Source of the DNA: Maribacter polysiphoniae | Lineage (GTDB): Bacteria > Bacteroidota > Bacteroidia > Flavobacteriales > Flavobacteriaceae | Length of the DNA stretch: 64,000 bases | Reading direction: 5' to 3' | NCBI RefSeq assembly: GCF_003148665.1 | Contig: NZ_QGGQ01000002.1 | Span: 248,001 to 312,000 of the forward strand | Part shown: one piece after another, positions 1 through 64,000 of the stretch | Layout: each line of letters opens with the position of its first letter | Numbering within the stretch: position 1 is the first letter of the stretch | Notes under the pieces: generated by a model | Told to the model about the DNA's origin: nothing | What the model saw: only the letters and a program-made list of their open reading frames with translations | Database searches by the model: none | Program-made: the position numbers and the translations under genes

Positions 1-1
1 G

Positions 2-3000
2 TTAACACTTGTCAAAGGCTCCACTACAACCGGAACCTGGAATGGTAGTGTTTGGAACATAGGCACCCTTGAACCTGGTGAACCGGCGTTTTTGGAATTG
101 GAAGTAGTAGGGGATGAAATTGATATCGAACCCCTAATCAATGTCACCAATACCGTTTCACATACACAGGACCAAGTAGATGAAAACATTACTGAGGATA
201 TTCTTTCCGCCAGTATTATCGTACACAATGATTTTGATCATGATGGTGTGGTGGATATAGTCGATGTAGATGATGACAATGACGGTATTTATGACAGTGA
301 TGAATGCGAAGGGGCATTTTGTTTTGAATCGATTATCAACGAAAGTTTTGAAGACCCAGACGTTTCAAATTTTTCGATTCTCAATGAAAGTAGTGTCCCC
401 GGATGGTATACAACTGCAACCGATAAGAAAATTGAAATATGGGAATCAGGTTTCTTAGGGGTAAATTCATATGATGGTAACCAACATGTGGAACTGAATG
501 CCAATAATTATGGTGCGCTTTACCAAAACTTATGTTTGACACCAGGTACTGAAATGAGTTGGTCAGTAAGACATAGAGGAAGGGCCGGCACCGATAAAAT
601 GCAGTTGAGGATTGGAGGGGACCTTGCCAGTGCTACCGTACAAGAAACAATGACCACCGATAATACGGCTTGGGTATTATATTCCGGAACCTACACCGTA
701 CCCGTAGGCCAAACGAATACAGTTTTTGTTTTTGAGGCTATATCCACGGCCAATAGTAGTATTTCTATCGGTAACTTTATCGATGATGTCAAAATCAACA
801 TTCTTGTTCCCGAAAACTGTATAGATTCCGATGGGGACGGGTATCCAAACAACATTGACCTGGATAGTGATGATGATGGTTGTACCGATGCCGATGAATT
901 CTATAAGGACAACAGTGCCGATGGTGATGATGGTGGGGAATACGGAACAGGTATACCTGCAGTTGATTCCAATTCGGGTGCCGTAATCGATGCGTCATAC
1001 ACCTTGGTTTTAGCTCCGGAGATCGATTTAGGGAATACTACCGAAGATTTGGGCACAAACGATATTAACGGACAAGAGATTGGCCTTGGTGATACTTTTG
1101 ATTATGTCCTCCGTTTCCAAAATACAGGAAATGATAATGTTACAGGGTTTACCATAAGGGACGTATTGCCATCCAATGTAAGTGTAGACAATGTTGATCT
1201 ATCAGGTGCGTCCAACACGGTAACTTATAACCATGACCCTGTCAGCAATATCATTACTTTCCAAATACCAGATAACCTGGTCGAGGTAAATGACCCAAAA
1301 TATACGATCCGGATCACGGTAACCTTATCCTCAAACTGTTCTGAATTCGTAAATGCATGCTCGGATACCATTGAAAATTTTGCCTACTCCACCTATCAAG
1401 GAGTTACAAACACCAACACATATAGCGATGAACCAGGGTCAACCTTAACCCCAACCTGTAGTTCAACCACATCGGTGGCAACAAACAGCCTCTTAAACGA
1501 TCTAGAGAATTGTAATATAGCCAGAACGGTACAATTATGTGGTGATGACGTTATTTTAAGTGCAGGAACAGGATTTGCTTCCTATAAATGGGCATTGGAC
1601 ACCAATGGAAACAGTAAAATAGATGCAACTGAGACGGTAATAGACGATGGAGATCCCGATGGTGACCCTAGTACATTATTGATTACCGAAATTGGCAATT
1701 ACATCGTTGAAAAAAGTGGTGCGACAGGATGTGCCGATTTAGTGGAACTTATTACCGTAGAACGTTTTGGAACCACACAGACCAACCCCATTTTATCGTA
1801 TTTCAATCGGGTAAATTCAGATGCAAACCCAGACAATGACCTACAAGGGCAAATTGTAAATTGTTCAATCGACGGTAGCGAAATACCGCAAATATTTTTA
1901 TGTGGCGAAAACGATGATGCCACATTACAATTAGGAATAACGGATGCGGATAGTATTGTTTGGCAACAATTGGATGAAACAAGCTGTACGGATATAGGGG
2001 ATGATTGTGCCAATACCAATTCTGGATGCACTTGGAACAATATTATTGAGCAAGATAATTATACGGTAACCGATAGCGGTAAATACAGAGTGGTCATCAA
2101 CTATAAAAACGGTTGTTTCAGTCGTTTTTACTTCAATGTTTTTAAAAACACCTTGGACATAAAATACATTTCCTCTGATATTTTATGTAATACTTTAGGA
2201 AACATTAGAATTACAAACCCTGGAACGGATTACGGATTTCAGTTGGTAAACGCTACCACAAATTCTATTGTGACACCTTTTTCCGATAACAATGGACCTA
2301 ATTTTGACATTACCACCAGTGGCACCTATAAAGTGCAGATCACTACACTTGACCCAATAACGGGAGACCCCATAGACAACGCCTGTATTTTTGAGACTGA
2401 GGATATCGGTATCCAGGAAATGGATTATGAGGTGAACATTGAAACGACACCTGCAGACTGTAGTGGTTTTGGAACCATTTCAATTCAAGCCCTGAACGTA
2501 TTGCCGGATTACACTTATGAACTTCGCCTCGATGACGGCACCAATAGTGGTGCGGGAACATTTTTCCAAGAAAAGGTGGCCATCGAAGACAATACGTACA
2601 CTTTCAATAGTGTACCCGCTGGGGACTATATTGTGATTACCACTACAGAAGATGGTTGTACGGATTCCCAAAATATTACAGTAGACGAATATCCTACCCT
2701 TAATTTAACGGCTAGTGTAAGCGAAAACATTACCTGTAATTCAGGTATGATAACCTTAACACCTAGTGGGGGTAATCCTGATCCAAATTACGACATGGCC
2801 ATTTGGAGCATTGGCGGGGTTGGACTTTACGCAAGTCCGGAAGACGTACCAGCCTCCGAACTTCAAACTACCAACGACTTCGTATTTACCGATAGTAGTG
2901 ATGCCAATGACTATGTCTTTATCGTTTTTGATGACAATGGATGTAGTTCACTATCAAATAGTGTGACCTTACAGGATTTGGGTCCCGTTACCATCTCTGC

Positions 3001-6000
3001 GTCTCACACCGATATTGTTTGCGCCGATTCCGCTACCTCAACATTAACGATAATAGCAAGCGGAGGTACAGCTCCCTACGAATATAGTTTAGATGGTGGC
3101 ACGACCTACCAAACGACGAATACATTTACCAATTTGGGTGGCGGTTCCTACACGATTACCGTTAGGGATTCTAGTGGATCTGCAACATCAAGATGTATTG
3201 GAACGCAAGAGTATGAGATAGACCAACCTTTTAGATTGACAGCTTCCGCCGCAATTGTAGAAGATGCTTCCTGTGATCCTTCGGGAGCCTTGGTTAAAAT
3301 ATTAAATCCAAATGGCGGTCAAGCTCCATACACCTATAGTTTTGATGGCGGTTCCAATTATAACGGTACAAATGAACAACGACTGACAGCAGGTACTTAC
3401 AACCTATCCATAAAGGATAACCTAGGTTGTACTTATGACATGGACATCACCGTAGACGCCCCAATGGCCGATCCAAGTTTCACTAATGATATCGATTATA
3501 ACTGTGATGGATCGGGCACAATAACCATTACTCCGAGCAATACTACGGACTTTAGCTACACCTATAGTCTAAATAGCACGGACAACACCCCTGTGGATAA
3601 TAACATATTCAATAATGTAGCTCCTGGAACACATACGGTTACCGTAGGGTATTCCAGCGCTATTACACCTAGCCAAAGCACCCTTTTCTTGGAGGATTTT
3701 GGAACAGGAATAACCACTAAAATAGGGGAAATAGGCCCAGGATATTGTTACGAACCGCAAGATGGCACTGATACTCCTTGCAATTTAGGTCCTGCCGGTA
3801 TTTTGGTCAATGGCGAATACGCGGTCACGCATACGGTTACCAACCCTAATACATCATGGAGAACACCTAACGACCATACCGGCTTAACGGATGGTAGGTT
3901 CATGGCCATTGGGGTAAGTACCTCAGCAGGCAATAACAATGTTTTATGGTCCAGAACCGGATTGGAAGTACTGTCAAACCAAGATATTACAATTTCCTTT
4001 TATGCATATAACTTATTAAGAAACGGTGTTTCGGGCAATGACCCTGAAGTACTTGTAGAACTAGTGGATGCTTCCGGAACTTTAATCAGTAGCGCTGCCA
4101 CTTCGGCAATTCCTCAAAATAACGATGCCGATGATTGGCATCTACGGGAGGTCACCTTTAATCCCGGAGCAAATACGGTTGTTGGCGTTGTATTACGTAC
4201 CAACTTGGATAGCGACGATGGTAACTTCCTGGTTTTGGATGACATCCAAGCTTCCCAAATTCCAGAAGTCTGTGAAACATCCCAGGACCTTACCATTATC
4301 GTTGAAGACAACAAAGAGTTTACTGTCAGCATTTTAGGTAGTACCGACCCAACGTGTAATGGTGACACCGATGGTAGCATCAGGTTTGAAGTGAAGAATT
4401 TCGATACGGCCACAGGTTATGAATATTCAACGGATGGCGGAACTACTTGGACTACAGAAACTGCAGCCATCGTCACTACACCTTCAACATTGGCAGACGG
4501 CATATATGATATAATGGTTCGTAAGGTAAGTGACAATACCTGTACGGCAACTTCGGCCACATCGGTTACGTTGACCGCTCCGACGGCTATTGTTCCCGAT
4601 TTGCAACAAACAGCCGAATATACATGCTTCAATACAGGGGCCACTTTAGAGGCTTCCGCTACTGGGGGCACACCGGGATATGAATATCAATTGGAAGATA
4701 CTTCGGGCACCCCTGTGGTAACTTATCAAACCAATGCGGCCTTTAACAATATTACCGATGGTGACTACCTAATACGTGTAAAGGACGCCAACGGTTGTGA
4801 GGTACTTTCAACAGCAACGGTTACCGTTTCCACCCCGGAAACAATAGATTTCGACCCAACATTCACAACTTGTTATGATGGAGGAAACAATGCCACCATT
4901 ACGGTTGATGTGACTTCGGGCAATGGTGACTACACCTTTAGAATCAATAATGGTGGATGGGTTACTCCTGCATCAGCCACTCCAACGACATATACATTTA
5001 CAGGTTTGACCAACGGGACATATACGATTGATGTAGATGACACTTTTGGTTGTGGACCAGTACAAAAAACAATCGTCATACAACCTAATTTAAATGCTAC
5101 CGTGGATGTCATGGATGTTAGTTCTTGTGGAGATGGCAACATTACGGTTACAGCCAGTGGTGGTGACGGAAACTTGGCGTATGCCTTTGTTCCGACAACA
5201 ACCCCTGTAACAGCAGTAGATTTTAGTGCTACAAGCACATTTGCAGTTGCAGCGGCAGATACTGGCGCGTATGATGTTTATGTATGGGACAACGGTGCAG
5301 CGGATCCACATTGTGAATTTATGGAAACGGTCACTGTAAACCCTGCAACCCCATTAACTTTCACAGCAACGCCAACAGACCCAGAATGTCATGACGGATT
5401 GGGAAGTATTGCTGTAGAAGTTACTTCTGGTATTGCGCCTTACACTTATGAAATCATAGATTTAGATAATGGTGGCGCTTCCAATGAAACCATACCCAAT
5501 GTAATAAATAACATAAAGTCGTTTTATAATTTAACTCCGGGTGATTATACGATAAACATTTCCGATGCTAGCGGTTGTATAGTTACGACGACACCCAACA
5601 TAACCATTAATAACCCTATAGAATTAACATCTGAATATAGAGGTGTTTTACCTTCTTCTTGTTCCAGTGTGGACCCTAATGATTATGGCTTCGAGTTTTT
5701 TAACTATCCAACTACATTGGGTATGATAGAATTTAGTGCCGATGGTGGAAACACATGGGTTGCGGACAATTCTGTCCCAGGTACATCGGATAGAATAACC
5801 GGTTATTTATCAGGAGAAAACGTTGACCCGTCAATGAGGACAGTAGATGGTTCCGGAAATACTATTTGCCAAACGGATTTCCCAAGGTTCACAATCCCTT
5901 ATCCTTTGGATGATTTGGATATTAAACTAACTGCAATCGTGGTTAATTGTAATGAACTGCGAGTTAAAGTCCAAGGCACTGAAGGTACTCCCGGTTACGA

Positions 6001-9000
6001 GTATGCGTACTCTGATAATCCAGCTAATTTTGACCCTGCTACTGCAATTTGGATTGCCGGTGGCACTGAAGACGATTCATCAGGCACTACGGTCACCGTT
6101 CCTGCAGGGTACGGTAATCATACTTGGTCAAGTTTAATTCCGGGTAGAACATATATGTTTTACGTTAAAGATTTTAATGGTTGCGTACGACAAAGTAATA
6201 GAAACGTCAATGATATTATAGACCCCCTTCCATTGGATATTGATTTTACTTCTAGACCTACATGTAATGGAGCATCTAACGGCAATATAACCTATACAAT
6301 TACAGATAACGAAGCTCCTTATGGCACTGAGTTTAGATGGGAATTGTATGATATGTCCACTGGAACCGCGACGCTAGTAACTGATAGTGGAGGAAATGTA
6401 TCTTTTACATCACCTCAAGAAGTAAAATTTGACACATTGGATGAAGGGGAATACTTTATTAAGATTACAGAAATAGATGGAGGTTTAGATGCTTGTATCT
6501 CTGCTTCGGAAAACTTATTGATAGAAGAACTAAATGTTATATCGGCTGATTTAAATAAATTGCAAGATATTTCTTGTGAAAACCCTGGTCTTATCAAAGT
6601 TGATAATATCCAAGGTGGAGGAGGAACTTACACTTTCACCGTTACAGATGATTTAGGAAACCCTGTTGCAACAGGTACAACGGACAATCCTTTAGAAATA
6701 CCGGCAGGTTCGGCTGCTGGGGACTACTCAGTAAGTATTAGTGACCAATATGGTTGTTCATATCCTTTAGGAGACATAACAATGGCATTATCCGCCAATC
6801 CAACTATCAATAGTATTGAGGTTGATAATTGTAGCACATCGCCAACAATAACCATTAATACAACATTAGGTGATTCTTCAAGCTTATTATACTCTATTGA
6901 TGGAGGAACTACATATATAGACAACGGAGGTATTTTTACCAATGTAGCTGTTAACACATATACCATTTTTGTAAAAGATGGCAATGGCTGTACGGACTCC
7001 GGCACCATTGAAGTATACCCAACACTGCAAGCTACGGCAACTTTAGAAGAAAATCTAGGATGCACCAATGATGCGGAAATTTTAATCAGTGCTTCAGAAG
7101 GTTCTGGTAGTTATGAGTACAAAATCGAAGACTCAGGAAGTACGGAAGTTGTTCCAAGAACAGCATTTACCACACCTGTTACCGCTATGGTAACAGTAGC
7201 TGACACATATACCATTACTGTTTACGATACGAATACCGCAACACCGCAATGTGAGCGCGTATTGACGGTAAATGTGCCAATTGCGATTCAACCTGACTTT
7301 ACCGCTACCCCAACAGATGTAACATGTAATGGTTCTTCCGATGGTATCATAAAAATTGCGGAGGTAAATAATGGAAACAATCCGTTAAATTATACGATAA
7401 CACCCAACAACGCTACGTATGACCCCGTAACCAATTCGTTCTCTGGTTTACCTGGTGACAGTTACCTAGTAACCGGTACAGGGCCAAATGGTTGTACAAC
7501 AATCCAAACTATTGTCGTAGGAGAGCCTAATGTTATTACTTTCGATACGCCAGACGTAAATCAATTTGGTTGTTCCACAGACAATACGACGGACAACGCT
7601 ACTATTGTTTTAGACGAAACAAGTATAGTAGGTGGTAGTTTAACGTATTCCCGTTACGAGTTTGAGGATGTGGCAACAGGTACTATATTGCAAAGTGGAT
7701 CAACTGCATCATATATGTATACGGATTATGCCGGTGGTGATGTGATTGTCCGTGTTTTTGATGATAAAGGATGTAGTGCAGCACAAACAGTTACTGTAAA
7801 TGCTTATGACCCCTTCATTTCGGCTTCAGCAGATGTAATTACCCAAATCAGTTGCGCCACTACGAATACTGGTGAAGCAATTAGGGTGGATGTTACGACT
7901 AACAGTACCACATACACTGCAAATCCCGGACATTTTGAATATAGGTTATTACCTTCAGGAACGGCACAGGCCTCCAATATTTTTCCAGATTTACAAGTCG
8001 GGACCCATACGATAGAAATAACCAATACAACGACGGGATGTTCAATCACAACGGATCATGTTGTTGAAGAACCCAATACGTTCGACATAACCGTTGATGT
8101 ATTGTCCAATGTTGTTTGCTTTGGTGATGACGGCAGTATCCAAATAACCTTCGCGGATGACACCTATGCCGGGGATTTTGCGTGGGAAGTCCTAAATACT
8201 GATGGTACTTCAACAAGTAGAACCGATGACGAAGGCGTATACGCTGGCACCGGAACATCTGCCGCTATACCCGTGGCCGCAGGTAATTACATCGTTAGAG
8301 CCGTACAAGTGGCATTCCCGGAATGTAGCCAGGAACGTACATTTACGATTACAACACCAGAAGCGGCAATAACGTTGGATACCATAGAAACCTCCAATGT
8401 AGGATGCTCCAATAGTGAAGGCACGGCCAAAATCACCCCTCTTGGAGGCAAAGCTTTATATGACATCGTTTTAACCAATACCAACACCAGTTCCGTTTAC
8501 AATGGCCTTCAAGTGAACGCTAATCTTTTCAAAGGGTTGGAAGCCGGTCATTATGATGTTCAGGTCACGGATGCGCTTGGATGTTCCCAGATCTTTACGG
8601 ATGCCTTTGAGCTCGTAGAACCGGATGCCCTAACAGGTACGATTACAAATACCGAATTAGTGTGTACCGGCGACACAGACGCTTCGGTTTCTTTTATAAT
8701 CGACCCAACAAGAAATGTAAGTCCGAATTATAGCTACAGCCTTAATACCTATGACGATGCGGCAGGCACGACACTCTTGCGTAACGCTGCAGCCCAGACA
8801 AGCCCTGATTTCCATAATCTTAGTGCCGGCTTCTACAGTATTAGTGTTACGGATGATATTGGTTGTGCACACGAAACCGCAATTGTTGAAATTGTAGAGC
8901 CAACAGATGTCGATGCCCTATTAATTACGGAAACTCCCAATAGTTGCCTTACAGGAGCAGACCTTTTACTTGTTGCTTCCGGTGGAACGGCCCCTTATAC

Positions 9001-10627
9001 CTGGAGTGAGGATGGTATTACTTACAACAGCATGAACGAGACCAATGGTACAGATACCAACCTGTTCCAAAATATGGCTGTTGGCAATTATAGTTATTAT
9101 GTTAAAGATGACTTCAATTGTGTATCCGTTATTTCCAACGAAATAACCGTAAACGCTATTGAAGATTTGACCATGACCTTGGATACCTCAGCAGCGACCG
9201 TAAATTGTTCCGGTGATAGTTCCGCTTTGATCATAGCGGATGCGGATGGTGGACTTGGTAGTTATCAATATGCTTTATTTGGGGATGCTACATTGACTAC
9301 GGAAATAAGGGCGAACCAAAATGATGGAACCTTTGCCGACCTGCCAAGTGGAACGTATTATGTAAGGGTTCAAAGTAGGGATTGTGAAATCGTGTCTGAA
9401 GCAATTGTAATTGAAGAGCCTATACCGCTTACCTTGGATTATGAAATAACGGATGTTACCTGTAATGGGGAAGATAATGGTAGTATTGTTATAAACTTAA
9501 GCGGAGGTACAGGGGATTACTTATATGCAATTTCCCCAAATCTCAATCAATTTGTAGATGAGAATACTTTTGATGAATTAAGCCCGGGTGATTATACGGT
9601 AATTGCCCAAGACGGTTTGGGTTGTTATGAAGTAATTGAATTTACGATAACAGAACCAACGATTCTAGAGATGGATTACACCGTTCAGAACGAAATATGT
9701 TTTGAGAGCAGCGATGGTTCAATCACTTTGGACATAACCGGGGGCACCGCACCGTACTTTACAAGTTTGAATTCTAACGAATCCGGTGATTTTGTCCAAG
9801 ATAAACTTTTATATGAAAACCTTTCGGCAGGTTACTATACCGTATACATAAAAGATGCCAATGGTTGTACAACCAATGATTTAATCAACGTTGAAGTAGG
9901 TGCCAACCTCAATGCCACAACTGAGGTCATCTATGAATGTACCGGTGACACCCCTAACAATAGCCTTAGTATTGCCTTAGAGGATGAAAGTGTTAGTGGT
10001 GATGTACTTTATGCATTGGATTCCACTGATCCCGCAGACTTTGTACTAGAACCCAACTTCACTGATATGACTGCTGGGGACCACTACCTAACAATAGCAC
10101 ATGCCAATGGCTGTCTACGCACTTTTGATTTTGAAGTAATCGGCTACACAGCCTTGACACTCGTTACAACCCAGGAAGGCATTAATGAAATAACGGCCTA
10201 TGCTTCTGGCGGAAAAGAGGATTACACCTACTATTTTGATGGCGTGGAAAATGGTGATGACAATACTTTTATGATCAATAGAACGGATACTTATGAAGTA
10301 CGTGTCGTTGATGAAAATGGTTGTGAAGCAATTTCAGAAATTTACATCGAATTCATTGATATTGAGATTCCAAATTTCTTTACTCCGGATGGTGATGGCA
10401 CTAGGGATATGTGGACCCCTATCAACATAGAAATTTATCCTGACATCTTCATAAAGATATATGACCGATACGGTCGTATCATCTACCGGTTCAAAGACAA
10501 TCAAGATGGATGGGACGGTCTTTATAACAACACCGAATTACCCTCAGGTGATTATTGGTACATAATAAAACTAAATGGTGAAGCGGATGAAAGGGAATTT
10601 GTTGGCCACTTTACATTATACCGATAG
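2..10627 (+). CDS. Giant T9SS-exported SprB-repeat surface protein (5' end outside window)
   Basis: The frame is open from the first bases of the window, 30 codons before the first possible start (TTG at 92), so the gene is truncated by the window edge; 3541 residues are visible. In order: the end of a DUF11 domain (to about 200), a thrombospondin-type-3 calcium-binding Asp-rich stretch (230-316), a jelly-roll/carbohydrate-binding-like domain (317-810), a second Asp-rich stretch (826-940), another DUF11-like domain (about 1010-1500), then roughly 28 SprB-like repeats (2400-10300), each with a Cys-x-(G/D) start and often a GGTxPYxY core. A second jelly-roll-like insertion sits at about 3680-4290. 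The end (10365-10624) is a T9SS type B (CHU_C) sorting domain with FTPDGDG, YDRYG and GDYWY motifs. SprB-type proteins are secreted adhesins, some carried by the gliding machinery; the role of this one in gliding, adhesion or glycan binding is inference. Confidence 0.93.
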   Translation, partial: LTLVKGSTTTGTWNGSVWNIGTLEPGEPAFLELEVVGDEIDIEPLINVTNTVSHTQDQVDENITEDILSASIIVHNDFDHDGVVDIVDVDDDNDGIYDSDECEGAFCFESIINESFEDPDVSNFSILNESSVPGWYTTATDKKIEIWESGFLGVNSYDGNQHVELNANNYGALYQNLCLTPGTEMSWSVRHRGRAGTDKMQLRIGGDLASATVQETMTTDNTAWVLYSGTYTVPVGQTNTVFVFEAISTANSSISIGNFIDDVKINILVPENCIDSDGDGYPNNIDLDSDDDGCTDADEFYKDNSADGDDGGEYGTGIPAVDSNSGAVIDASYTLVLAPEIDLGNTTEDLGTNDINGQEIGLGDTFDYVLRFQNTGNDNVTGFTIRDVLPSNVSVDNVDLSGASNTVTYNHDPVSNIITFQIPDNLVEVNDPKYTIRITVTLSSNCSEFVNACSDTIENFAYSTYQGVTNTNTYSDEPGSTLTPTCSSTTSVATNSLLNDLENCNIARTVQLCGDDVILSAGTGFASYKWALDTNGNSKIDATETVIDDGDPDGDPSTLLITEIGNYIVEKSGATGCADLVELITVERFGTTQTNPILSYFNRVNSDANPDNDLQGQIVNCSIDGSEIPQIFLCGENDDATLQLGITDADSIVWQQLDETSCTDIGDDCANTNSGCTWNNIIEQDNYTVTDSGKYRVVINYKNGCFSRFYFNVFKNTLDIKYISSDILCNTLGNIRITNPGTDYGFQLVNATTNSIVTPFSDNNGPNFDITTSGTYKVQITTLDPITGDPIDNACIFETEDIGIQEMDYEVNIETTPADCSGFGTISIQALNVLPDYTYELRLDDGTNSGAGTFFQEKVAIEDNTYTFNSVPAGDYIVITTTEDGCTDSQNITVDEYPTLNLTASVSENITCNSGMITLTPSGGNPDPNYDMAIWSIGGVGLYASPEDVPASELQTTNDFVFTDSSDANDYVFIVFDDNGCSSLSNSVTLQDLGPVTISASHTDIVCADSATSTLTIIASGGTAPYEYSLDGGTTYQTTNTFTNLGGGSYTITVRDSSGSATSRCIGTQEYEIDQPFRLTASAAIVEDASCDPSGALVKILNPNGGQAPYTYSFDGGSNYNGTNEQRLTAGTYNLSIKDNLGCTYDMDITVDAPMADPSFTNDIDYNCDGSGTITITPSNTTDFSYTYSLNSTDNTPVDNNIFNNVAPGTHTVTVGYSSAITPSQSTLFLEDFGTGITTKIGEIGPGYCYEPQDGTDTPCNLGPAGILVNGEYAVTHTVTNPNTSWRTPNDHTGLTDGRFMAIGVSTSAGNNNVLWSRTGLEVLSNQDITISFYAYNLLRNGVSGNDPEVLVELVDASGTLISSAATSAIPQNNDADDWHLREVTFNPGANTVVGVVLRTNLDSDDGNFLVLDDIQASQIPEVCETSQDLTIIVEDNKEFTVSILGSTDPTCNGDTDGSIRFEVKNFDTATGYEYSTDGGTTWTTETAAIVTTPSTLADGIYDIMVRKVSDNTCTATSATSVTLTAPTAIVPDLQQTAEYTCFNTGATLEASATGGTPGYEYQLEDTSGTPVVTYQTNAAFNNITDGDYLIRVKDANGCEVLSTATVTVSTPETIDFDPTFTTCYDGGNNATITVDVTSGNGDYTFRINNGGWVTPASATPTTYTFTGLTNGTYTIDVDDTFGCGPVQKTIVIQPNLNATVDVMDVSSCGDGNITVTASGGDGNLAYAFVPTTTPVTAVDFSATSTFAVAAADTGAYDVYVWDNGAADPHCEFMETVTVNPATPLTFTATPTDPECHDGLGSIAVEVTSGIAPYTYEIIDLDNGGASNETIPNVINNIKSFYNLTPGDYTINISDASGCIVTTTPNITINNPIELTSEYRGVLPSSCSSVDPNDYGFEFFNYPTTLGMIEFSADGGNTWVADNSVPGTSDRITGYLSGENVDPSMRTVDGSGNTICQTDFPRFTIPYPLDDLDIKLTAIVVNCNELRVKVQGTEGTPGYEYAYSDNPANFDPATAIWIAGGTEDDSSGTTVTVPAGYGNHTWSSLIPGRTYMFYVKDFNGCVRQSNRNVNDIIDPLPLDIDFTSRPTCNGASNGNITYTITDNEAPYGTEFRWELYDMSTGTATLVTDSGGNVSFTSPQEVKFDTLDEGEYFIKITEIDGGLDACISASENLLIEELNVISADLNKLQDISCENPGLIKVDNIQGGGGTYTFTVTDDLGNPVATGTTDNPLEIPAGSAAGDYSVSISDQYGCSYPLGDITMALSANPTINSIEVDNCSTSPTITINTTLGDSSSLLYSIDGGTTYIDNGGIFTNVAVNTYTIFVKDGNGCTDSGTIEVYPTLQATATLEENLGCTNDAEILISASEGSGSYEYKIEDSGSTEVVPRTAFTTPVTAMVTVADTYTITVYDTNTATPQCERVLTVNVPIAIQPDFTATPTDVTCNGSSDGIIKIAEVNNGNNPLNYTITPNNATYDPVTNSFSGLPGDSYLVTGTGPNGCTTIQTIVVGEPNVITFDTPDVNQFGCSTDNTTDNATIVLDETSIVGGSLTYSRYEFEDVATGTILQSGSTASYMYTDYAGGDVIVRVFDDKGCSAAQTVTVNAYDPFISASADVITQISCATTNTGEAIRVDVTTNSTTYTANPGHFEYRLLPSGTAQASNIFPDLQVGTHTIEITNTTTGCSITTDHVVEEPNTFDITVDVLSNVVCFGDDGSIQITFADDTYAGDFAWEVLNTDGTSTSRTDDEGVYAGTGTSAAIPVAAGNYIVRAVQVAFPECSQERTFTITTPEAAITLDTIETSNVGCSNSEGTAKITPLGGKALYDIVLTNTNTSSVYNGLQVNANLFKGLEAGHYDVQVTDALGCSQIFTDAFELVEPDALTGTITNTELVCTGDTDASVSFIIDPTRNVSPNYSYSLNTYDDAAGTTLLRNAAAQTSPDFHNLSAGFYSISVTDDIGCAHETAIVEIVEPTDVDALLITETPNSCLTGADLLLVASGGTAPYTWSEDGITYNSMNETNGTDTNLFQNMAVGNYSYYVKDDFNCVSVISNEITVNAIEDLTMTLDTSAATVNCSGDSSALIIADADGGLGSYQYALFGDATLTTEIRANQNDGTFADLPSGTYYVRVQSRDCEIVSEAIVIEEPIPLTLDYEITDVTCNGEDNGSIVINLSGGTGDYLYAISPNLNQFVDENTFDELSPGDYTVIAQDGLGCYEVIEFTITEPTILEMDYTVQNEICFESSDGSITLDITGGTAPYFTSLNSNESGDFVQDKLLYENLSAGYYTVYIKDANGCTTNDLINVEVGANLNATTEVIYECTGDTPNNSLSIALEDESVSGDVLYALDSTDPADFVLEPNFTDMTAGDHYLTIAHANGCLRTFDFEVIGYTALTLVTTQEGINEITAYASGGKEDYTYYFDGVENGDDNTFMINRTDTYEVRVVDENGCEAISEIYIEFIDIEIPNFFTPDGDGTRDMWTPINIEIYPDIFIKIYDRYGRIIYRFKDNQDGWDGLYNNTELPSGDYWYIIKLNGEADEREFVGHFTLYR

Positions 10628-10646
10628 CGTAGATAACAAATAAGAT

Positions 10647-10678
10647 CCTAAGGCAGCAATAAGAAATGCTGCCTTAGG
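10647..10678 (+). terminator. Rho-independent-type hairpin after the giant surface gene
   Basis: A perfect 12-bp stem (CCTAAGGCAGCA with TGCTGCCTTAGG) around an 8-nt loop lies 19 bases after the stop codon, followed by a short T-rich stretch. It separates the giant gene from the next surface protein gene. Confidence 0.8.
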
Positions 10679-10817
10679 CATTTATTGTAAACACCATAAA
10701 TGGCACTTTGGCAACGGCCGTATCGTATTTCACAACTTAATATTGCCTTCGGCAAAAAAGCTTCGTTAATTCGTACTCCATTTAACCCTAAAAATTAATG
10801 TTTTAAAGCACATAAAA

Positions 10818-12878
10818 ATGAAACTTAAGTTTCTTGTCCCCCTTTTTCTATTTGCTTTCATTCATGTTGGATACGCCCAATTAAGTGACCTACATTACTT
10901 ACCTCCCTTAAAACAGGGGGCAAACAACCAAGCTATCCAACAACAAGCCATCTATCTGTCCACTCCGGAAGTAACTGCTTTTACCGTGAATGCCTATTTA
11001 GGCACTTCCACTACTCCGTTCACAACTTTTTCATTATCAAAAACAACTCCGATCAAATATAACCTTGCCAAGGGAGATAATAACATCACCTTGGTAGAAA
11101 ACGACAGTACGGGTGTTGTATTAAAAAGGGGGGGGTTAAGATTTGAAGCCCCCAGCGGCAAAGAGTTTTATGTAAACTATAGAGGTATTTCGGGTTCACA
11201 AGCAGCTTCATTGACATCTAAAGGCAGGGCGGCCATGGGCACGCGTTTTAAATGGGGTGGTGTTCCCAACCTAGGTACCCATGTATCCAAATCCAATACC
11301 GTAGGGGTCATGGCTACGGAAGATGGTACAACGGTTACCCTTTCGGGTTATGACCCTGACTGTGTATTTCGATTGGGTAGTGATGCTTCAGGAATGACGG
11401 ACGACTCATATCAAATTACATTGGACGCCAATGAATCCTTTGTTTTTGAGGCCTATCTTGGCAACACTTTTTCAACAGCACAGAGTCAAGGTTGGATAGG
11501 TGCCTCCATAGTTTCGGACAAAAATATCGTAATAAGTAATGGATCCTTGAACTACGGTAGACAAGCCAACTCATCGAACAGGGATGCTGGTATAGATCAA
11601 CCCGTACCGGAAAATAGATTGGGAAAGGAATATGTATTTGTAAGAGGAAATGGAGGGACTACCGGCCCTACCGAATTCCCGATAATCATAGGTACTCAAA
11701 ACAATACCGAAATTTACGTCAATGGGTCTACCACAGCCATTGCAACAATCAATAACGGGGATTATTTTGAGATACCCAGTAGTTATTATTCTTCCAATTC
11801 AGTAGGGGCCAATATGTATGTCACAACATCCAAGGATGCATACGCTTATCAATGCTTGGCAGGTTCAAATGCAATTTATACACAAGGATTGAACTTTGTC
11901 GCTCCAGTTAACTGTCTTTTACCGGATACTATGGATAACATACCCAATATTACCGATGTTGCCGGTTCCACTCTTTCTGGGGGAGTAACAATAATAGCCT
12001 CAACTTCGACACCTGATTCGAATATTCAAGTAACGGATGACACTGGGGTGGTAACACTTACAAGTCCATCGTCCGTAGCAGGAACAAGTTTATGGAAAAC
12101 CTATTACATCCCTGGTTTGACAGGTAATGTCAGCGTCGAATCGACAGGACCGATCGCAGTCGGCTTCTTTGGGTATAATGGTGCTCGTGGAATTGCAGGC
12201 TACTTTTCAGGATTCGATACCGTACCCGTCGTAGACCTACAAGTTACAGGAGGTGGGTGTCTACCTAACGCACAAGTAGAGGTAGTAGACCCTAATTTCG
12301 ACGATTACCAATGGTTCGAAAATGGTAAATTGATCGCAGGTGCCAACAGTGCAACTTATACGCCGACCAGTGCAGGGGATTATTATGCCCGTGTAACCAA
12401 AGGAGGTTGTACGTATGACTCCCAACCTTTAACGGCCTATTACTGTGACCCTGATATTGTACTGAACAAAGACGCTGACCAGAATACGGTCAATGATGGG
12501 GATACCGTAACATTTACCATCACTGTTGAAACATTGGGCATAGACCCCGTATCCAATTTGGTTTTGACCGATCTTTTACCTGCAGGACTCGAATTGATAT
12601 CCTCCTCGATTTCCAAAGGATCATTTACCTATCCTGACTGGAACGTTGGCAGCATGGACCCTGGTGATTTGGAAACATTGACCATGGTGACCAAGGCTAG
12701 CCTGAACAATATTCATATCCCAACCGTAGACTATACCAATACGGTAACCAATAATCAAGATCAGATAGATTCAAACACTACCGCGGACGACCCTTCAGAA
12801 ACGGTAACGGTGAATAAGATAGCCACCACCACGGTCATAACCAACAGAAGAATTACATATAGGGTCAACAAAAATTAA
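10818..12878 (+). CDS. IgGFc-binding-like and DUF11 surface protein
   Basis: 686 residues with a signal peptide (MKLKFLVPLFLFAFIHVGYAQ), then a long beta-rich region resembling the IgGFc-binding protein N-terminal family (about residues 130-470, with GVMATEDGTTVTLSG and repeated GxQNNTEIYVNG-like strands), an Ig-like segment near 475-545 (CLPNAQVEV, WFENGKLIAGA, GDYYARVT), and one DUF11 domain (about 548-665). The last DUF11 stretch (NTVTNNQDQIDSNTTADDPS) resembles the first visible part of the upstream giant protein (NTVSHTQDQVDENITED), so the two genes are probably partly paralogous. No T9SS type A or B sorting domain is visible; the protein ends in a short basic tail, NRRITYRVNKN. Probably extracellular; substrate unknown. 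ATG at 10818 is the natural start because it begins the signal peptide. Confidence 0.85.
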   Translation: MKLKFLVPLFLFAFIHVGYAQLSDLHYLPPLKQGANNQAIQQQAIYLSTPEVTAFTVNAYLGTSTTPFTTFSLSKTTPIKYNLAKGDNNITLVENDSTGVVLKRGGLRFEAPSGKEFYVNYRGISGSQAASLTSKGRAAMGTRFKWGGVPNLGTHVSKSNTVGVMATEDGTTVTLSGYDPDCVFRLGSDASGMTDDSYQITLDANESFVFEAYLGNTFSTAQSQGWIGASIVSDKNIVISNGSLNYGRQANSSNRDAGIDQPVPENRLGKEYVFVRGNGGTTGPTEFPIIIGTQNNTEIYVNGSTTAIATINNGDYFEIPSSYYSSNSVGANMYVTTSKDAYAYQCLAGSNAIYTQGLNFVAPVNCLLPDTMDNIPNITDVAGSTLSGGVTIIASTSTPDSNIQVTDDTGVVTLTSPSSVAGTSLWKTYYIPGLTGNVSVESTGPIAVGFFGYNGARGIAGYFSGFDTVPVVDLQVTGGGCLPNAQVEVVDPNFDDYQWFENGKLIAGANSATYTPTSAGDYYARVTKGGCTYDSQPLTAYYCDPDIVLNKDADQNTVNDGDTVTFTITVETLGIDPVSNLVLTDLLPAGLELISSSISKGSFTYPDWNVGSMDPGDLETLTMVTKASLNNIHIPTVDYTNTVTNNQDQIDSNTTADDPSETVTVNKIATTTVITNRRITYRVNKN

Positions 12879-12945
12879 AATTTAATTGTAACATTCGATT
12901 AAGTTTCTCGTCAAGTAGTACATAACCCATCAAAAATCACTTGAC

Positions 12946-13848
12946 TTGAGCACAATTCTCACCGTTAGTAACCTAACCAAAAAATTTGGGTACTTGACAG
13001 CTGTCAAGAATCTCAGCTTCACTATAGAAAAGGGTAATGTTTATGGCATCTTAGGGCCGAATGGCAGTGGGAAATCAACCACTCTGGGCATTGTTCTCAA
13101 TGTTGTAAACCGCACTAGCGGGGAATTTTCATGGTTTGGGGGTGAAACCTCTACCCATGAAGCCCTTAAAAAGGTAGGGGCAATCATTGAACGCCCTAAT
13201 TTCTACCCCTATATGACCGCAATCCAAAATTTGAAACTGGTCTGTAAAATCAAGGAGGTCCCCGAAAACAAGATTGAGGAAAAATTGGAATTGGTTGGAT
13301 TGCTCGACCGTAAAAACAGTAAATTCAGAACCTACTCCTTAGGAATGAAGCAACGATTGGCCATTGCTTCTGCCCTATTGAACGATCCGGAAATCCTGAT
13401 TCTTGATGAACCCACCAATGGTTTAGACCCCCAAGGTATTCACCAAATCAGGGAGATCATAAAAAAAGTAGCGTCGAAAGGCACGACCATTTTATTGGCT
13501 TCGCACCTTTTGGATGAAGTCGAAAAAGTGTGTACCCATGTCGTTATCCTTAGAAAGGGACAAAAATTATATTCCGGACGTGTTGACGATATGATGGCCA
13601 GTTATGGTTTTTTTGAATTAAAATCGAGCAATACCGATATGCTCTTAACTTTTTTGGAAAACAACCCTAGTTTTAGCAAGGTAACCCAGGAAAATGGCCT
13701 TATCACAGCTTTTCTGAGCGAGGAAATGAATTCGGAAGTATTGAATAGAAGCCTTATGGACAAGGGCATAGTGCTCTCCCATTTAGTGAAAAGAAAGGAA
13801 AGTCTTGAGGAACAATTCCTTGCCTTGACCAATAACGCCTCCAACTAA
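12946..13848 (+). CDS. ABC transporter ATP-binding protein (BcrA-like)
   Basis: 300 residues; ATPase of a two-component ABC transporter. Walker A GPNGSGKST is at 37-45, the signature YSLGMKQRLA at 130-139 (LGMKQ replacing LSGGQ, as in BcrA/NatA-type exporters), and Walker B LILDEPTNGLDP from 151. The C-terminal third is the variable accessory region of this class. The start is TTG at 12946: an in-frame stop at 12916 leaves no upstream ATG. The permease starts 14 nt after the stop, so they form one operon. Substrate not predictable; bacitracin/lantibiotic-type exporters and NatAB are the nearest classes. Confidence 0.9.
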   Translation: MSTILTVSNLTKKFGYLTAVKNLSFTIEKGNVYGILGPNGSGKSTTLGIVLNVVNRTSGEFSWFGGETSTHEALKKVGAIIERPNFYPYMTAIQNLKLVCKIKEVPENKIEEKLELVGLLDRKNSKFRTYSLGMKQRLAIASALLNDPEILILDEPTNGLDPQGIHQIREIIKKVASKGTTILLASHLLDEVEKVCTHVVILRKGQKLYSGRVDDMMASYGFFELKSSNTDMLLTFLENNPSFSKVTQENGLITAFLSEEMNSEVLNRSLMDKGIVLSHLVKRKESLEEQFLALTNNASN

Positions 13849-13861
13849 ACCAGAAAAAGCC

Positions 13862-14695
13862 ATGTTACGATTATTACAGATAGAATTCATAAAACTTTGG
13901 AACAACAGGGTTAGCAAGATATTGATTATTGCTTATTTTGTCTTACTTACCTCCATAGCCCTAGTGGCGGCGATTAAATTTGATATAGGTCCCATAAAAT
14001 TCCATTTGGCCGATCAGGGTATTTTCAATTTTCCCTATATCTGGCATTTCAACACATTCATTACCGCTTTTTTCAAGCTGTTCTTGGCGATCGTCATTGT
14101 CTCGATGATGGCCAATGAATATAGCAACAAGACCATAAAACAAAATTTGATAGACGGACTGTCGAAAAAGGAGTTCATTCTTTCCAAATTTTTGACCGTG
14201 ATATCCTTTTCCATACTATCGACACTATTCGTTTTTGTGGTCTCCTTGATTCTGGGACTTATATATTCCGATTACAATGAACCGGGTATTATTTTTTCCG
14301 ATTTGGAGTTTTTACTGGCCTTTTTCGTAAAACTAATGGGCTTTTTCTCCTTCTGTCTTTTTCTAGGCATATTGGTAAAACGTTCAGCCTTCGCCTTGGG
14401 ATTCCTAATTCTATGGCAGGTATTCGAAGGTTTTGTCAGGGGTATGATACGTTGGAAATTTTTTGATGGGGACACTACCGATATCGTTATGGGCTTCTTT
14501 CCCCTCAATGCCATGTGGAAACTCATCGATGAACCTTTCTCCCGGTTGGGAGCCGTACAATCCGTGGCCGATCAAATCGGGGAAAAATTCGAATTGGACT
14601 ATGGGGTACAATGGTACGAAATCTTGATTGTTTTAGGTTGGACGGCCATTTTCATCTATGGTTCATATGCCCTGTTGAAGAAGCGAGATCTTTAA
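13862..14695 (+). CDS. ABC-2-type transporter permease
   Basis: 277 residues, with six hydrophobic segments by eye (near 18-38, 62-85, 112-135, 157-178, 180-195 and 255-272) and the N-terminal FIKLWNNRVSK pattern of ABC-2 permeases that precedes the first helix. It pairs with the ATPase encoded immediately upstream. The charged region near 200-245 would lie outside the membrane. Export of a small molecule, peptide or ion is likely, but the substrate is not visible. Confidence 0.88.
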   Translation: MLRLLQIEFIKLWNNRVSKILIIAYFVLLTSIALVAAIKFDIGPIKFHLADQGIFNFPYIWHFNTFITAFFKLFLAIVIVSMMANEYSNKTIKQNLIDGLSKKEFILSKFLTVISFSILSTLFVFVVSLILGLIYSDYNEPGIIFSDLEFLLAFFVKLMGFFSFCLFLGILVKRSAFALGFLILWQVFEGFVRGMIRWKFFDGDTTDIVMGFFPLNAMWKLIDEPFSRLGAVQSVADQIGEKFELDYGVQWYEILIVLGWTAIFIYGSYALLKKRDL

Positions 14696-14877
14696 CCAGT
14701 AGAAACGGGCATTCCCAAAGATCTTAAGGTTTATTTTAGTTGAGGGAATCTTTCCCATGCATTGCCGTATTACTTTCGGCAAGGAAGTGGAGGTTTTCGG
14801 TTCACTTAACAAAACGCTAGTATTATTTTAAGACGACCAGTCCCTATTTAATCACAGGCCTTTTGTATTTTTAAAAA

Positions 14878-16866
14878 ATGAAATTCAAGGTAGTATCCGA
14901 TTTTAAGCCAACAGGCGATCAACCTGAGGCTATTCGTCAATTGGTCAAAGGTATAGAATCCAAAGAACCTTACCAGACACTTTTAGGGGTAACGGGTTCC
15001 GGTAAAACGTTTACCGTGGCGAACGTCATTGAAGAGGTGCAACGCCCAACATTGGTGCTTGCCCATAACAAGACATTGGCAGCACAATTGTATTCGGAAT
15101 TCAAGCAATTCTTTCCGGAAAATGCCGTGGAGTACTTCGTGTCGTATTATGATTACTACCAACCCGAGGCATATATCCCCTCGTCGGGACTCTACATTGA
15201 AAAAGATCTTTCCATCAACGAGGATATTGAAAAATTGAGGTTGAGTGCCACTTCCTCCCTACTCTCAGGCAGAAGGGATGTGATTGTCGTCGCTTCCGTA
15301 TCCTGTTTATATGGTATCGGTAATCCCGTGGAGTTTCAAAAGAACGTCATCAGCATACACAAAGATCAGGTGATCGCCCGTACCAAATTATTACATATGC
15401 TGGTTCAAAGTCTGTACTCAAGGACCACAGCCGATTTTAAGAACGGGAATTTCAGGGTAAAGGGGGATGTTGTGGATGTTTTCCCCAGTTACGCCGACCA
15501 CGCTTTTAGAATCCACTTTTTTGGGGATGAAATCGAAGAAATAGAAGCCTTCGATCCCTTCAACAATTCCGTTATCGAAGTATATGAAAACCTGAATATC
15601 TATCCTGCGAACATGTTCGTTACCTCCCCTGATATTCTTCAAAATGCCATTCATCTTATTCAAGATGACCTAATGCATCAAATTGGATATTTCAAGGAAA
15701 TAGGGAAACCTTTGGAGGCTAAACGCTTGGAGGAACGCACCAATTTTGACTTGGAGATGATTCGGGAATTGGGCTATTGCTCGGGCATTGAGAACTATTC
15801 CAGATATTTGGATGGTCGTGAACCCGGAACCCGTCCTTTCTGTCTCCTGGATTATTTTCCGCAGGATTACCTCATGATCATTGATGAAAGCCATGTGACC
15901 ATTCCGCAAGTACATGCGATGTATGGTGGGGACCGTTCAAGAAAGGAAAACCTAGTGGAATACGGATTTCGATTACCTGCCGCCATGGATAATAGACCCT
16001 TGAAGTTCGAGGAGTTTGAGGCATTGCAAAACGAGGTGATATATGTTAGCGCCACTCCCGCAGATTACGAATTACAACTTTGTCAAGGGGTGTATGTAGA
16101 ACAAGTTATTCGACCTACCGGATTGTTGGACCCGGTCATAGAGGTAAGACCCAGTTTGAATCAAATCGATGACCTGATCGAGGAAATCCAACAGCGGGTA
16201 GAAAAGGATGAACGTACCTTGGTCACTACCCTGACCAAACGAATGGCGGAGGAATTGACCAAATATTTGACACGCATAAATGTGCGCTGTAGGTATATCC
16301 ATAGCGATGTGGACACCCTGGAACGTGTTGAGATCATGCAGGATCTACGCAAAGGGATATTCGATGTACTTATTGGTGTGAACCTCCTGAGGGAAGGGCT
16401 CGATTTGCCCGAAGTCTCCCTGGTCGCCATTTTGGATGCCGATAAGGAAGGCTTTTTACGGAGTCATCGATCACTGACCCAAACCGTTGGAAGGGCTGCA
16501 AGACACCTCAATGGCAAAGCCATTATGTACGCCGACAAAATCACGGATAGTATGCAAAAAACCATTGATGGTACCAATTACCGACGCGGGAAACAGATTG
16601 CCTATAATACGGAGAACAACATGGTTCCGACCGCTTTGAATAAAAGTCTGGATAGTGTATTGGCCAAGAATTCCGTTTCAACCTATCATTTTGAAAAAGA
16701 GGAATTACGGGCCGCTGAACCCGATATGGATTATTTGACCAAGGAACAGATTGAAAAATTGATTCGGGACAAACGAAAAGCCATGGAGCAGGCCGCCAAG
16801 GAATTGGATTTTATGCAAGCCGCCAAGCTACGTGATGAAATCAAAAAGCTGCAAAAACAGGATTGA
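14878..16866 (+). CDS. uvrB: UvrABC excinuclease subunit B
   Basis: 662 residues, the usual UvrB length. UvrB takes over damaged DNA from UvrA, verifies the lesion and recruits UvrC in nucleotide excision repair. Visible: Walker A GVTGSGKT at 37-44, the damage-verification beta-hairpin region starting YYDYYQPEAYIPS, the DESH Walker B box (MIIDESHVTIP), helicase motifs in the second half (SATPADYE, GVNLLREGLDLPEV, QTVGRAARH), and the C-terminal UVR motif (KAMEQAAKELDFMQAAKLRD) that contacts UvrC. It stands alone, ending at a hairpin shared with the convergent hsp20. Confidence 0.98.
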   Translation: MKFKVVSDFKPTGDQPEAIRQLVKGIESKEPYQTLLGVTGSGKTFTVANVIEEVQRPTLVLAHNKTLAAQLYSEFKQFFPENAVEYFVSYYDYYQPEAYIPSSGLYIEKDLSINEDIEKLRLSATSSLLSGRRDVIVVASVSCLYGIGNPVEFQKNVISIHKDQVIARTKLLHMLVQSLYSRTTADFKNGNFRVKGDVVDVFPSYADHAFRIHFFGDEIEEIEAFDPFNNSVIEVYENLNIYPANMFVTSPDILQNAIHLIQDDLMHQIGYFKEIGKPLEAKRLEERTNFDLEMIRELGYCSGIENYSRYLDGREPGTRPFCLLDYFPQDYLMIIDESHVTIPQVHAMYGGDRSRKENLVEYGFRLPAAMDNRPLKFEEFEALQNEVIYVSATPADYELQLCQGVYVEQVIRPTGLLDPVIEVRPSLNQIDDLIEEIQQRVEKDERTLVTTLTKRMAEELTKYLTRINVRCRYIHSDVDTLERVEIMQDLRKGIFDVLIGVNLLREGLDLPEVSLVAILDADKEGFLRSHRSLTQTVGRAARHLNGKAIMYADKITDSMQKTIDGTNYRRGKQIAYNTENNMVPTALNKSLDSVLAKNSVSTYHFEKEELRAAEPDMDYLTKEQIEKLIRDKRKAMEQAAKELDFMQAAKLRDEIKKLQKQD

Positions 16867-16903
16867 CCCATCATTCATGGATTGCTTATATGGAATAAAA
16901 AAA

Positions 16904-16922
16904 CGCCCCTGAAACAGGGGCG
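16904..16922. terminator. Bidirectional terminator between uvrB and hsp20
   Basis: CGCCCCTG-AAA-CAGGGGCG forms a perfect 8-bp GC-rich stem. A run of A on the left supplies the U-tract for the minus-strand hsp20; the plus-strand side (uvrB) has only a short CTTTC. Confidence 0.8.
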
Positions 16923-16981
16923 CCTTTCAACTAACCAACAACCATTATGATATGTCGCAAATAAGGACATATTATAATTTT

Positions 16982-17407
16982 TTACGACAATTCAATCAAT
17001 CTTTTGGGTTTTGGCAATGCCTCTTCCTTTTTAGGTAAATTGAATTTTAGGATACCGTTTTCGTACGTAGCTTTAATACCATCCTCGTCTATGGTTTCCG
17101 GAAGGGTAAAAGCCCTTTTAAATGATGAGAAAGTAAATTCCCTACGGGTATAATTCTCTTTTTCCTCATTTTCACTAGTACTTGTTTCCGATGAAACTGT
17201 CAACAGATTCTCGTTGACCTCTATCTTGAAATCCTCTTTTTTCCTTCCCGGAACAGCCAATTCCAATTCATAATCCTTTTCGTTTTCCTTAATATTGACT
17301 GCAGGAATACTGGCATTATCATTTACCATACCACCGAACCAATCAGGTTTTAATATTTCATTCATTATTGAAGGGAACAAAACATCATTTCTTTTTATTA
17401 AACTCAT
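16982..17407 (-). CDS. Small heat-shock protein, Hsp20/alpha-crystallin family
   Basis: 141 residues. ATP-independent chaperone that holds unfolding proteins in soluble oligomers. The alpha-crystallin domain spans about 38-132 (VNIKENEKDYELELAVPGRK at its start, ATYENGILKFNLPKKEE near its end, with the GILKF form of the conserved GxLxxxxP). The N-terminus is short, as in bacterial class A sHsps. It lies downstream of the TerB-like gene on the same strand but 184 bp away, with its own regulatory region rich in inverted repeats (17483-17544), consistent with stress control. Confidence 0.95.
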   Translation of the reverse strand: MSLIKRNDVLFPSIMNEILKPDWFGGMVNDNASIPAVNIKENEKDYELELAVPGRKKEDFKIEVNENLLTVSSETSTSENEEKENYTRREFTFSSFKRAFTLPETIDEDGIKATYENGILKFNLPKKEEALPKPKRLIELS

Positions 17408-17482
17408 AACTTCTATTTTTTTTACCAGTTAAAATTCAAATTCAGTTATGAATTGACAAAAGGCATACCAATGGAAACAATA

Positions 17483-17544
17483 TGCCAATATGGCGCTATA
17501 TTAGCACAATACCATGTCATAATGACGTATTATTGCTATTTAGC
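17483..17544 (-). promoter_or_regulatory. Array of four palindromes upstream of hsp20
   Basis: Four inverted repeats lie 76-138 bp before the hsp20 start: TGCCA-ATA-TGGCG (17483-17495), GCTA-TAT-TAGC (17495-17505), GTCAT-A-ATGAC (17516-17526) and GCTA-TT-TAGC (17535-17544). They form two similar pairs (TGnCA-type followed by GCTA-TAGC-type, each ending TAGCAC). This looks like a duplicated operator; the cognate regulator is unknown. A possible -7 region (TATGCCTTTTG on the minus strand) lies between the array and the gene. Confidence 0.5.
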
Positions 17545-17591
17545 ACTAAAAAATCAAAGAATGAAGCGTTATAGCATTGTGGTATTATACG

Positions 17592-17993
17592 CTAATTGTG
17601 ATGTGCCTTGAAGATTCCGATCAGCACTTTGGGAGGAACAATATTATTGGGATATTGGTGCATTATGGATAACACCTGTTCTATGGCAAAGGGAGGCAAC
17701 CCCATTCCCAATCCAATATTATGTATTCGATTGATTTCTGATTGTTCTTGCTTGTTATCTACGTTCATCAACAATACCAACCTATGGAACTGCAGAATGC
17801 GATCCGCTTCCGATTTAGGAATAACATGCTCGACCTCTTCATGAAAAAGTGTTTCAAATGCTTCTTGTCTAATACCCAATTGCTCAGCAACACTTTGAAG
17901 AAAACCATATTCTTCGGGCTTTACCTCATTATCCGCCTTTGCAAAGGCTATCATTTCAGAAAGTATACTCAATTTTTCCTTCAGTGAACTCAT
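17592..17993 (-). CDS. TerB-like domain protein
   Basis: 133 residues from ATG at 17993 (an in-frame TTG lies two codons upstream). All-helical, with the TerB/DjlA-N pattern: LSEMIAFAKADNEVKPEEYGFL at 10-30 with its acidic DNEV-x-x-E metal-binding-like motif, then a second half-repeat (LLMNVDNKQEQSEINRIHNI) with the same acidic spacing. TerB-family proteins bind divalent metal and occur near stress and membrane complexes; here the neighbours are hsp20 and uvrB and no other ter gene is present. No signal peptide or membrane segment, so probably cytoplasmic. Function unknown. Confidence 0.75.
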   Translation of the reverse strand: MSSLKEKLSILSEMIAFAKADNEVKPEEYGFLQSVAEQLGIRQEAFETLFHEEVEHVIPKSEADRILQFHRLVLLMNVDNKQEQSEINRIHNIGLGMGLPPFAIEQVLSIMHQYPNNIVPPKVLIGIFKAHHN

Positions 17994-18310
17994 AGTCAAT
18001 CCCTTAGTATTCAGTTTTCTTAATGATCAAGACCCGAAACAACCCATATGCGATCATTCGGACCTAAATTACAGAACATCTTCCCTTCCATACAATAAAC
18101 CCATCTTATCTACCCAGATGGGGTACACAGCGCTTAACCGTCAAACAGGGATGCTTTTTCCTAACCAAAAACCTCCAATTTTACACCTTAACTGCTGTAT
18201 ATTCAATGGTATAACTAATATTAACCTTCTTTCGTATAATATTTTGCCGTTTTCCGTTGAAATACCATTGGCTATCATTAATTTGCACCCGTATTGAAAA
18301 AAATGCAATC
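17994..18310. other. Divergent intergenic region, about 317 bp
   Basis: Lies between the starts of the TerB-like gene (minus) and the DUF1456 gene (plus), so it must hold both promoters. No full TTTG/TAnnTTTG promoter is evident; TTAATTTGCA just before the DUF1456 gene is the nearest match. No RNA gene or repeat recognised. Confidence 0.4.
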
Positions 18311-18694
18311 ATGACAAACAACGATATATTCAAAAAACTCCGGGTAGCTTTAATGTTAAGGGATGATGAAATCGTGGAGATCCTTAAATTAGTGGATTTC
18401 AATATTACCAAAAGTGAACTAGGGGCTTTCTTTAGAAATGAGGACCATCCCAAATATATGGAATGTGGAGACCAAATTCTACGTAATTTCCTTAACGGAC
18501 TTGTACTACACTTAAGGGGAACCAAGGAAAACCCAAAAAATCCCGGCGACGTACTCGCTAAGAAAAAAACAAAACCAACCATAGCCCCCAAGAAAAAAAC
18601 AGATTTTAAAACGGGACAACGGAAAAGCTACAAACCGGATATTTCATCTGTGAAATACAAAAACAAAGGCTCCCAAACAAAAGGCAAAAAATAA
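18311..18694 (+). CDS. DUF1456 family protein with basic tail
   Basis: 127 residues from the ATG at 18311 (MTNNDIFKKLR), which matches the conserved start of DUF1456 proteins; an in-frame ATG at 18257 would add 18 residues without family resemblance. One DUF1456 unit covers about 1-70 (LRVALMLRDDEIVEILKLVD, FFRNEDHPKYMECGDQILRN). E. coli YehS-type members usually carry two units; here the second is replaced by a Lys-rich tail (about 71-127) suggestive of nucleic-acid contact. Function unknown; probably cytoplasmic. Confidence 0.8.
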   Translation: MTNNDIFKKLRVALMLRDDEIVEILKLVDFNITKSELGAFFRNEDHPKYMECGDQILRNFLNGLVLHLRGTKENPKNPGDVLAKKKTKPTIAPKKKTDFKTGQRKSYKPDISSVKYKNKGSQTKGKK

Positions 18695-18728
18695 ATCCTG
18701 ATACCGACATGATGTCGAAATCAGGATT
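18694..18728. terminator. Convergent terminator after DUF1456 gene
   Basis: Nested hairpin: AATCCTGAT pairs with ATCAGGATT and an inner GACAT pairs with ATGTC. It overlaps the last base of the DUF1456 stop codon and faces the end of the small exported protein gene on the other strand. Confidence 0.65.
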
Positions 18729-18747
18729 CAATTACAACCGTTAAGGG

Positions 18748-19086
18748 TTATGCACCTGCAATCCTAATGGGTATGGTGTATATTTCACCTTCCTTGAAAT
18801 CGTCGATTTCAATTTTCTGGTAGTTCAATCTTGCCTTTACAAAAATTTCGATTTTTTCACGATCAGTATCCACGGATAAAACCACGATCTCCCCTTGTTT
18901 ATTCAGGGTAAACCTCACTTGGGCAGTTAAATCAACGTAATCACTGGTAAAAGACGTGTTTTCCAAAAGTTCACCTATCTGGACAGACAGTTGTTTTAAT
19001 GAATTGCCTTTTTCCGGATTGTTGGCAAAAATGTTTCCTGTAAAAAGTAGCATTGCAGCTACAAATACCAAACTTAATTTTTTCAT
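18748..19086 (-). CDS. Small exported protein P1 (paralogue of the gene at 26682)
   Basis: 112 residues with a clear signal peptide (MKKLSLVFVAAMLLFTGNIFA). The mature part (about 90 residues) has two features shared with the protein encoded at 26682-27026: a central AxVRxxxxKxxxxxxLSxxTD strand pair and a C-terminal FxxGxxYxIPIxxA. The pattern (AQVRFTLNKQGEIVVLSVDTD, then GEIYTIPIRI) recalls a TonB C-terminal-like alpha/beta unit, but no TonB box or membrane anchor is present. Both paralogues lie about 200 bp downstream of a sucC 3' end, one real and one a remnant. Periplasmic; function unknown. Confidence 0.75.
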   Translation of the reverse strand: MKKLSLVFVAAMLLFTGNIFANNPEKGNSLKQLSVQIGELLENTSFTSDYVDLTAQVRFTLNKQGEIVVLSVDTDREKIEIFVKARLNYQKIEIDDFKEGEIYTIPIRIAGA

Positions 19087-19302
19087 GACTTGTTTGTTTA
19101 TTGATTGATGAATAATTGATGAATACTTAAAAGACGGCTATGAATTCGGTTTGTTACAAGGAACTTTCCATTTAACAAAATTTTAATCATTGCGACTTCC
19201 TTAATTCCGGACCAAAGAAAAACAAGATTTTTCAATATAGAAAGAAGGTTTCCAAGGCTTAACCCAATCTTAAACCCAATAACAATTTGGACACATTTGT
19301 AT

Positions 19303-19421
19303 CCATAAAAAAAGAACGATTATACATCGTCCTTTCTTCTATAAATCTAATTTTTAGCTTTTTTCTAGCCCAATACTTCCTTAACCTTATCGGCTGCCTC
19401 TTGAAATTGGACGACGGAGCG
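19303..19421 (-). repeat. Direct repeat A: remnant of sucC 3' end plus its terminator
   Basis: 119 bp matching 27245-27363 at 112 of 119 positions by hand alignment, in the same orientation. On the minus strand it encodes the last 18 residues of SucC and a TAG stop (RSVVQFQEAADKVKEVLG against HSAVQFQEAADKVKEVLG in the real gene). The 45 nt from the CAA codon to the stop (19365-19409) are identical to sucC, including silent positions. The match then covers the sucC terminator hairpin (19311-19335, one stem mismatch). Upstream of the remnant (above 19421) the similarity stops abruptly. Confidence 0.9.
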
Positions 19422-19523
19422 CAGACATATCATAGAAAACCCCAAGGAGCCCAAATAGGGTATAGCCCCATATCCAACACAAGGCATTGTTATCTAGGTA
19501 GTCCCCACATTTGGACATATATG

Positions 19524-19985
19524 TCACCTTTCAAAATTTATGTGACGACTCATTTTCTCTTCTACGGAAATAAAGGATTCTATTTCCCTAATACCCTCTA
19601 TCGTAAGTATGGATTCCTGAAAAAGTACCCTATAATGAATACTATCCTTTGCGTGTACCTTAATGAAAACATCATACTTTCCCGTGCTGTGATGAATTTT
19701 AACAACTTCAGGAATTTCAGCCAATTCTTCCATTACCGTTTTGTACAAAAAACTTTCTCGCAAATAAATCCCTAAGAAAACGGTCATTTTATAACCCATT
19801 TTACTATAATCCAGACTTAACGTAGCCCCTTTTATCACCCCCATATTCCGCATCTTTCTTGTTCTCATATGCACGGTACCCGGAGATATACCTGCCTTTT
19901 TCGCAACTTCCGTATATGGCATTTGTGCATCGCCCGATAATAGCGTCAATATTTTATGGTCCACTGAATCAAGTTTATCCCTCAT
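19524..19985 (-). CDS. Lrp/AsnC family transcriptional regulator
   Basis: 153 residues: N-terminal winged helix-turn-helix (about 5-55, DHKILTLLSGDAQMPYTEVAKKAGIS then GTVHMRTRKMRNMGVIKGA) and C-terminal RAM/AsnC ligand domain (about 65-145, STGKYDVFIKVHAKD). Lrp/AsnC proteins sense amino acids and control their uptake and breakdown. It is divergent from the TonB receptor at 20544 across a 558-bp AT-rich spacer and is the only regulator inside the repeat-flanked block, so it probably controls that block; this is inference from position. Confidence 0.92.
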   Translation of the reverse strand: MRDKLDSVDHKILTLLSGDAQMPYTEVAKKAGISPGTVHMRTRKMRNMGVIKGATLSLDYSKMGYKMTVFLGIYLRESFLYKTVMEELAEIPEVVKIHHSTGKYDVFIKVHAKDSIHYRVLFQESILTIEGIREIESFISVEEKMSRHINFER

Positions 19986-20543
19986 AGGCAGTCTTTTACT
20001 TGGTTGGTTCTTTTTCTACAAATGCTACAACACCCTAAAACAACTTTAATTGATTAAAATATTTTGCATTTAATTCATTGTTTAGTTCTTTTAAGTAAAA
20101 ATAGTTCAATGTTTTTAAACTAACTGATTATATTCATTAATATATTGGCTCTTTTTATGAATATAATTAAATTTTCATTGCTTGAAATTTTTAATGCCAT
20201 AAAAGTATATTTTGAAATGATTTTCTACACATCGTTAGGTTTTTAGCGAAAAAAAAGCAAAAGCTGACTAATTGATATAAAAAAGATGTTTTATTGTCGA
20301 TTTGTTTATTTTTTGACCTATATCTATCTATTTTTCAGTGTTTTACAATGTATCCCCATTTTTTTTTATCAAAAAGTCACCCTAATATTGTCCTATCATT
20401 TCGTCATAATAATTGATGATTGATATAGTCAAGTATCCGGAACTTTTCTTTTGATAAGCATTTGACCACCGTTCCCCCAATTAATAGGACCAGGTGTGGT
20501 TGGACAAATGAATACTGTTTAGTATCAACCAAAACACGCACTT
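19986..20543. other. AT-rich divergent regulatory region (558 bp)
   Basis: Lies between the divergently transcribed Lrp/AsnC gene and TonB receptor gene. It is strikingly AT-rich (hand counts of two 60-base rows give about 20% and 23% GC). TTTG at 20461-20464, 19-20 nt before TAGGACCA, is a weak candidate receptor promoter; on the other strand TAGCATTTG lies near the lrp start. No open frame above about 30 codons looks real. Its length suggests several regulator sites. Confidence 0.45.
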
Positions 20544-23492
20544 ATGAAGAAAGCTCTAACACTATCATTCCTCTTGTTGAACTGTATATATATATCATTC
20601 GGTCAAGAGAAGACCATTACCGGTAAAGTAATAGACGAAGAAGGTATTGTATTACCAGGTACTGACATTATAATAAAAGGTACCACAAAGGGAGCTACTA
20701 CGAATTTCGATGGGGAATTCACTATAGATGCGCCAGCCGATGCGATTCTAATCTTCGCATCCCTAGGATATAAAACCACAGAAATACCCATTTCAGGCAA
20801 GGCAACCATCAATGTCACTCTTGCCCAAGCCGCAGAGCAGCTACTTGAAACCATTGTTATAGGATCAAGGGGACAGCCCAGGACGAAATTGAACACCCCA
20901 GTACCTGTTGATGTCATCGACATTAAGAAGGAAGCCATCAATATGCCCCAGCAAGACCTATCACAAATGTTAGCCGCATCAGCACCCTCCTTTACCGCAT
21001 ACACTAGTGGCGGAGGTGACCTATCATCCTTTGTTAGTCCACCCAGTCTTAGAGGATTGGCCCCTAATCAGATGCTGGTTTTGGTAAATGGAAAAAGAAG
21101 ACATACCTCCGCCATTTTATCCTCATCGCAAACAGGGACAGCATCTAATGCAGTTGACATGAAATTCATTCCATCCATAGGCATCGACCATATTGAAATA
21201 CTAAGGGACGGGGCTTCGGCCCAATACGGTTCCGATGCGATTGCAGGTGTAATCAATATCGTAACCAAGAAAGGAACAGGGGAATTTACAGGAACATTAA
21301 CCGTAGGTGGCTACCCTAATAAATCACCTGACTTCAGTGATTCTGACCTAACCGATGGCGAAAAGGCCCTAAACCGTTCCTCAGGCGATTGGGATGGTTT
21401 TAATTTTCAATTTGATGGCAACTACGGCATTGAATTTGAAAACGGAGGATTCTTCAATGTTTCCGCATTAATAAGTCAATCAGAACGTACCATACGACCT
21501 ACGGTTCTCGAGATAGACAGAGCCCCCTTATACAGTTCCAATTACCTAAACAATGAAACGACGGATGTTAGCGGAAGACCCGTTATAACAAACCCAGAGT
21601 TGGTGGCTGCCCAAGCAAGCGGCGATGCCGCGTCCATAAGTTCCCTCACAACGGTAGAGGGCCTCATGGCAGCAAGGGATATTGAACAAGTAGATGTCGC
21701 CACTTATTCCGGAATGCCGGCCAAGACACTCATGGGCTTTGCCTTTAATCTTGAAAATCCGTTGAGTGAAACTTCGGATTTTTATGCTTTTGGTGATTTC
21801 GGTTATCAATATTCAGATGCTTACAGTTGCTTTTACAGAAGGGCTGCCCAAGCAGATCGAACTAGTTTTGAACTTTACCCCAATGGTTTTAGACCACAAA
21901 TTTATACCGATCAATACAACCTATCCTTATCCACTGGAATTACCGGCGAGCTTGGAGAATTTGATTTTGACCTCAGTAATAGTTTTGGAATGAACTCAGC
22001 CAAATACGGTATGTTCAATACATGGAACGCTAGTATAGGCACCGGCTCTCCTACTGAAATGAATTTGGGTACACATAGCTTTTTACAGAATACGCTTAAC
22101 CTTGATTTCACCAACTATTATGAGGATATATTAAATGGACTTAATCTGGCCTTCGGCGGTGAGTTAAGGGTCGAAAATTACGCTATTGTCGCAGGTCAGG
22201 AAGAAAGCTGGACTGCCGGATCCGCTGGCGTGGTAACCGCTACAGAGGATAACCAAGCCCTTGTTGGCCCAGACGGATTTCCCTTGGAGGATTTAAACGC
22301 CAATCCTATTGTAGATGGTACTGGCGCTGCCGTCGTGCTTCCTTACGCAGGAGTAAGCCAGGAACTGGTTAAGAACTACGCCTTAAACTGCCAGTGCTTT
22401 CGTGGGTTTGCCCCCGAAAATGAAAGTAATAGCTTTCGTTCTGTGATGGCCGCTTATATGGATATGGAACTAGATGTTACTGAAGCCTTTTTGGTTTCAG
22501 GAGCCCTAAGAATGGAAAACTATTCAGATTTCGGAAATGTGGTTACCGGGAAAGTGGCCGCAAGGTATTCCATCGGAGATAATTTTGCTTTTCGTGGATC
22601 ATTTAGTAGTGGTTTCAGGGCTCCTTCCCTTCAAGAACTTAACTATTCACACAGTTATACGTTTTTCGTGGGCTTAGAGCCATTTGACGGAACCCTTTAC
22701 CAAAATAACAGTTCTGCAGCAAGAACTTTGGGCGTAGGACAGTTACAAGAAGAGAGGTCTCGAAATTTCAGCCTAGGATTCACGACCAAAATAGGGAAGC
22801 TTAACTTCACTTTGGATGCTTATAAAATCGACATATTCGATAGGATCTTCGAAACAGGTGAATTCGATGCTGGGCAGGCCCCTGTACTTTCACCGATTAT
22901 AGGAAGCGGTCTTGCCAGTTTCAGGATAAATGGCGGGGATATCAGTACCAAAGGTATCGAGGCTGTTCTTAATTACAACACCCATATTGGTGCCGGTAAA
23001 TTGGGCGCTACCCTATCGGGAACATTCAGAAAGAATAAATTCGAAGGCGTTAACCTACCCGATCTTAACACGAACCTTTCCGACGAAGAACTCGCCGATA
23101 ACTACGTAAACCGAAGCCTTATCGGTCAATTTGAAACCGGCACACCGAGCGGCAAGCTTATCGGCACGGTCAATTATTCCATTGGCAAGTTTTCTGCCAT
23201 GCTACGAGGTACTAGATATGGGTCTGTACAAACGAGGGACAGCCGTGAAAGAACACTATTGGACGGAAGTACAGGATACGCGGATCAATATTTTACACCA
23301 GAATTCACCACCGATATTGGGATCACTTATAACATTAACGATAAAATCAGCCTAACCGTTGGTGGCAACAACATCTTCAATGAATACCCTGAGATCATTA
23401 GATATGAACTCAGAACCTTCAATCTATATTCCAACTATCAGCAAGGATCATCCGGAGCCTATTATTTTGGTAGGATAAGCTTCACACTATAA
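20544..23492 (+). CDS. TonB-dependent outer-membrane receptor
   Basis: 982 residues: signal peptide (to about 20, ending SFG-Q), carboxypeptidase-regulatory-like beta-sandwich (about 23-105: ITGKVIDEEGIVLPGTDIII), plug (about 115-235, with LVNGKRRHTS and [20 protein letters not shown]), then a 22-strand-type barrel ending in an aromatic/Leu residue (YFGRISFTL). It imports a ligand too large or scarce for porins, using TonB energy. The architecture is the iron-complex-receptor kind, not SusC, and no SusD partner follows. The next gene, 32 nt downstream, encodes a lipoprotein, then an exported aminotransferase, which argues for an amino compound as ligand. A paralogue lies at 38758-41652. Confidence 0.93.
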   Translation: MKKALTLSFLLLNCIYISFGQEKTITGKVIDEEGIVLPGTDIIIKGTTKGATTNFDGEFTIDAPADAILIFASLGYKTTEIPISGKATINVTLAQAAEQLLETIVIGSRGQPRTKLNTPVPVDVIDIKKEAINMPQQDLSQMLAASAPSFTAYTSGGGDLSSFVSPPSLRGLAPNQMLVLVNGKRRHTSAILSSSQTGTASNAVDMKFIPSIGIDHIEILRDGASAQYGSDAIAGVINIVTKKGTGEFTGTLTVGGYPNKSPDFSDSDLTDGEKALNRSSGDWDGFNFQFDGNYGIEFENGGFFNVSALISQSERTIRPTVLEIDRAPLYSSNYLNNETTDVSGRPVITNPELVAAQASGDAASISSLTTVEGLMAARDIEQVDVATYSGMPAKTLMGFAFNLENPLSETSDFYAFGDFGYQYSDAYSCFYRRAAQADRTSFELYPNGFRPQIYTDQYNLSLSTGITGELGEFDFDLSNSFGMNSAKYGMFNTWNASIGTGSPTEMNLGTHSFLQNTLNLDFTNYYEDILNGLNLAFGGELRVENYAIVAGQEESWTAGSAGVVTATEDNQALVGPDGFPLEDLNANPIVDGTGAAVVLPYAGVSQELVKNYALNCQCFRGFAPENESNSFRSVMAAYMDMELDVTEAFLVSGALRMENYSDFGNVVTGKVAARYSIGDNFAFRGSFSSGFRAPSLQELNYSHSYTFFVGLEPFDGTLYQNNSSAARTLGVGQLQEERSRNFSLGFTTKIGKLNFTLDAYKIDIFDRIFETGEFDAGQAPVLSPIIGSGLASFRINGGDISTKGIEAVLNYNTHIGAGKLGATLSGTFRKNKFEGVNLPDLNTNLSDEELADNYVNRSLIGQFETGTPSGKLIGTVNYSIGKFSAMLRGTRYGSVQTRDSRERTLLDGSTGYADQYFTPEFTTDIGITYNINDKISLTVGGNNIFNEYPEIIRYELRTFNLYSNYQQGSSGAYYFGRISFTL

Positions 23493-23524
23493 AAATCGGT
23501 GAAACCATTAAAGAAGATAAAATT

Positions 23525-24025
23525 ATGAGAAATAATATAAAAAATATCATAGTAGCAATAATAGTGACTGCCAGTCTAATTTCTTGTGAACAAGAGCGGT
23601 TAGACCCAGTTTTAACCACGGCCGAAGGAGGGGGAACCCTTACCGAATATATGGCGTATACCATAGCCTCTACCGACCCTGGTGGATCGAACGTAAATGG
23701 AAGAATTGTTTTTTGGAAAGACAATTTAGACCGAACCCTTGTACAAATCTCCTTGTACAACACCATTCCAGGCATAAAACATCCTGCTTTGATGATGGAC
23801 GGCCCTGTGGGTGACGATACGGCAACAACCTTAGAATTGGATGTTGTTTCCGGGGATAGCGGAGAGTTAGACACCAATAAATTCCATATCATCGCCGATA
23901 CGGAATTTTACACCTCCCTACCTACAATGGATGTGCACTTAAATATCCTTATGAGCGAGAGCGACAATACCATAATCGCTACAGGTAACTTAGGAATCAA
24001 CACGGAACCCGTAGAAACAAATTAA
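23525..24025 (+). CDS. CHRD-like lipoprotein
   Basis: 166 residues with a lipoprotein signal (IVTASLIS-C, Cys21). The mature part resembles a CHRD-type beta domain: NGRIVFWKDNLDRTLVQISL, a GIKHPALMMDGP segment where CHRD domains have the PxHIHxG turn, ELDVVSGDSGELD, and a final DVHLNILMSESDN...IATGNLGIN. The His of the usual HIH motif is largely lost. It lies 32 nt after the TonB receptor gene and 28 nt before the aminotransferase gene, so it probably belongs to the same transcript and outer-membrane uptake system. The CHRD assignment is tentative. Confidence 0.65.
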   Translation: MRNNIKNIIVAIIVTASLISCEQERLDPVLTTAEGGGTLTEYMAYTIASTDPGGSNVNGRIVFWKDNLDRTLVQISLYNTIPGIKHPALMMDGPVGDDTATTLELDVVSGDSGELDTNKFHIIADTEFYTSLPTMDVHLNILMSESDNTIIATGNLGINTEPVETN

Positions 24026-24053
24026 ACTTTTCACCTTAAATACATACAACATT

Positions 24054-25253
24054 ATGAACACATTAAACAGAAGAACATGGTTGAAACGAGGAATGTTAAC
24101 CGCAGCTGGGGCTGTTGTTGTTCCACACGTTACGTTTGGCAATACCATAGGTAAAACCAAGGGAAAGACAATCCTCTTGAACACAAAGAACCAATCATTG
24201 TATAGTCCTTTTTTCAAAGAGCATAATGCAGATATTTTCCCGGATACCGTAAAGTTATTGGCCAAACTTAACGCTAATGAAAACCCTTACGGTCCATCAC
24301 CAAAGGCCATTGAAGCTTTTAAAAACACCGCCCATATGGGCAACAGATATGCTTGGAAGGAGCTTTTTGATTTGATGGAAAAAATAGCTGTACAAGAAAA
24401 AGTTACGGCCAAGAATATTATGATGGGACCAGGTTCCTCCGATTTACTGGAAAAAACCGCCATGGTCCTTTTCGCTAATGGTGGCAATGTCGTATCTGCC
24501 GACCCATCGTATATGTCATTGATCAAGGTAGCTGAAGCTTGTGGGGCTTCATGGAAACCCGTTCCCCTTAAAAAAGATTGGTCCCACGATTTAAAAGCTA
24601 TGGAAGCAGCGATAGATAACGATACGAAATTGGTCTATATCTGCAATCCCAACAATCCGACCGGAAGCATGACCGATCATGCAGAACTAATCGATTTCTG
24701 CTCGCGTGTCTCAGAAAAAGTTACGGTTTTCATTGATGAAGCATATTTGGGCTTTTTGGAAGATGCAGAAAAGAAAAGCATGGTCTCCCTTATAAACCAA
24801 GGAAAAGATGTGATTATAGCACGCACATTCTCAAAGATCCACGGTATGGCAGGGTTACGCTTGGGATACATAGTTGCCCAAGAAACAACATTGGATAAAA
24901 TCCAGAAAATCACCCGTGGTGGAATGGGCATCTCGTACCCCACAATATTTGCCGCATCAGTAAGCATGGACGATGTTGCATTTCAGAACAAATCAAGAAA
25001 ACTAAATGCCGAATGCAGGGAATATGTTTACACCACCTTAAAGCAAATGGGGTATAGCTATGTACCTTCCTCCACCAGCTTTATTCTATTCCCTATTGAG
25101 ATGGAAGGCAAGGCTTTTCTTGAAAAAATGACAGCACTCCAGGTAGGTGTCCGCGCCTTTGACATCATGGGTAAAAATTGGTGTAGGGTAAGTATGGGTA
25201 CCATGGACGAAATGAAACTCTTTAGCAATGCCTTGCAAAAAGTGCTTGTTTAA
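24054..25253 (+). CDS. Exported (Tat-signal) PLP-dependent aminotransferase, HisC-like fold type I
   Basis: 399 residues. The N-terminus reads NRRTWLKRGMLTAAGAVVVP, a twin-arginine motif (R6-R7) followed by a hydrophobic stretch, so the folded enzyme is probably exported to the periplasm. The body is a class I/II aminotransferase: KLNANENPYGPSPKA at 71-85, CNPNNPTG at 197-204, the PLP-contacting Asp228 and Tyr231 in FIDEAYLGF, Schiff-base Lys261 in ARTFSKIHGMAGLRLGY, and Arg269 for the substrate carboxylate. The closest class is histidinol-phosphate aminotransferase, but no his genes are nearby and biosynthetic HisC is cytoplasmic. Context points to transamination or another PLP reaction on an imported amino compound. 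Confidence 0.9.
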   Translation: MNTLNRRTWLKRGMLTAAGAVVVPHVTFGNTIGKTKGKTILLNTKNQSLYSPFFKEHNADIFPDTVKLLAKLNANENPYGPSPKAIEAFKNTAHMGNRYAWKELFDLMEKIAVQEKVTAKNIMMGPGSSDLLEKTAMVLFANGGNVVSADPSYMSLIKVAEACGASWKPVPLKKDWSHDLKAMEAAIDNDTKLVYICNPNNPTGSMTDHAELIDFCSRVSEKVTVFIDEAYLGFLEDAEKKSMVSLINQGKDVIIARTFSKIHGMAGLRLGYIVAQETTLDKIQKITRGGMGISYPTIFAASVSMDDVAFQNKSRKLNAECREYVYTTLKQMGYSYVPSSTSFILFPIEMEGKAFLEKMTALQVGVRAFDIMGKNWCRVSMGTMDEMKLFSNALQKVLV

Positions 25254-25255
25254 TA

Positions 25256-25321
25256 AATTGGCCCAGAGGGCGGAATTAACGCCAATTGCTTTGATGCTAA
25301 TACTCTTGCTCTCGTTGGGCC
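25256..25321 (+). promoter_or_regulatory. Competing hairpins between aminotransferase and AEC transporter genes
   Basis: AATTGGC (25256-25262) can pair with GCCAATT (25281-25287), while the overlapping GGCCCA (25260-25265) can pair with TGGGCC (25316-25321), which is followed by TTTATAATT. The two pairings are mutually exclusive. This may be only a leaky terminator; an attenuator is a possibility. Confidence 0.35.
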
Positions 25322-25372
25322 TTTATAATTAAAATATTAACTGAAAATCAAGAACCTTTAATTGAATAATCC

Positions 25373-26524
25373 ATGAATTTCGCCCTGCAGAATACATTAG
25401 AACTATTGTTGGTCATAGGATTAGGTTTCCTCTTGCAGCAAAAAGTCGCCAAACAAGATCTGAAGGGGGTTAAAGTACTCATATTGAGCATCGCCCTTCC
25501 TGCAGTTATCTTTGTCGCATTGTTGAAAATTAAGCTGGATAGCTCTTTACTGATATTTCCAATTTTGGCGTTGGCATTCAATCTGATTATGTTGGCGGCA
25601 TCAAAATATATTCTTGCCATCTCCCTTTCAAAAAAGGACAGCGCTAAAAAACGCACGATAATGATGTTGCTTCCTTCACTGGCACCAGGACTCTCCTGTT
25701 TCCCCTTTTTAGCCATCTATATCAATGACGATTCCTTGGCGCTTGCCGCGTTGGCCGATGTAGGCAATAAAATCTTTGTTCTTATAATGCTCTATATGAT
25801 GGCCATGAATTGGTATCATCTTAGATCGGCAATGGACAGTAAACCTTCCACCTCGAATAAACTCAAAAGCTTAGGGCTCGCCCTACTTAAAGAACCGATA
25901 AACATGGTTTTGATTGTGGGGTTACTACTATTGACTTTTGGTTTTAACTTGGATTCCCTACCTATTTTCATGAAGAACACCGTACTAAGTGTAAAAACTA
26001 TAATGACCCCATTGGTTTTATTGTTCATAGGTATGGCAGTACGTATAAATTCAGGTGAATTCGGGCTTATTCTCTCCCTTTTGATACGCCGATCGGGCAT
26101 CACTTTTCTGTTAACCGGATTTTTTGTCGCACTTTTCCCGGCACTATCAACCCCTTTGATCCTCTTACTAGTGGTTTTTCCGCAAAGCGCCTGCAGCTTT
26201 TGGCCTTTTGCCCATATGAGTGCCGTGGGTAGCATGGAAGAAAATGACAACCAATCGAACCCGACGTTTGATATTAATTTTGCCGTTAACATCTTAGCCT
26301 GCTCGCTACCGTTTTCCACAGTGTTGATTATTGGTATATTTTCATTTAGTGAATACTTTATAAATCCCACTATATTGATATTGTCCGGTGTAGGCATGAC
26401 CGTTGTTTCATTTATTCCTTACCTGATCAAAAAGATAAAAACCATTAAAAAACCCGAGATATCCGGTCAATACAATACATACCTTGGTTTGAATACGAAC
26501 TCCCAACCAACCGAAGAAAATTAA
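25373..26524 (+). CDS. AEC family (auxin efflux carrier-like) transporter
   Basis: 383 residues with about ten hydrophobic helices and the AEC-family pattern LLVIGLGFLLQQK at the N-terminus, a central hydrophilic linker (about 150-170), and helix pairs in the second half (NMVLIVGLLLLTFG, TPLVLLFIGMAVRI). Bacterial AEC members move organic acids and amino-acid-derived compounds across the inner membrane. It follows the aminotransferase by 119 nt on the same strand and so could carry that enzyme's product or substrate. It ends with a soluble tail of about 30 residues. Confidence 0.82.
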   Translation: MNFALQNTLELLLVIGLGFLLQQKVAKQDLKGVKVLILSIALPAVIFVALLKIKLDSSLLIFPILALAFNLIMLAASKYILAISLSKKDSAKKRTIMMLLPSLAPGLSCFPFLAIYINDDSLALAALADVGNKIFVLIMLYMMAMNWYHLRSAMDSKPSTSNKLKSLGLALLKEPINMVLIVGLLLLTFGFNLDSLPIFMKNTVLSVKTIMTPLVLLFIGMAVRINSGEFGLILSLLIRRSGITFLLTGFFVALFPALSTPLILLLVVFPQSACSFWPFAHMSAVGSMEENDNQSNPTFDINFAVNILACSLPFSTVLIIGIFSFSEYFINPTILILSGVGMTVVSFIPYLIKKIKTIKKPEISGQYNTYLGLNTNSQPTEEN

Positions 26525-26625
26525 TCGTAATTAAAAAAAATAGCCTATCCTTTTCGTAAATTATGCATGAAAAAATCCCGCCTATTATTTAGACCTTAAC
26601 CAATTATAACCAATCCAAACCAAGA

Positions 26626-26654
26626 AACGGCCACCTCTTAAAAAGGTGGCCGTT
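26626..26654. terminator. Terminator between AEC transporter and small exported protein P2
   Basis: AACGGCCACCT and AGGTGGCCGTT form a perfect 11-bp stem around a 7-nt loop. The flanks are only moderately T/A-rich; it can serve the two converging genes. Confidence 0.7.
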
Positions 26655-26681
26655 CCATTCAACATTAAGTGGAATACTTAA

Positions 26682-27026
26682 TTACTTTTTCGCTACTTCA
26701 ATAGGAATCCTATATACAACACCCTGTTCAAAGGTACCTTTTGATAGTCTTTCAAAATCTATAGCGCTTTTGATATAACTTTTAAGGGCTTCATTATCTG
26801 TCTCAATGGACAATATCCTTAAATAATTACCCTTATCGACCGCCATGCGGACTTCTGCCTTTGACCCCCTAATTTCATCTGGAATTGAAAATTCACCAAG
26901 CATATGGTGGATTTGCGAAGTCAGAAATTTAGCCGCTTTGGGCTCATGATTTTCAGGGGTACTGGCCGTACCATAATTGACACCTAACAGCATCACTAGA
27001 ATTAAGGTATAAAATGCTTTTTTCAT
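26682..27026 (-). CDS. Small exported protein P2 (paralogue of the gene at 18748)
   Basis: 114 residues with a signal peptide (MKKAFYTLILVMLLGVNYGTA). The mature part shares with P1 the AEVRMAVDKGNYLRILSIETD strand pair and the closing FEQGVVYRIPIEVA; overall identity looks like 25-30% by eye. It lies 219 bp downstream of the sucC terminator repeat, the same relative position P1 holds to the sucC remnant. Periplasmic; function unknown. Confidence 0.75.
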   Translation of the reverse strand: MKKAFYTLILVMLLGVNYGTASTPENHEPKAAKFLTSQIHHMLGEFSIPDEIRGSKAEVRMAVDKGNYLRILSIETDNEALKSYIKSAIDFERLSKGTFEQGVVYRIPIEVAKK

Positions 27027-27244
27027 GGAAATTTAATTTGAAATATATTACTCAGTACATTAATTTACGTTAAAGATAATACATATTACGCCTCGTATAT
27101 TTAGAATTCAACAAAGTTTAACACTAAAAAACATTAATATCATAAAACTGGGGTAAAATCTATCGATATGTTAGATTTTGGCATAAGCTGAGGTCCCCAA
27201 TTTTAATAAAAATGCCCAATTTGATTTTCAGAACATATTTATAC

Positions 27245-27363
27245 CCATAAAAAAAGGACGATTATACATCGTCCTTTCTTCTATAATTCTAATTTTTAGC
27301 TTATTTCTAGCCCAATACTTCCTTAACCTTATCGGCTGCCTCTTGAAATTGAACGGCGGAATG
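27245..27363 (-). repeat. Direct repeat B: real sucC 3' end and terminator
   Basis: The partner of 19303-19421 (7 mismatches in 119). It contains the final codons and TAG stop of sucC (stop at 27307-27309) and its terminator, and runs in the same orientation, so the two copies enclose about 7.8 kb. Confidence 0.9.
27253..27277 (-). terminator. sucC terminator
   Basis: AAAGGACGAT pairs perfectly with ATCGTCCTTT around a 5-nt loop, and on the minus strand it is followed by a run of U. A near-copy with one stem mismatch is at 19311-19335. Confidence 0.85.
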
Positions 27364-28500
27364 TACAGCCAATCCTGAATTATCGATGATTTCCTTGGCC
27401 AATTCCGCATTGGTTCCCTGTAAACGGACAATTATCGGTACTTTAATGGCATCACCCATATTCTTATATGCGTCAACAACGCCTTGGGCCACTCGGTCAC
27501 AACGAACAATTCCACCGAAGATATTTATCAATATGGCTTTCACCGCGGGATCTTTCAGGATAATACGGAAAGCTTCCTCAACCCTCTTGGCATCTGCGGT
27601 ACCACCTACGTCCAAAAAGTTCGCAGGCTCACCCCCGGCCATTTTAATAAGGTCCATGGTAGCCATGGCCAAACCTGCACCGTTGACCATACAACCAACA
27701 TTACCATCCAAATCAACATAACTCAAACCTACAGACCTTGCCTCAACTTCGATAGGATTCTCCTCCCTTAAATCGCGCATCTCGGCATATTGTTTTCTTC
27801 GATATAAAGCATTGTCATCTATAGAAACCTTTGCATCAACAGCCATGATCTTATCATCCGAAGTCTTTAAGACCGGATTGATCTCGAACATATTCGAGTC
27901 ACTTTCGACGTAGGCCTTGTATAATGAAGTGACAAATTTGGTCATTTCCTTGAACGCTGTACCGGACAAACCTAGATTAAAGGCAATCTTACGGGCTTGA
28001 AAAGGAAGAAGTCCCGTTGCGGGATCAACCTCTTCGGTAAAAATCAAATGTGGTGTCTTATCCGCCACTTCCTCAATATCCATCCCACCTTCCGTAGAAT
28101 ACATTACCATATTACGACCTTTACTTCGGTCTAACAATACGGACATATAGAATTCACTGGTTTCACTAGCACCAGGATAATAAACATCCTCCGCGACCAA
28201 AACTTGGTGGACTTTCTTTCCTGCGGCCGAAGTTTGGGGCGTAACAAGGTTCATTCCAATGATACTATCCGCAATCTCCTCTACCTCCTTAAGGTTCTTC
28301 GCCAGTTTCACCCCACCGCCTTTACCGCGACCACCAGCATGCACCTGTGCCTTAATAACATGCCATCCAGTTCCTGTCTCCGCAGTCAATTGTTTGGCTG
28401 CCGCAACAGCTTCCTTGGGGCTATGTGCCACAATACCACGTTGTATGCGCACACCAAAACTTGCTAAAATCTCTTTTCCTTGATATTCGTGAAGGTTCAT
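27307..28500 (-). CDS. sucC: Succinyl-CoA synthetase (ADP-forming) beta subunit
   Basis: 397 residues, full family length. With SucD it interconverts succinyl-CoA and succinate with ATP formation in the citric acid cycle. ATP-grasp domain at about 1-235 (MNLHEYQGKEILASFGV, AQVHAGGRGKGGGVKLAK, FEINPVL) and CoA-ligase domain after (GLAMATMDLIKMAGGEPANF, INIFGGIVRCDRVAQG). sucD is not adjacent. It stands as a single gene with its own terminator, and the end of the gene is duplicated 7.9 kb away at 19365-19421. Confidence 0.98.
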   Translation of the reverse strand: MNLHEYQGKEILASFGVRIQRGIVAHSPKEAVAAAKQLTAETGTGWHVIKAQVHAGGRGKGGGVKLAKNLKEVEEIADSIIGMNLVTPQTSAAGKKVHQVLVAEDVYYPGASETSEFYMSVLLDRSKGRNMVMYSTEGGMDIEEVADKTPHLIFTEEVDPATGLLPFQARKIAFNLGLSGTAFKEMTKFVTSLYKAYVESDSNMFEINPVLKTSDDKIMAVDAKVSIDDNALYRRKQYAEMRDLREENPIEVEARSVGLSYVDLDGNVGCMVNGAGLAMATMDLIKMAGGEPANFLDVGGTADAKRVEEAFRIILKDPAVKAILINIFGGIVRCDRVAQGVVDAYKNMGDAIKVPIIVRLQGTNAELAKEIIDNSGLAVHSAVQFQEAADKVKEVLG

Positions 28501-28524
28501 ATAAGTTACTTATCAGTTCAGAAA

Positions 28525-28532
28525 CAAAAATA
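28525..28532 (-). promoter_or_regulatory. Possible -7 element for sucC
   Basis: TATTTTTG on the minus strand matches the Bacteroidota TAnnTTTG element 25 bp before the sucC start; no matching TTTG lies at the right distance upstream. A hairpin (CACAGGGGATT with AAATCCTGTG) between the Lon-N-domain gene and this element may end the preceding transcript. Confidence 0.4.
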
Positions 28533-28571
28533 GGAAACGCACAGGATTTACCCTAATGAATCCCCTGTGAT

Positions 28572-29213
28572 TTATTGTAATTTGAAATCCTCAAAATCCA
28601 AAGGGTCGAAATTTTTGAAATCCCCGTTCATTTTAATGGCCCCTTTTGTTCTATCGACCTCTTTCAACACGGCAATGGTTGTCAACAAATGGGTATTGAT
28701 AAACCTTAGCCGTTCACTCTCCCTGGACATTTGCAAAATTTGATATTCTTGCTCATAGGAAAGCCCTATTTTATGTATCAATCTAAAAATATTGAATTTA
28801 TCAACGGTCACGGCCTTAAAAGGGACATCCATAAGATCATAAAGCACCTTTATCTTACCCAAGATCCCAATTTTCATCTCTTCGGTGGCATCTTGGATAT
28901 CCTCCAAAAACTCCACCTCCCCTCCTGCATATAATTTTCCCGGCAGGGTATTTTGAAAGGACAGTACCCGAAAGACCTGACGCCCCACACAAACCACATC
29001 CATCTCGCCCCCATCATACGTGTTCATGATTTCTACCAACTGTACCTCGGTACCATAGGCCATTTGATGATCGATATAGACAGGAATACCAAAGGTAATT
29101 GCCTCTTTACGGCAATCCTTTATCAATTGCTTATACCTCTCCTCGAAAATGTGAAGCGGAACGGTCTCGCCCGGAAAAAAAATTGATTTTAAAGGAAATA
29201 AAGGTAATTGCAT
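28572..29213 (-). CDS. Lon-protease N-terminal-domain (LON substrate-binding) protein
   Basis: 213 residues from ATG at 29213, where the family-typical MQLPLFPLKSIFFPGETVPL begins; the longer frame to 29267 adds residues without similarity. It contains only the LON N domain (HIFEERYKQLIKDC, GTEVQLVEI, VVCVGRQVFRVLSF) and no AAA+ or protease domain. Stand-alone LON-domain proteins are common, and their partner is usually unknown. The C-terminal half is helical. Cytoplasmic. Confidence 0.88.
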   Translation of the reverse strand: MQLPLFPLKSIFFPGETVPLHIFEERYKQLIKDCRKEAITFGIPVYIDHQMAYGTEVQLVEIMNTYDGGEMDVVCVGRQVFRVLSFQNTLPGKLYAGGEVEFLEDIQDATEEMKIGILGKIKVLYDLMDVPFKAVTVDKFNIFRLIHKIGLSYEQEYQILQMSRESERLRFINTHLLTTIAVLKEVDRTKGAIKMNGDFKNFDPLDFEDFKLQ

Positions 29214-29255
29214 GCTTTTCTTTTTGCTAAAAATACAATTCGACCTGCATTGCCA

Positions 29256-29263
29256 CAAATATA
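29256..29263 (-). promoter_or_regulatory. Possible -7 element for the LON-domain gene
   Basis: TATATTTG on the minus strand fits TAnnTTTG about 43 bp before the chosen start at 29213, which supports the shorter frame. The -33 box is not clear. Confidence 0.4.
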
Positions 29264-29328
29264 ACACAGCAGTATAATTGTTATATTTACAACATAATGT
29301 TTTATTTATAAAGCAAACGTTGGTTTTC

Positions 29329-29359
29329 TTGCCTAAACCGAAATAGTATCCTAGTTTTG
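29329..29359 (+). promoter_or_regulatory. Promoter of the lysA-like gene
   Basis: TTG (29329-29331), 20 nt, then TAGTTTTG (29352-29359): a good Bacteroidota housekeeping promoter, 22 bp before the ATG at 29382. Confidence 0.65.
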
Positions 29360-29381
29360 TCTAAAATCAATAAGGAATACA

Positions 29382-30623
29382 ATGAAGAATGCTGATTTAT
29401 TGAAAATCGCTAAAACATATGGCAATCCGGTCTATGTATATGATTCAGAAAAAATCATTTCCCAATTCAACAGATTGACGAATGCCTTTAAGGGTGTTAA
29501 GCGACTGCGATTGAATTATGCCGCCAAGGCCCTATCCAATATATCCATATTACGCTTAATGAACAGTCTAGGCAGTGGCCTGGATACGGTATCCATTCAA
29601 GAGGTTCAACTCGGATTGATGGCTGGTTTTAAACCCGAATCGATCATATACACCCCTAACGGGGTTTCTTTGGAAGAGATTGAGGAAGCCGCTAAATTAG
29701 GGGTGCAGATAAATATCGACAATTTATCGGTGCTTGAGCAATTTGGCAGTAAGCATCCTGACATTCCGGTGTGTATCCGTATAAATCCGCATGTCATGGC
29801 GGGTGGCAATTCGAATATATCGGTAGGGCATATCGATTCAAAATTCGGAATCAGTATTCATCAAATTCCACATTTACTACGCATTGTTGAATTGACACAA
29901 ATGAATATCAACGGTATACATATGCATACCGGTAGTGATATCTTGGATATCGATGTTTTTCTATACGCATCCGAAATCCTATTTGAGACAGCGAAAAACT
30001 TCAAGAATCTAGATTTCATCGATTTTGGAAGTGGGTTTAAAGTCCCTTATAAAGAAGGGGATATTGAGACGAATGTTGAGGAATTGGGTAAAAAGCTAAC
30101 GGATAGGTTCAATACATTCTGCAAGGAATATGGTAAAGAATTGACGTTGGCATTCGAACCTGGCAAGTTCTTGGTCAGTGAAGCCGGCTACTTTTTGGCC
30201 AAAGTCAATGTCGTAAAACAAACCACATCCACTGTTTTTGCCAGTGTGGATTCTGGATTCAACCATCTGATTCGACCTATGTTATACGGTGCCAACCATA
30301 CGATTGAAAACATTTCGAATCCGCAAGGCCGGGAACGCTACTATTCCGTCGTGGGTTACATCTGTGAAACCGATACTTTCGGAAACAACCGCAGGATCAA
30401 TGAAATCTCGGAAGGTGATATCCTTTGCTTTAAAAATGCCGGAGCCTATTGTTTTACAATGGCCAGTAACTATAACTCAAGATTTCGCCCACCTGAGGTA
30501 CTATGGCACAACGGAAAGGCCATTTTGATCCGTGAACGCGAATCGTTTGACGACCTGGTCAGGAACCAAGTGGACGTAAAGGACCTCTTTACCACAGCAA
30601 AAGAGGAAATAGCCGTAAAATAA
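29382..30623 (+). CDS. lysA: Diaminopimelate decarboxylase
   Basis: 413 residues, fold type III PLP enzyme that converts meso-diaminopimelate to lysine and CO2. PLP Lys49 lies in LNYAAKALSN; other marks are IRINPHVMAGGNSNISVGHI, HMHTGSDI, the glycine loop DFGSGFKVPY, AFEPGKFLVSEAGYF, and the catalytic CETDTFG near the C-terminus. Family relatives (ornithine, arginine or carboxynorspermidine decarboxylases) are less likely from the CETDTFG and GAYCFTMASNYNSR motifs. It is a single gene with a good promoter. Confidence 0.93.
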   Translation: MKNADLLKIAKTYGNPVYVYDSEKIISQFNRLTNAFKGVKRLRLNYAAKALSNISILRLMNSLGSGLDTVSIQEVQLGLMAGFKPESIIYTPNGVSLEEIEEAAKLGVQINIDNLSVLEQFGSKHPDIPVCIRINPHVMAGGNSNISVGHIDSKFGISIHQIPHLLRIVELTQMNINGIHMHTGSDILDIDVFLYASEILFETAKNFKNLDFIDFGSGFKVPYKEGDIETNVEELGKKLTDRFNTFCKEYGKELTLAFEPGKFLVSEAGYFLAKVNVVKQTTSTVFASVDSGFNHLIRPMLYGANHTIENISNPQGRERYYSVVGYICETDTFGNNRRINEISEGDILCFKNAGAYCFTMASNYNSRFRPPEVLWHNGKAILIRERESFDDLVRNQVDVKDLFTTAKEEIAVK

Positions 30624-30684
30624 AGGTGGAAAATAATCGTTAGTTTTGTACCTATAGTTCGACTAAATCGCAAAACTACTTGTA

Positions 30685-31218
30685 ATGAAACTACGAATGA
30701 CACCTTTATATAAATTTACGCTCTTCCTTTGCCTGGGATTATTCTCCCTGCTTGGGAATGCCCAAGATGTTGAATGGATGAGCTGGGACCAAGCCGTGGA
30801 ACGTGCACAGACCGATAAAAATCCGAAGAAAATATTTATCGATGTTTACACCGATTGGTGTGGATGGTGTAAGAAAATGGACAAGGACACCTTTCAACAT
30901 CCCGATGTAGCGGCTTATATGGCCGATAATTTCTATATGGTCAAAATGGATGGCGAAGGTAAGGACCCCATAGAGTTTAAAGGACAGACCTATAATTTCG
31001 TCCCTTCAGGAAGAAAGGGGTACCACGAGTTTGCGGCCGCATTGATGCAAGGTCGTATGAGTTACCCGACAACGATTTTCCTTGATGAGAAAATGAATAT
31101 GCTCTCCCCTGTTCCCGGATATCAGAAACCGGAACCTTTTTTGAACATAGCACGTTATTTTGGGGATAATATTTATTTGGAAAAAGATTGGCAAACCTAT
31201 AGTGGCCAAAGCAAATAG
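30685..31218 (+). CDS. Exported thioredoxin-fold protein
   Basis: 177 residues with a signal peptide ending near GNAQ (residue 27); ATG at 30685 or 30697 both fit. The redox motif WCGWC at 58-62 sits in FIDVYTDWCGWCKKMDKDTF, as in the DUF255/SoxW-like thioredoxin group, and the cis-proline region is SYPTTIFLDE. Probably periplasmic reduction of disulfides or a thiol-dependent partner. It runs to a strong terminator facing guaB. Confidence 0.88.
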   Translation: MKLRMTPLYKFTLFLCLGLFSLLGNAQDVEWMSWDQAVERAQTDKNPKKIFIDVYTDWCGWCKKMDKDTFQHPDVAAYMADNFYMVKMDGEGKDPIEFKGQTYNFVPSGRKGYHEFAAALMQGRMSYPTTIFLDEKMNMLSPVPGYQKPEPFLNIARYFGDNIYLEKDWQTYSGQSK

Positions 31219-31233
31219 TAATTGGTTTACACC

Positions 31234-31269
31234 AAAAAAAAGAGCTGTTTTAAACAGCTCTTTTTTTTT
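31234..31269. terminator. Bidirectional terminator between thioredoxin gene and guaB
   Basis: AGAGCTGTTT-TA-AAACAGCTCT with eight A before and nine T after: a textbook intrinsic terminator in both directions. Confidence 0.9.
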
Positions 31270-31293
31270 GTTCCGATAATCCCTTATAATCAT

Positions 31294-32766
31294 CTATCGA
31301 CTATAATTGGGGGATTCCTTTGTAATGGTTACATCATGTGGGTGACTTTCGTTAATTCCACTAGCCGTTATCTTGACAAATCTTCCATTATCCTTTAAGG
31401 CTTCAATATCCTTTGCACCACAATACCCCATACCTGCACGAAGACCTCCTACAAACTGGTGGATACTTTCATATAGCTCCCCTTTGTAAGGTACCCGTCC
31501 AACGATGCCTTCTGGTACTAATTTTTTAATATCATCCTCTACATCCTGGAAGTAACGATCTTTAGAACCTTTTTTCATAGCTTCCACAGAACCCATACCC
31601 CGATAGGATTTAAACTTTCTTCCTTCATAAATAATGGTTTCCCCTGGAGATTCCTTGGTACCGGCCAACAAAGACCCTAACATCACCGTATCGGCCCCTG
31701 CAGCAATCGCTTTAGGGATATCCCCAGTATAACGGATACCACCATCTGCGATAACAGGAACACCACTACCCTTAATGGCCGCAGCAACTTCAAGTACGGC
31801 AGAAAATTGAGGGAAACCGACTCCTGCAACCACCCTTGTGGTACAGATAGAACCCGGTCCTATACCTACCTTTACCGCATCGGCACCTGCTTCAACCAAA
31901 TACTTGGCAGCTTCACCTGTGGCGATATTACCTACGATGACCTCCAATTGTGGAAACCTCTTTTTCACTTCCTTAAGTACAGTGACAACCCCTTTGGTAT
32001 GACCATGGGCCGTATCAATGACAACGGCATCAACACCCGCACTGACCAATGCTTCGGCCCGATCGACGGCATCTTCGGTAACCCCTAAAGCGGCAGCAAC
32101 CCGAAGTCGACCATATTGATCCTTATTGGCACTGGGTTTTTGCGTCAGTTTCGTAATGTCACGAAAAGTAATAAGGCCGATCAATTTATTGTCCGGACCT
32201 ACGACAGGAAGTTTTTCTATTTTCCTTTCTTGCAGGATATCCTCAGCCTGTTCCAATGAAGTTCCTTCCCCAACGGTTACCAGATTTTTCGAAGTCATTA
32301 CCTCGGCAATCGGTCTTTCATTGTTCTTTTCAAACCGAAGGTCCCGATTCGTAACAATACCGATCAGTTTACCTTCGTCATCAATGATCGGGATACCACC
32401 TATACTGAATTCCTTCATATTGGCTTTGGCATCCTTCACCAAGGCTGTGGAAGGTAAGGTCACCGGATCTAGGATCATGCCACTTTCGGCACGTTTCACC
32501 TTACGGACTTTCATTGCCTGCTGTTCAATGGTCATGTTTTTATGCAAAACGCCAATACCTCCTTCTTGGGCAATGGCAATGGCCATTCTGGATTCGGTAA
32601 CGGTATCCATAGCAGCGGAAACTATGGGCACATTGATTGTAATATTCCGTGTGAATTTTGATTTGATACTTACCTCTCTGGGCAGTACTTCTGAAAATGC
32701 AGGTACAAGTAAAACGTCATCATACGTTAAACCTTCCCCGAGAATTTTGTTTTGGTGAGCTTCCAT
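31294..32766 (-). CDS. guaB: Inosine-5'-monophosphate dehydrogenase
   Basis: 490 residues. Oxidises IMP to XMP with NAD, the committed step of GMP synthesis. The (beta/alpha)8 barrel is interrupted by a pair of CBS domains (about 95-210). Catalytic Cys308 lies in [17 protein letters not shown], the NAD site in DTAHGHT (251-257), and the mobile flap in [13 protein letters not shown]. Cytoplasmic. It is a single gene between terminators, with guaA not nearby. Confidence 0.98.
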
Positions 32767-32788
32767 GCAATTAAGGATTAATTGCGTG

Positions 32789-32796
32789 CAAATGTA
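32789..32796 (-). promoter_or_regulatory. Possible -7 element for guaB
   Basis: TACATTTG on the minus strand lies 23 bp before the guaB start; the -33 region (GTTTCC) is a poor match to TTTG. Confidence 0.4.
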
Positions 32797-32831
32797 CTAC
32801 TTTTTAACCTATTTTTCGGAAACAGTACCAT

Positions 32832-33332
32832 TTAATGCACTGGAGCCGACTTTTGGGTAAGCTTATAGAGAACAACAAACGAGGAAACCACAAAGGTCAA
32901 TGTCATTAGCATCCCTGAAAAAATAACAACATACTTCATCCAAACAACTCCGTTCCACAAAAAATAGATACCCCCGAACGTAAGTATAACGGACAAAAAG
33001 GGCTCAACGGTTAAAAATAATTTCAACCTTTTGGAAATGTCGGTCATCCATACCAAAATACCCAAAAGGAAGAATATCATGGACATTGAAAGAATATGGG
33101 TATGAACGATGGTCAACATTTCCCGATCACTTTTTTTGAATTTCATCACCTCCGCATCCTCATCATCCTCATTGCCCAAATAATTTTCTTCGATTCCCTT
33201 TGAAGAAGCCGAACTGGTTTCATTCACAAACAACAACCCTGTATAAAAGCCAATAGAAAGTACTACCACAAAAGAGGCTACGAAAATCCTGATTTCCTTA
33301 GGCAAGGTCGATATAGCACCATTGAACTCCAT
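32832..33332 (-). CDS. Four-helix membrane protein next to an FMN-binding protein
   Basis: 166 residues with four hydrophobic segments (about 14-34, 77-95, 108-125 and 132-155). A charged loop (about 36-68) lies between the first and second segments. A conserved-looking VHTHILSMS precedes helix 2, and HTH histidines at a membrane edge could bind heme or metal. The start codon overlaps the stop of the FMN-binding gene (TAATG), so the two are translationally coupled. The protein probably serves in membrane electron transfer with that partner; this is inference. Confidence 0.7.
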   Translation of the reverse strand: MEFNGAISTLPKEIRIFVASFVVVLSIGFYTGLLFVNETSSASSKGIEENYLGNEDDEDAEVMKFKKSDREMLTIVHTHILSMSMIFFLLGILVWMTDISKRLKLFLTVEPFLSVILTFGGIYFLWNGVVWMKYVVIFSGMLMTLTFVVSSFVVLYKLTQKSAPVH

Positions 33333-33868
33333 TACAGAACATTGTTTTCTTTCAAAATGGTCATCGACTGTAGAATTTCATCTATGGCAGAGGTCATGGA
33401 TCTTACTGAAATCGTTGCTCCTGCTATACCATCAATATTATTTTCATGATCCACACGGTCACCAATCGTTTTTCCAATAAATTGTTTCAGCCAGCGCTTA
33501 CTACCGATCTCGCCCCCATATTCTTCCCTATAGGCCAACACCTTGGCGTGTACAATCGATAAATCCCCATTAAAAACCACCATATAATCGAACTGGGCCG
33601 TCTTGCTAGGAGCCTTATCTATAAAAACATATCCAAAATCAGTAGTACCTTTGGAAACCTTGAAAAAATTATCCCTATTGATTTCCTTGGGCAATTTTGA
33701 ATTCAATTCCGCAGGAACGTTTATCGCATTCAACTGAATACCGGTCTCAGTAAAAACCTTTTCAAGTTCCTTATGTACTTTCTTCTCTATATTTTTAGGC
33801 AACCCATAACCCATCAATAATAAACAAGTTACAATTGCTAATCCAAAAAATAGACTTGACTTCCGCAT
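33332..33868 (-). CDS. FMN-binding (FMN_bind) membrane-anchored protein
   Basis: 178 residues with one N-terminal hydrophobic anchor (7-22) and a periplasmic FMN_bind domain. The flavinylation-type motif is DGIAGATISVRS at 146-157, where Thr152 would carry covalent FMN attached by ApbE (established for this family); the position before GAT is Ala where Ser, Thr or Cys is common. Such domains relay electrons outside the cytoplasm (RnfG, NqrC, and stand-alone redox modules). It sits between a porin gene (75 nt upstream) and the four-helix membrane protein. Confidence 0.88.
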   Translation of the reverse strand: MRKSSLFFGLAIVTCLLLMGYGLPKNIEKKVHKELEKVFTETGIQLNAINVPAELNSKLPKEINRDNFFKVSKGTTDFGYVFIDKAPSKTAQFDYMVVFNGDLSIVHAKVLAYREEYGGEIGSKRWLKQFIGKTIGDRVDHENNIDGIAGATISVRSMTSAIDEILQSMTILKENNVL

Positions 33869-33943
33869 ACGGTAAAAATATCAATTTAGAATGAATCTCA
33901 ATAGTAATATGGTTTTATTTTTCGAATTGCACCTTGTATATCA

Positions 33944-35122
33944 CTAGAACCAAACGCCAATTCCAAAATTCAACGTATTTTGAAGATCACTATTATCGGC
34001 AGCATTACTTCGGAATTGATAATCCCCTTTCAAAACTACACCGGGAGCAATATGATAGGTTAATCCCGTAGTGACATCCGTACGGTCGTATGTCTCATTC
34101 TCTACCAAAGTACCTGCTGTAGAAGCATGGGTATCGTACATTTCATAGCGGACAAAAGCAAACAATTTTTGTTCGTTTTGAATAGGCAATACATTGAAGG
34201 CTCCTTCTACATACCAACCCTGTAGGGCACTTCCTAGATCAGAACCGGTCAAAGCATTGTATTTCTCAGTGTCCGATAAGGATGCATGGATAAATTGACC
34301 ACGTGCCGTAAACCGATTGTACGCATAACGTGCATCGAGTCCAAACATCGAAATTCCAATATTCGCCCCTTCGACCGTTTCAATATCATCCTCTGCCTGT
34401 GTTTTTCCAAAATAGGCAGAAAGACCTACACGCAATCCCGGTATACCATAATAATCGAATTTTGTTGAAAGTGTTGGACTATCGATTGTGGATTTTATCC
34501 CTTTTTGACGTCCCCCACGCAAACCGTTGGACCCCTTCAACACCCCAGATATACCACCTTCGCCATCGGAAAGGGTAGATTTGAAACCATTGAACAAATA
34601 AGCCTGGTAACCCAATGAAATATTATTGAAACGACCACTGACACCAACCCCTAATTCTCGCCATGTCGTAGGCACAATGACATTATCCATGGCGGGCCTT
34701 TCCGTTCCATTGAAGGTAGTAGGCTCATGAAACTCATTAACAATACCCATTGGCACCAACATAAGTCCACCCCTTAGGTTAACATTATTGGCCACATTAT
34801 AATTTACAAAGGCCTGCTCAACAAATACCTCCTCTACATGCTCCAATTCTATTTCCGTTACAAACTGGGTTTTGTCATTAAATCGATATCCCATAAGCAA
34901 AACCAGTCTTTGCACATCCAATTCCCCGTTGTCACCTTCCGGTTGGTTATACAACATTTCGCCATAAGCCCCCATGGTAACAGCAGAGCCATAATTTCCG
35001 GACAATAAACGCTGTGCGGCGTTCAATTGCTTTTGGGGATTTAAGGTTATCGAATCGGTTTTGGTCTGCGCAGATAAAAATACCGTAAAAAGTACCGCTA
35101 ATAATAGAATAGGCTTTCTCAT
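33944..35122 (-). CDS. Phosphate-selective-porin-like (OprO/OprP type) outer-membrane protein
   Basis: 392 residues from ATG at 35122, which begins the signal peptide (MRKPILLLAVLFTVFLSAQ); an ATG nine codons upstream is also in frame. The barrel shows alternating strands (FVTEIELEHVEEVFVEQAFV, NLRGGLMLVPMGIVNE, LKGDYQFRS) and ends in the outer-membrane signature LNFGIGVWF with terminal Phe. It has a strong promoter. The first gene of the porin, FMN-binding and membrane-protein set; the solute is unknown. Confidence 0.85.
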   Translation of the reverse strand: MRKPILLLAVLFTVFLSAQTKTDSITLNPQKQLNAAQRLLSGNYGSAVTMGAYGEMLYNQPEGDNGELDVQRLVLLMGYRFNDKTQFVTEIELEHVEEVFVEQAFVNYNVANNVNLRGGLMLVPMGIVNEFHEPTTFNGTERPAMDNVIVPTTWRELGVGVSGRFNNISLGYQAYLFNGFKSTLSDGEGGISGVLKGSNGLRGGRQKGIKSTIDSPTLSTKFDYYGIPGLRVGLSAYFGKTQAEDDIETVEGANIGISMFGLDARYAYNRFTARGQFIHASLSDTEKYNALTGSDLGSALQGWYVEGAFNVLPIQNEQKLFAFVRYEMYDTHASTAGTLVENETYDRTDVTTGLTYHIAPGVVLKGDYQFRSNAADNSDLQNTLNFGIGVWF

Positions 35123-35175
35123 GGTTTGGTTGTTATTATTTAGACTCATTAAGAATAATATCGGAATTAAAAGCG

Positions 35176-35206
35176 CAAAGATAATCGCTGAATTAAATTT
35201 TGCAAA
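35176..35206 (-). promoter_or_regulatory. Promoter of the porin gene cluster
   Basis: On the minus strand TTTG (35203-35206), 19 nt, then TATCTTTG (35176-35183): the best match in the window to the Bacteroidota sigma-ABfr consensus. It lies 53 bp before the ATG at 35122. Confidence 0.7.
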
Positions 35207-35282
35207 TTTTATTTAAACCAATTCTAAATAATAAAGTAAAACAAGATCATCGTTCTTGAACAATCACCCATAAATAAGTATT

Positions 35283-36149
35283 TCAGTGGTATTGGGAGAA
35301 AAGCTCGGAAGCTTTATTATAGGCTGCCTCAAAAGTCATCCAATGTACATTGGTATCGACTTTTTCCGCCGTAAAAAAGGAAAGCATTTTTTCGGTAGGC
35401 ATATTACCGGTTAGTTCATCCTTGGCCATAGGACAGCCACCAAAACCTTGTATGGCCCCATCGAATCTTCTACAGCCAGACCTAAACGCCGCTTCTACCT
35501 TTTCGTGCCACCTAGCAGGTGTTGTATGTAAATGGGCACCAAATTCAATCTCTTGATATTTGGGAATCAAATTGGAAAATAGATATTCGATATTCCCAGG
35601 GGTCGAGGTACCGACGGTATCGGACAACGACAGAATACGAGCGCCCATTTCCGCCAATCTTTCCGTCCACTCCCCCACAATATCAACGTTCCATGGATCC
35701 CCATAGGGATTTCCGAAGCCCATGGATATATACGTCACTACCTGTTTGTTGTTCGCCTCCGCTATTTGTAGAATTTCCCTTAAGGTCTCTACCGATTGGG
35801 CAATGGTCTTATGGGTATTACGCATTTGAAAGTTCTCCGATATCGAAAACGGATATCCCAAATAAGAGATTTCATCGTGTTCCACGGCTGCCTGAGCCCC
35901 CCTTACATTGGCAACGATAGACAATAATTTACTAGTGGTACGGGATAGATCCAACATTGCCAAAACTTCTGCCGTATCGGCCATTTGAGGTATGGCCTTT
36001 GGCGACACGAAACTTCCAAAATCCAGGGTATCAAAACCACATCCGAGTAAGGACTGGATGTACTTTGCCTTTTGTTCGGTAGGAATGAAGTCCTTAATGC
36101 CTTGCATGGCATCCCTCGGACATTCTATTATTTTTACCTTATCGGTCAT
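35283..36149 (-). CDS. Hydroxymethylglutaryl-CoA lyase
   Basis: 288 residues. HMG-CoA lyase splits HMG-CoA to acetoacetate and acetyl-CoA, the last step of leucine breakdown. TIM-barrel marks: IIECPRDAMQGIKDFIPT at the N-terminus (with Arg-Asp catalytic pair), LSLSDTVGTSTPG, the metal-binding HLHTTP, and the active-site GFGGCPMAKDELTGNMPTE whose Cys is the catalytic loop residue. Other leucine genes are not adjacent. The close relative (R)-citramalate/HMG-like aldolase group is excluded by the GGCPMA motif. Confidence 0.92.
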   Translation of the reverse strand: MTDKVKIIECPRDAMQGIKDFIPTEQKAKYIQSLLGCGFDTLDFGSFVSPKAIPQMADTAEVLAMLDLSRTTSKLLSIVANVRGAQAAVEHDEISYLGYPFSISENFQMRNTHKTIAQSVETLREILQIAEANNKQVVTYISMGFGNPYGDPWNVDIVGEWTERLAEMGARILSLSDTVGTSTPGNIEYLFSNLIPKYQEIEFGAHLHTTPARWHEKVEAAFRSGCRRFDGAIQGFGGCPMAKDELTGNMPTEKMLSFFTAEKVDTNVHWMTFEAAYNKASELFSQYH

Positions 36150-36182
36150 TTTATCGGCATTCAGCGCTTCCCAAAATTACTA

Positions 36183-36815
36183 TTATTTATTTGATAATAA
36201 TATAAACAGTCCTATCCCGATAAATACAACAACCTGAAGCCATTTAAGCACAAAACCAAGGCTGGAATGTCCTGTTATATATTTTGAAATAGCGCCAGAG
36301 AGTACGGCAATAAAGCTAAAGATTACGAATGCGACCAACATAAATATCAAGCCCAACACATAAAACTGGACAACGGTACTTAGAGTATCACTAAAAAGAA
36401 AACCAGGAAAAAAGGCCAAATAAAAAATGGCCACTTTGGGATTCAGAACGTTCATCAGGAAGCCCTGTTTAAACAACTTAAAGAATCCGTTTTTAGGAAG
36501 TTCGACACTGGCCAATTGCAATTGTGCATCACTTTTAAAAACCCTATACGCCAAATAAAATAGATATAGTGCCCCAAAGAGTTTTATAAGAAAGAAAACA
36601 AGGTCACTTTCCTTTATTACGGCCGAGACCCCAAAGGCCAAAAGGGATGTATGCACCAAACAGCCAGAAACCAAACCTGCTGCCGTGGCCATGCCATATT
36701 TTTTACCATTTACGATGCTCTGCATCAAAACATAGATGACATCGGGACCAGGTGCTATCGCCAATGCGGCGGAAGCTATAATAAAAGTTGAAAGGATATC
36801 GTAATTCAATGGCAT
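36183..36815 (-). CDS. LysE family amino-acid/metabolite exporter
   Basis: 210 residues with six hydrophobic helices. The family start AIAPGPDVIYVLMQSI and GMATAAGLVSGCLVHTSLLAFG motif are clear. LysE/RhtB proteins export amino acids or related compounds driven by proton motive force. It is 33 bp downstream of nothing on its own strand except the HMG-CoA lyase gene that follows; co-transcription is possible. Confidence 0.9.
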   Translation of the reverse strand: MPLNYDILSTFIIASAALAIAPGPDVIYVLMQSIVNGKKYGMATAAGLVSGCLVHTSLLAFGVSAVIKESDLVFFLIKLFGALYLFYLAYRVFKSDAQLQLASVELPKNGFFKLFKQGFLMNVLNPKVAIFYLAFFPGFLFSDTLSTVVQFYVLGLIFMLVAFVIFSFIAVLSGAISKYITGHSSLGFVLKWLQVVVFIGIGLFILLSNK

Positions 36816-36932
36816 GAAGAATTAGGACTGAAAAATACAAATTGTACCATAGAAAAAGATTCCCAGTAAAAATAACATCGTATTTGGTTTCCTTTAGTTT
36901 AGCCTTAGACCGAAATTCGTTGTACTGTCCTC

Positions 36933-37976
36933 CTACTTAATTTTAGCCAAAAGGGCTTTGTTTATTCTTTTGATCAGGGCCGGCCCTTCATAGATGAAAC
37001 CGGTATATAATTGTACGAGATCCGCACCTGCTTCCAATTTTTCTATGGCGTCCTCAGCTGAATGGATACCTCCCACCCCAATAATAGGAAAAGCTTTATT
37101 ACTTTTTTCCGCCAAAAACCGTATTACTTCCGTACTTCGGTCCTTTACCGGCTTACCACTTAATCCCCCTTTTTCCTCTACTAGGAATAGGGAGGATTTC
37201 AGCCCTTCCCTGGCAATGGTCGTATTTGTCGCTATGATACCATCAATCTTTGTATTTTCAACTATTTTAATGATATCCAACAATTGTGCATCGGACAAAT
37301 CAGGCGCGATTTTCAACAATATTGGTTTTTCCGAAAAATCAGGGTGTGCTGCCGCTATTTTGGTATTCTCATGCTTAAGCTCTTTTAGCAAAGCCGTCAA
37401 AGGTTCTTTGTCTTGCAATTCCCGTAAGCCCGGGGTATTGGGTGAACTTACATTCACCACAAAATAATCAACATGGGGAAAAAGTGCATCAAAACAGATC
37501 AAGTAGTCTTTGATAGCCTCTGAATTTGGCGTCACTTTGTTCTTACCGATATTTCCCCCGATAATAACCTTATGTTTCTTTTTTAAACGATCAACAGCAT
37601 CAAATACCCCTTTGTTATTAAAACCCATACGGTTAATAAGGGCTTGGTCGGCCTTTAGTCTAAAAATCCGTTTTTTAGGATTGCCGCTTTGGGGTTTTGG
37701 GGTAAGTGTCCCTATCTCTATAAAACCGAAACCGAAATCGGAAAGCTCATTGAACAAATTGGCCTCCTTGTCGAAACCAGCAGCTAGCCCTACAGGATTT
37801 TTGAATTTAAGTCCAAAAACCTCTTTTTCCAATGCCTTATCTTCTAAGACAAAGGTCGATTTATACAAACTTGTCAATCCCAATCTACCTAAAAAACGAA
37901 GGAGTGAAAAAGTGATATGATGGACTTTCTCAGGGTCTATTAAAAAAAGAATTGGGCGGATTAGTAGTTTGTACAT
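36933..37976 (-). CDS. pyrD: Dihydroorotate dehydrogenase (quinone), class 2
   Basis: 347 residues. Oxidises dihydroorotate to orotate with FMN and passes electrons to the quinone pool in pyrimidine synthesis. The N-terminal helical extension (about 1-45) that docks class 2 enzymes to the membrane is present. FMN-site and active-site marks: [34 protein letters not shown] with the catalytic Ser (177-178), and [20 protein letters not shown]. Confidence 0.96.
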
Positions 37977-37995
37977 GAATTACTTGAAATTTAGG

Positions 37996-38003
37996 CAAAA
38001 GTA
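37996..38003 (-). promoter_or_regulatory. Possible -7 element for pyrD
   Basis: TACTTTTG on the minus strand lies 20 bp before the pyrD start; no convincing -33 box. Confidence 0.4.
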
Positions 38004-38064
38004 CAAACTCAACACTAGTAATCCGGCTTACCAACCTAAATTTGTCAACACTTTTAAGTTAATA

Positions 38065-38505
38065 TCATTTATCGGGAATACTGTCCCTATAATTCGTAGG
38101 AACAACCCTATAGGGCTGCCGATACGCCTTTTCACAAAGATTCAGGTAAAGTTCGTATTGTTTTTCATTGAATACTTTTAAGGTGCGTATATCGACCAGC
38201 CGTTGGACTATTTCCATACTATCACTGATCACCTTATACTTTTCAGCCAAAACACCTAATTCCCCTGGCGAATTTTGCGGGTGTCTTTTCAAAAGATTAT
38301 CAGCCTGGTTATTCAACAATTCATTCCTGTATTTCAATTCAGCACTCCAATTCCTGACCTTTTCCGTTTGTTCCTCATTGAGTTGGAAAATTTCGACCAA
38401 AGTAGAATCGGGAGTAATACCGACACCTAGGATACAATCATCCTGAGCCCTTAGGAACGGAGTAGCAAACACAAAAAACAATAACAACAATTTTCTTTCC
38501 AGCAT
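38065..38505 (-). CDS. Small exported helical protein, function unknown
   Basis: 146 residues with a signal peptide (MLERKLLLLFFVFATPFLRAQ). The mature part is mostly helical and charged (FQLNEEQTEKVRNWSAELKY, LAEKYKVISDSMEIVQRLVD, VFNEKQYELYLNLCEKA), with the LNxxQ pattern seen in Spy/CpxP-like LTxxQ periplasmic proteins; this resemblance is weak. It is the nearest gene upstream of pyrD on the same strand (88 bp), so they may share transcripts. Confidence 0.65.
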   Translation of the reverse strand: MLERKLLLLFFVFATPFLRAQDDCILGVGITPDSTLVEIFQLNEEQTEKVRNWSAELKYRNELLNNQADNLLKRHPQNSPGELGVLAEKYKVISDSMEIVQRLVDIRTLKVFNEKQYELYLNLCEKAYRQPYRVVPTNYRDSIPDK

Positions 38506-38581
38506 ACTTTTTCAATCGTAAAGAATATGGAAGCAAAATACTAATAATTATCCTTAAAATTAAAGATACATAAAGTTTATA

Positions 38582-38599
38582 CAACAACTTATCGACCGT
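38582..38599 (+). repeat. 18-nt copy of the pepT 5' coding end
   Basis: CAACAACTTATCGACCGT is identical to 41803-41820, the second to seventh codons of pepT, in the same orientation; with one mismatch the match extends four bases further left. The two copies lie on either side of the TonB receptor gene at 38758-41652. It could be chance. Confidence 0.45.
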
Positions 38600-38711
38600 A
38601 CTAAGGAGCGCCCCAAATGGCACTAAACCGAACTTAATTCAAATACCCTCCCCCCTAACTGCAGGTACGGGAACCACATTAGTACCTGTAGTACTTGCCA
38701 TATGAAACAAT

Positions 38712-38736
38712 AAAGGCCACCAAAATGGCGGCCTTT
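38712..38736 (-). terminator. Terminator of the second TonB receptor gene
   Basis: AAAGGCC-A-CC...GG-C-GGCCTTT forms a 9-bp stem with one mismatch, 22 bp after the receptor stop codon. Confidence 0.7.
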
Positions 38737-38757
38737 ACCTATCAAATAATTTTACGC

Positions 38758-41652
38758 CTATTTAAGGGTGAAACTCAATCGAGCAAATAAGAACCTTCCT
38801 CCTATTCCGAACTGTTGTGCCCTACGTGACCAATCAAAACGTCCACTACTTCTATTGGTACCGGTTTGGGGATTTCCGTTCGAATCTATATAACTTATGG
38901 ATTCTTCGGCCCTGTCCGGAAATATATCCAATAAGTTGTTTGCACCAATCGTTATGGTAGTACTTTCAGATAAATTATAACCAATGGACAAATCCGTTAC
39001 TACTTTGGAACTGAATTCCTGTTGTAAGCCCACATTGGTTGTCGCCTCAGTAACTTTACCGAAATAAACATTCCTTAAAAAGATATTCAACTTATCGACA
39101 TTTACCATATGGGAAAGATTGAGTTTGGTCCTAGGAACGGCTTCCTCAAGATACACCCTACTATCCTCTGGGAAATAGGTATCGACCAAACCTGCATCCT
39201 TCAAAACCTGCGAGGCTTTAATATCGCCCACCTGTTTCGTTTTGGACAAGGTAGCGGATAATGTGTTTTTCAATTTCGCATTATGGGCCACTACAAGGTC
39301 CCAAGTTACGACAGCATCAATTCCTTTCGATTCGGTATCGATTGCATTGGCAAAGAAGGATGCCGCCGTGGCATTTGCCTGTCGCAAAAGGTTATCCAAT
39401 TCAGTTCCGGTTCCCGGACCACTAAACTGACCTGTATAAACCACCCGATCATCAATACTGACAAAATAACCATCTAGGGAAACCGTTACATTGGCCTCTG
39501 GAAATTTAGTGGTTAAACCAACACTGATACTTTTGGAGGTTTCTTCCTTTAATTGAGGAATCCCAAGTAACTGTGCCGCCCTACTATCGTTCGCAAAGGT
39601 GCCAACCTCTTGCGGATTTCCCGCTTGATCAAAAATAGTTGATGTTGAATTAAAATTAAGCTGATGTAAGGATGGTGCCCTGAACCCGGTATTCAATGCC
39701 GCCCTCAGATTCAGGTTTTCGGTAGCCTTGACCAAGGTTGCCAATTTGAAATTGATTGTTGACCCAAAATCTGAATAATTTTCAAAACGTGTTGCGAAGC
39801 TCGCCAAAAATGAATCCGTAATATCCGCTTCCACATCAAAATATCCAGCGACACTACTCCTTCCCCTAGACAATTCATTGCCTGGACTAAAACCAGGGAA
39901 TACTTGCGAACCCCCAGGCCTTGAAGCCCCAAAAAAGTCCTGGGAAGCTTGTTGTGTAGCAATTGTTATTGCCTGTCCATTGGCTGTATATTGTGCATAT
40001 GATGCTTCTTCCCCTGCAACGATCTCATAATTCTCCAAACGATATTCCGCCCCAAAAGCAATATTCAAACCGGACATAATATCATCATGGAATTTTGAAA
40101 TATCCAGGTTGACGGTATTCTGCATAAAATTGAACCCCCCGGCATCAAAAATAGTCGGTGAAGCATTAAGCAATGAGGCATTGAATGTATTTCCTATAGT
40201 GTATAAAAAAGCATTTTTTCCGTATGTATTACTAAAATCAACATTCCAATCTGAAATCACACCTTTAATTCCCATAGAAATCGATTGATCGGTGATTTTG
40301 GAGTTGATCTCTGGCAAAAACCCATTAACATACGCAGGGGTATAGGTCCTACTTTGATTGGGAAGTCTATAAAAACCGGCAGAATTCCCTGTCCTTGAAC
40401 TCAATCCTGCAAAGGAATACAACTCTGTTCCATTGTCATCCAGCGGTAAGGAAAAATTGGTAAAGAACCGTCCGCCCCGTAATGCCGATTGACCAACGCG
40501 CATATTAAAATCACTTCTTTCAAGCCCTCTTGCACTTAACTCGCTTTCCGTGTTATCGGCCGATAAGATTCCCTGTAATTCCGCTTTTGTGGCAGACGGA
40601 CTTAAACCTAATCCCGCCTGATTCCCGTAATTGATCACATCATCGACGTCATCATCCAGAAGGTTTGCTAAATTGTATCCATCATTCAAGGCAAAACGTT
40701 CAACGGTATTGTAGAGATTAAAAACATCCCCTTCCCATTCTTTCATTCTACTATAGTCTTCCCTATAGTCGAAGTCCCCAGTGAAATTAATAAAACCGCC
40801 TCTATCCCCTAGACCCAATCCGTAATTTGCGCTGACATTGACCGTTTCCCCATCTACTCCGCCGGTTTGATCATTTGCATTTTTACTGAAATTTGCCCCG
40901 GTTGTAACATTTAGGCTTAATTCGTTTATGTTGTCATTCAAGACAATATTGATAACCCCGGCTATGGCATCGGATCCATATTGGGCCGCAGCCCCATCAC
41001 GTAATACTTCCAAGCGCTTTATGGAAGCCGCGGGTATTGCATTCAAATCGGTACCGACACTTCCTCGACCGAATGTTCCGTTAACGTTGACCAAGGATGA
41101 ATTATGTCTTCTTTTCCCATTGATCAAAACCAGTACCTGATCAGGACCTAATCCGCGTAAGGAAGCTGGATCAACATGATCGGTACCATCGGAAATGGTC
41201 TGGGTGTTTGATGTAAATGAAGGTGCCACATAATTCAGTATTTGGTTAAGATTTACTTGGGGGGCAACATTATTCAATTCTTTCACATCAATAACATCAA
41301 CCGGAACCGCACTTTCCAAAGCTGTCCTATTCGGGTTCCTTGAACCTATGACAATGGCCTCGGCCAACTGGATCCCTGAGGTCAATGTGATGTTTATCAC
41401 CGTGGAATCAACAACAACTTCCTTTACCTCGAAACCAATAAAAGAAACCACCAAGGTTTCACCCATATCGGCAACGATACTGAAGTTGCCGTCAAAATCA
41501 GTTGTAGTACCTACGGATGTCCCTTTTTTAACTACCGAAGCACCACCTAAGGGCACTCCATTTTCATCCAATACCGTACCCGAAATTTGCGCGCTGGCAA
41601 AACTTAAGCCCCCTAACAACAGGAGCATAAAAATTACATAATTTTTCATCAT
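38758..41652 (-). CDS. TonB-dependent outer-membrane receptor
   Basis: 964 residues: signal peptide (to about 21, FASAQ), carboxypeptidase-regulatory-like domain (about 22-100, [19 protein letters not shown]), plug (about 105-225, [33 protein letters not shown]) and barrel ending [11 protein letters not shown]. It shares its plug motifs and domain order with the receptor at 20544 and the two are clear paralogues. No SusD-like partner. The neighbours are a small exported protein and pepT (divergent), so a peptide ligand is conceivable but unproven. Two adjacent ATG codons are possible starts. Confidence 0.92.
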
Positions 41653-41775
41653 AATTGAGTGTTTTTGAGTTTATTCTGAATATAAGGTAAGTAATTATTT
41701 ACAAACGATCAATCCAACGAAGAAACGGGGAACTAAATGACCTTAAATTATAAGGGTGACAAATGAACAAAATCG

Positions 41776-41783
41776 TATTTTTG
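41776..41783 (+). promoter_or_regulatory. Possible -7 element for pepT
   Basis: TATTTTTG lies 16 bp before the pepT ATG, close but usable; no TTTG box at the right distance. Confidence 0.35.
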
Positions 41784-41799
41784 AATAAACAAAAAGTCC

Positions 41800-43026
41800 A
41801 TGCAACAACTTATCGACCGTTTTTTGGGTTACGTAAAAATTGACACACAGAGCAACCCTAATTCAAAAACCACCCCAAGTACAGAGAAACAATGGAATTT
41901 AGCCACGGAACTCGCTTATGAGCTTGAACGTATTGGACTAAAAGAGGTCACCATCGATGACAATGCTTACATCATGGCCACCCTACCTAGTAATATTGAT
42001 AAGGAAGTTCCGACCATAGGTTTTATTTCGCATTTTGATACTTCCCCTGATTTTAACGGTACTGATGTCAATCCCCAAATCATCGAGAACTATGACGGGA
42101 AGGATATTATCCTAAACAAAGAGAAGAATATTGTTCTCTCCCCCGATTATTTTGATGACCTATTACAATACAAAGGTCAAACCCTGATTACGACCGACGG
42201 CACTACATTACTTGGTGCAGATGACAAAGCCGGTATAGCCGAAATCGTTACGGCCATGGAATATTTGGTTCGCCATCCTGAAATTAAACACGGTACCATT
42301 AGGGTGGGCTTTACCCCTGATGAGGAAATTGGTCGGGGAGCACACAAATTCGATGTGGAAAAGTTTGGTGCGGATTGGGCTTATACCATGGATGGAAGTC
42401 AAATTGGGGAATTGGAGTATGAGAATTTCAATGCGGCAGGTGCCAAAGTGGTTGTAACAGGGAAAAGTGTACACCCGGGTTATGCGAAAGGCAAAATGAT
42501 CAATGCCATAAGTATTGCCAATGAATTCATAGGGATCTTACCTCCCGAGGAAACCCCCCAAAACACAACCGATAGGGAAGGTTTCTTCCATATTCACCAT
42601 CTCAAGGGGGAAATAGAACATGCTGAATTTGAATTGATCATCAGAGATCATGACAAGGATAAGTTTGAGGAAAGGAAAGAACTACTACAAAAAATTACTG
42701 ATAAATTAAATGCCATTCATGGTCCTTGCGTTCAACTCGAAATAAAGGACCAATATTTCAATATGCGCGAAAAGGTTGAACCCGTTTTCCATATCGTGGA
42801 GATAGCCAAAGAAGCGATGGAGGAAATCGGTATTACCCCCATCATAAAACCCATCCGAGGGGGTACCGACGGATCGCAATTGAGTTTTATGGGACTTCCC
42901 TGTCCGAATATTTTCGCTGGCGGACATAATTTTCATGGAAAATACGAATATGTCCCTGTTGAGAGTATGCTTAAAGCGGTTGCCGTCATCATTAAAATCT
43001 GTGAATTAACTGCCAAAAAAATGTAA
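41800..43026 (+). CDS. pepT: Peptidase T (tripeptide aminopeptidase)
   Basis: 408 residues, M20 metallopeptidase that removes the N-terminal residue of tripeptides in the cytoplasm. Zinc ligands and catalytic residues: His78 and catalytic Asp80 in ISHFDTSP, bridging Asp141 in [12 protein letters not shown], Glu175/176 in [14 protein letters not shown], Asp near 198 in [14 protein letters not shown], and the C-terminal His in [15 protein letters not shown]. The dimerisation domain (about 205-315) is present. The next gene begins 4 nt after the stop. Confidence 0.96.
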
Positions 43027-43030
43027 GCCC

Positions 43031-43633
43031 ATGAATGTTGCTTCCAAGGTAGAAGCATATTTTGAAGAGGAGCATCGCTTTAGGGAAGGTGTTCAAATTT
43101 TGAGGGACTTAGCGGTAACGACCAAGGCAGAAGAGACTTTTAAATGGCAATCCCCCGTATATGCGCTTAACGGGAAAAATGTATTTTGGATATCAAGGTT
43201 CAAAAACCATTTCAGTATCGGTTTTTTCAATGGCATCTTCTTAAAGGATCCCGAAAAGATATTGGTCAATGCCCAGAAAGGTAAGACCCAAGCCATGCGA
43301 CACCTGAAATTTGAATCCGTTTCGGATATTGATTCCATTACCGTACTGGCATATATGAACGAAGCGCTGCGCAACCAGGAAAAGGGCATTCAATTGCTAC
43401 CCAACAAAGGTCAAAACCCCAACCTTATATTACCTGGGTTATTGGCAAAGGCCCTAACCGATAGCCCTGAAATCAAAAAGGCATTCTATGGATTATCACC
43501 CTACCGACAGCGGGAATACGCTGAATATATAGCCAATGCGAAACAAGAGAAAACGAAACTTTCCAGAATAGAAAAAATATCGATCTTGATAAAAGCGGGA
43601 AGGGGCCTTAACGATAGGTACCGATCCAAATAG
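43031..43633 (+). CDS. DUF1801 / YdeI-OmpD-associated family protein
   Basis: 200 residues. The N-terminal half is a DUF1801 domain (YdhG-like fold: AEETFKWQSPVYALNGKNVFWISRF broken by FKNHFSIGFFNG) and the C-terminal half is the bacteriocin-protection YdeI/OmpD-associated helical region (LAKALTDSPEIKKAFYGLSPYRQREYAEYIANAKQ). The function of the family is not settled. Separated from pepT by 4 nt, so probably in the same transcript. Cytoplasmic. Confidence 0.85.
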   Translation: MNVASKVEAYFEEEHRFREGVQILRDLAVTTKAEETFKWQSPVYALNGKNVFWISRFKNHFSIGFFNGIFLKDPEKILVNAQKGKTQAMRHLKFESVSDIDSITVLAYMNEALRNQEKGIQLLPNKGQNPNLILPGLLAKALTDSPEIKKAFYGLSPYRQREYAEYIANAKQEKTKLSRIEKISILIKAGRGLNDRYRSK

Positions 43634-43700
43634 ATCAAGAAAACCCGACCATGGATTTCCAAGGGTTTAAAACACGATTGATACGCAGACCTGACAAGAC

Positions 43701-43735
43701 AAAAAAAAGCCAATGGATCAAACCATTGGCCTTTT
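43701..43735. terminator. Bidirectional terminator between DUF1801 gene and yajC
   Basis: GCCAATGG and CCATTGGC pair around a 6-nt loop, with eight A on one side and CTTTT on the other. Confidence 0.85.
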
Positions 43736-43758
43736 CAAGATTCCATTAAGGATTACCT

Positions 43759-44052
43759 TTATTTCGTAGCTGGTGTATTCACCTTTTTACTCATTTCCAA
43801 GGAAATAGCGGAACGATCGAATTTCAATTTTCCGGCCATTGTTTCAATGACGCATGAAGAATCCTTATCATTCAAATCAACCACTTTACCGTGCAATCCA
43901 CTTTTTGTAACAATACGATCGCCGCGTTTCAATTCCGCAGCGAATTTTTTTTCATCTTTTTGTCTTTTCATTTGCGGTCGGATCATAAAAAAATATGCCA
44001 CCACAAAAATGAGGATCATTGGTAAAAAATCCATTATACTTCCACTTCCCAT
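43759..44052 (-). CDS. yajC: Preprotein translocase subunit YajC
   Basis: 97 residues: one N-terminal membrane helix (about 8-23, FLPMILIFVVAYFFMI) followed by the family RPQMKRQKDEKKF and the GDRIVTKSGLHGKVVDL domain. Accessory to SecDF in protein export. The last gene of the nusB-DUF1573-yajC operon, with a 20-nt gap upstream. Confidence 0.95.
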   Translation of the reverse strand: MGSGSIMDFLPMILIFVVAYFFMIRPQMKRQKDEKKFAAELKRGDRIVTKSGLHGKVVDLNDKDSSCVIETMAGKLKFDRSAISLEMSKKVNTPATK

Positions 44053-44072
44053 TGTATCTATTATTACGTTGC

Positions 44073-44543
44073 TTATTTAACAGGACCTAATGGTGCTGCT
44101 CCTTTTTTATTGACGAAAGCCTTTATCTTCAACATCTCACTACCTTTTGCTGTATTCGCTACAACGGTAATGGTTTTTGTTATCTGATTTTGTCCGGCTC
44201 CATTATACTTGACTTTTAATTCTCCTTGTTCCCCTGGAGCAATTGGATCTTTTGGTGGATTTGGAACTGTACACCCACAGCTACTGGTAGCTTTGGTTAT
44301 CACCAAAGGGGCATCACCGGTATTGGTGAATTTGAAAACGGTTTCTTGTGGTGTTCCTTGGGTGATTGTCCCAAAATCGTGCTCAACCTTGTCAAATACC
44401 ATTACGGGTAAAAGTTTAGCAGCTTCATCACGTTCAGCGGCAACAGCCACATTATCGTCCTTTACTTTGCTTGAAGCATTTTCCTTACAGGAAACAAGTC
44501 CTAACAAAACAACTAGGCTTAAACCTAAAATAGCTCTTTTCAT
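44073..44543 (-). CDS. DUF1573 lipoprotein
   Basis: 156 residues from ATG at 44543, which begins a lipoprotein signal (MKRAILGLSLVVLLGLVSC, Cys19); nine extra residues in the longer frame (MGRIKKNLS) do not fit. The DUF1573 domain is an Ig-like beta sandwich (KVEHDFGTITQGTPQETVFK, ITKATSSCGCTVPNPPKDP, KVKYNGAGQNQITKTITV) with a conserved CGC turn. Common downstream of nusB in this group; role unknown. Periplasmic, lipid-anchored. Confidence 0.88.
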   Translation of the reverse strand: MKRAILGLSLVVLLGLVSCKENASSKVKDDNVAVAAERDEAAKLLPVMVFDKVEHDFGTITQGTPQETVFKFTNTGDAPLVITKATSSCGCTVPNPPKDPIAPGEQGELKVKYNGAGQNQITKTITVVANTAKGSEMLKIKAFVNKKGAAPLGPVK

Positions 44544-44585
44544 TGATAAATTTTTTTTGATTCGACCCAAAATTAAAGAATTAAT

Positions 44586-45533
44586 TTATAATAGTCCCCG
44601 CCCTACCTTGTTAAGTTTTCCTTCGGCTTTGTATTCCTTCACTAATTTATCGAGTATGCCGTTTATGAAGATACTACTCTTTGGGGTTGAGTATTCCTTC
44701 GCAATTTCCAAAAACTCATTGATGGTCACTTTTTCGGGGATGGAAGGAAAGTTCAATAATTCACATATGGCCATTTTCAACAATATCGAATCGATGTCCG
44801 CTATACGATCCTTATCCCAGTTTGGCGTTTTACCCTCAATTTCCTTTTCCCATTTGGCATTGTTCAATAAGGTTTTGGTCAATAGTCGCTTTGCGAATAC
44901 CATATCCTCATCATCCTTTAGGAGCTTTGGCAAGAAAAAGGATTCGTTTTGGTCCTCCTTCACTTTCTTGAATTGTTTGAGGATAAAGGTATTTACGATA
45001 GGGATATCGTCTACCCAGGTCAACTTATCATCTTCAAGGTAGTCGTAGATCTTTTCATTGGGGGCTATAATAACCTTGAACAAACCCGCTATCAGTTCTT
45101 TATCCTCCTTATAGGTTCTAGAGGGAATTTGCATATAATCGAGATACGCTTTGCTCCCTATAATCTCCTTATAAATCAGCTTTACGTATTCCTCGTTCAA
45201 ATACCAATTCTTCAATTTCCTTTTTTCCAATGCTTCCTTTAGCCTTTCATTATGGGCCAACTGCAACAACAATTTGTTGTTTGCGAATTTTTGATTGTCC
45301 GGAAACGCATCGGCATCGGTGGCCATGTACTTTTTAGATGAAAGCTTGATTTTTTCCTCTGCCAATTGTCGAACCTCGATCAATAGACTAAGCATCAGTA
45401 AATAGAGCGAATACATGTTCTCTATGCTTACTTTTAAAAATTTTTCCTGTTTTTCAAGGGAATCATCCTTTGACTGGGTCAATGCATATATACATTGCAT
45501 CACCTTTACGCGTATGTGCCTTCTTGTAAGCAT
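44586..45533 (-). CDS. nusB: Transcription antitermination factor NusB (long Bacteroidota form)
   Basis: 315 residues, about twice the E. coli length. The N-terminal region (MLTRRHIRVKVMQCIYALTQ) and C-terminal NusB helices (ILLKMAICELLNFPSIPEKVTINEFLEIAKEYS, FINGILDKL) are clear, separated by a Lys-rich insertion (about 60-190). NusB works with NusE at boxA to prevent premature termination of rRNA transcripts. First gene of the operon; a TATTTTTG element lies upstream at 45575-45582 on the minus strand. Confidence 0.94.
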   Translation of the reverse strand: MLTRRHIRVKVMQCIYALTQSKDDSLEKQEKFLKVSIENMYSLYLLMLSLLIEVRQLAEEKIKLSSKKYMATDADAFPDNQKFANNKLLLQLAHNERLKEALEKRKLKNWYLNEEYVKLIYKEIIGSKAYLDYMQIPSRTYKEDKELIAGLFKVIIAPNEKIYDYLEDDKLTWVDDIPIVNTFILKQFKKVKEDQNESFFLPKLLKDDEDMVFAKRLLTKTLLNNAKWEKEIEGKTPNWDKDRIADIDSILLKMAICELLNFPSIPEKVTINEFLEIAKEYSTPKSSIFINGILDKLVKEYKAEGKLNKVGRGLL

Positions 45534-45574
45534 TTCGAAGAACTTTTTTTAAGATTGGTTTACATTCTAAGCCG

Positions 45575-45582
45575 CAAAAATA
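45575..45582 (-). promoter_or_regulatory. Possible -7 element for the nusB operon
   Basis: TATTTTTG on the minus strand lies 41 bp before the nusB start; -33 box unclear. Confidence 0.4.
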
Positions 45583-45666
45583 GAAATCATTTTTCAATCT
45601 ATGGGTTCTATTGCAACTATTCTCTTATTTATAAATATTATAACATCTGGTTTTAAGTCAAACTTC

Positions 45667-45674
45667 TATCTTTG
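45667..45674 (+). promoter_or_regulatory. Possible -7 element for the ABC exporter
   Basis: TATCTTTG lies 44 bp before the start at 45719; the upstream box (CTGG/TTTT) is a weak match. Confidence 0.45.
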
Positions 45675-45718
45675 GCGAATGGTTTGACCATAACAAAACC
45701 ACTCAGCTGACCAGCTTT

Positions 45719-47473
45719 ATGAAAGAACTTAAACACCTTAATAAATACTTTAAAAAATATTGGTTAAAACTTCTGGTAGGGATGGTAATTACTGTCGTTG
45801 CCAAGATTTTTCAGTTGGTCATGCCCTCCTATGTCCAAAAATCGATTACCACGGTTGAGGACTTTATTAAGGGCGAAATCACCCAGGAAACCGCCAAAGA
45901 CCACCTTTTGGAATTTATCCTGATAATCGTGGGGGCCGCATTGCTCTCCGGTTTTTTCACTTTTCTAATGCGACAGACCATTATTTATGTCTCCCGCTAT
46001 ATTGAATACGATCTTAAGAATGAGATTTTCGATCATTACCAATACTTAAGTTTGAATTTTTACAAAAAAAACCGAACGGGTGATTTAATGAACCGGATCA
46101 GTGAGGACGTCAGTCAGGTTCGTATGTATTCGGGTCCTGCCTTAATGTACGGCATCAACACCATAACCCTATTTGCATGCATTATTCCCATAATGTTCTT
46201 TACGGCCCCAACTTTGGCCGCCTATACCTTGATTCCGTTACCCATCCTTTCGATACTCATATACCAAATAAGTAAAATAATACACAAACGAAGTACAGTC
46301 GTACAAGAATACCTATCTACCCTTTCCACATTCACACAAGAGGTTTTTTCCGGTGTATCGGTGATCAAGGCCTATGCCATAGAACCACAGATCAATGCCG
46401 AATTAAAGGTACTGGCCTTGGAAGGCAAGGAAAAAAGTATGGATCTTGCCAAGGTAAACGCCTGGTTTTTCCCCCTAATGATATTGCTAATAGGGATCAG
46501 TAATATTTTCGTTATTTATATTGGAGGCCATCAATATATAGACGGTGAGATTGCCTCTGTAGGCGTAATTGCCGAATTCGTCCTTTATGTAAACATGTTG
46601 ACCTGGCCTGTTGCCATTGTGGGATGGCTTACCTCCATCATTCAACGTGCGGAAGCCTCACAGAAAAGGATCAATGAGTTTTTAAATGAAAAACCCCAAA
46701 TCAAAAACGAAGTAAAGGAAGACACACCGATAAAGGGAAAAATAGAATTCAAAAATGTAAGCTACACCTATGAGGATACCAATATTATGGCCTTAAAGGA
46801 TATTTCCTTTACGATAGAAGAAGGCCAAACCGTTGCTATCCTTGGAAAAACGGGATCGGGCAAGTCAACGATACTCGATTTGATCGCCAGACTTTATGAT
46901 GTTGGCTCCGGTGAAATATTGATTGATGATGTCCCTATCAAAAAACTAAACCTATATAGCCTACGTCAGGCTATTGGGGCCGTACCCCAGGACGCATTTC
47001 TATTTTCCGACACCATCAAGAACAATATAAAATTCGGTAAAGCCAGTGCCACGGATGAGGAAGTGATCAAGGTTGCTAAAAGTGCCGTGGTACACAAAAA
47101 CATTATAGAATTCAACAAACAATACGATACCATTTTGGGAGAGCGTGGCATTACTTTAAGCGGTGGCCAAAAACAACGTATTTCCATTGCAAGGGCCCTT
47201 TTGAAAGATCCGGAAATCTATCTTTTCGATGATTGCCTTTCGGCTGTGGACACCGAAACGGAAGAAACCATTTTAAACAATCTACAGAAAGCATCCAAGG
47301 CCAAAACAACGATTATCGTTAGCCATAGGGTATCCTCGGCAATAAATGCCGACAAAATACTGGTTTTGAGTGAAGGTAAGTTATTACAGTCGGGCACCCA
47401 TGAAGAATTGAACAATGTGGATGGCTATTATAAGGAACTCTATCTTCACCAACTTTCCGAGAAAGAAAACTAA
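45719..47473 (+). CDS. ABC transporter, fused membrane and ATPase domains (MsbA/lipid exporter-like)
   Basis: 584 residues: six membrane helices (about 15-320, e.g. LLVGMVITVVAKIFQLVMPS) joined to an ATPase domain. Walker A GKTGSGKST, Q-loop GAVPQDAFLFS, signature LSGGQKQRISIARALL and Walker B IYLFDDCLSAVD are all present and intact. Half-transporters of this kind dimerise and export lipids, peptides or drugs. It is followed by the PUR-protein gene 78 nt downstream. Substrate unknown. Confidence 0.94.
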   Translation: MKELKHLNKYFKKYWLKLLVGMVITVVAKIFQLVMPSYVQKSITTVEDFIKGEITQETAKDHLLEFILIIVGAALLSGFFTFLMRQTIIYVSRYIEYDLKNEIFDHYQYLSLNFYKKNRTGDLMNRISEDVSQVRMYSGPALMYGINTITLFACIIPIMFFTAPTLAAYTLIPLPILSILIYQISKIIHKRSTVVQEYLSTLSTFTQEVFSGVSVIKAYAIEPQINAELKVLALEGKEKSMDLAKVNAWFFPLMILLIGISNIFVIYIGGHQYIDGEIASVGVIAEFVLYVNMLTWPVAIVGWLTSIIQRAEASQKRINEFLNEKPQIKNEVKEDTPIKGKIEFKNVSYTYEDTNIMALKDISFTIEEGQTVAILGKTGSGKSTILDLIARLYDVGSGEILIDDVPIKKLNLYSLRQAIGAVPQDAFLFSDTIKNNIKFGKASATDEEVIKVAKSAVVHKNIIEFNKQYDTILGERGITLSGGQKQRISIARALLKDPEIYLFDDCLSAVDTETEETILNNLQKASKAKTTIIVSHRVSSAINADKILVLSEGKLLQSGTHEELNNVDGYYKELYLHQLSEKEN

Positions 47474-47551
47474 CATTATTGTTGCTAACTACGCTTTTTT
47501 TTTACAATTTTGAGGATTAGACACTATTTTAATTAACTAGAAACTTGAAAA

Positions 47552-47923
47552 ATGAGCGACAAAGAATTAATAGATCAGGAAGAGATACACTCCAAGGTAT
47601 TGAGAGCCGGAAGGAGAACATATTTCTTTGATGTAAGAAGTACCAAAGCAGGTGACTACTATCTAACAATAACCGAAAGCAAGAAATTCACACATGATGA
47701 CGGTTCGTTTCATTACAAAAAACACAAAATTTACCTGTACAAAGAAGATTTTGCCGCATTTAAGGAAAATGTAGAAGAAATGATGGATTTTATCATTGCG
47801 GAAAAAGGGACAGAAGTTATCTCAGAGAGACACCAAAAAGATTTTAAAAAAGAAGAATTTCATGAAAATGGTGAAATGAAACCTTCAGAGAGTTTTACCG
47901 ATGTCAGTTTTGATGATATTTAG
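47552..47923 (+). CDS. PUR-alpha-like nucleic-acid-binding protein (DUF3276)
   Basis: 123 residues. The single PUR repeat (about 8-85) shows VLRAGRRTYFFDVRSTKAGD, YYLTITESKKF and HKIYLYKEDFAAFKENVEEM, as in the Bacteroidota/Borrelia PUR proteins that bind single-stranded DNA or RNA. A C-terminal acidic tail follows (EEFHENGEMKPSESFTD). Small, cytoplasmic, probably abundant; likely a regulatory nucleic-acid binder. Confidence 0.92.
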   Translation: MSDKELIDQEEIHSKVLRAGRRTYFFDVRSTKAGDYYLTITESKKFTHDDGSFHYKKHKIYLYKEDFAAFKENVEEMMDFIIAEKGTEVISERHQKDFKKEEFHENGEMKPSESFTDVSFDDI

Positions 47924-47942
47924 AACCAAACCAAATATTTTT

Positions 47943-47977
47943 AAAAAACGACCCTGATAATCAGGGTCGTTTTTTTA
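47943..47977. terminator. Strong terminator after the PUR-protein gene
   Basis: ACGACCCTGAT and ATCAGGGTCGT pair with almost no loop, flanked by six A and seven T. Confidence 0.9.
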
Positions 47978-48004
47978 TTTTTAACAAAAGCTAATCCTTC
48001 AAAT

Positions 48005-50539
48005 ATGAAATATCCACTTTCGATTGTATTCCTCCTTTCGTTTACATTTGGCTCCCTTGCTCAAAATGCCATTGGCCTCGATTATTATCTTCCCCAGAAT
48101 ATCACTTATAACAAAAATATACCTACTCCCAAGGAAGTCATTGGCCATGAAGTGGGCGAATGGCATGTAACCCATGACAAATTGGTGCTCTATATGCAGA
48201 CGTTGGCCGAAAAAAGTGACAGGATAACCCTGGAAAACCGGGGTGTGACTTTTGAAGGACGACCTATATTGTTATTAACCATCACATCACCTAAAAACCA
48301 GCGGAACATCAATACGATACAAAAAAATCATATTGCACTCACTGAAAACAACAGCAATGGCCTTGACACGGACAGTATGCCCGTAGTCGTGTACCAAGGG
48401 TTCTCCATACATGGTAATGAACCAAGTGGTTCCAATGCAGGCTTAGCCTATGCCTATTACCTGGCGGCTGCTGAAGGTCCGGAAATTGAGGATCTGTTGG
48501 ACCACGTTGTCATTCTTATGGATCCCTGTTTCAATCCTGATGGATTGCAACGCTTTGCCTATTGGGCCAATACGAACAAAAGCATCCATCCCGTTACCGA
48601 TAATAATGAAAGGGAATTTCATGAGGTATGGCCCGGCGGAAGAACCAACCACTATTGGTTTGACATGAACCGGGATTGGTTACCGGTACAGCTTCCCGAA
48701 AGTAGGGCCCGTATCCGAAGCTTTCATCAGTGGAACCCCAATATCCTAACAGACCATCATGAAATGGGCACTAATTCCACCTTCTTCTTCCAACCTGGAG
48801 AACCTACAAGGGTGCATCCTTTGACCCCTAAAATCAATCAGGAGTTGACTGCCGAAATCGGCACGTACCACGCCAAGGCATTGGATAAGATCGGCTCATT
48901 GTATTTTTCAGAGGAAAATTATGACGATTATTTCTACGGCAAAGGTTCTACTTTCCCCGATGTAAATGGGGGAATTGGTATTTTGTTCGAACAGGCCAGC
49001 TCAAGGGGCCATGCACAAGAATCGGAAAACGGGCTATTGACCTTCCCTTTCACCATTCGAAATCAATTTACAACGGCTTTGTCCACGATTGAAGCAGCCT
49101 ATAAGATGAGGGTTAAATTATTGGATTATCAACGTGACTTTTTTAATGGGGCCCGAACCGAAGCCGGGAAAAGTAAATCAAAATCGATTGTTTTTGGCGA
49201 TAATAAGGATGCGGCAAAAAGCTGGCATTTGGCAGAAATCCTAAACCGCCACAAAATAAAATTCCATGCCTTGGCGAATGATGCCACCATTGATGGAAAA
49301 AATTATACAAAAGGAAATAGTTATGTGGTGCCCTTGGATCAAAAAAACCATCGATTGATCAAGGCCATGTTTGAAAAACGCACTTCGTTTACCGATAGTC
49401 TTTTTTATGATATTTCAGCATGGACGTTCCCCTTGGCATTCAATGTCGACTATACGGAACAAAATAGCATGGCGCATGCCGGTGCGGAGATAACAGACCT
49501 TACACCCTTGACGGGAAATGTTACCGGTAAGAGTACTTACGCCTATCTATTTGAATGGAATGGGTATTACACCCCCAAGGCATTGAACAGAATCGTAGAG
49601 AAAGGCTTAAGGGCCAAGGTAGCCAAATCCCCGTTCACCATTGAAGGCAAATTCTATGATTATGGTACGATCATGGTGCCGGTACAAAACCAGGATTTGG
49701 ATATAGAGGAACTGTACACTTTCCTAAAAGGGGTGGCACAAGAAAGTCAGTTACAGATTACGGCCGTTGGCACAGGCCATACCAAAGGAATCGATTTGGG
49801 AAGTAATGATTTCGACCCTATCAAAAAACAGAAAGTTGCGATTTTAGTGGGTGATGGTATTCGTTCCTATGATGCAGGGGAGATTTGGCATTTGTTCGAC
49901 ACCCGCTACAACATTCCATTGACAAAACTGGACATGTCTTACTTTAGCACTTTGGATTTGGACAAATACACCGATCTGATCATTCCCAGTACGAGCTCCT
50001 GGGGCAAAAAAGGCATCAGTAAAAAGGATGCTGAAAAATTAACGGACTGGGTCAAAAACGGGGGTACCTTGATTGGGTACCGCAATATCGCCGAATGGTT
50101 AGATAAAAACAAAATCGTTACACTGAAATTCCGGAAAGACACTTTGGTCGCCAAAGACATACCCTTTGCAAAAAAGAAAGATTTTAAGGGGGCCCAAGTA
50201 ACCGGAGGAGCCATTTTCGAAGCAAAATTAGACAGATCACACCCCATTAATTTTGGGTATAAGAATGACAAGCTTCCTTTATTCCGCAACACCAACATTT
50301 ATATAGAACCCGACAAGAACAGCTTTAATAATCCTATCCAATATACCAACGATCCATTATTAAGCGGATATATTTCAGAGGAGAATCTGGAACTACTTAA
50401 AGGCTCTGTACCTTTTACCATAAAAAAGGTCGGTAAAGGCCGAGTGATCATTTTTACCGATAATACCAATTTTAGGGCCTTTTGGTATGGCACGAATAAA
50501 TTATTAATGAATGCCATCTTCTTTGGGGATATGATGTAA
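48005..50539 (+). CDS. Exported M14 zinc carboxypeptidase with C-terminal amidotransferase-like domain
   Basis: 844 residues with signal peptide (MKYPLSIVFLLSFTFGSLAQ). The M14 domain (about 45-400) has the zinc ligands His136 and Glu139 in GFSIHGNEPSGSN, a third His in TDHHEMGT, and the catalytic Glu in GILFEQASSRG. The C-terminal half (about 600-830, VAILVGDGIRSYDAGEIWHL, IPSTSSWGKKG) resembles a class-I glutamine-amidotransferase fold without an obvious nucleophile. Likely an outer-membrane-facing or periplasmic peptidase for extracellular peptides. It starts 28 bp after a strong terminator, so its promoter must be close or overlap it. Confidence 0.93.
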   Translation: MKYPLSIVFLLSFTFGSLAQNAIGLDYYLPQNITYNKNIPTPKEVIGHEVGEWHVTHDKLVLYMQTLAEKSDRITLENRGVTFEGRPILLLTITSPKNQRNINTIQKNHIALTENNSNGLDTDSMPVVVYQGFSIHGNEPSGSNAGLAYAYYLAAAEGPEIEDLLDHVVILMDPCFNPDGLQRFAYWANTNKSIHPVTDNNEREFHEVWPGGRTNHYWFDMNRDWLPVQLPESRARIRSFHQWNPNILTDHHEMGTNSTFFFQPGEPTRVHPLTPKINQELTAEIGTYHAKALDKIGSLYFSEENYDDYFYGKGSTFPDVNGGIGILFEQASSRGHAQESENGLLTFPFTIRNQFTTALSTIEAAYKMRVKLLDYQRDFFNGARTEAGKSKSKSIVFGDNKDAAKSWHLAEILNRHKIKFHALANDATIDGKNYTKGNSYVVPLDQKNHRLIKAMFEKRTSFTDSLFYDISAWTFPLAFNVDYTEQNSMAHAGAEITDLTPLTGNVTGKSTYAYLFEWNGYYTPKALNRIVEKGLRAKVAKSPFTIEGKFYDYGTIMVPVQNQDLDIEELYTFLKGVAQESQLQITAVGTGHTKGIDLGSNDFDPIKKQKVAILVGDGIRSYDAGEIWHLFDTRYNIPLTKLDMSYFSTLDLDKYTDLIIPSTSSWGKKGISKKDAEKLTDWVKNGGTLIGYRNIAEWLDKNKIVTLKFRKDTLVAKDIPFAKKKDFKGAQVTGGAIFEAKLDRSHPINFGYKNDKLPLFRNTNIYIEPDKNSFNNPIQYTNDPLLSGYISEENLELLKGSVPFTIKKVGKGRVIIFTDNTNFRAFWYGTNKLLMNAIFFGDMM

Positions 50540-50541
50540 CC

Positions 50542-51585
50542 CTAAACAAGTTTTACATACAATAGGTTAAAAAGCAAATGGCCTAAAAAAACAAGGAATG
50601 CCAATCCTACACCAAACAGGTAGGCAAGCAATACAAACAAAAGAGTATAGTATATAGGGAACAAGACAATCCCCAATGCAAAACGCAAAGTGGCCCTGAA
50701 TTCGACATCCATCTTAAGGGGTTTTACAAAGGTGTACCATATGAGGAGTACCGGAAAGTTCACCATCGTAAAAATGAACTTCATACCCTTTGCGAACACC
50801 CGGTTTTCCTTTTGCTTTGTCCCTTTTTGAATTGGTGCACCGATTTCTTTTATTTTCCCATTTACGGTAATGGGGTCTAGATAATCCACTCCCTGGCCAT
50901 CCAAAGCTTCAATAACACTGTTGTAATCCTCACCTTCCGGAATATGGGTCGTCAACTGTTTTAAACGTTCATACACCTCTTTTTTGAGTTGGCTTTCAGT
51001 ACGGGTCAAATCTTTAGGGTCATAAAACCCCTGCACAGCAAGATCCTTCCCGATATGCAAGGCCACACTATCAGGAAAGCCTTGGGCTTTTAGGTAATTC
51101 AACCCTACCGGTACTATTCTAATATCCAAATCCGGATTTTTTTCCAATGCGGAAAATATCATCTTTACAAAACCCTTTCGCATGGGCCATCGAACCCGTC
51201 GATGAAGGCCGTGATTTCCTTCTGGGAAAAGCATCAATGTTTTCCCCTGTGACAAGAGTTTACCGCATTTATCAAAAATTGCCGGATTATTCTTAAGGGT
51301 TTCCCTTCCATCCCTAAACCTATAAATTGGAATCATTCGTAGGTAGTGCAAAAACCGACTGACCCATGGTTTTTTAAAAACGTCGGACCGCGCCAAAAAA
51401 TAGGGTGCCTCCTTAACGTTCATAACGATGATCAAGGCATCCATCAAGGCGTTCTGATGGTTCGCCAAAAGTATAATGGGCTTATCCTTTGGAATATTCC
51501 GTAGCCCTTCCACCTTGATTTTTTTGAAATAAAAAAACAGACTGGTCCTAATATAAAGTTTTAAAATCCTGTATCCTATCCTCAT
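50542..51585 (-). CDS. 1-acylglycerol-3-phosphate acyltransferase-like protein (PlsC domain)
   Basis: 347 residues. The PlsC domain (about 30-190) shows LLANHQNALMDALII, where His43 and Asp49 are separated by five residues instead of four, as in a common Bacteroidota subgroup, then the substrate-binding MLFPEGNHGLHRRVRWPMRKG. Two or three hydrophobic helices close the C-terminus (about 260-345). Role: phospholipid synthesis at the inner membrane, or acylation of another glycerol-like acceptor. Start codon overlaps the end of the upstream symporter gene by 4 nt. Confidence 0.88.
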   Translation of the reverse strand: MRIGYRILKLYIRTSLFFYFKKIKVEGLRNIPKDKPIILLANHQNALMDALIIVMNVKEAPYFLARSDVFKKPWVSRFLHYLRMIPIYRFRDGRETLKNNPAIFDKCGKLLSQGKTLMLFPEGNHGLHRRVRWPMRKGFVKMIFSALEKNPDLDIRIVPVGLNYLKAQGFPDSVALHIGKDLAVQGFYDPKDLTRTESQLKKEVYERLKQLTTHIPEGEDYNSVIEALDGQGVDYLDPITVNGKIKEIGAPIQKGTKQKENRVFAKGMKFIFTMVNFPVLLIWYTFVKPLKMDVEFRATLRFALGIVLFPIYYTLLFVLLAYLFGVGLAFLVFLGHLLFNLLYVKLV

Positions 51586-52505
51586 GAAGCCAATTCCTCT
51601 TTCCCAATAGGTTTATACCCCCAAAATGCGGAGAGCACCAAACCAGAAACCAAATGCCATATTCCCCAAAAAGCCGCAAGCAATGCCATACCCCCCAAAC
51701 CTTCAAAAAAAGTGAAGATCAACAGCAGTCCCAAACCTGAATTTTGAATACCCGTTTCAATAGTAATCGATCGCACGTCCCTAGTGGACAACCCCATCAA
51801 TCTTGCAATGGAAAATCCTGTCAAGAAAGCCAAGAGGTTATGAATGAGTACAATCCAGAAAACATAAAAAATATAATCCACAAATATTTCCCTATTATTA
51901 TAGAGGGCAAGGAAAATCAGGGCAATAAAAAAGACCAAGGAAATCCATTTCAACACTTTGGCCATTTTCTTGGCCAACACAGGTTTTAGGTAATTCACCC
52001 ACATACCCAAAAGCAAGGGAATAGCCAATAACAAGGAAACCAATTTCACCATTTCATACGGCGATATGGCAACATCCTTCAATATTATTGCGGTAGGCCC
52101 ATACAAAGAACCCCAAAGCTCAAGGTTAAACGGCGTCATAAAAACCGCCATAAGCGTGGCCACTGCCGTAAGACTAACGGACAATGCGGAATTACCATTG
52201 GCCAAATGGGTTATGAAATTGGAGATATTACCTCCCGGACAGGCGGCGACCATAAACATTCCCAAGGCAATACTTGGAATGGGTTCTATGAGCCAAACCA
52301 ACACAAAGGTCATTGCAGGTAAGATTAAAAATTGACTGCAAACCCCCGTTAAAATGGATTTAGGTTTCTTGAGAAGTCTTTTGAAATCCCCCACCGATAT
52401 TTCCAAGGCAATTCCGAACATGACCAAAGCCAAGGCAATATTCAATATCCATAGAGTTTGGCTATCGAAATTAATATGAACATTATCGAGTACGGTATCG
52501 GTCAA
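51582..52505 (-). CDS. Bile acid:sodium symporter family (BASS) protein
   Basis: 307 residues with about ten hydrophobic helices and the BASS motif AACPGGNISNFITHLANGN. Members import bile acids, pantothenate, pyruvate or other organic anions with sodium. The start is a TTG at 52505, forced by an in-frame stop just upstream; it lies 4 nt after the CsaA-like stop codon. The end overlaps the acyltransferase gene by 4 nt. Substrate unknown. Confidence 0.9.
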   Translation of the reverse strand: MTDTVLDNVHINFDSQTLWILNIALALVMFGIALEISVGDFKRLLKKPKSILTGVCSQFLILPAMTFVLVWLIEPIPSIALGMFMVAACPGGNISNFITHLANGNSALSVSLTAVATLMAVFMTPFNLELWGSLYGPTAIILKDVAISPYEMVKLVSLLLAIPLLLGMWVNYLKPVLAKKMAKVLKWISLVFFIALIFLALYNNREIFVDYIFYVFWIVLIHNLLAFLTGFSIARLMGLSTRDVRSITIETGIQNSGLGLLLIFTFFEGLGGMALLAAFWGIWHLVSGLVLSAFWGYKPIGKEELAS

Positions 52506-52509
52506 GGAA

Positions 52510-52848
52510 TCAAGCTATTTTTAATCCGTTGGGGACAGAAGAATCTGGTTTAAGCAAAACGACCTCTTTCCCGGCAACTGCACCCAAGATAAGACATTCA
52601 CTCATAAAATTGGCAATTTGTTTGTCCGGAAAATTAATTACGGCAATTACCTGCTTCCCCAAGAGTTCTTCCTTGGTATATAATTCGGTAAGTTGCGCCG
52701 AGGATTTTTTAACACCGATCCCCTCCCCAAAATCCAATTTTAATTGATAAGCCGGTTTATGGGCCTCTGGGAAATCACGTACTTCAATGATGGTACCCAC
52801 ACGCATATCAACCTTTGCGAAGTCACTCCAGCTTATAGTATCGTCCAT
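52510..52848 (-). CDS. csaA: CsaA-like tRNA-binding-domain protein
   Basis: 112 residues from ATG at 52848; an in-frame TTG lies seven codons upstream. The EMAP/tRNA-binding OB fold is complete: DFAKVDMRVGTIIEVRDFPE, LDFGEGIGVKKSSAQLTELY, VIAVINFPDKQIANFMSECL, PNGLKIA, the length and order of B. subtilis CsaA, which acts as a secretion-related chaperone. First gene of an overlapping set with the BASS and acyltransferase genes. Confidence 0.93.
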   Translation of the reverse strand: MDDTISWSDFAKVDMRVGTIIEVRDFPEAHKPAYQLKLDFGEGIGVKKSSAQLTELYTKEELLGKQVIAVINFPDKQIANFMSECLILGAVAGKEVVLLKPDSSVPNGLKIA

Positions 52849-52977
52849 AGTATATTTCTTTAACGCCAATGTCGAATATAAAAATAGCTATGGAGATTAC
52901 CAAGTATTGCGGACACTATCAAATAAGTCGCCCACAGGGATTGTGAATAGCCTTCAAACCATAGGAAACGAAAAAGG

Positions 52978-53516
52978 CTACCATCCTTTTCTTTTTAGCA
53001 ACCCTTGAATATGGGCACAATGGTGTTGACTGTGCCAAGCGTATTTCCCGATATTCTCTTTAACCGAAACCTTACTATGGTCATCGGGATGTATATAGCA
53101 TTTTTCATAGTCTTCCTTGGAAAGTCCTTTTAAAAGGAAAACCATTTTGGCATGCAATGCCTTTAGATAACTTATTGAAAGTGCTATAGGAGCCGTTCTG
53201 GCATCAAATAATTTACTCCAACTTTTTTCCCCATAGGCCTTGATCATCGGTTCATCCTCGGTCAAGGCCCACTTGAACCGGGTATAACTATGATGATGGC
53301 TATCGGCAATATGGTGCACCAATTGCCTTACGGTCCACCCCCCAGGCCTATATGGGGTTTCCAATTGTTCCTTGGTCAAAGGGGTTACCAAATTCTCCAA
53401 TATTCCCGGTAATTCCTCCAAGACCTGCAACCATCAACGGTATCCTGGGATACATTTGGGGAATATTCAAAATGGCCCAAAGGATACCTCAATGTTTGCT
53501 TTTCTTTATTTTCCAT
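52978..53516 (-). pseudogene. DinB/YfiT-family protein, broken by a one-base frameshift
   Basis: From ATG at 53516 the frame gives MENKEKQTLRYPLGHFEYSP then NVSQDTVD, the standard start of the YfiT/BstA putative thiol-transferase and metal-hydrolase group. At 53431-53432 the frame shifts: the rest of the protein (LQVLEELPGILEN onward) continues from 53430 in the next frame. Adding one T would read GAT-TGG-TTG and restore the Trp usual here. The downstream part keeps the His clusters (LVHHIADSHHHSYTRFK, KYAWHSQHHCAHI). Either a true recent inactivation or a sequencing error. Confidence 0.85.
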
Positions 53517-53627
53517 CTTTTAAAAATAGAAAATTTAATACAGTTTTAACCAAATGGAAATTGATAAAAATCTAAATATCTACTACTTTTATAGGGTAAA
53601 TAGTTTACTAATTTAAAAACATCCAAA

Positions 53628-54266
53628 ATGGCAACATTACGATTGGGGGACACAGCCCCGAATTTTACAGCAGACAGTTCTATAGGAACTATTAATTTAT
53701 ATGATTACCTCGGGGATAGTTGGGGAATCCTTTTCTCCCACCCTGCGGATTTCACGCCGGTATGCACTACAGAGTTGGGGACCGCAGCGAATTTTAAAGG
53801 GGAGTTCGACAAGCGAAATGTAAAAATGTTGGCCTTGAGTGTAGATGGGGCTGCATCACATAGGGATTGGATCAAGGATATCAATGAAGTACAAAATACC
53901 ACAGTGAATTTTCCGATTATTGCCGATGAGGATAGAAAGGTCTCTGATTTGTATGATATGATACATCCAAAAGCGGACAGTACGTTAACGGTACGTTCGG
54001 TTTTTATTATTGCACCCGACAAAACCATTAAGCTGACATTGACCTACCCTGCATCAACTGGACGTAATTTTTATGAACTTTTAAGGGTTATTGATTCCTT
54101 ACAGTTGACAGCCAACCATAAAGTCGCCACCCCTGCCAATTGGGAACATGGACAAGACGTTGTTGTGAGTCCTGCCATACCCACCGCAGAAGCACGGGAA
54201 ATGTTTAAAAAGGGCGTTAAGGAAGTAAAACCATATTTGAGAATGACCCCTGACCCCACGGCTTAA
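53628..54266 (+). CDS. 1-Cys peroxiredoxin (Prx6 class)
   Basis: 212 residues. Reduces hydroperoxides by peroxidatic Cys46 in HPADFTPVCTTELGTAA; Thr43 and the downstream Arg (RSVF) complete the site. No resolving Cys is present, which fits the 1-Cys Prx6 class, as does the long C-terminal domain (VDSLQLTANHKVATPANWE, PAIPTAEAREMFKKG). Cytoplasmic. A single gene. Confidence 0.95.
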   Translation: MATLRLGDTAPNFTADSSIGTINLYDYLGDSWGILFSHPADFTPVCTTELGTAANFKGEFDKRNVKMLALSVDGAASHRDWIKDINEVQNTTVNFPIIADEDRKVSDLYDMIHPKADSTLTVRSVFIIAPDKTIKLTLTYPASTGRNFYELLRVIDSLQLTANHKVATPANWEHGQDVVVSPAIPTAEAREMFKKGVKEVKPYLRMTPDPTA

Positions 54267-54389
54267 ACCTTGTAAATACAACCCAAATAAGATGCAATTT
54301 GATAGCATTAAAAAATCTGGTTGTTTATTTAAGGTGGGGTTAACATAAAGATAACTTCCAAAATATCATACAATTAAATATTTTAATAC

Positions 54390-54397
54390 TACCTTTG
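54390..54397 (+). promoter_or_regulatory. Possible -7 element for the cold-shock gene
   Basis: TACCTTTG matches TAnnTTTG 30 bp before the ATG; the -33 region is AT-rich without a clear TTTG. Confidence 0.5.
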
Positions 54398-54427
54398 CAC
54401 TTTAATTAATATTTAATAATTTTTATT

Positions 54428-54622
54428 ATGAGTAAAGGAACAGTTAAATTCTTCAATGATTCCAAAGGTTACGGTTTTATCACTGAAGATGGTTCGAACG
54501 AAGATCATTTTGTACACATTTCTGGCTTAATCGACGAAGTTCGTGAAGGTGATGTTGTAGAATTTGAACTACAACAAGGTAAAAAAGGATTGAACGCCGT
54601 TAATGTGAAAGTAGTTGACTAG
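54428..54622 (+). CDS. Cold-shock domain protein
   Basis: 64 residues, a single OB-fold cold-shock domain with RNP1 (KGYGFI) and RNP2 (HFVHIS, the variant usual in this group). An RNA chaperone that melts secondary structures in mRNA. It has its own promoter element and a terminator 25 bp after the stop. Confidence 0.95.
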   Translation: MSKGTVKFFNDSKGYGFITEDGSNEDHFVHISGLIDEVREGDVVEFELQQGKKGLNAVNVKVVD

Positions 54623-54647
54623 GTAACGATTTTAACTTTTTTTATAT

Positions 54648-54671
54648 ACCCCTGATGATTATTCATCGGGG
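54648..54671 (+). terminator. Terminator of the cold-shock gene
   Basis: CCCCTGATGA and TCATCGGGGG pair (one mismatch/GU) around TTAT, followed by a T-rich stretch. Confidence 0.8.
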
Positions 54672-54816
54672 GTTTTTATTTGCGGTATTTTCTTACATAT
54701 AATTTCATTTTTCTTATTTTTGTTTAATCTTTAACGCAACCTTTGTTAGTTTTTAGCATCATTGGTAAAACAAAAAACTCTCCACTATAACTATAACTTA
54801 ACTAACAAATTCTTGC

Positions 54817-54903
54817 ATGACCACTTTTATAATTATTTTATTGTCCTTGCTTTTTATTAATGTACTACTTCTATTGCTAAGTATCTTAAGTGCTAAAAAA
54901 TAA
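54817..54903 (+). CDS. Micropeptide 1 (28 residues, single membrane helix)
   Basis: ATG at 54817 to TAA at 54901-54903. The peptide begins MTTFIIILLSLLFINVLLLL and ends SAKK: a nearly uninterrupted hydrophobic helix with a two-Lys cytoplasmic end and one Asn in the middle. A second peptide with the same layout follows at 54997. Both lie in the 480-bp space between the cold-shock gene terminator and the PPIase gene. It is too short for usual gene callers; expression is unproven. Confidence 0.5.
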   Translation: MTTFIIILLSLLFINVLLLLLSILSAKK

Positions 54904-54996
54904 ATAATTGTGTTTAATTTCTTTGATTGGGTAGGGTTTCTTATGTACCCGTTGTTCAATATATAGATGTGTGAATCCAATTAATTTAGACTGACT

Positions 54997-55086
54997 ATGC
55001 CTACTTTTTTCACTTTATTACTTATTCTTGTTTGCATCAATATTATGTTGCTATTTGCCAGTTGGAATCAGCGGGCAAAGAAGTGA
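54997..55086 (+). CDS. Micropeptide 2 (29 residues, single membrane helix)
   Basis: ATG at 54997 to TGA at 55084-55086. The peptide begins MPTFFTLLLILVCINIMLLF and ends NQRAKK, matching micropeptide 1 in length, the M(T/P)TF start, the central (F/C)IN and the closing KK. Its stop is 18 bp before the terminator shared with the PPIase gene. Possible membrane micropeptide; function unknown. Confidence 0.5.
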   Translation: MPTFFTLLLILVCINIMLLFASWNQRAKK

Positions 55087-55103
55087 ATTTTGGAAATAAA
55101 AAA

Positions 55104-55123
55104 GCCCCAGTATATACTGAGGC
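55104..55123. terminator. Terminator between micropeptides and PPIase gene
   Basis: GCCCCAGTA-TA-TACTGAGGC-type hairpin with one mismatch, six A on its left side. It serves the minus-strand PPIase gene and possibly the micropeptides. Confidence 0.7.
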
Positions 55124-55150
55124 TCCTCTATTATCTATATGGGATGTTCT

Positions 55151-56083
55151 TTATTTAACGCCCATCAATTCCACATCGAATATCAAAGTTGCATCCGGTG
55201 GTATTACCCCTCCGGCCCCTGCACTTCCATAAGCTAAATTCGACGGGATTACAAAACGGGCTTTATCGCCTATCTGCAATAAGGCAATACCTTCGTCCCA
55301 TCCTGGGATCACCTGTCCTACCCCAAGTTTAAAATCGATAGGTTGATTTCTTTTATAAGAGGAATCGAAAACCTGACCGCTCAATAAGGAACCTTCGTAA
55401 TGCACGGAAACCGTCTGTCCAGATTCAGCCTTTGCTCCACTTCCTTTTTGGATTATCTTATATCGTAGTCCACTTTCGGTCTCATCGAAACCTGCCGCTA
55501 CCTTATCCAATTCCTTTGCCTGTTTTGCCTTTTCTTCGGCAATCCGCTGTTCCTTGGAACTTTCAAACGTTTTAAAAGCATTTACGGCATCCCAATTTTC
55601 AGCATCGTCACCAACCCTTAGGATCTCTAAACTTTCAATCGTATCCGACTGGGCAATGGCATCGACCACCTCTTGTCCTGCTTCCACATGTCCGAAAACC
55701 GTATGTTTATTATCCAACCATGGTGTCGCTATATGGGTAATGAAAAACTGGCTTCCATTGGTTCCGGGACCTGCATTGGCCATAGAAAGTACCCCTGGGG
55801 CATCATGGACCAAATCTGGGTGGAATTCATCATCGAACTTATATCCTGGGTCACCCGTACCCGTACCTAAGGGACATCCCCCTTGCACCATAAAATCGGG
55901 AATAACCCTATGGAATTTTAAACCATTATAATAGGGCTCTCCAATAGGTTTTGCCGAATTTTCCAATTTACCCTCTGCCAAGGCCACAAAGTTACCCACT
56001 GTTCCGGGTGTTTTATCATAGGTTAATTTGACCAGTATCTCTCCTTTAGAAGTATTGAATTTTGCGTAGATTCCGTCTTGCAT
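55151..56083 (-). CDS. Dual peptidyl-prolyl isomerase: cyclophilin-FKBP fusion
   Basis: 310 residues, no signal peptide. The cyclophilin domain is N-terminal (about 1-165: [48 protein letters not shown]), followed by a charged helical linker (about 170-200) and a C-terminal FKBP domain (about 205-310: [56 protein letters not shown]). Both catalytic sets look intact. Dual-family immunophilins of this order are known from Flavobacteria. Cytoplasmic protein folding. A TATCTTTG element lies at 56107-56114. Confidence 0.95.
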
Positions 56084-56106
56084 TTTTCGTTATTTTTAAT
56101 GAGCTG

Positions 56107-56114
56107 CAAAGATA
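56107..56114 (-). promoter_or_regulatory. Possible -7 element for the PPIase gene
   Basis: TATCTTTG on the minus strand lies 23 bp before the start at 56083; upstream TTTTCCCC is a weak -33 match. Confidence 0.45.
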
Positions 56115-56184
56115 TACAAATTAGTTTGGGGAAAAGTATTCAGGTTTAGGCAACCCCATTCATATACAAAAATCAGCCTAGTGC

Positions 56185-57573
56185 CTATGGCGTTTGGACT
56201 GTCCCATATTTATCGAATAGATAAACCAAACTGGCCATCGCAGCGGTACCCAGTTCCAATTCCCTTTTATTGACATGTTTAAAAGTATCGTTCTCAGAAT
56301 GGTGATGGTCAAAATAACGCTGTGAATCGGGACGCAAACCTGCCAATACGATTCCGTCATCCTTTAACGGTCCAATATCGGCCCCACTATGGCCTTTTAC
56401 GAACAAGTGGACGAGATAGGGTTCAAATAGCGATTTCCAGCGATTCACCTGTTCAAAATTAGCCTCTGAACAATCAAATGAAAACCCTCTTGGCGTAAAA
56501 CCTCCGGAATCACTCTCCAATGCGAAGACATGTTTTTCATTTTTGTTTTTTGCCGTTTCAGCATATTTTTTACCACCGCGTAAACCGTTCTCCTCATTCA
56601 TGAACAATACCACCCTAATGGTCCGTTTTGGCTGATACCCCGTTTCTTTTAGAAGGCGTAATACATCCATACTTTGAACACAGCCGGCACCATCATCGTG
56701 GGAACCGTCCCCTAAATCCCAAGAATCCAAATGACCGCCAACCACCATGACCTCATCGGGGTATTCACTTCCCTTGATTTCTCCGATGACATTATACGAT
56801 TCAACATCTTTATAGACCTTGCAATTTTGTTTGAAATAAAAATTGGCCTTGGGACTTAATTTTAGTGTGGCACTCAAAAACTCAGCTCCTTTGGTGCTGA
56901 TTGCCGCAGCAGGAATACGATTTGGGATTTCCGTATCGCCGTAATCCATGGCCCCAGTATGGGGATAATCATCCAACCTCAAATTCATTGAACGTACGAT
57001 GACCCCAACCGCCCCGAATTTAGCAGCCTCCTTTGCACCGGCATAACGTTGGTCGACACATCCTGAATAGGATTTAAAAGTGTTCAATTCCGTGGGATTC
57101 ATGGGTTTATTGAAAAAAACGATCTTACCCGATATTTTTCCTGGCCCCAAAAGCTTCAATTCCTCAATCCCGTTTACCTCAACAATATTAGCCTTAATAC
57201 CCTGCAAGGGTGTAGCCACGGACCCACCCAGTGCACATATTGGCAAATCGGTGGTAATCCCCGGGGCGGTCTCAACATAAGCGAATTCCGGAGTGCCCCT
57301 AACCCATTTCGGTACCATTACGGGTTGTAGCCAAACACGGTCAAGACCCATTGAATCCAATTGTAATTTGGCATACTCCACAGCTTGCTGTGCTTGAAGG
57401 GAGCCTGAAAGCCTTCCCCCGATCTGATTGGACAAATAATTGAGCCAATCATACGATTCGCTATTGGTCAAAGCCGTATTATAAATAGCCTTTATCTGTT
57501 GTTCGTCTTCGGATTGGGAATACCCTTGCCAAGTAGCCAAAACAGCCAGTAAAAAGAATTTCAAAAACCTCAT
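56185..57573 (-). CDS. Exported M28 family metallopeptidase
   Basis: 462 residues with a signal peptide (MRFLKFFLLAVLATWQGYSQ). A PA-domain-like insertion (about 110-240) precedes the M28 catalytic domain: VVGGHLDSWDLGDGSHDDGAG carries His and bridging Asp, FMNEENGLRGG the catalytic Glu pair, LESDSGGF the next Asp, and the last His is in DHHHSEND. Likely aminopeptidase or carboxypeptidase for periplasmic/extracellular peptides. Start overlaps the PPK2 gene by 4 nt. Confidence 0.93.
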   Translation of the reverse strand: MRFLKFFLLAVLATWQGYSQSEDEQQIKAIYNTALTNSESYDWLNYLSNQIGGRLSGSLQAQQAVEYAKLQLDSMGLDRVWLQPVMVPKWVRGTPEFAYVETAPGITTDLPICALGGSVATPLQGIKANIVEVNGIEELKLLGPGKISGKIVFFNKPMNPTELNTFKSYSGCVDQRYAGAKEAAKFGAVGVIVRSMNLRLDDYPHTGAMDYGDTEIPNRIPAAAISTKGAEFLSATLKLSPKANFYFKQNCKVYKDVESYNVIGEIKGSEYPDEVMVVGGHLDSWDLGDGSHDDGAGCVQSMDVLRLLKETGYQPKRTIRVVLFMNEENGLRGGKKYAETAKNKNEKHVFALESDSGGFTPRGFSFDCSEANFEQVNRWKSLFEPYLVHLFVKGHSGADIGPLKDDGIVLAGLRPDSQRYFDHHHSENDTFKHVNKRELELGTAAMASLVYLFDKYGTVQTP

Positions 57574-58448
57574 TCGCTCTCTAATTGTTGTTTATAGCTG
57601 TCTAAATTAGCCTTTATTTTATCATCAAGTTCAGGAGCTGCTATATCTTTGTATTTTTTTAACGCTTCGAAAAGTATATGGGCCACAATAAGCCTTGCCG
57701 ACTTTTTATTGTCCGCTGGAACAACAAACCAGGGAGCTTTGGGCTTCGATGTCCTTTGTATGGCCTCTTCATAGCACTCCTGGTACCGATCCCATAATTT
57801 CCTTTCCTTTAAATCATCGGGGGAAAATTTCCAATGCTTTTGTCTCAACCGCAGCCTTCGAAGAAGTCGTTGTCTTTGTTCTTCCTTGGAAAGATGGAGA
57901 AAGAACTTAAATATGATGGTCCCATTGGCTGCCAAGTGCTTTTCGAAATTATTGATCTGTTCGAATCGGGAATCCCAAAATTTCCCATCAATGTCCGAGA
58001 CCTCATTGATTCCCGGTATATGCTCCCCTAGGATATATTCAGGATGCACACGGGTAACCAAGACATTCTCATAATGTGTACGGTTGAAAATCCCAAACTT
58101 CCCTTTTGCAGGAAGCGCTATATAATGCCTCCACAGAAAATCATGTTTCAATTCGAGGTCCGTCGGCACCTTAAAACTATGAACCACGACGCCCCGAACA
58201 TTAAAGTCTTTGAACACCTCCCTTACAAGGCTATCCTTACCGGAGGTATCCATGCCCTGTAAACAAATCAGAACGCTATATTTGCCGTCGGCATATATGG
58301 TATCCTGAAAATCACCAAGTTCTTTTCGAAGCTTTCCCAGATCTTTCTTTAGTTCCTTATTGGTTACACCAAAATCCTCATAAGTGGCTAATTCCGACAA
58401 TTTTGTGGTGGAATCTGCCTTATAGGCGTTAATATCAATCTTTTTCAT
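57570..58448 (-). CDS. Polyphosphate kinase 2 family protein
   Basis: 292 residues. PPK2 enzymes transfer phosphate between polyphosphate and nucleoside di- or monophosphates. Walker A GMDTSGKD at 65-72, the lid and second motif WRHYIALPAKGKFGIFNRTHYE, and RLLRRLRLRQKHWKFSPDDL are intact. It is translationally coupled to the M28 peptidase gene, a pairing without an obvious functional link. Cytoplasmic. Confidence 0.93.
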   Translation of the reverse strand: MKKIDINAYKADSTTKLSELATYEDFGVTNKELKKDLGKLRKELGDFQDTIYADGKYSVLICLQGMDTSGKDSLVREVFKDFNVRGVVVHSFKVPTDLELKHDFLWRHYIALPAKGKFGIFNRTHYENVLVTRVHPEYILGEHIPGINEVSDIDGKFWDSRFEQINNFEKHLAANGTIIFKFFLHLSKEEQRQRLLRRLRLRQKHWKFSPDDLKERKLWDRYQECYEEAIQRTSKPKAPWFVVPADNKKSARLIVAHILFEALKKYKDIAAPELDDKIKANLDSYKQQLESE

Positions 58449-58646
58449 GCTTGAATTTAAAATATTTTATCGTTGAACTACCTAAAATGTTAAAATATAT
58501 AACCATTTAACCCCGCATTTTTGCAGCTTGTCCAAATTACACAAAACTCCCTGCTTTCTATCGAAAAAAATGGGAAAAACCTCATTCTCTACGTACATTT
58601 ACCATGTATTATTCCCAAATTTTACAACGATAAAATGGCCTATATT

Positions 58647-59330
58647 ATGAAGAACCCTTCCTTCTTGGCAATTGCCATACTGATTATATTTTCTTCCTTC
58701 ACGGTTGATAAGGCCTGCGAGTACGCTACCTCCAACATGAATTATGTGAAGTCTGAAACCGAAAAAGCAATTGCGAAAGAAGACATTAACCAAGCAAAAT
58801 ACCATGCTTACAAGGCCATAAATGCTATTGAAAAATCCAAGGAACAGATTAAGGAATGTGGTTGTGTATATGCCGAACACAATATAAAGGACGGAAAAAC
58901 AGACTTGATCTCGGCCACAAAGGCCACCTCCTTGAACGGGGCGCGAATCTTATTGAATCGGGCATTGGAACATATGACCGATGCCATTGAGTCGATTGAG
59001 GACCACGAATTACACGACAGCCAATATGGGACAGACCTTCTAGCCATGAACACCACCATATCCGATTTGGAAAAAGTATCGATGAGCAAGCCCACCGAAA
59101 TGGAAATGGAGCAAAAAATAGATGCCTCATTGGAAAAATATCGCCAATCCCTTGAAAAAATCGTAAACTCGGTCGATTGTGCATCGGCTCGTGCCTTCGC
59201 AGAAAATATTTATTTGCATTGCGAACAGCAATTACTATTGCCGAACCTTACCGAGGGGAAAAAATACTATAATTACAAGACGAAGGAAATCACGGCTAAA
59301 GCCTTGGAAAAATTGGAAGCCTGTAAGTAA
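58647..59330 (+). CDS. Exported helical protein, function unknown
   Basis: 227 residues from ATG at 58647, where a signal peptide starts (MKNPSFLAIAILIIFSSFTV); upstream in-frame starts add an unlikely leader. The mature protein is nearly all helix with charged repeats (ASNMNYVKSETEKAIAKED-like), a CGC motif (IKECGCVYAEHN) and several further Cys (VDCASARAF, YLHCEQQ, LEACK) that may form disulfides. It converges with the response regulator, 2 bp apart. No family recognised. Confidence 0.7.
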   Translation: MKNPSFLAIAILIIFSSFTVDKACEYATSNMNYVKSETEKAIAKEDINQAKYHAYKAINAIEKSKEQIKECGCVYAEHNIKDGKTDLISATKATSLNGARILLNRALEHMTDAIESIEDHELHDSQYGTDLLAMNTTISDLEKVSMSKPTEMEMEQKIDASLEKYRQSLEKIVNSVDCASARAFAENIYLHCEQQLLLPNLTEGKKYYNYKTKEITAKALEKLEACK

Positions 59331-59332
59331 AG

Positions 59333-60496
59333 CTATTTGCTTGCAAACAACCTTACATCCTCTTCGGTTACTTCCTTACCCCCTAGGATGATCAACCGTT
59401 CCACAACGTTTCGCAATTCGCGTATATTACCGGTCCAATCGTATCCTTTCAAAAGCTTTATGGCCCCTTTGGAAAACTCCTTGGGTGAAATACCTTGTTC
59501 GCCTGCTATCTTATCTGCAAAATGTTTGATCAATAACGGAATATCATCCCTCCTATCATTCAATGAAGGTACTTTAATCAAAATCACGGCAAGGCGATGA
59601 TAAAGGTCTTCCCTGAATCTGTTCTCCTTTATTTCTTCCGCAAGATTCTTGTTCGTAGCGGCAATAACCCTGACATCTACCTTGATATCCTTATCGGAAC
59701 CTACCCTTGATATTTTATTCTCTTGCAGGGCACGCAACACCTTGGCTTGTGCAGACAGACTCATATCCCCTATTTCATCTAAAAAAATGGTTCCCTTATT
59801 AGCCGCCTCAAACTTACCGGCCCTATCCTTGACTGCCGACGTAAAAGCCCCCTTGACATGGCCAAAAAGTTCACTCTCTATCAATTCCGAGGGTATGGCC
59901 GCACAATTCACCTCTATGAAAGGTGCTGCACTCCTTGGACTTTTTTCATGGATCCAATGGGCTACGAGTTCTTTTCCTGTACCGTTGGAACCGGTAACCA
60001 AAACACGGGCGTCGGTAGGTGCCACTTTTTCAATGATGTCTTTAATCGCATTGATTTCGTCGCTTTCACCGATCATTTCATAATTCTTACTGACCTTTTT
60101 CTTTAGAATCTTATTCTCAACGACCAATTCCTTTCTGTCCAATGCATTTCTCACCGTAGTCAACAAACGATTCAAATCGGGTGGTTTCGAGATATAGTCG
60201 AATGCCCCTATGCGCATGGTATTTACAGCCGTATCCAAATCGCCATGGCCCGATATCATGATAAAAGGAACCTCTGGTTTGATCTTACGTGCTGCTTCCA
60301 ACACCTCTACACCATCCATTTTGGGCATTTTTATATCGCACAATACCAAATCGTAGTCATTGTTCTTAACGGCCTCCAAACCTTTTAAGCCATCTTCCGC
60401 CTCTTCCACTTGATACGAATCGTTCTCTTCGGATAATATTTTAACCAATACCCTACGGATTGCCGCTTCATCTTCTACCACCAAAATTTTTGACAT
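59333..60496 (-). CDS. Sigma-54-dependent response regulator without DNA-binding domain
   Basis: 387 residues: receiver domain (1-118, phospho-acceptor Asp54 in LVLCDIKMPKMDG) and sigma-54 activator AAA+ domain (about 140-385). Walker A GSNGTGKE is at 169-176, and the sigma-54-contacting loop reads GAFTSA at 216-221 instead of GAFTGA. The protein ends right after the AAA+ domain (EEDVRLFASK) with no Fis-type helix-turn-helix, as usual for this Flavobacteria form. No histidine kinase gene is adjacent. Last gene of the operon with the MscS and NatAB-like genes. Confidence 0.95.
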   Translation of the reverse strand: MSKILVVEDEAAIRRVLVKILSEENDSYQVEEAEDGLKGLEAVKNNDYDLVLCDIKMPKMDGVEVLEAARKIKPEVPFIMISGHGDLDTAVNTMRIGAFDYISKPPDLNRLLTTVRNALDRKELVVENKILKKKVSKNYEMIGESDEINAIKDIIEKVAPTDARVLVTGSNGTGKELVAHWIHEKSPRSAAPFIEVNCAAIPSELIESELFGHVKGAFTSAVKDRAGKFEAANKGTIFLDEIGDMSLSAQAKVLRALQENKISRVGSDKDIKVDVRVIAATNKNLAEEIKENRFREDLYHRLAVILIKVPSLNDRRDDIPLLIKHFADKIAGEQGISPKEFSKGAIKLLKGYDWTGNIRELRNVVERLIILGGKEVTEEDVRLFASK

Positions 60497-60507
60497 ATTG
60501 TAATTTT

Positions 60508-61398
60508 TTAAATTCCTATTCTAAATCCGGTCCTGAAATACAGACTAGGCTCATCATTCAACGTAAAAATATCATTTCTATCCTTATCACGTAACACCCC
60601 ATCCTGAAAAATCGTATGCCCGACATAACCGTAGAACGACATAATTTTTGATATGTTATATTGATACCCTATCGTTAACAATGCCGTCGATGAGGAAACC
60701 GATGAGGCAAAGCCTGTATTGGGTAGGATGATATTGTTTTGCAGGTTTACAAAATAACCATCCAGTATAAATTCGGTCTGGATCAAATGGGTATCATCCA
60801 AGTGATATTTAAATCCTGTTTTGGGAAGCCCAACAACATAGGACCAATTGGGATGGAATCTTTTTTCGTAATACACAAAGGGTAACGGTATTCGTAACGA
60901 TACGGTTGAGTTATAGGCCAAACCGATTACCAAACGCATTGGTTTATCGATGTCTTGCCTTTCCTTAAAGGCCCCTGCGGTTACATTGACCGAAACATCA
61001 CCGTTTTCCAGCGGATTGGTCAGCGTCGATGACAGCCGAGGTGTTACCACCCCTATAAACCTCCAATTTTGATTGTGTTTATATACATAGGCAAGATTTA
61101 AATCGACCACATGGAGATTCTCTAACCCCTCACTATCAAAATACTCATTATCCGCCAGTTTATAGGCCAAATAATTATACTCAGCACCGATGATAACATT
61201 GTTAGAATCCTTGACCTTCAATGGCACATTGACCACCATTTTATACCGTGAAAGTTGGGCATCGGCATTATTCTTGGGCATAATCATATACTCCAACCTG
61301 AATATATCAGGGGATTGGGCCATAATACGATCTTGGCTCAATACAAATATGAGTATGAGCACCATAATTATATTGCTTCTGACACTACTCCTTTTCAT
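60508..61398 (-). CDS. DUF6268-like outer-membrane beta-barrel protein
   Basis: 296 residues from ATG at 61398, which begins a signal peptide (MKRSSVRSNIIMVLILIFVL to about MAQ); the longer frame to 61494 would overlap MscS by 110 bp. The mature part is all beta strands (FRLEYMIMPKNNADAQLSRY, VDLNLAYVYKHNQNWRFIGV, YYEKRFHPNWSYVVGLPKTG) and ends LYFRTGFRIGI. Family resemblance to DUF6268; role unknown. Start overlaps the end of the MscS gene by 14 nt, stop is 11 bp before the regulator. Confidence 0.82.
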   Translation of the reverse strand: MKRSSVRSNIIMVLILIFVLSQDRIMAQSPDIFRLEYMIMPKNNADAQLSRYKMVVNVPLKVKDSNNVIIGAEYNYLAYKLADNEYFDSEGLENLHVVDLNLAYVYKHNQNWRFIGVVTPRLSSTLTNPLENGDVSVNVTAGAFKERQDIDKPMRLVIGLAYNSTVSLRIPLPFVYYEKRFHPNWSYVVGLPKTGFKYHLDDTHLIQTEFILDGYFVNLQNNIILPNTGFASSVSSSTALLTIGYQYNISKIMSFYGYVGHTIFQDGVLRDKDRNDIFTLNDEPSLYFRTGFRIGI

Positions 61399-62290
61399 TG
61401 CTATTTTTGTGTTGAAAAACATGTACATCCCTTTGGGGAAACGGTATGGAAATATTGTGTTTCCTAAATTCCGCATCAATGGTGTAGCGTACATCGCTTT
61501 TGATCCTTAAATCGGTAAAGCTATCATTGGTATAGTAATTCAATGAAAACAAAAGTGCCGAATCACCAAAATCCTCAAACAGTACAAAGGGTTTGGGATT
61601 TTTCAGGATCCCCCTTTGGCTCTGCGCAATTTTCTCAAGAATCCTGGTCACCAATACCACATCACTCCCATAGGCCACCCCTATTTTTACATTCTCCCTA
61701 GTTGTTTTATGATTTTGGGTATAATTGAATATGGTTTCGTTTATGAATTTATGGTTCGGAATAATAATAACCTTATCATCCCTGGTAATAGCCCTAACCG
61801 TTCTTAGTTTAATCTCGAATACCTTACCTACCCGACCTTCTATTTCTATAATATCCCCAACACTCAATGACTTATCGACAATGATGAATATACCTCCTAT
61901 AACATCCTGGAAGAGTTCTTGCAGGGCCAACCCCAAACCGACAAAAAGTGCTGCTGACGCAGTTATCAATAAGGTTATGTCAATACCCGCCATACTCAGG
62001 GTAATTAAAACAACCACCATATATGTCGCGTATTTGATAAACTTGAAAACACTGATGAATTTCAGCTGATCCTCTTTGTCCATTTTATGGGTTAAGATCT
62101 GCCGTAACCATTTTAACACGAACCCGGTCATTAAAAATGTCAGAATGACTATTAGAAGCAGTCCGACAGTTACATGCAATGATTTATCCCCTGTCCCTAT
62201 CCGAATTCCCCAATTGAGGATTTCCTGGATAGAGCCCCAGACATCCACTTCAATAATTTCCTTTAATGTATCGGATTCGTCCTGTACCAT
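61385..62290 (-). CDS. Small-conductance mechanosensitive channel (MscS family)
   Basis: 301 residues from ATG at 62290; a GTG at 62308 overlapping the permease gene is an alternative. Three N-terminal helices (about 40-150) include the pore-lining TM3 LITASAALFVGLGLALQELF, and the beta domain follows (GDIIEIEGRVGKVFEIKLRT, IIIPNHKFINETIFNY) with the C-terminal cytoplasmic vestibule. It releases solutes during hypo-osmotic shock. Packed between the NatB-like permease gene (2 bp gap) and the outer-membrane protein gene. Confidence 0.94.
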   Translation of the reverse strand: MVQDESDTLKEIIEVDVWGSIQEILNWGIRIGTGDKSLHVTVGLLLIVILTFLMTGFVLKWLRQILTHKMDKEDQLKFISVFKFIKYATYMVVVLITLSMAGIDITLLITASAALFVGLGLALQELFQDVIGGIFIIVDKSLSVGDIIEIEGRVGKVFEIKLRTVRAITRDDKVIIIPNHKFINETIFNYTQNHKTTRENVKIGVAYGSDVVLVTRILEKIAQSQRGILKNPKPFVLFEDFGDSALLFSLNYYTNDSFTDLRIKSDVRYTIDAEFRKHNISIPFPQRDVHVFQHKNSNEKE

Positions 62291-62292
62291 GG

Positions 62293-63633
62293 TCAATACT
62301 TTATCCACTTAAACAATTCCTTGTAGGTGGGTTTTTTACCGTACATCAGAATTCCTACCCGGTAGATCTTGGCAGCAAACCAAACAATTCCCAAAAATGT
62401 CACAATCAATAGAAGAATAGACACCACTAATTCCCATACGGGCACACCACCTTCCCCAATACCTCCCGGCAAGCGCATAAGCATCACGATAGGGGATGTT
62501 AATGGAAACAGTGAAAAACCTACGGCAATGGGACCATGGGGGTTGCTAAAAACCGAAAAGAAACCAACGTATATGGCCAACATCAATGGCAATATGATTG
62601 GAAATATAAACTGTTGGGTGTCCGTTTCATTATCAACGGCGGCACCAATGGCTGCATATATAGAACTATAGATCAAATACCCAAGTATAAAATAAACCAC
62701 GAAAAAACAGATCAACATGGCCCATGGTATTTTAAAAAGTTCCTGTGCGTAGGCCTGAATGGTCTGATTGGGGGTTGGTACGGAAGGCATCATATTACCT
62801 GCCATACCACCTGTAACTTCCGCCCCATTGTTCAATGTCGTTGGGTCAATATCAAATATAGCAAAAGCGACGAACAAAAGCAGGGTAGCGGAAACAATCC
62901 AGATCGCGAATTGGGTAATCCCGGCCAAGGAGGTACCGATAATCTTGCCCATCATTAATTGAAATGGTTTCACCGAGGAAATAATCACCTCAATGATCCT
63001 ACTGGTTTTCTCCTCTATGACACTACGCATCACGAAACCACCATATATGATGATGAACATCATGATCAGATATCCAAATCCACCCCCGATAATAGCCTTT
63101 ATTTCATTGACCCCTTTTAGGTTTTGTTCCCCCTCAAAGGTTTCCGTATTGATTTCATATTTTTTGTCCATTTGGGCAAATTCCGAAGAGGAAACGCCCA
63201 TATCCTGTAATCTTCTTTCCCTTAACCTTGCCTGAAAAACGTGCTCCAATTGCTCAAGGACAGACGAACTTGGTGTTTCCTTCGTATAAAAATAGGAATG
63301 TTCGGCCACCTTTTCCAGTTCATCCTCATAAGGTATGTGCAAAAGTCCATAATACCCCATATGTGCGGTTGAATCCTTGGCAGCCTGTAAGGATACATCC
63401 TTGAACAATACATAGGAAGTGCTTTCGGTAGTGTTGAAATCATTGGAGAAGTAATCACTTTCATTGAACACCCCGATAATGCGTTTTTGATTGTCATTGA
63501 TCTTGGTCAGATAGGCAATCAGCACCACCATCCCAACCATTAAGATAGGGCTGAGAAAAGTCATGATCACAAAGGACTTGTTTCGGACTTTTGCCAAATA
63601 TTCCCTTTTTATGATAATAGGCAGTTTATTCAT
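62293..63633 (-). CDS. ABC transporter permease, NatB-like
   Basis: 446 residues from ATG at 63633 (MNKLPIIIKREYLAKVRNKS, the typical NatB start); the longer frame to 63750 is inside the ATPase gene. Topology: one helix (about 24-44), a large extracytoplasmic loop (45-180), then five or six helices (FGYLIMMFIIIYGGFVMRSV, GITQFAIWIVSATLLLFVAF, IPWAMLICFFVVYFILG). NatAB-type systems export sodium or other ions. Overlaps the ATPase gene by 8 nt. Confidence 0.9.
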   Translation of the reverse strand: MNKLPIIIKREYLAKVRNKSFVIMTFLSPILMVGMVVLIAYLTKINDNQKRIIGVFNESDYFSNDFNTTESTSYVLFKDVSLQAAKDSTAHMGYYGLLHIPYEDELEKVAEHSYFYTKETPSSSVLEQLEHVFQARLRERRLQDMGVSSSEFAQMDKKYEINTETFEGEQNLKGVNEIKAIIGGGFGYLIMMFIIIYGGFVMRSVIEEKTSRIIEVIISSVKPFQLMMGKIIGTSLAGITQFAIWIVSATLLLFVAFAIFDIDPTTLNNGAEVTGGMAGNMMPSVPTPNQTIQAYAQELFKIPWAMLICFFVVYFILGYLIYSSIYAAIGAAVDNETDTQQFIFPIILPLMLAIYVGFFSVFSNPHGPIAVGFSLFPLTSPIVMLMRLPGGIGEGGVPVWELVVSILLLIVTFLGIVWFAAKIYRVGILMYGKKPTYKELFKWIKY

Positions 63634-64000
63634 TTGCGTCTTTATCTTGTATGGTTTGTATGAATATCTCATTCGCAGAGGGAATAATTTCCGTGAATTG
63701 ATTGATATTCGAACGTTTTGCGAAAAAAGCCAGGATTTCACCGGAATCATTGGCCGGAATCTGAATGGTAAAATCCAATTGATTTTCCAATGGATCGATT
63801 CCTACTTTGCTAATATTGAATTTATCCGATATCTCCGTCAGAAGCAAATCAACATTTTCGGCTTGTAGCCCCACCCGAAAAATATTGTTCTTATAGGCTT
63901 TTTTTATATCGGACAATTTGCCATCAAGGATTTTCTCCGATTGATGGATCAAGGCGATATACTCACATAATTCCTCAACGGATTCCATACGATGGGTTGA
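63626..64000 (-). CDS. ABC transporter ATP-binding protein, NatA-like, C-terminal part (5' end outside window)
   Basis: The frame is open to the window end. The visible 124 residues begin STHRMESVEELCEYIALIHQ, i.e. just past the H-loop of an ABC ATPase, followed by SEKILDGKLSDIKKAYKNN and a C-terminal accessory domain (DUF4162-like) as in NatA. The Walker and signature motifs lie outside the window. It overlaps the permease start by 8 nt. Confidence 0.88.
   Translation of the reverse strand, partial: STHRMESVEELCEYIALIHQSEKILDGKLSDIKKAYKNNIFRVGLQAENVDLLLTEISDKFNISKVGIDPLENQLDFTIQIPANDSGEILAFFAKRSNINQFTEIIPSANEIFIQTIQDKDANE

Follow-up and report, generated by a model that had tools for sequence, protein, structure and literature searches.

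Within the 64,000-nucleotide stretch of the Maribacter polysiphoniae genome analyzed here (the window), a regulator gene on the minus strand lies divergent from a run of genes on the plus strand. The regulator (19524..19985) is of the Lrp/AsnC type, with an HTH domain (PF13404, HTH_AsnC-type, 5.6e-13) and a ligand-binding domain (PF01037, AsnC_trans_reg, 1e-14). The plus strand encodes a TonB-dependent receptor with a CarboxypepD_reg-like N-terminal domain (20544..23492; Pfam Plug 7.7e-17, barrel 4.4e-28, CarbopepD_reg_2 4.5e-14), a small lipoprotein with SC at residues 20-21 and a predicted CuZn-SOD-like beta sandwich (23525..24025), a HisC-like PLP aminotransferase predicted to be exported (24054..25253; Aminotran_1_2 4e-51) and its partner, a predicted inner-membrane carrier whose AlphaFold model has an AEC/PIN fold (25373..26524). 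The positions that a preliminary description of this stretch had given for the five ORFs are all confirmed, as are the gaps of 32 nt between receptor and lipoprotein and 28 nt between lipoprotein and aminotransferase; a further 119 nt separate the aminotransferase from the carrier. Pfam likewise backs the labels proposed for the regulator (AsnC), the receptor (TonB plug and barrel) and the aminotransferase (Aminotran_1_2). Neither the lipoprotein nor the carrier of the window matches a Pfam family at E <= 0.001, and the lipoprotein matches no NCBIfam family at that threshold.

Relatives were collected from a family sample of 199 genomes, a phylum draw of 395 genomes, and one scan with at least 586 confirmed aminotransferase matches, the best 80 of which form the named loci. 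An aminotransferase match at E <= 1e-60 is present in 45 genomes of the family sample, where 23 genomes hold an orthologue (at least 48% identity, E <= 1e-100; the copy in G150 is broken) and the remainder form a lower group (at most 40%). The samples are not independent: 22 relatives from the sampled genomes and the 80 named loci overlap in species, and four carrier-bearing genomes are common to both draws. The order of all five genes recurs in six of the 22 relatives and in 17 of the 80 named loci (best 80 of at least 586), which argues that the arrangement is not due to chance. The five-gene unit of the preliminary description is real and conserved in this sense, but it was drawn too large, since the core consists of the aminotransferase and the carrier while the receptor and lipoprotein are optional (19 of the best 80 of at least 586).

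Inspection of the gene pair reveals a close association. The carrier gene lies directly 3' of the aminotransferase gene in 21 of 22 relatives from the sampled genomes and in 74 of the 80 named loci (best 80 of at least 586), and 35 of those 74 pairs overlap or sit at most 10 nt apart when mechanical ORF starts are used. At L079 a contig end cuts the locus, where the carrier starts 11 nt downstream. Loci L128, L130, L132 and L133 represent second aminotransferase copies; each of these Dyadobacter genomes has a complete enzyme-carrier pair elsewhere, with the paired carrier in the genome of L133 bearing an internal stop. An aminotransferase with no carrier at E <= 1e-10 was found in G196 and in the metagenome-assembled genome of L145, the latter being the only one of the six exceptions (among the best 80 of at least 586) in which the carrier is missing. 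Searched in the other direction, the carrier profile is found in 22 of the 199 family genomes, each belonging to the 23 that encode the aminotransferase orthologue and each with the two genes adjacent, and in nine of the 395 phylum genomes, all beside a twin-arginine aminotransferase. These nine comprise 8 of 8 genomes whose aminotransferase scores above 500 bits and one of 17 with weaker copies, where the other 16 gave no carrier. Across both draws, the carrier subfamily occurs in 27 distinct genomes, several of whose species also contribute named loci, and each time it adjoins a twin-arginine aminotransferase. Within the samples and thresholds used here, the carrier thus occurs only with the aminotransferase, and the conserved core of the locus is the aminotransferase and its downstream carrier.

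The label of AEC carrier in the preliminary description agrees with the predicted fold, with no Pfam match of the window copy. PF03547 (Mem_trans) has no match at E <= 1 to the window carrier and none anywhere in the Maribacter genome; it does weakly match 20 of 34 carrier family members at E <= 1, the best at 1.6e-5, in agreement with the fold. An AlphaFold model based on 34 sequences (pLDDT 82.7) aligns best to the PIN domain of LYCHOS (Z 24.6, rmsd 3.6, 312 residues), followed by PIN8 (Z 21.4), where members of the wider NhaA/ASBT/SbtA fold reach Z 15-21. For the same matches, the Foldseek TM-scores normalised to query length lie around 0.5 to 0.6, and the carrier sequence profile detects no relative among solved structures at E <= 10. 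The carrier is accordingly described here as having a predicted PIN/AEC-type fold. It resembles the AEC/PIN carriers (PF03547, plant PIN, LYCHOS) in that fold, whereas it departs from them in the missing PF03547 match and in its restriction, among the sampled genomes, to the side of a twin-arginine aminotransferase. The AEC family moves organic acids, and by analogy small organic anions are the natural guess for its substrate.

The aminotransferase belongs to the same fold family as HisC without being the biosynthetic enzyme. Its best NCBIfam match is PRK09105 (NF006580), at 277.6 bits against a cut-off of 444, followed by hisC (TIGR01141), at 249.5 bits against a cut-off of 276.55, and its nearest solved sequence is the putative HisC of PDB 3ly1 (2.2e-47). 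In contrast, a separate enzyme in the Maribacter genome clears the hisC cut-off with 351.1 bits, encoded beside genes that we take to be hisD and hisB. The sub-cut-off score and the separate hisC rule out biosynthetic HisC, and the window aminotransferase is a distinct enzyme, set apart from HisC by its export signal as well. The PLP residues singled out in the preliminary description (K261, D228, Y231 and R269) are invariant in all 22 aligned rows, that is, the window and 21 of its 22 relatives, and the same is true of R378. Ahead of the core, the alignment contains a region with invariant F54 and E56; by eye, this segment was not found in the lower-identity relatives read. Relatives on plasmids amount to 12 records at 32-34% identity, with none closer.

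Residues 1-29 of the aminotransferase (24054..24140, plus strand) form a twin-arginine signal region. The twin arginine reported in the preliminary description recurs as R6 and R7 in 22 of 22 aligned rows and is kept in all 80 named loci (best 80 of at least 586): 77 follow the strict RR pattern, one reads RRNVLK, one carries RR at an internal start, and one is a frameshifted gene with RR in its first frame. The segment is also present in 10 of 10 lower-identity copies read, once after an overlong ORF start, and 26 of 29 loci from the phylum draw have RR, the other three (two distinct proteins) having RK. Two of the outcomes that the preliminary description named as refuting it, a gene order found nowhere else and relatives lacking the signal, are thereby contradicted. 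TatC is encoded in all 23 family-sample genomes with an orthologue. Export through Tat is thus strongly predicted, and the conserved signal together with TatC leads us to infer a periplasmic site of action, for which PtaA of Pseudomonas provides a precedent. With PtaA-like periplasmic transaminases the window enzyme shares a PLP transaminase fold that bears a twin-arginine signal.

Two kinds of outer-membrane module join the enzyme-carrier pair. Receptor and lipoprotein accompany it in 19 of the 80 named loci (best 80 of at least 586), 17 of which also carry the divergent Lrp/AsnC gene. A further 13 of these best 80 of at least 586 instead have SusC/SusD-type genes and another small lipoprotein-like gene, and this second module remains linked to the pair despite an inversion (L115, L139) or a displaced small gene (Runella); for one representative, L120, Pfam confirms the TonB receptor and SusD-like domains. 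Like SusC/SusD loci, the window encodes a TonB receptor and a lipoprotein together, but its module contains a small lipoprotein of predicted SOD fold and no SusD-like protein, the window lipoprotein having no Pfam match. The receptor-lipoprotein-regulator set is an optional module, and the outer-membrane modules are exchangeable. A role in uptake is supported chiefly by the fact that two kinds of importer have joined the same pair. Solved structures do not name a ligand for the receptor, as PDB matches are partial and fall mostly in the plug region.

The lipoprotein retains S20 and C21 in 19 of 19 rows. Its model (pLDDT 83.5) aligns to CuZn SOD with Z 12.0 and rmsd 2.6 over 110 residues (VIA-align), where Foldseek returns a best E of 2.3e-3 and no match at 0.001. 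One histidine column is invariant in the 19 rows, another has histidine in 13 of 19, and the window copy holds three histidines, a pattern that indicates loss of the metal-ligand histidines of CuZn superoxide dismutase. The protein may bind ligand at the cell surface as a partner of the receptor.

Alignment of 20 receptor upstream regions (the window and 19 others) reveals two elements on the plus strand. A promoter-like TAATATTG box at 20383..20390, a putative Bacteroidota -7 element, is largely conserved 5' of the receptor. Approximately 100 nt 5' of the receptor lies a near-palindrome, AAGTATCCGGAACTT (20431..20445), a candidate operator of the receptor operon. If up to one substitution is allowed, AAGTNTCCGGANCTT occurs in 17 of the 19 named loci with a receptor and at no other place in the 1.61 Mb of loci (best 80 of at least 586), where the absence elsewhere is the test rather than the presence, because the motif was derived from the same receptor loci. 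The two exceptions are Cellulophaga (L087), where the variant is shortened, and Fulvivirga (L106), whose receptor comes with neither regulator nor near-palindrome. In G108, where regulator and receptor are both present, no site lies within 260 nt even when five substitutions are allowed.

Genome-wide searches describe the same element as a single-copy site. The 5.13 Mb genome holds one exact match to AAGTNTCCGGAACTT; a single further site appears with one mismatch and 37 with two, the last being outnumbered by the reversed-pattern control (128 vs 37). Across the 23 genomes there are six exact matches, one in each of six of the seven module-bearing genomes (the seventh being G108) and none elsewhere, and all six lie between regulator and receptor. 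One-mismatch sites in these genomes are overall no commoner than reversed-pattern controls, which cover one- and two-mismatch matches. Weight is therefore given to exact matches only, and the near-palindrome was dropped as a general genome motif. The regulator has a corresponding distribution, as a close orthologue (65-100% identity) is encoded in exactly seven of the 23 genomes, those in which the receptor module adjoins the pair, while the other 16 yield only Lrp/AsnC matches of 38-46% (E <= 1e-30). The simplest reading of these sequences is that a dedicated Lrp/AsnC regulator acts at the single site 20431-20445. A riboswitch or RNA leader of the receptor was considered and rejected: the window has no Rfam match at gathering score, and the receptor leader folds in an ordinary manner, with no unusual structure (z -0.49). 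Algal polysaccharides induce, among other regulators, some of the AsnC/Lrp type in Zobellia galactanivorans, in a passage that makes no mention of the Lrp/AsnC-receptor locus (PMC5613140).

To our knowledge, few periplasmic transaminases are known. PvdN of Pseudomonas, which belongs to another aminotransferase class, and PtaA are the exported PLP enzymes to which the window enzyme is best compared. As summarized in a review, PtaA is a periplasmic transaminase that converts a Glu of pyoverdine to alpha-ketoglutarate, and PLP in the periplasm must somehow be regenerated (PMC6206403). The window enzyme likewise has a PLP transaminase fold and is predicted to cross folded through Tat into the periplasm, but differs from PtaA in its pre-core region with F54 and E56 and in having an AEC-fold carrier as partner gene, where the review's account of PtaA names none (PMC6206403). 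PvdN is similar in being a Tat-exported PLP enzyme active in the periplasm, and by that description, rather than by sequence, it is set apart as the enzyme that makes succinamide in pyoverdine maturation (PMC6206403). We rate the Maribacter system as a variant of the PtaA-type periplasmic transaminase, with export predicted.

Because the carrier is a constant partner and comes from a family that moves organic acids, joint transamination across the inner membrane is proposed. The aminotransferase would fold with PLP in the cytoplasm, exit through Tat and act in the periplasm, where each turnover would take in a 2-oxo acid and release an amino acid, or the reverse, with no cytoplasmic pool nearby. 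The AEC/PIN-fold carrier would take the oxo-acid partner across the inner membrane. In the lineage of the window, the TonB receptor and small lipoprotein would carry a substrate with an amino group across the outer membrane, and the Lrp/AsnC regulator would control the operon, probably through the near-palindrome. A periplasmic transamination module of this kind, an exported enzyme with a carrier for its oxo-acid partner that is receptor-fed in some species, has in our judgment about an even chance of being correct. As to the direction of transport, import of the deaminated product seems somewhat more likely than export of an acceptor, where the data presented here fit both. A more specific form, in which the carrier supplies or exchanges the oxo acid and the exported enzyme strips or swaps amino groups as part of a transamination shuttle at the inner membrane, is tentative and on balance unlikely. 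Were it true, the nitrogen and the carbon skeleton of one nutrient would enter separately, and the cell would possess dedicated periplasmic cofactor recycling distinct from PtaA.

Several other explanations overlap with one another and with these proposals, and their likelihoods need not add to one. The system could carry out tailoring as in pyoverdine maturation, with a cytoplasmic product taken to the periplasm by the carrier or by another exporter, its amino group changed there to a keto group, and the TonB receptor re-importing the finished compound. PtaA, the best characterised relative, acts in this manner on the pyoverdine Glu residue as the review describes it (PMC6206403), and the window aminotransferase does match the PtaA model (NF051461) with 219.1 bits; this score is, however, far under the cut-off of 500. 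Several Flagellimonas/Allomuricauda pairs are preceded by genes read by eye as RND-type efflux, a reading under which export fits as well as import. By contrast, no biosynthetic cluster was recognised by eye among the neighbours read, and a local Lrp/AsnC regulator and SusD-type importers better suit nutrient uptake. We judge tailoring to be improbable.

The receptor module could also be an add-on for another nutrient, with the pair itself handling small amino acids that arrive through porins or from the cell's own wall. Neither importer is present in the stretch at 48 of the 80 named loci (best 80 of at least 586), some of which end at contig ends, and on this count the core function may be something other than uptake. 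Mapped on a 95-row tree of the enzyme, the receptor label requires three changes, of which at least two are forced by well-supported branches, as counted against the other labelled rows only. Against an add-on stand the tight gaps in all 19 receptor loci, from -1 to 35 nt between receptor and lipoprotein and from 25 to 35 nt between lipoprotein and aminotransferase, and the linkage of a different importer to the pair in 13 other loci. This explanation, too, we regard as doubtful, and a receptor-fed transamination module remains the preferred one.

The chemistry need not be transamination. The exported PLP enzyme would then be a lyase, decarboxylase or cyclase from a HisC/CobD-like branch, and the carrier would move its product. 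The sequence also matches threonine-phosphate decarboxylase (149.6 bits) and GntC, a cyclodehydratase (124.8 bits), which is consistent with such a role, as a reaction is not fixed by a fold-type I sequence alone; the transaminase models (PRK09105, hisC and PtaA) nevertheless score higher, albeit under their cut-offs, and R378 and the PLP residues are retained, which makes this reading a distinctly poor prospect. Least credible by far is a non-functional signal and a cytoplasmic aminotransferase, to which the two RK proteins of the phylum draw would lend some support, but against which stand the twin arginine in all 80 loci (best 80 of at least 586) and all 10 lower-identity relatives read and TatC in all 23 genomes.

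Among openly licensed literature we found no paper that names the enzyme-carrier pair, which does not imply that it is unpublished. The new elements are a pair whose carrier never occurred without the enzyme in the samples, outer-membrane modules that are optional and exchangeable, and a dedicated regulator with a candidate operator in single copy. An aminotransferase predicted to be exported, together with its own carrier and in some species an outer-membrane receptor, suggests unusual nutrient processing outside the cell interior. Since the carrier was found in the sampled genomes solely next to such an enzyme, it is a concrete candidate for the supply line by which bound pyridoxamine would be returned to PLP in the periplasm. 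The module would also assign a likely nutrient pathway to many Bacteroidota, in which the HisC-like gene could otherwise be mistaken for one of histidine biosynthesis, and the candidate operator with its regulator gives a direct way of finding the inducer.

The neighbors of the pair in Dyadobacter provide substrate leads only, as a single genus carries little weight. These neighbors were grouped as sequence clusters, with Pfam applied to L120 alone. Seven Dyadobacter loci have a carbon-nitrogen hydrolase cluster gene upstream and a peptidyl-arginine-deiminase-type cluster gene downstream, and in D. frigoris (L121) amidohydrolase and M20 peptidase genes are found in place of these neighbors.

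Neighbourhood comparison indicates that paralogous small secreted proteins border the five-gene block running from the Lrp/AsnC regulator to the predicted AEC/PIN-fold carrier, one on each side, in the window and in several relatives. In the window, these paralogues are both encoded on the minus strand, at 18748-19086 and 26682-27026, and comprise 112 and 114 amino acids, respectively, and a Pfam search returned no match for either of them. The five-gene block may represent an insertion between duplicated small-protein genes. Elsewhere in the window, inspection by eye reveals a repetitive surface-type protein of 3511 amino acids (92-10627), whose C-terminal tail resembles the tails found on gliding proteins or on proteins secreted by the type IX system.

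At seven Dyadobacter loci (L119, L120, L122, L123, L126, L136 and L141), the cassette of twin-arginine aminotransferase and downstream carrier is flanked on one side by a carbon-nitrogen hydrolase gene and on the other by a gene of the peptidyl-arginine-deiminase type; the Pfam run covered L120 as representative. Genes of these same two types adjoin each other in Flaviramulus (L129). A link of the Dyadobacter cassette to agmatine or arginine is possible. The same seven loci each carry a gene for a small secreted protein of 190-200 amino acids 3' of the carrier, and the L120 copy gave a weak Pfam match to the Hint module, under its cut-off. Upstream of the carrier-less second aminotransferase copies of Dyadobacter (L128, L130), another PLP-type protein is encoded (Pfam on L130), which by eye also bears an RR leader.

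In G150 (locus L060; genome completeness 86%), a genome of the family sample, the aminotransferase gene is present as two ORFs and the carrier contains one internal stop. These two features reflect either joint decay or poor sequence. A further group of lower-identity twin-arginine aminotransferases (L061, L063-L066 and L068) is not adjoined by the carrier. A conserved small gene lies near the aminotransferase in this group, and some of its loci hold genes that, named by reading, are 5-oxoprolinase-subunit-like and NRAMP-like transporter genes.
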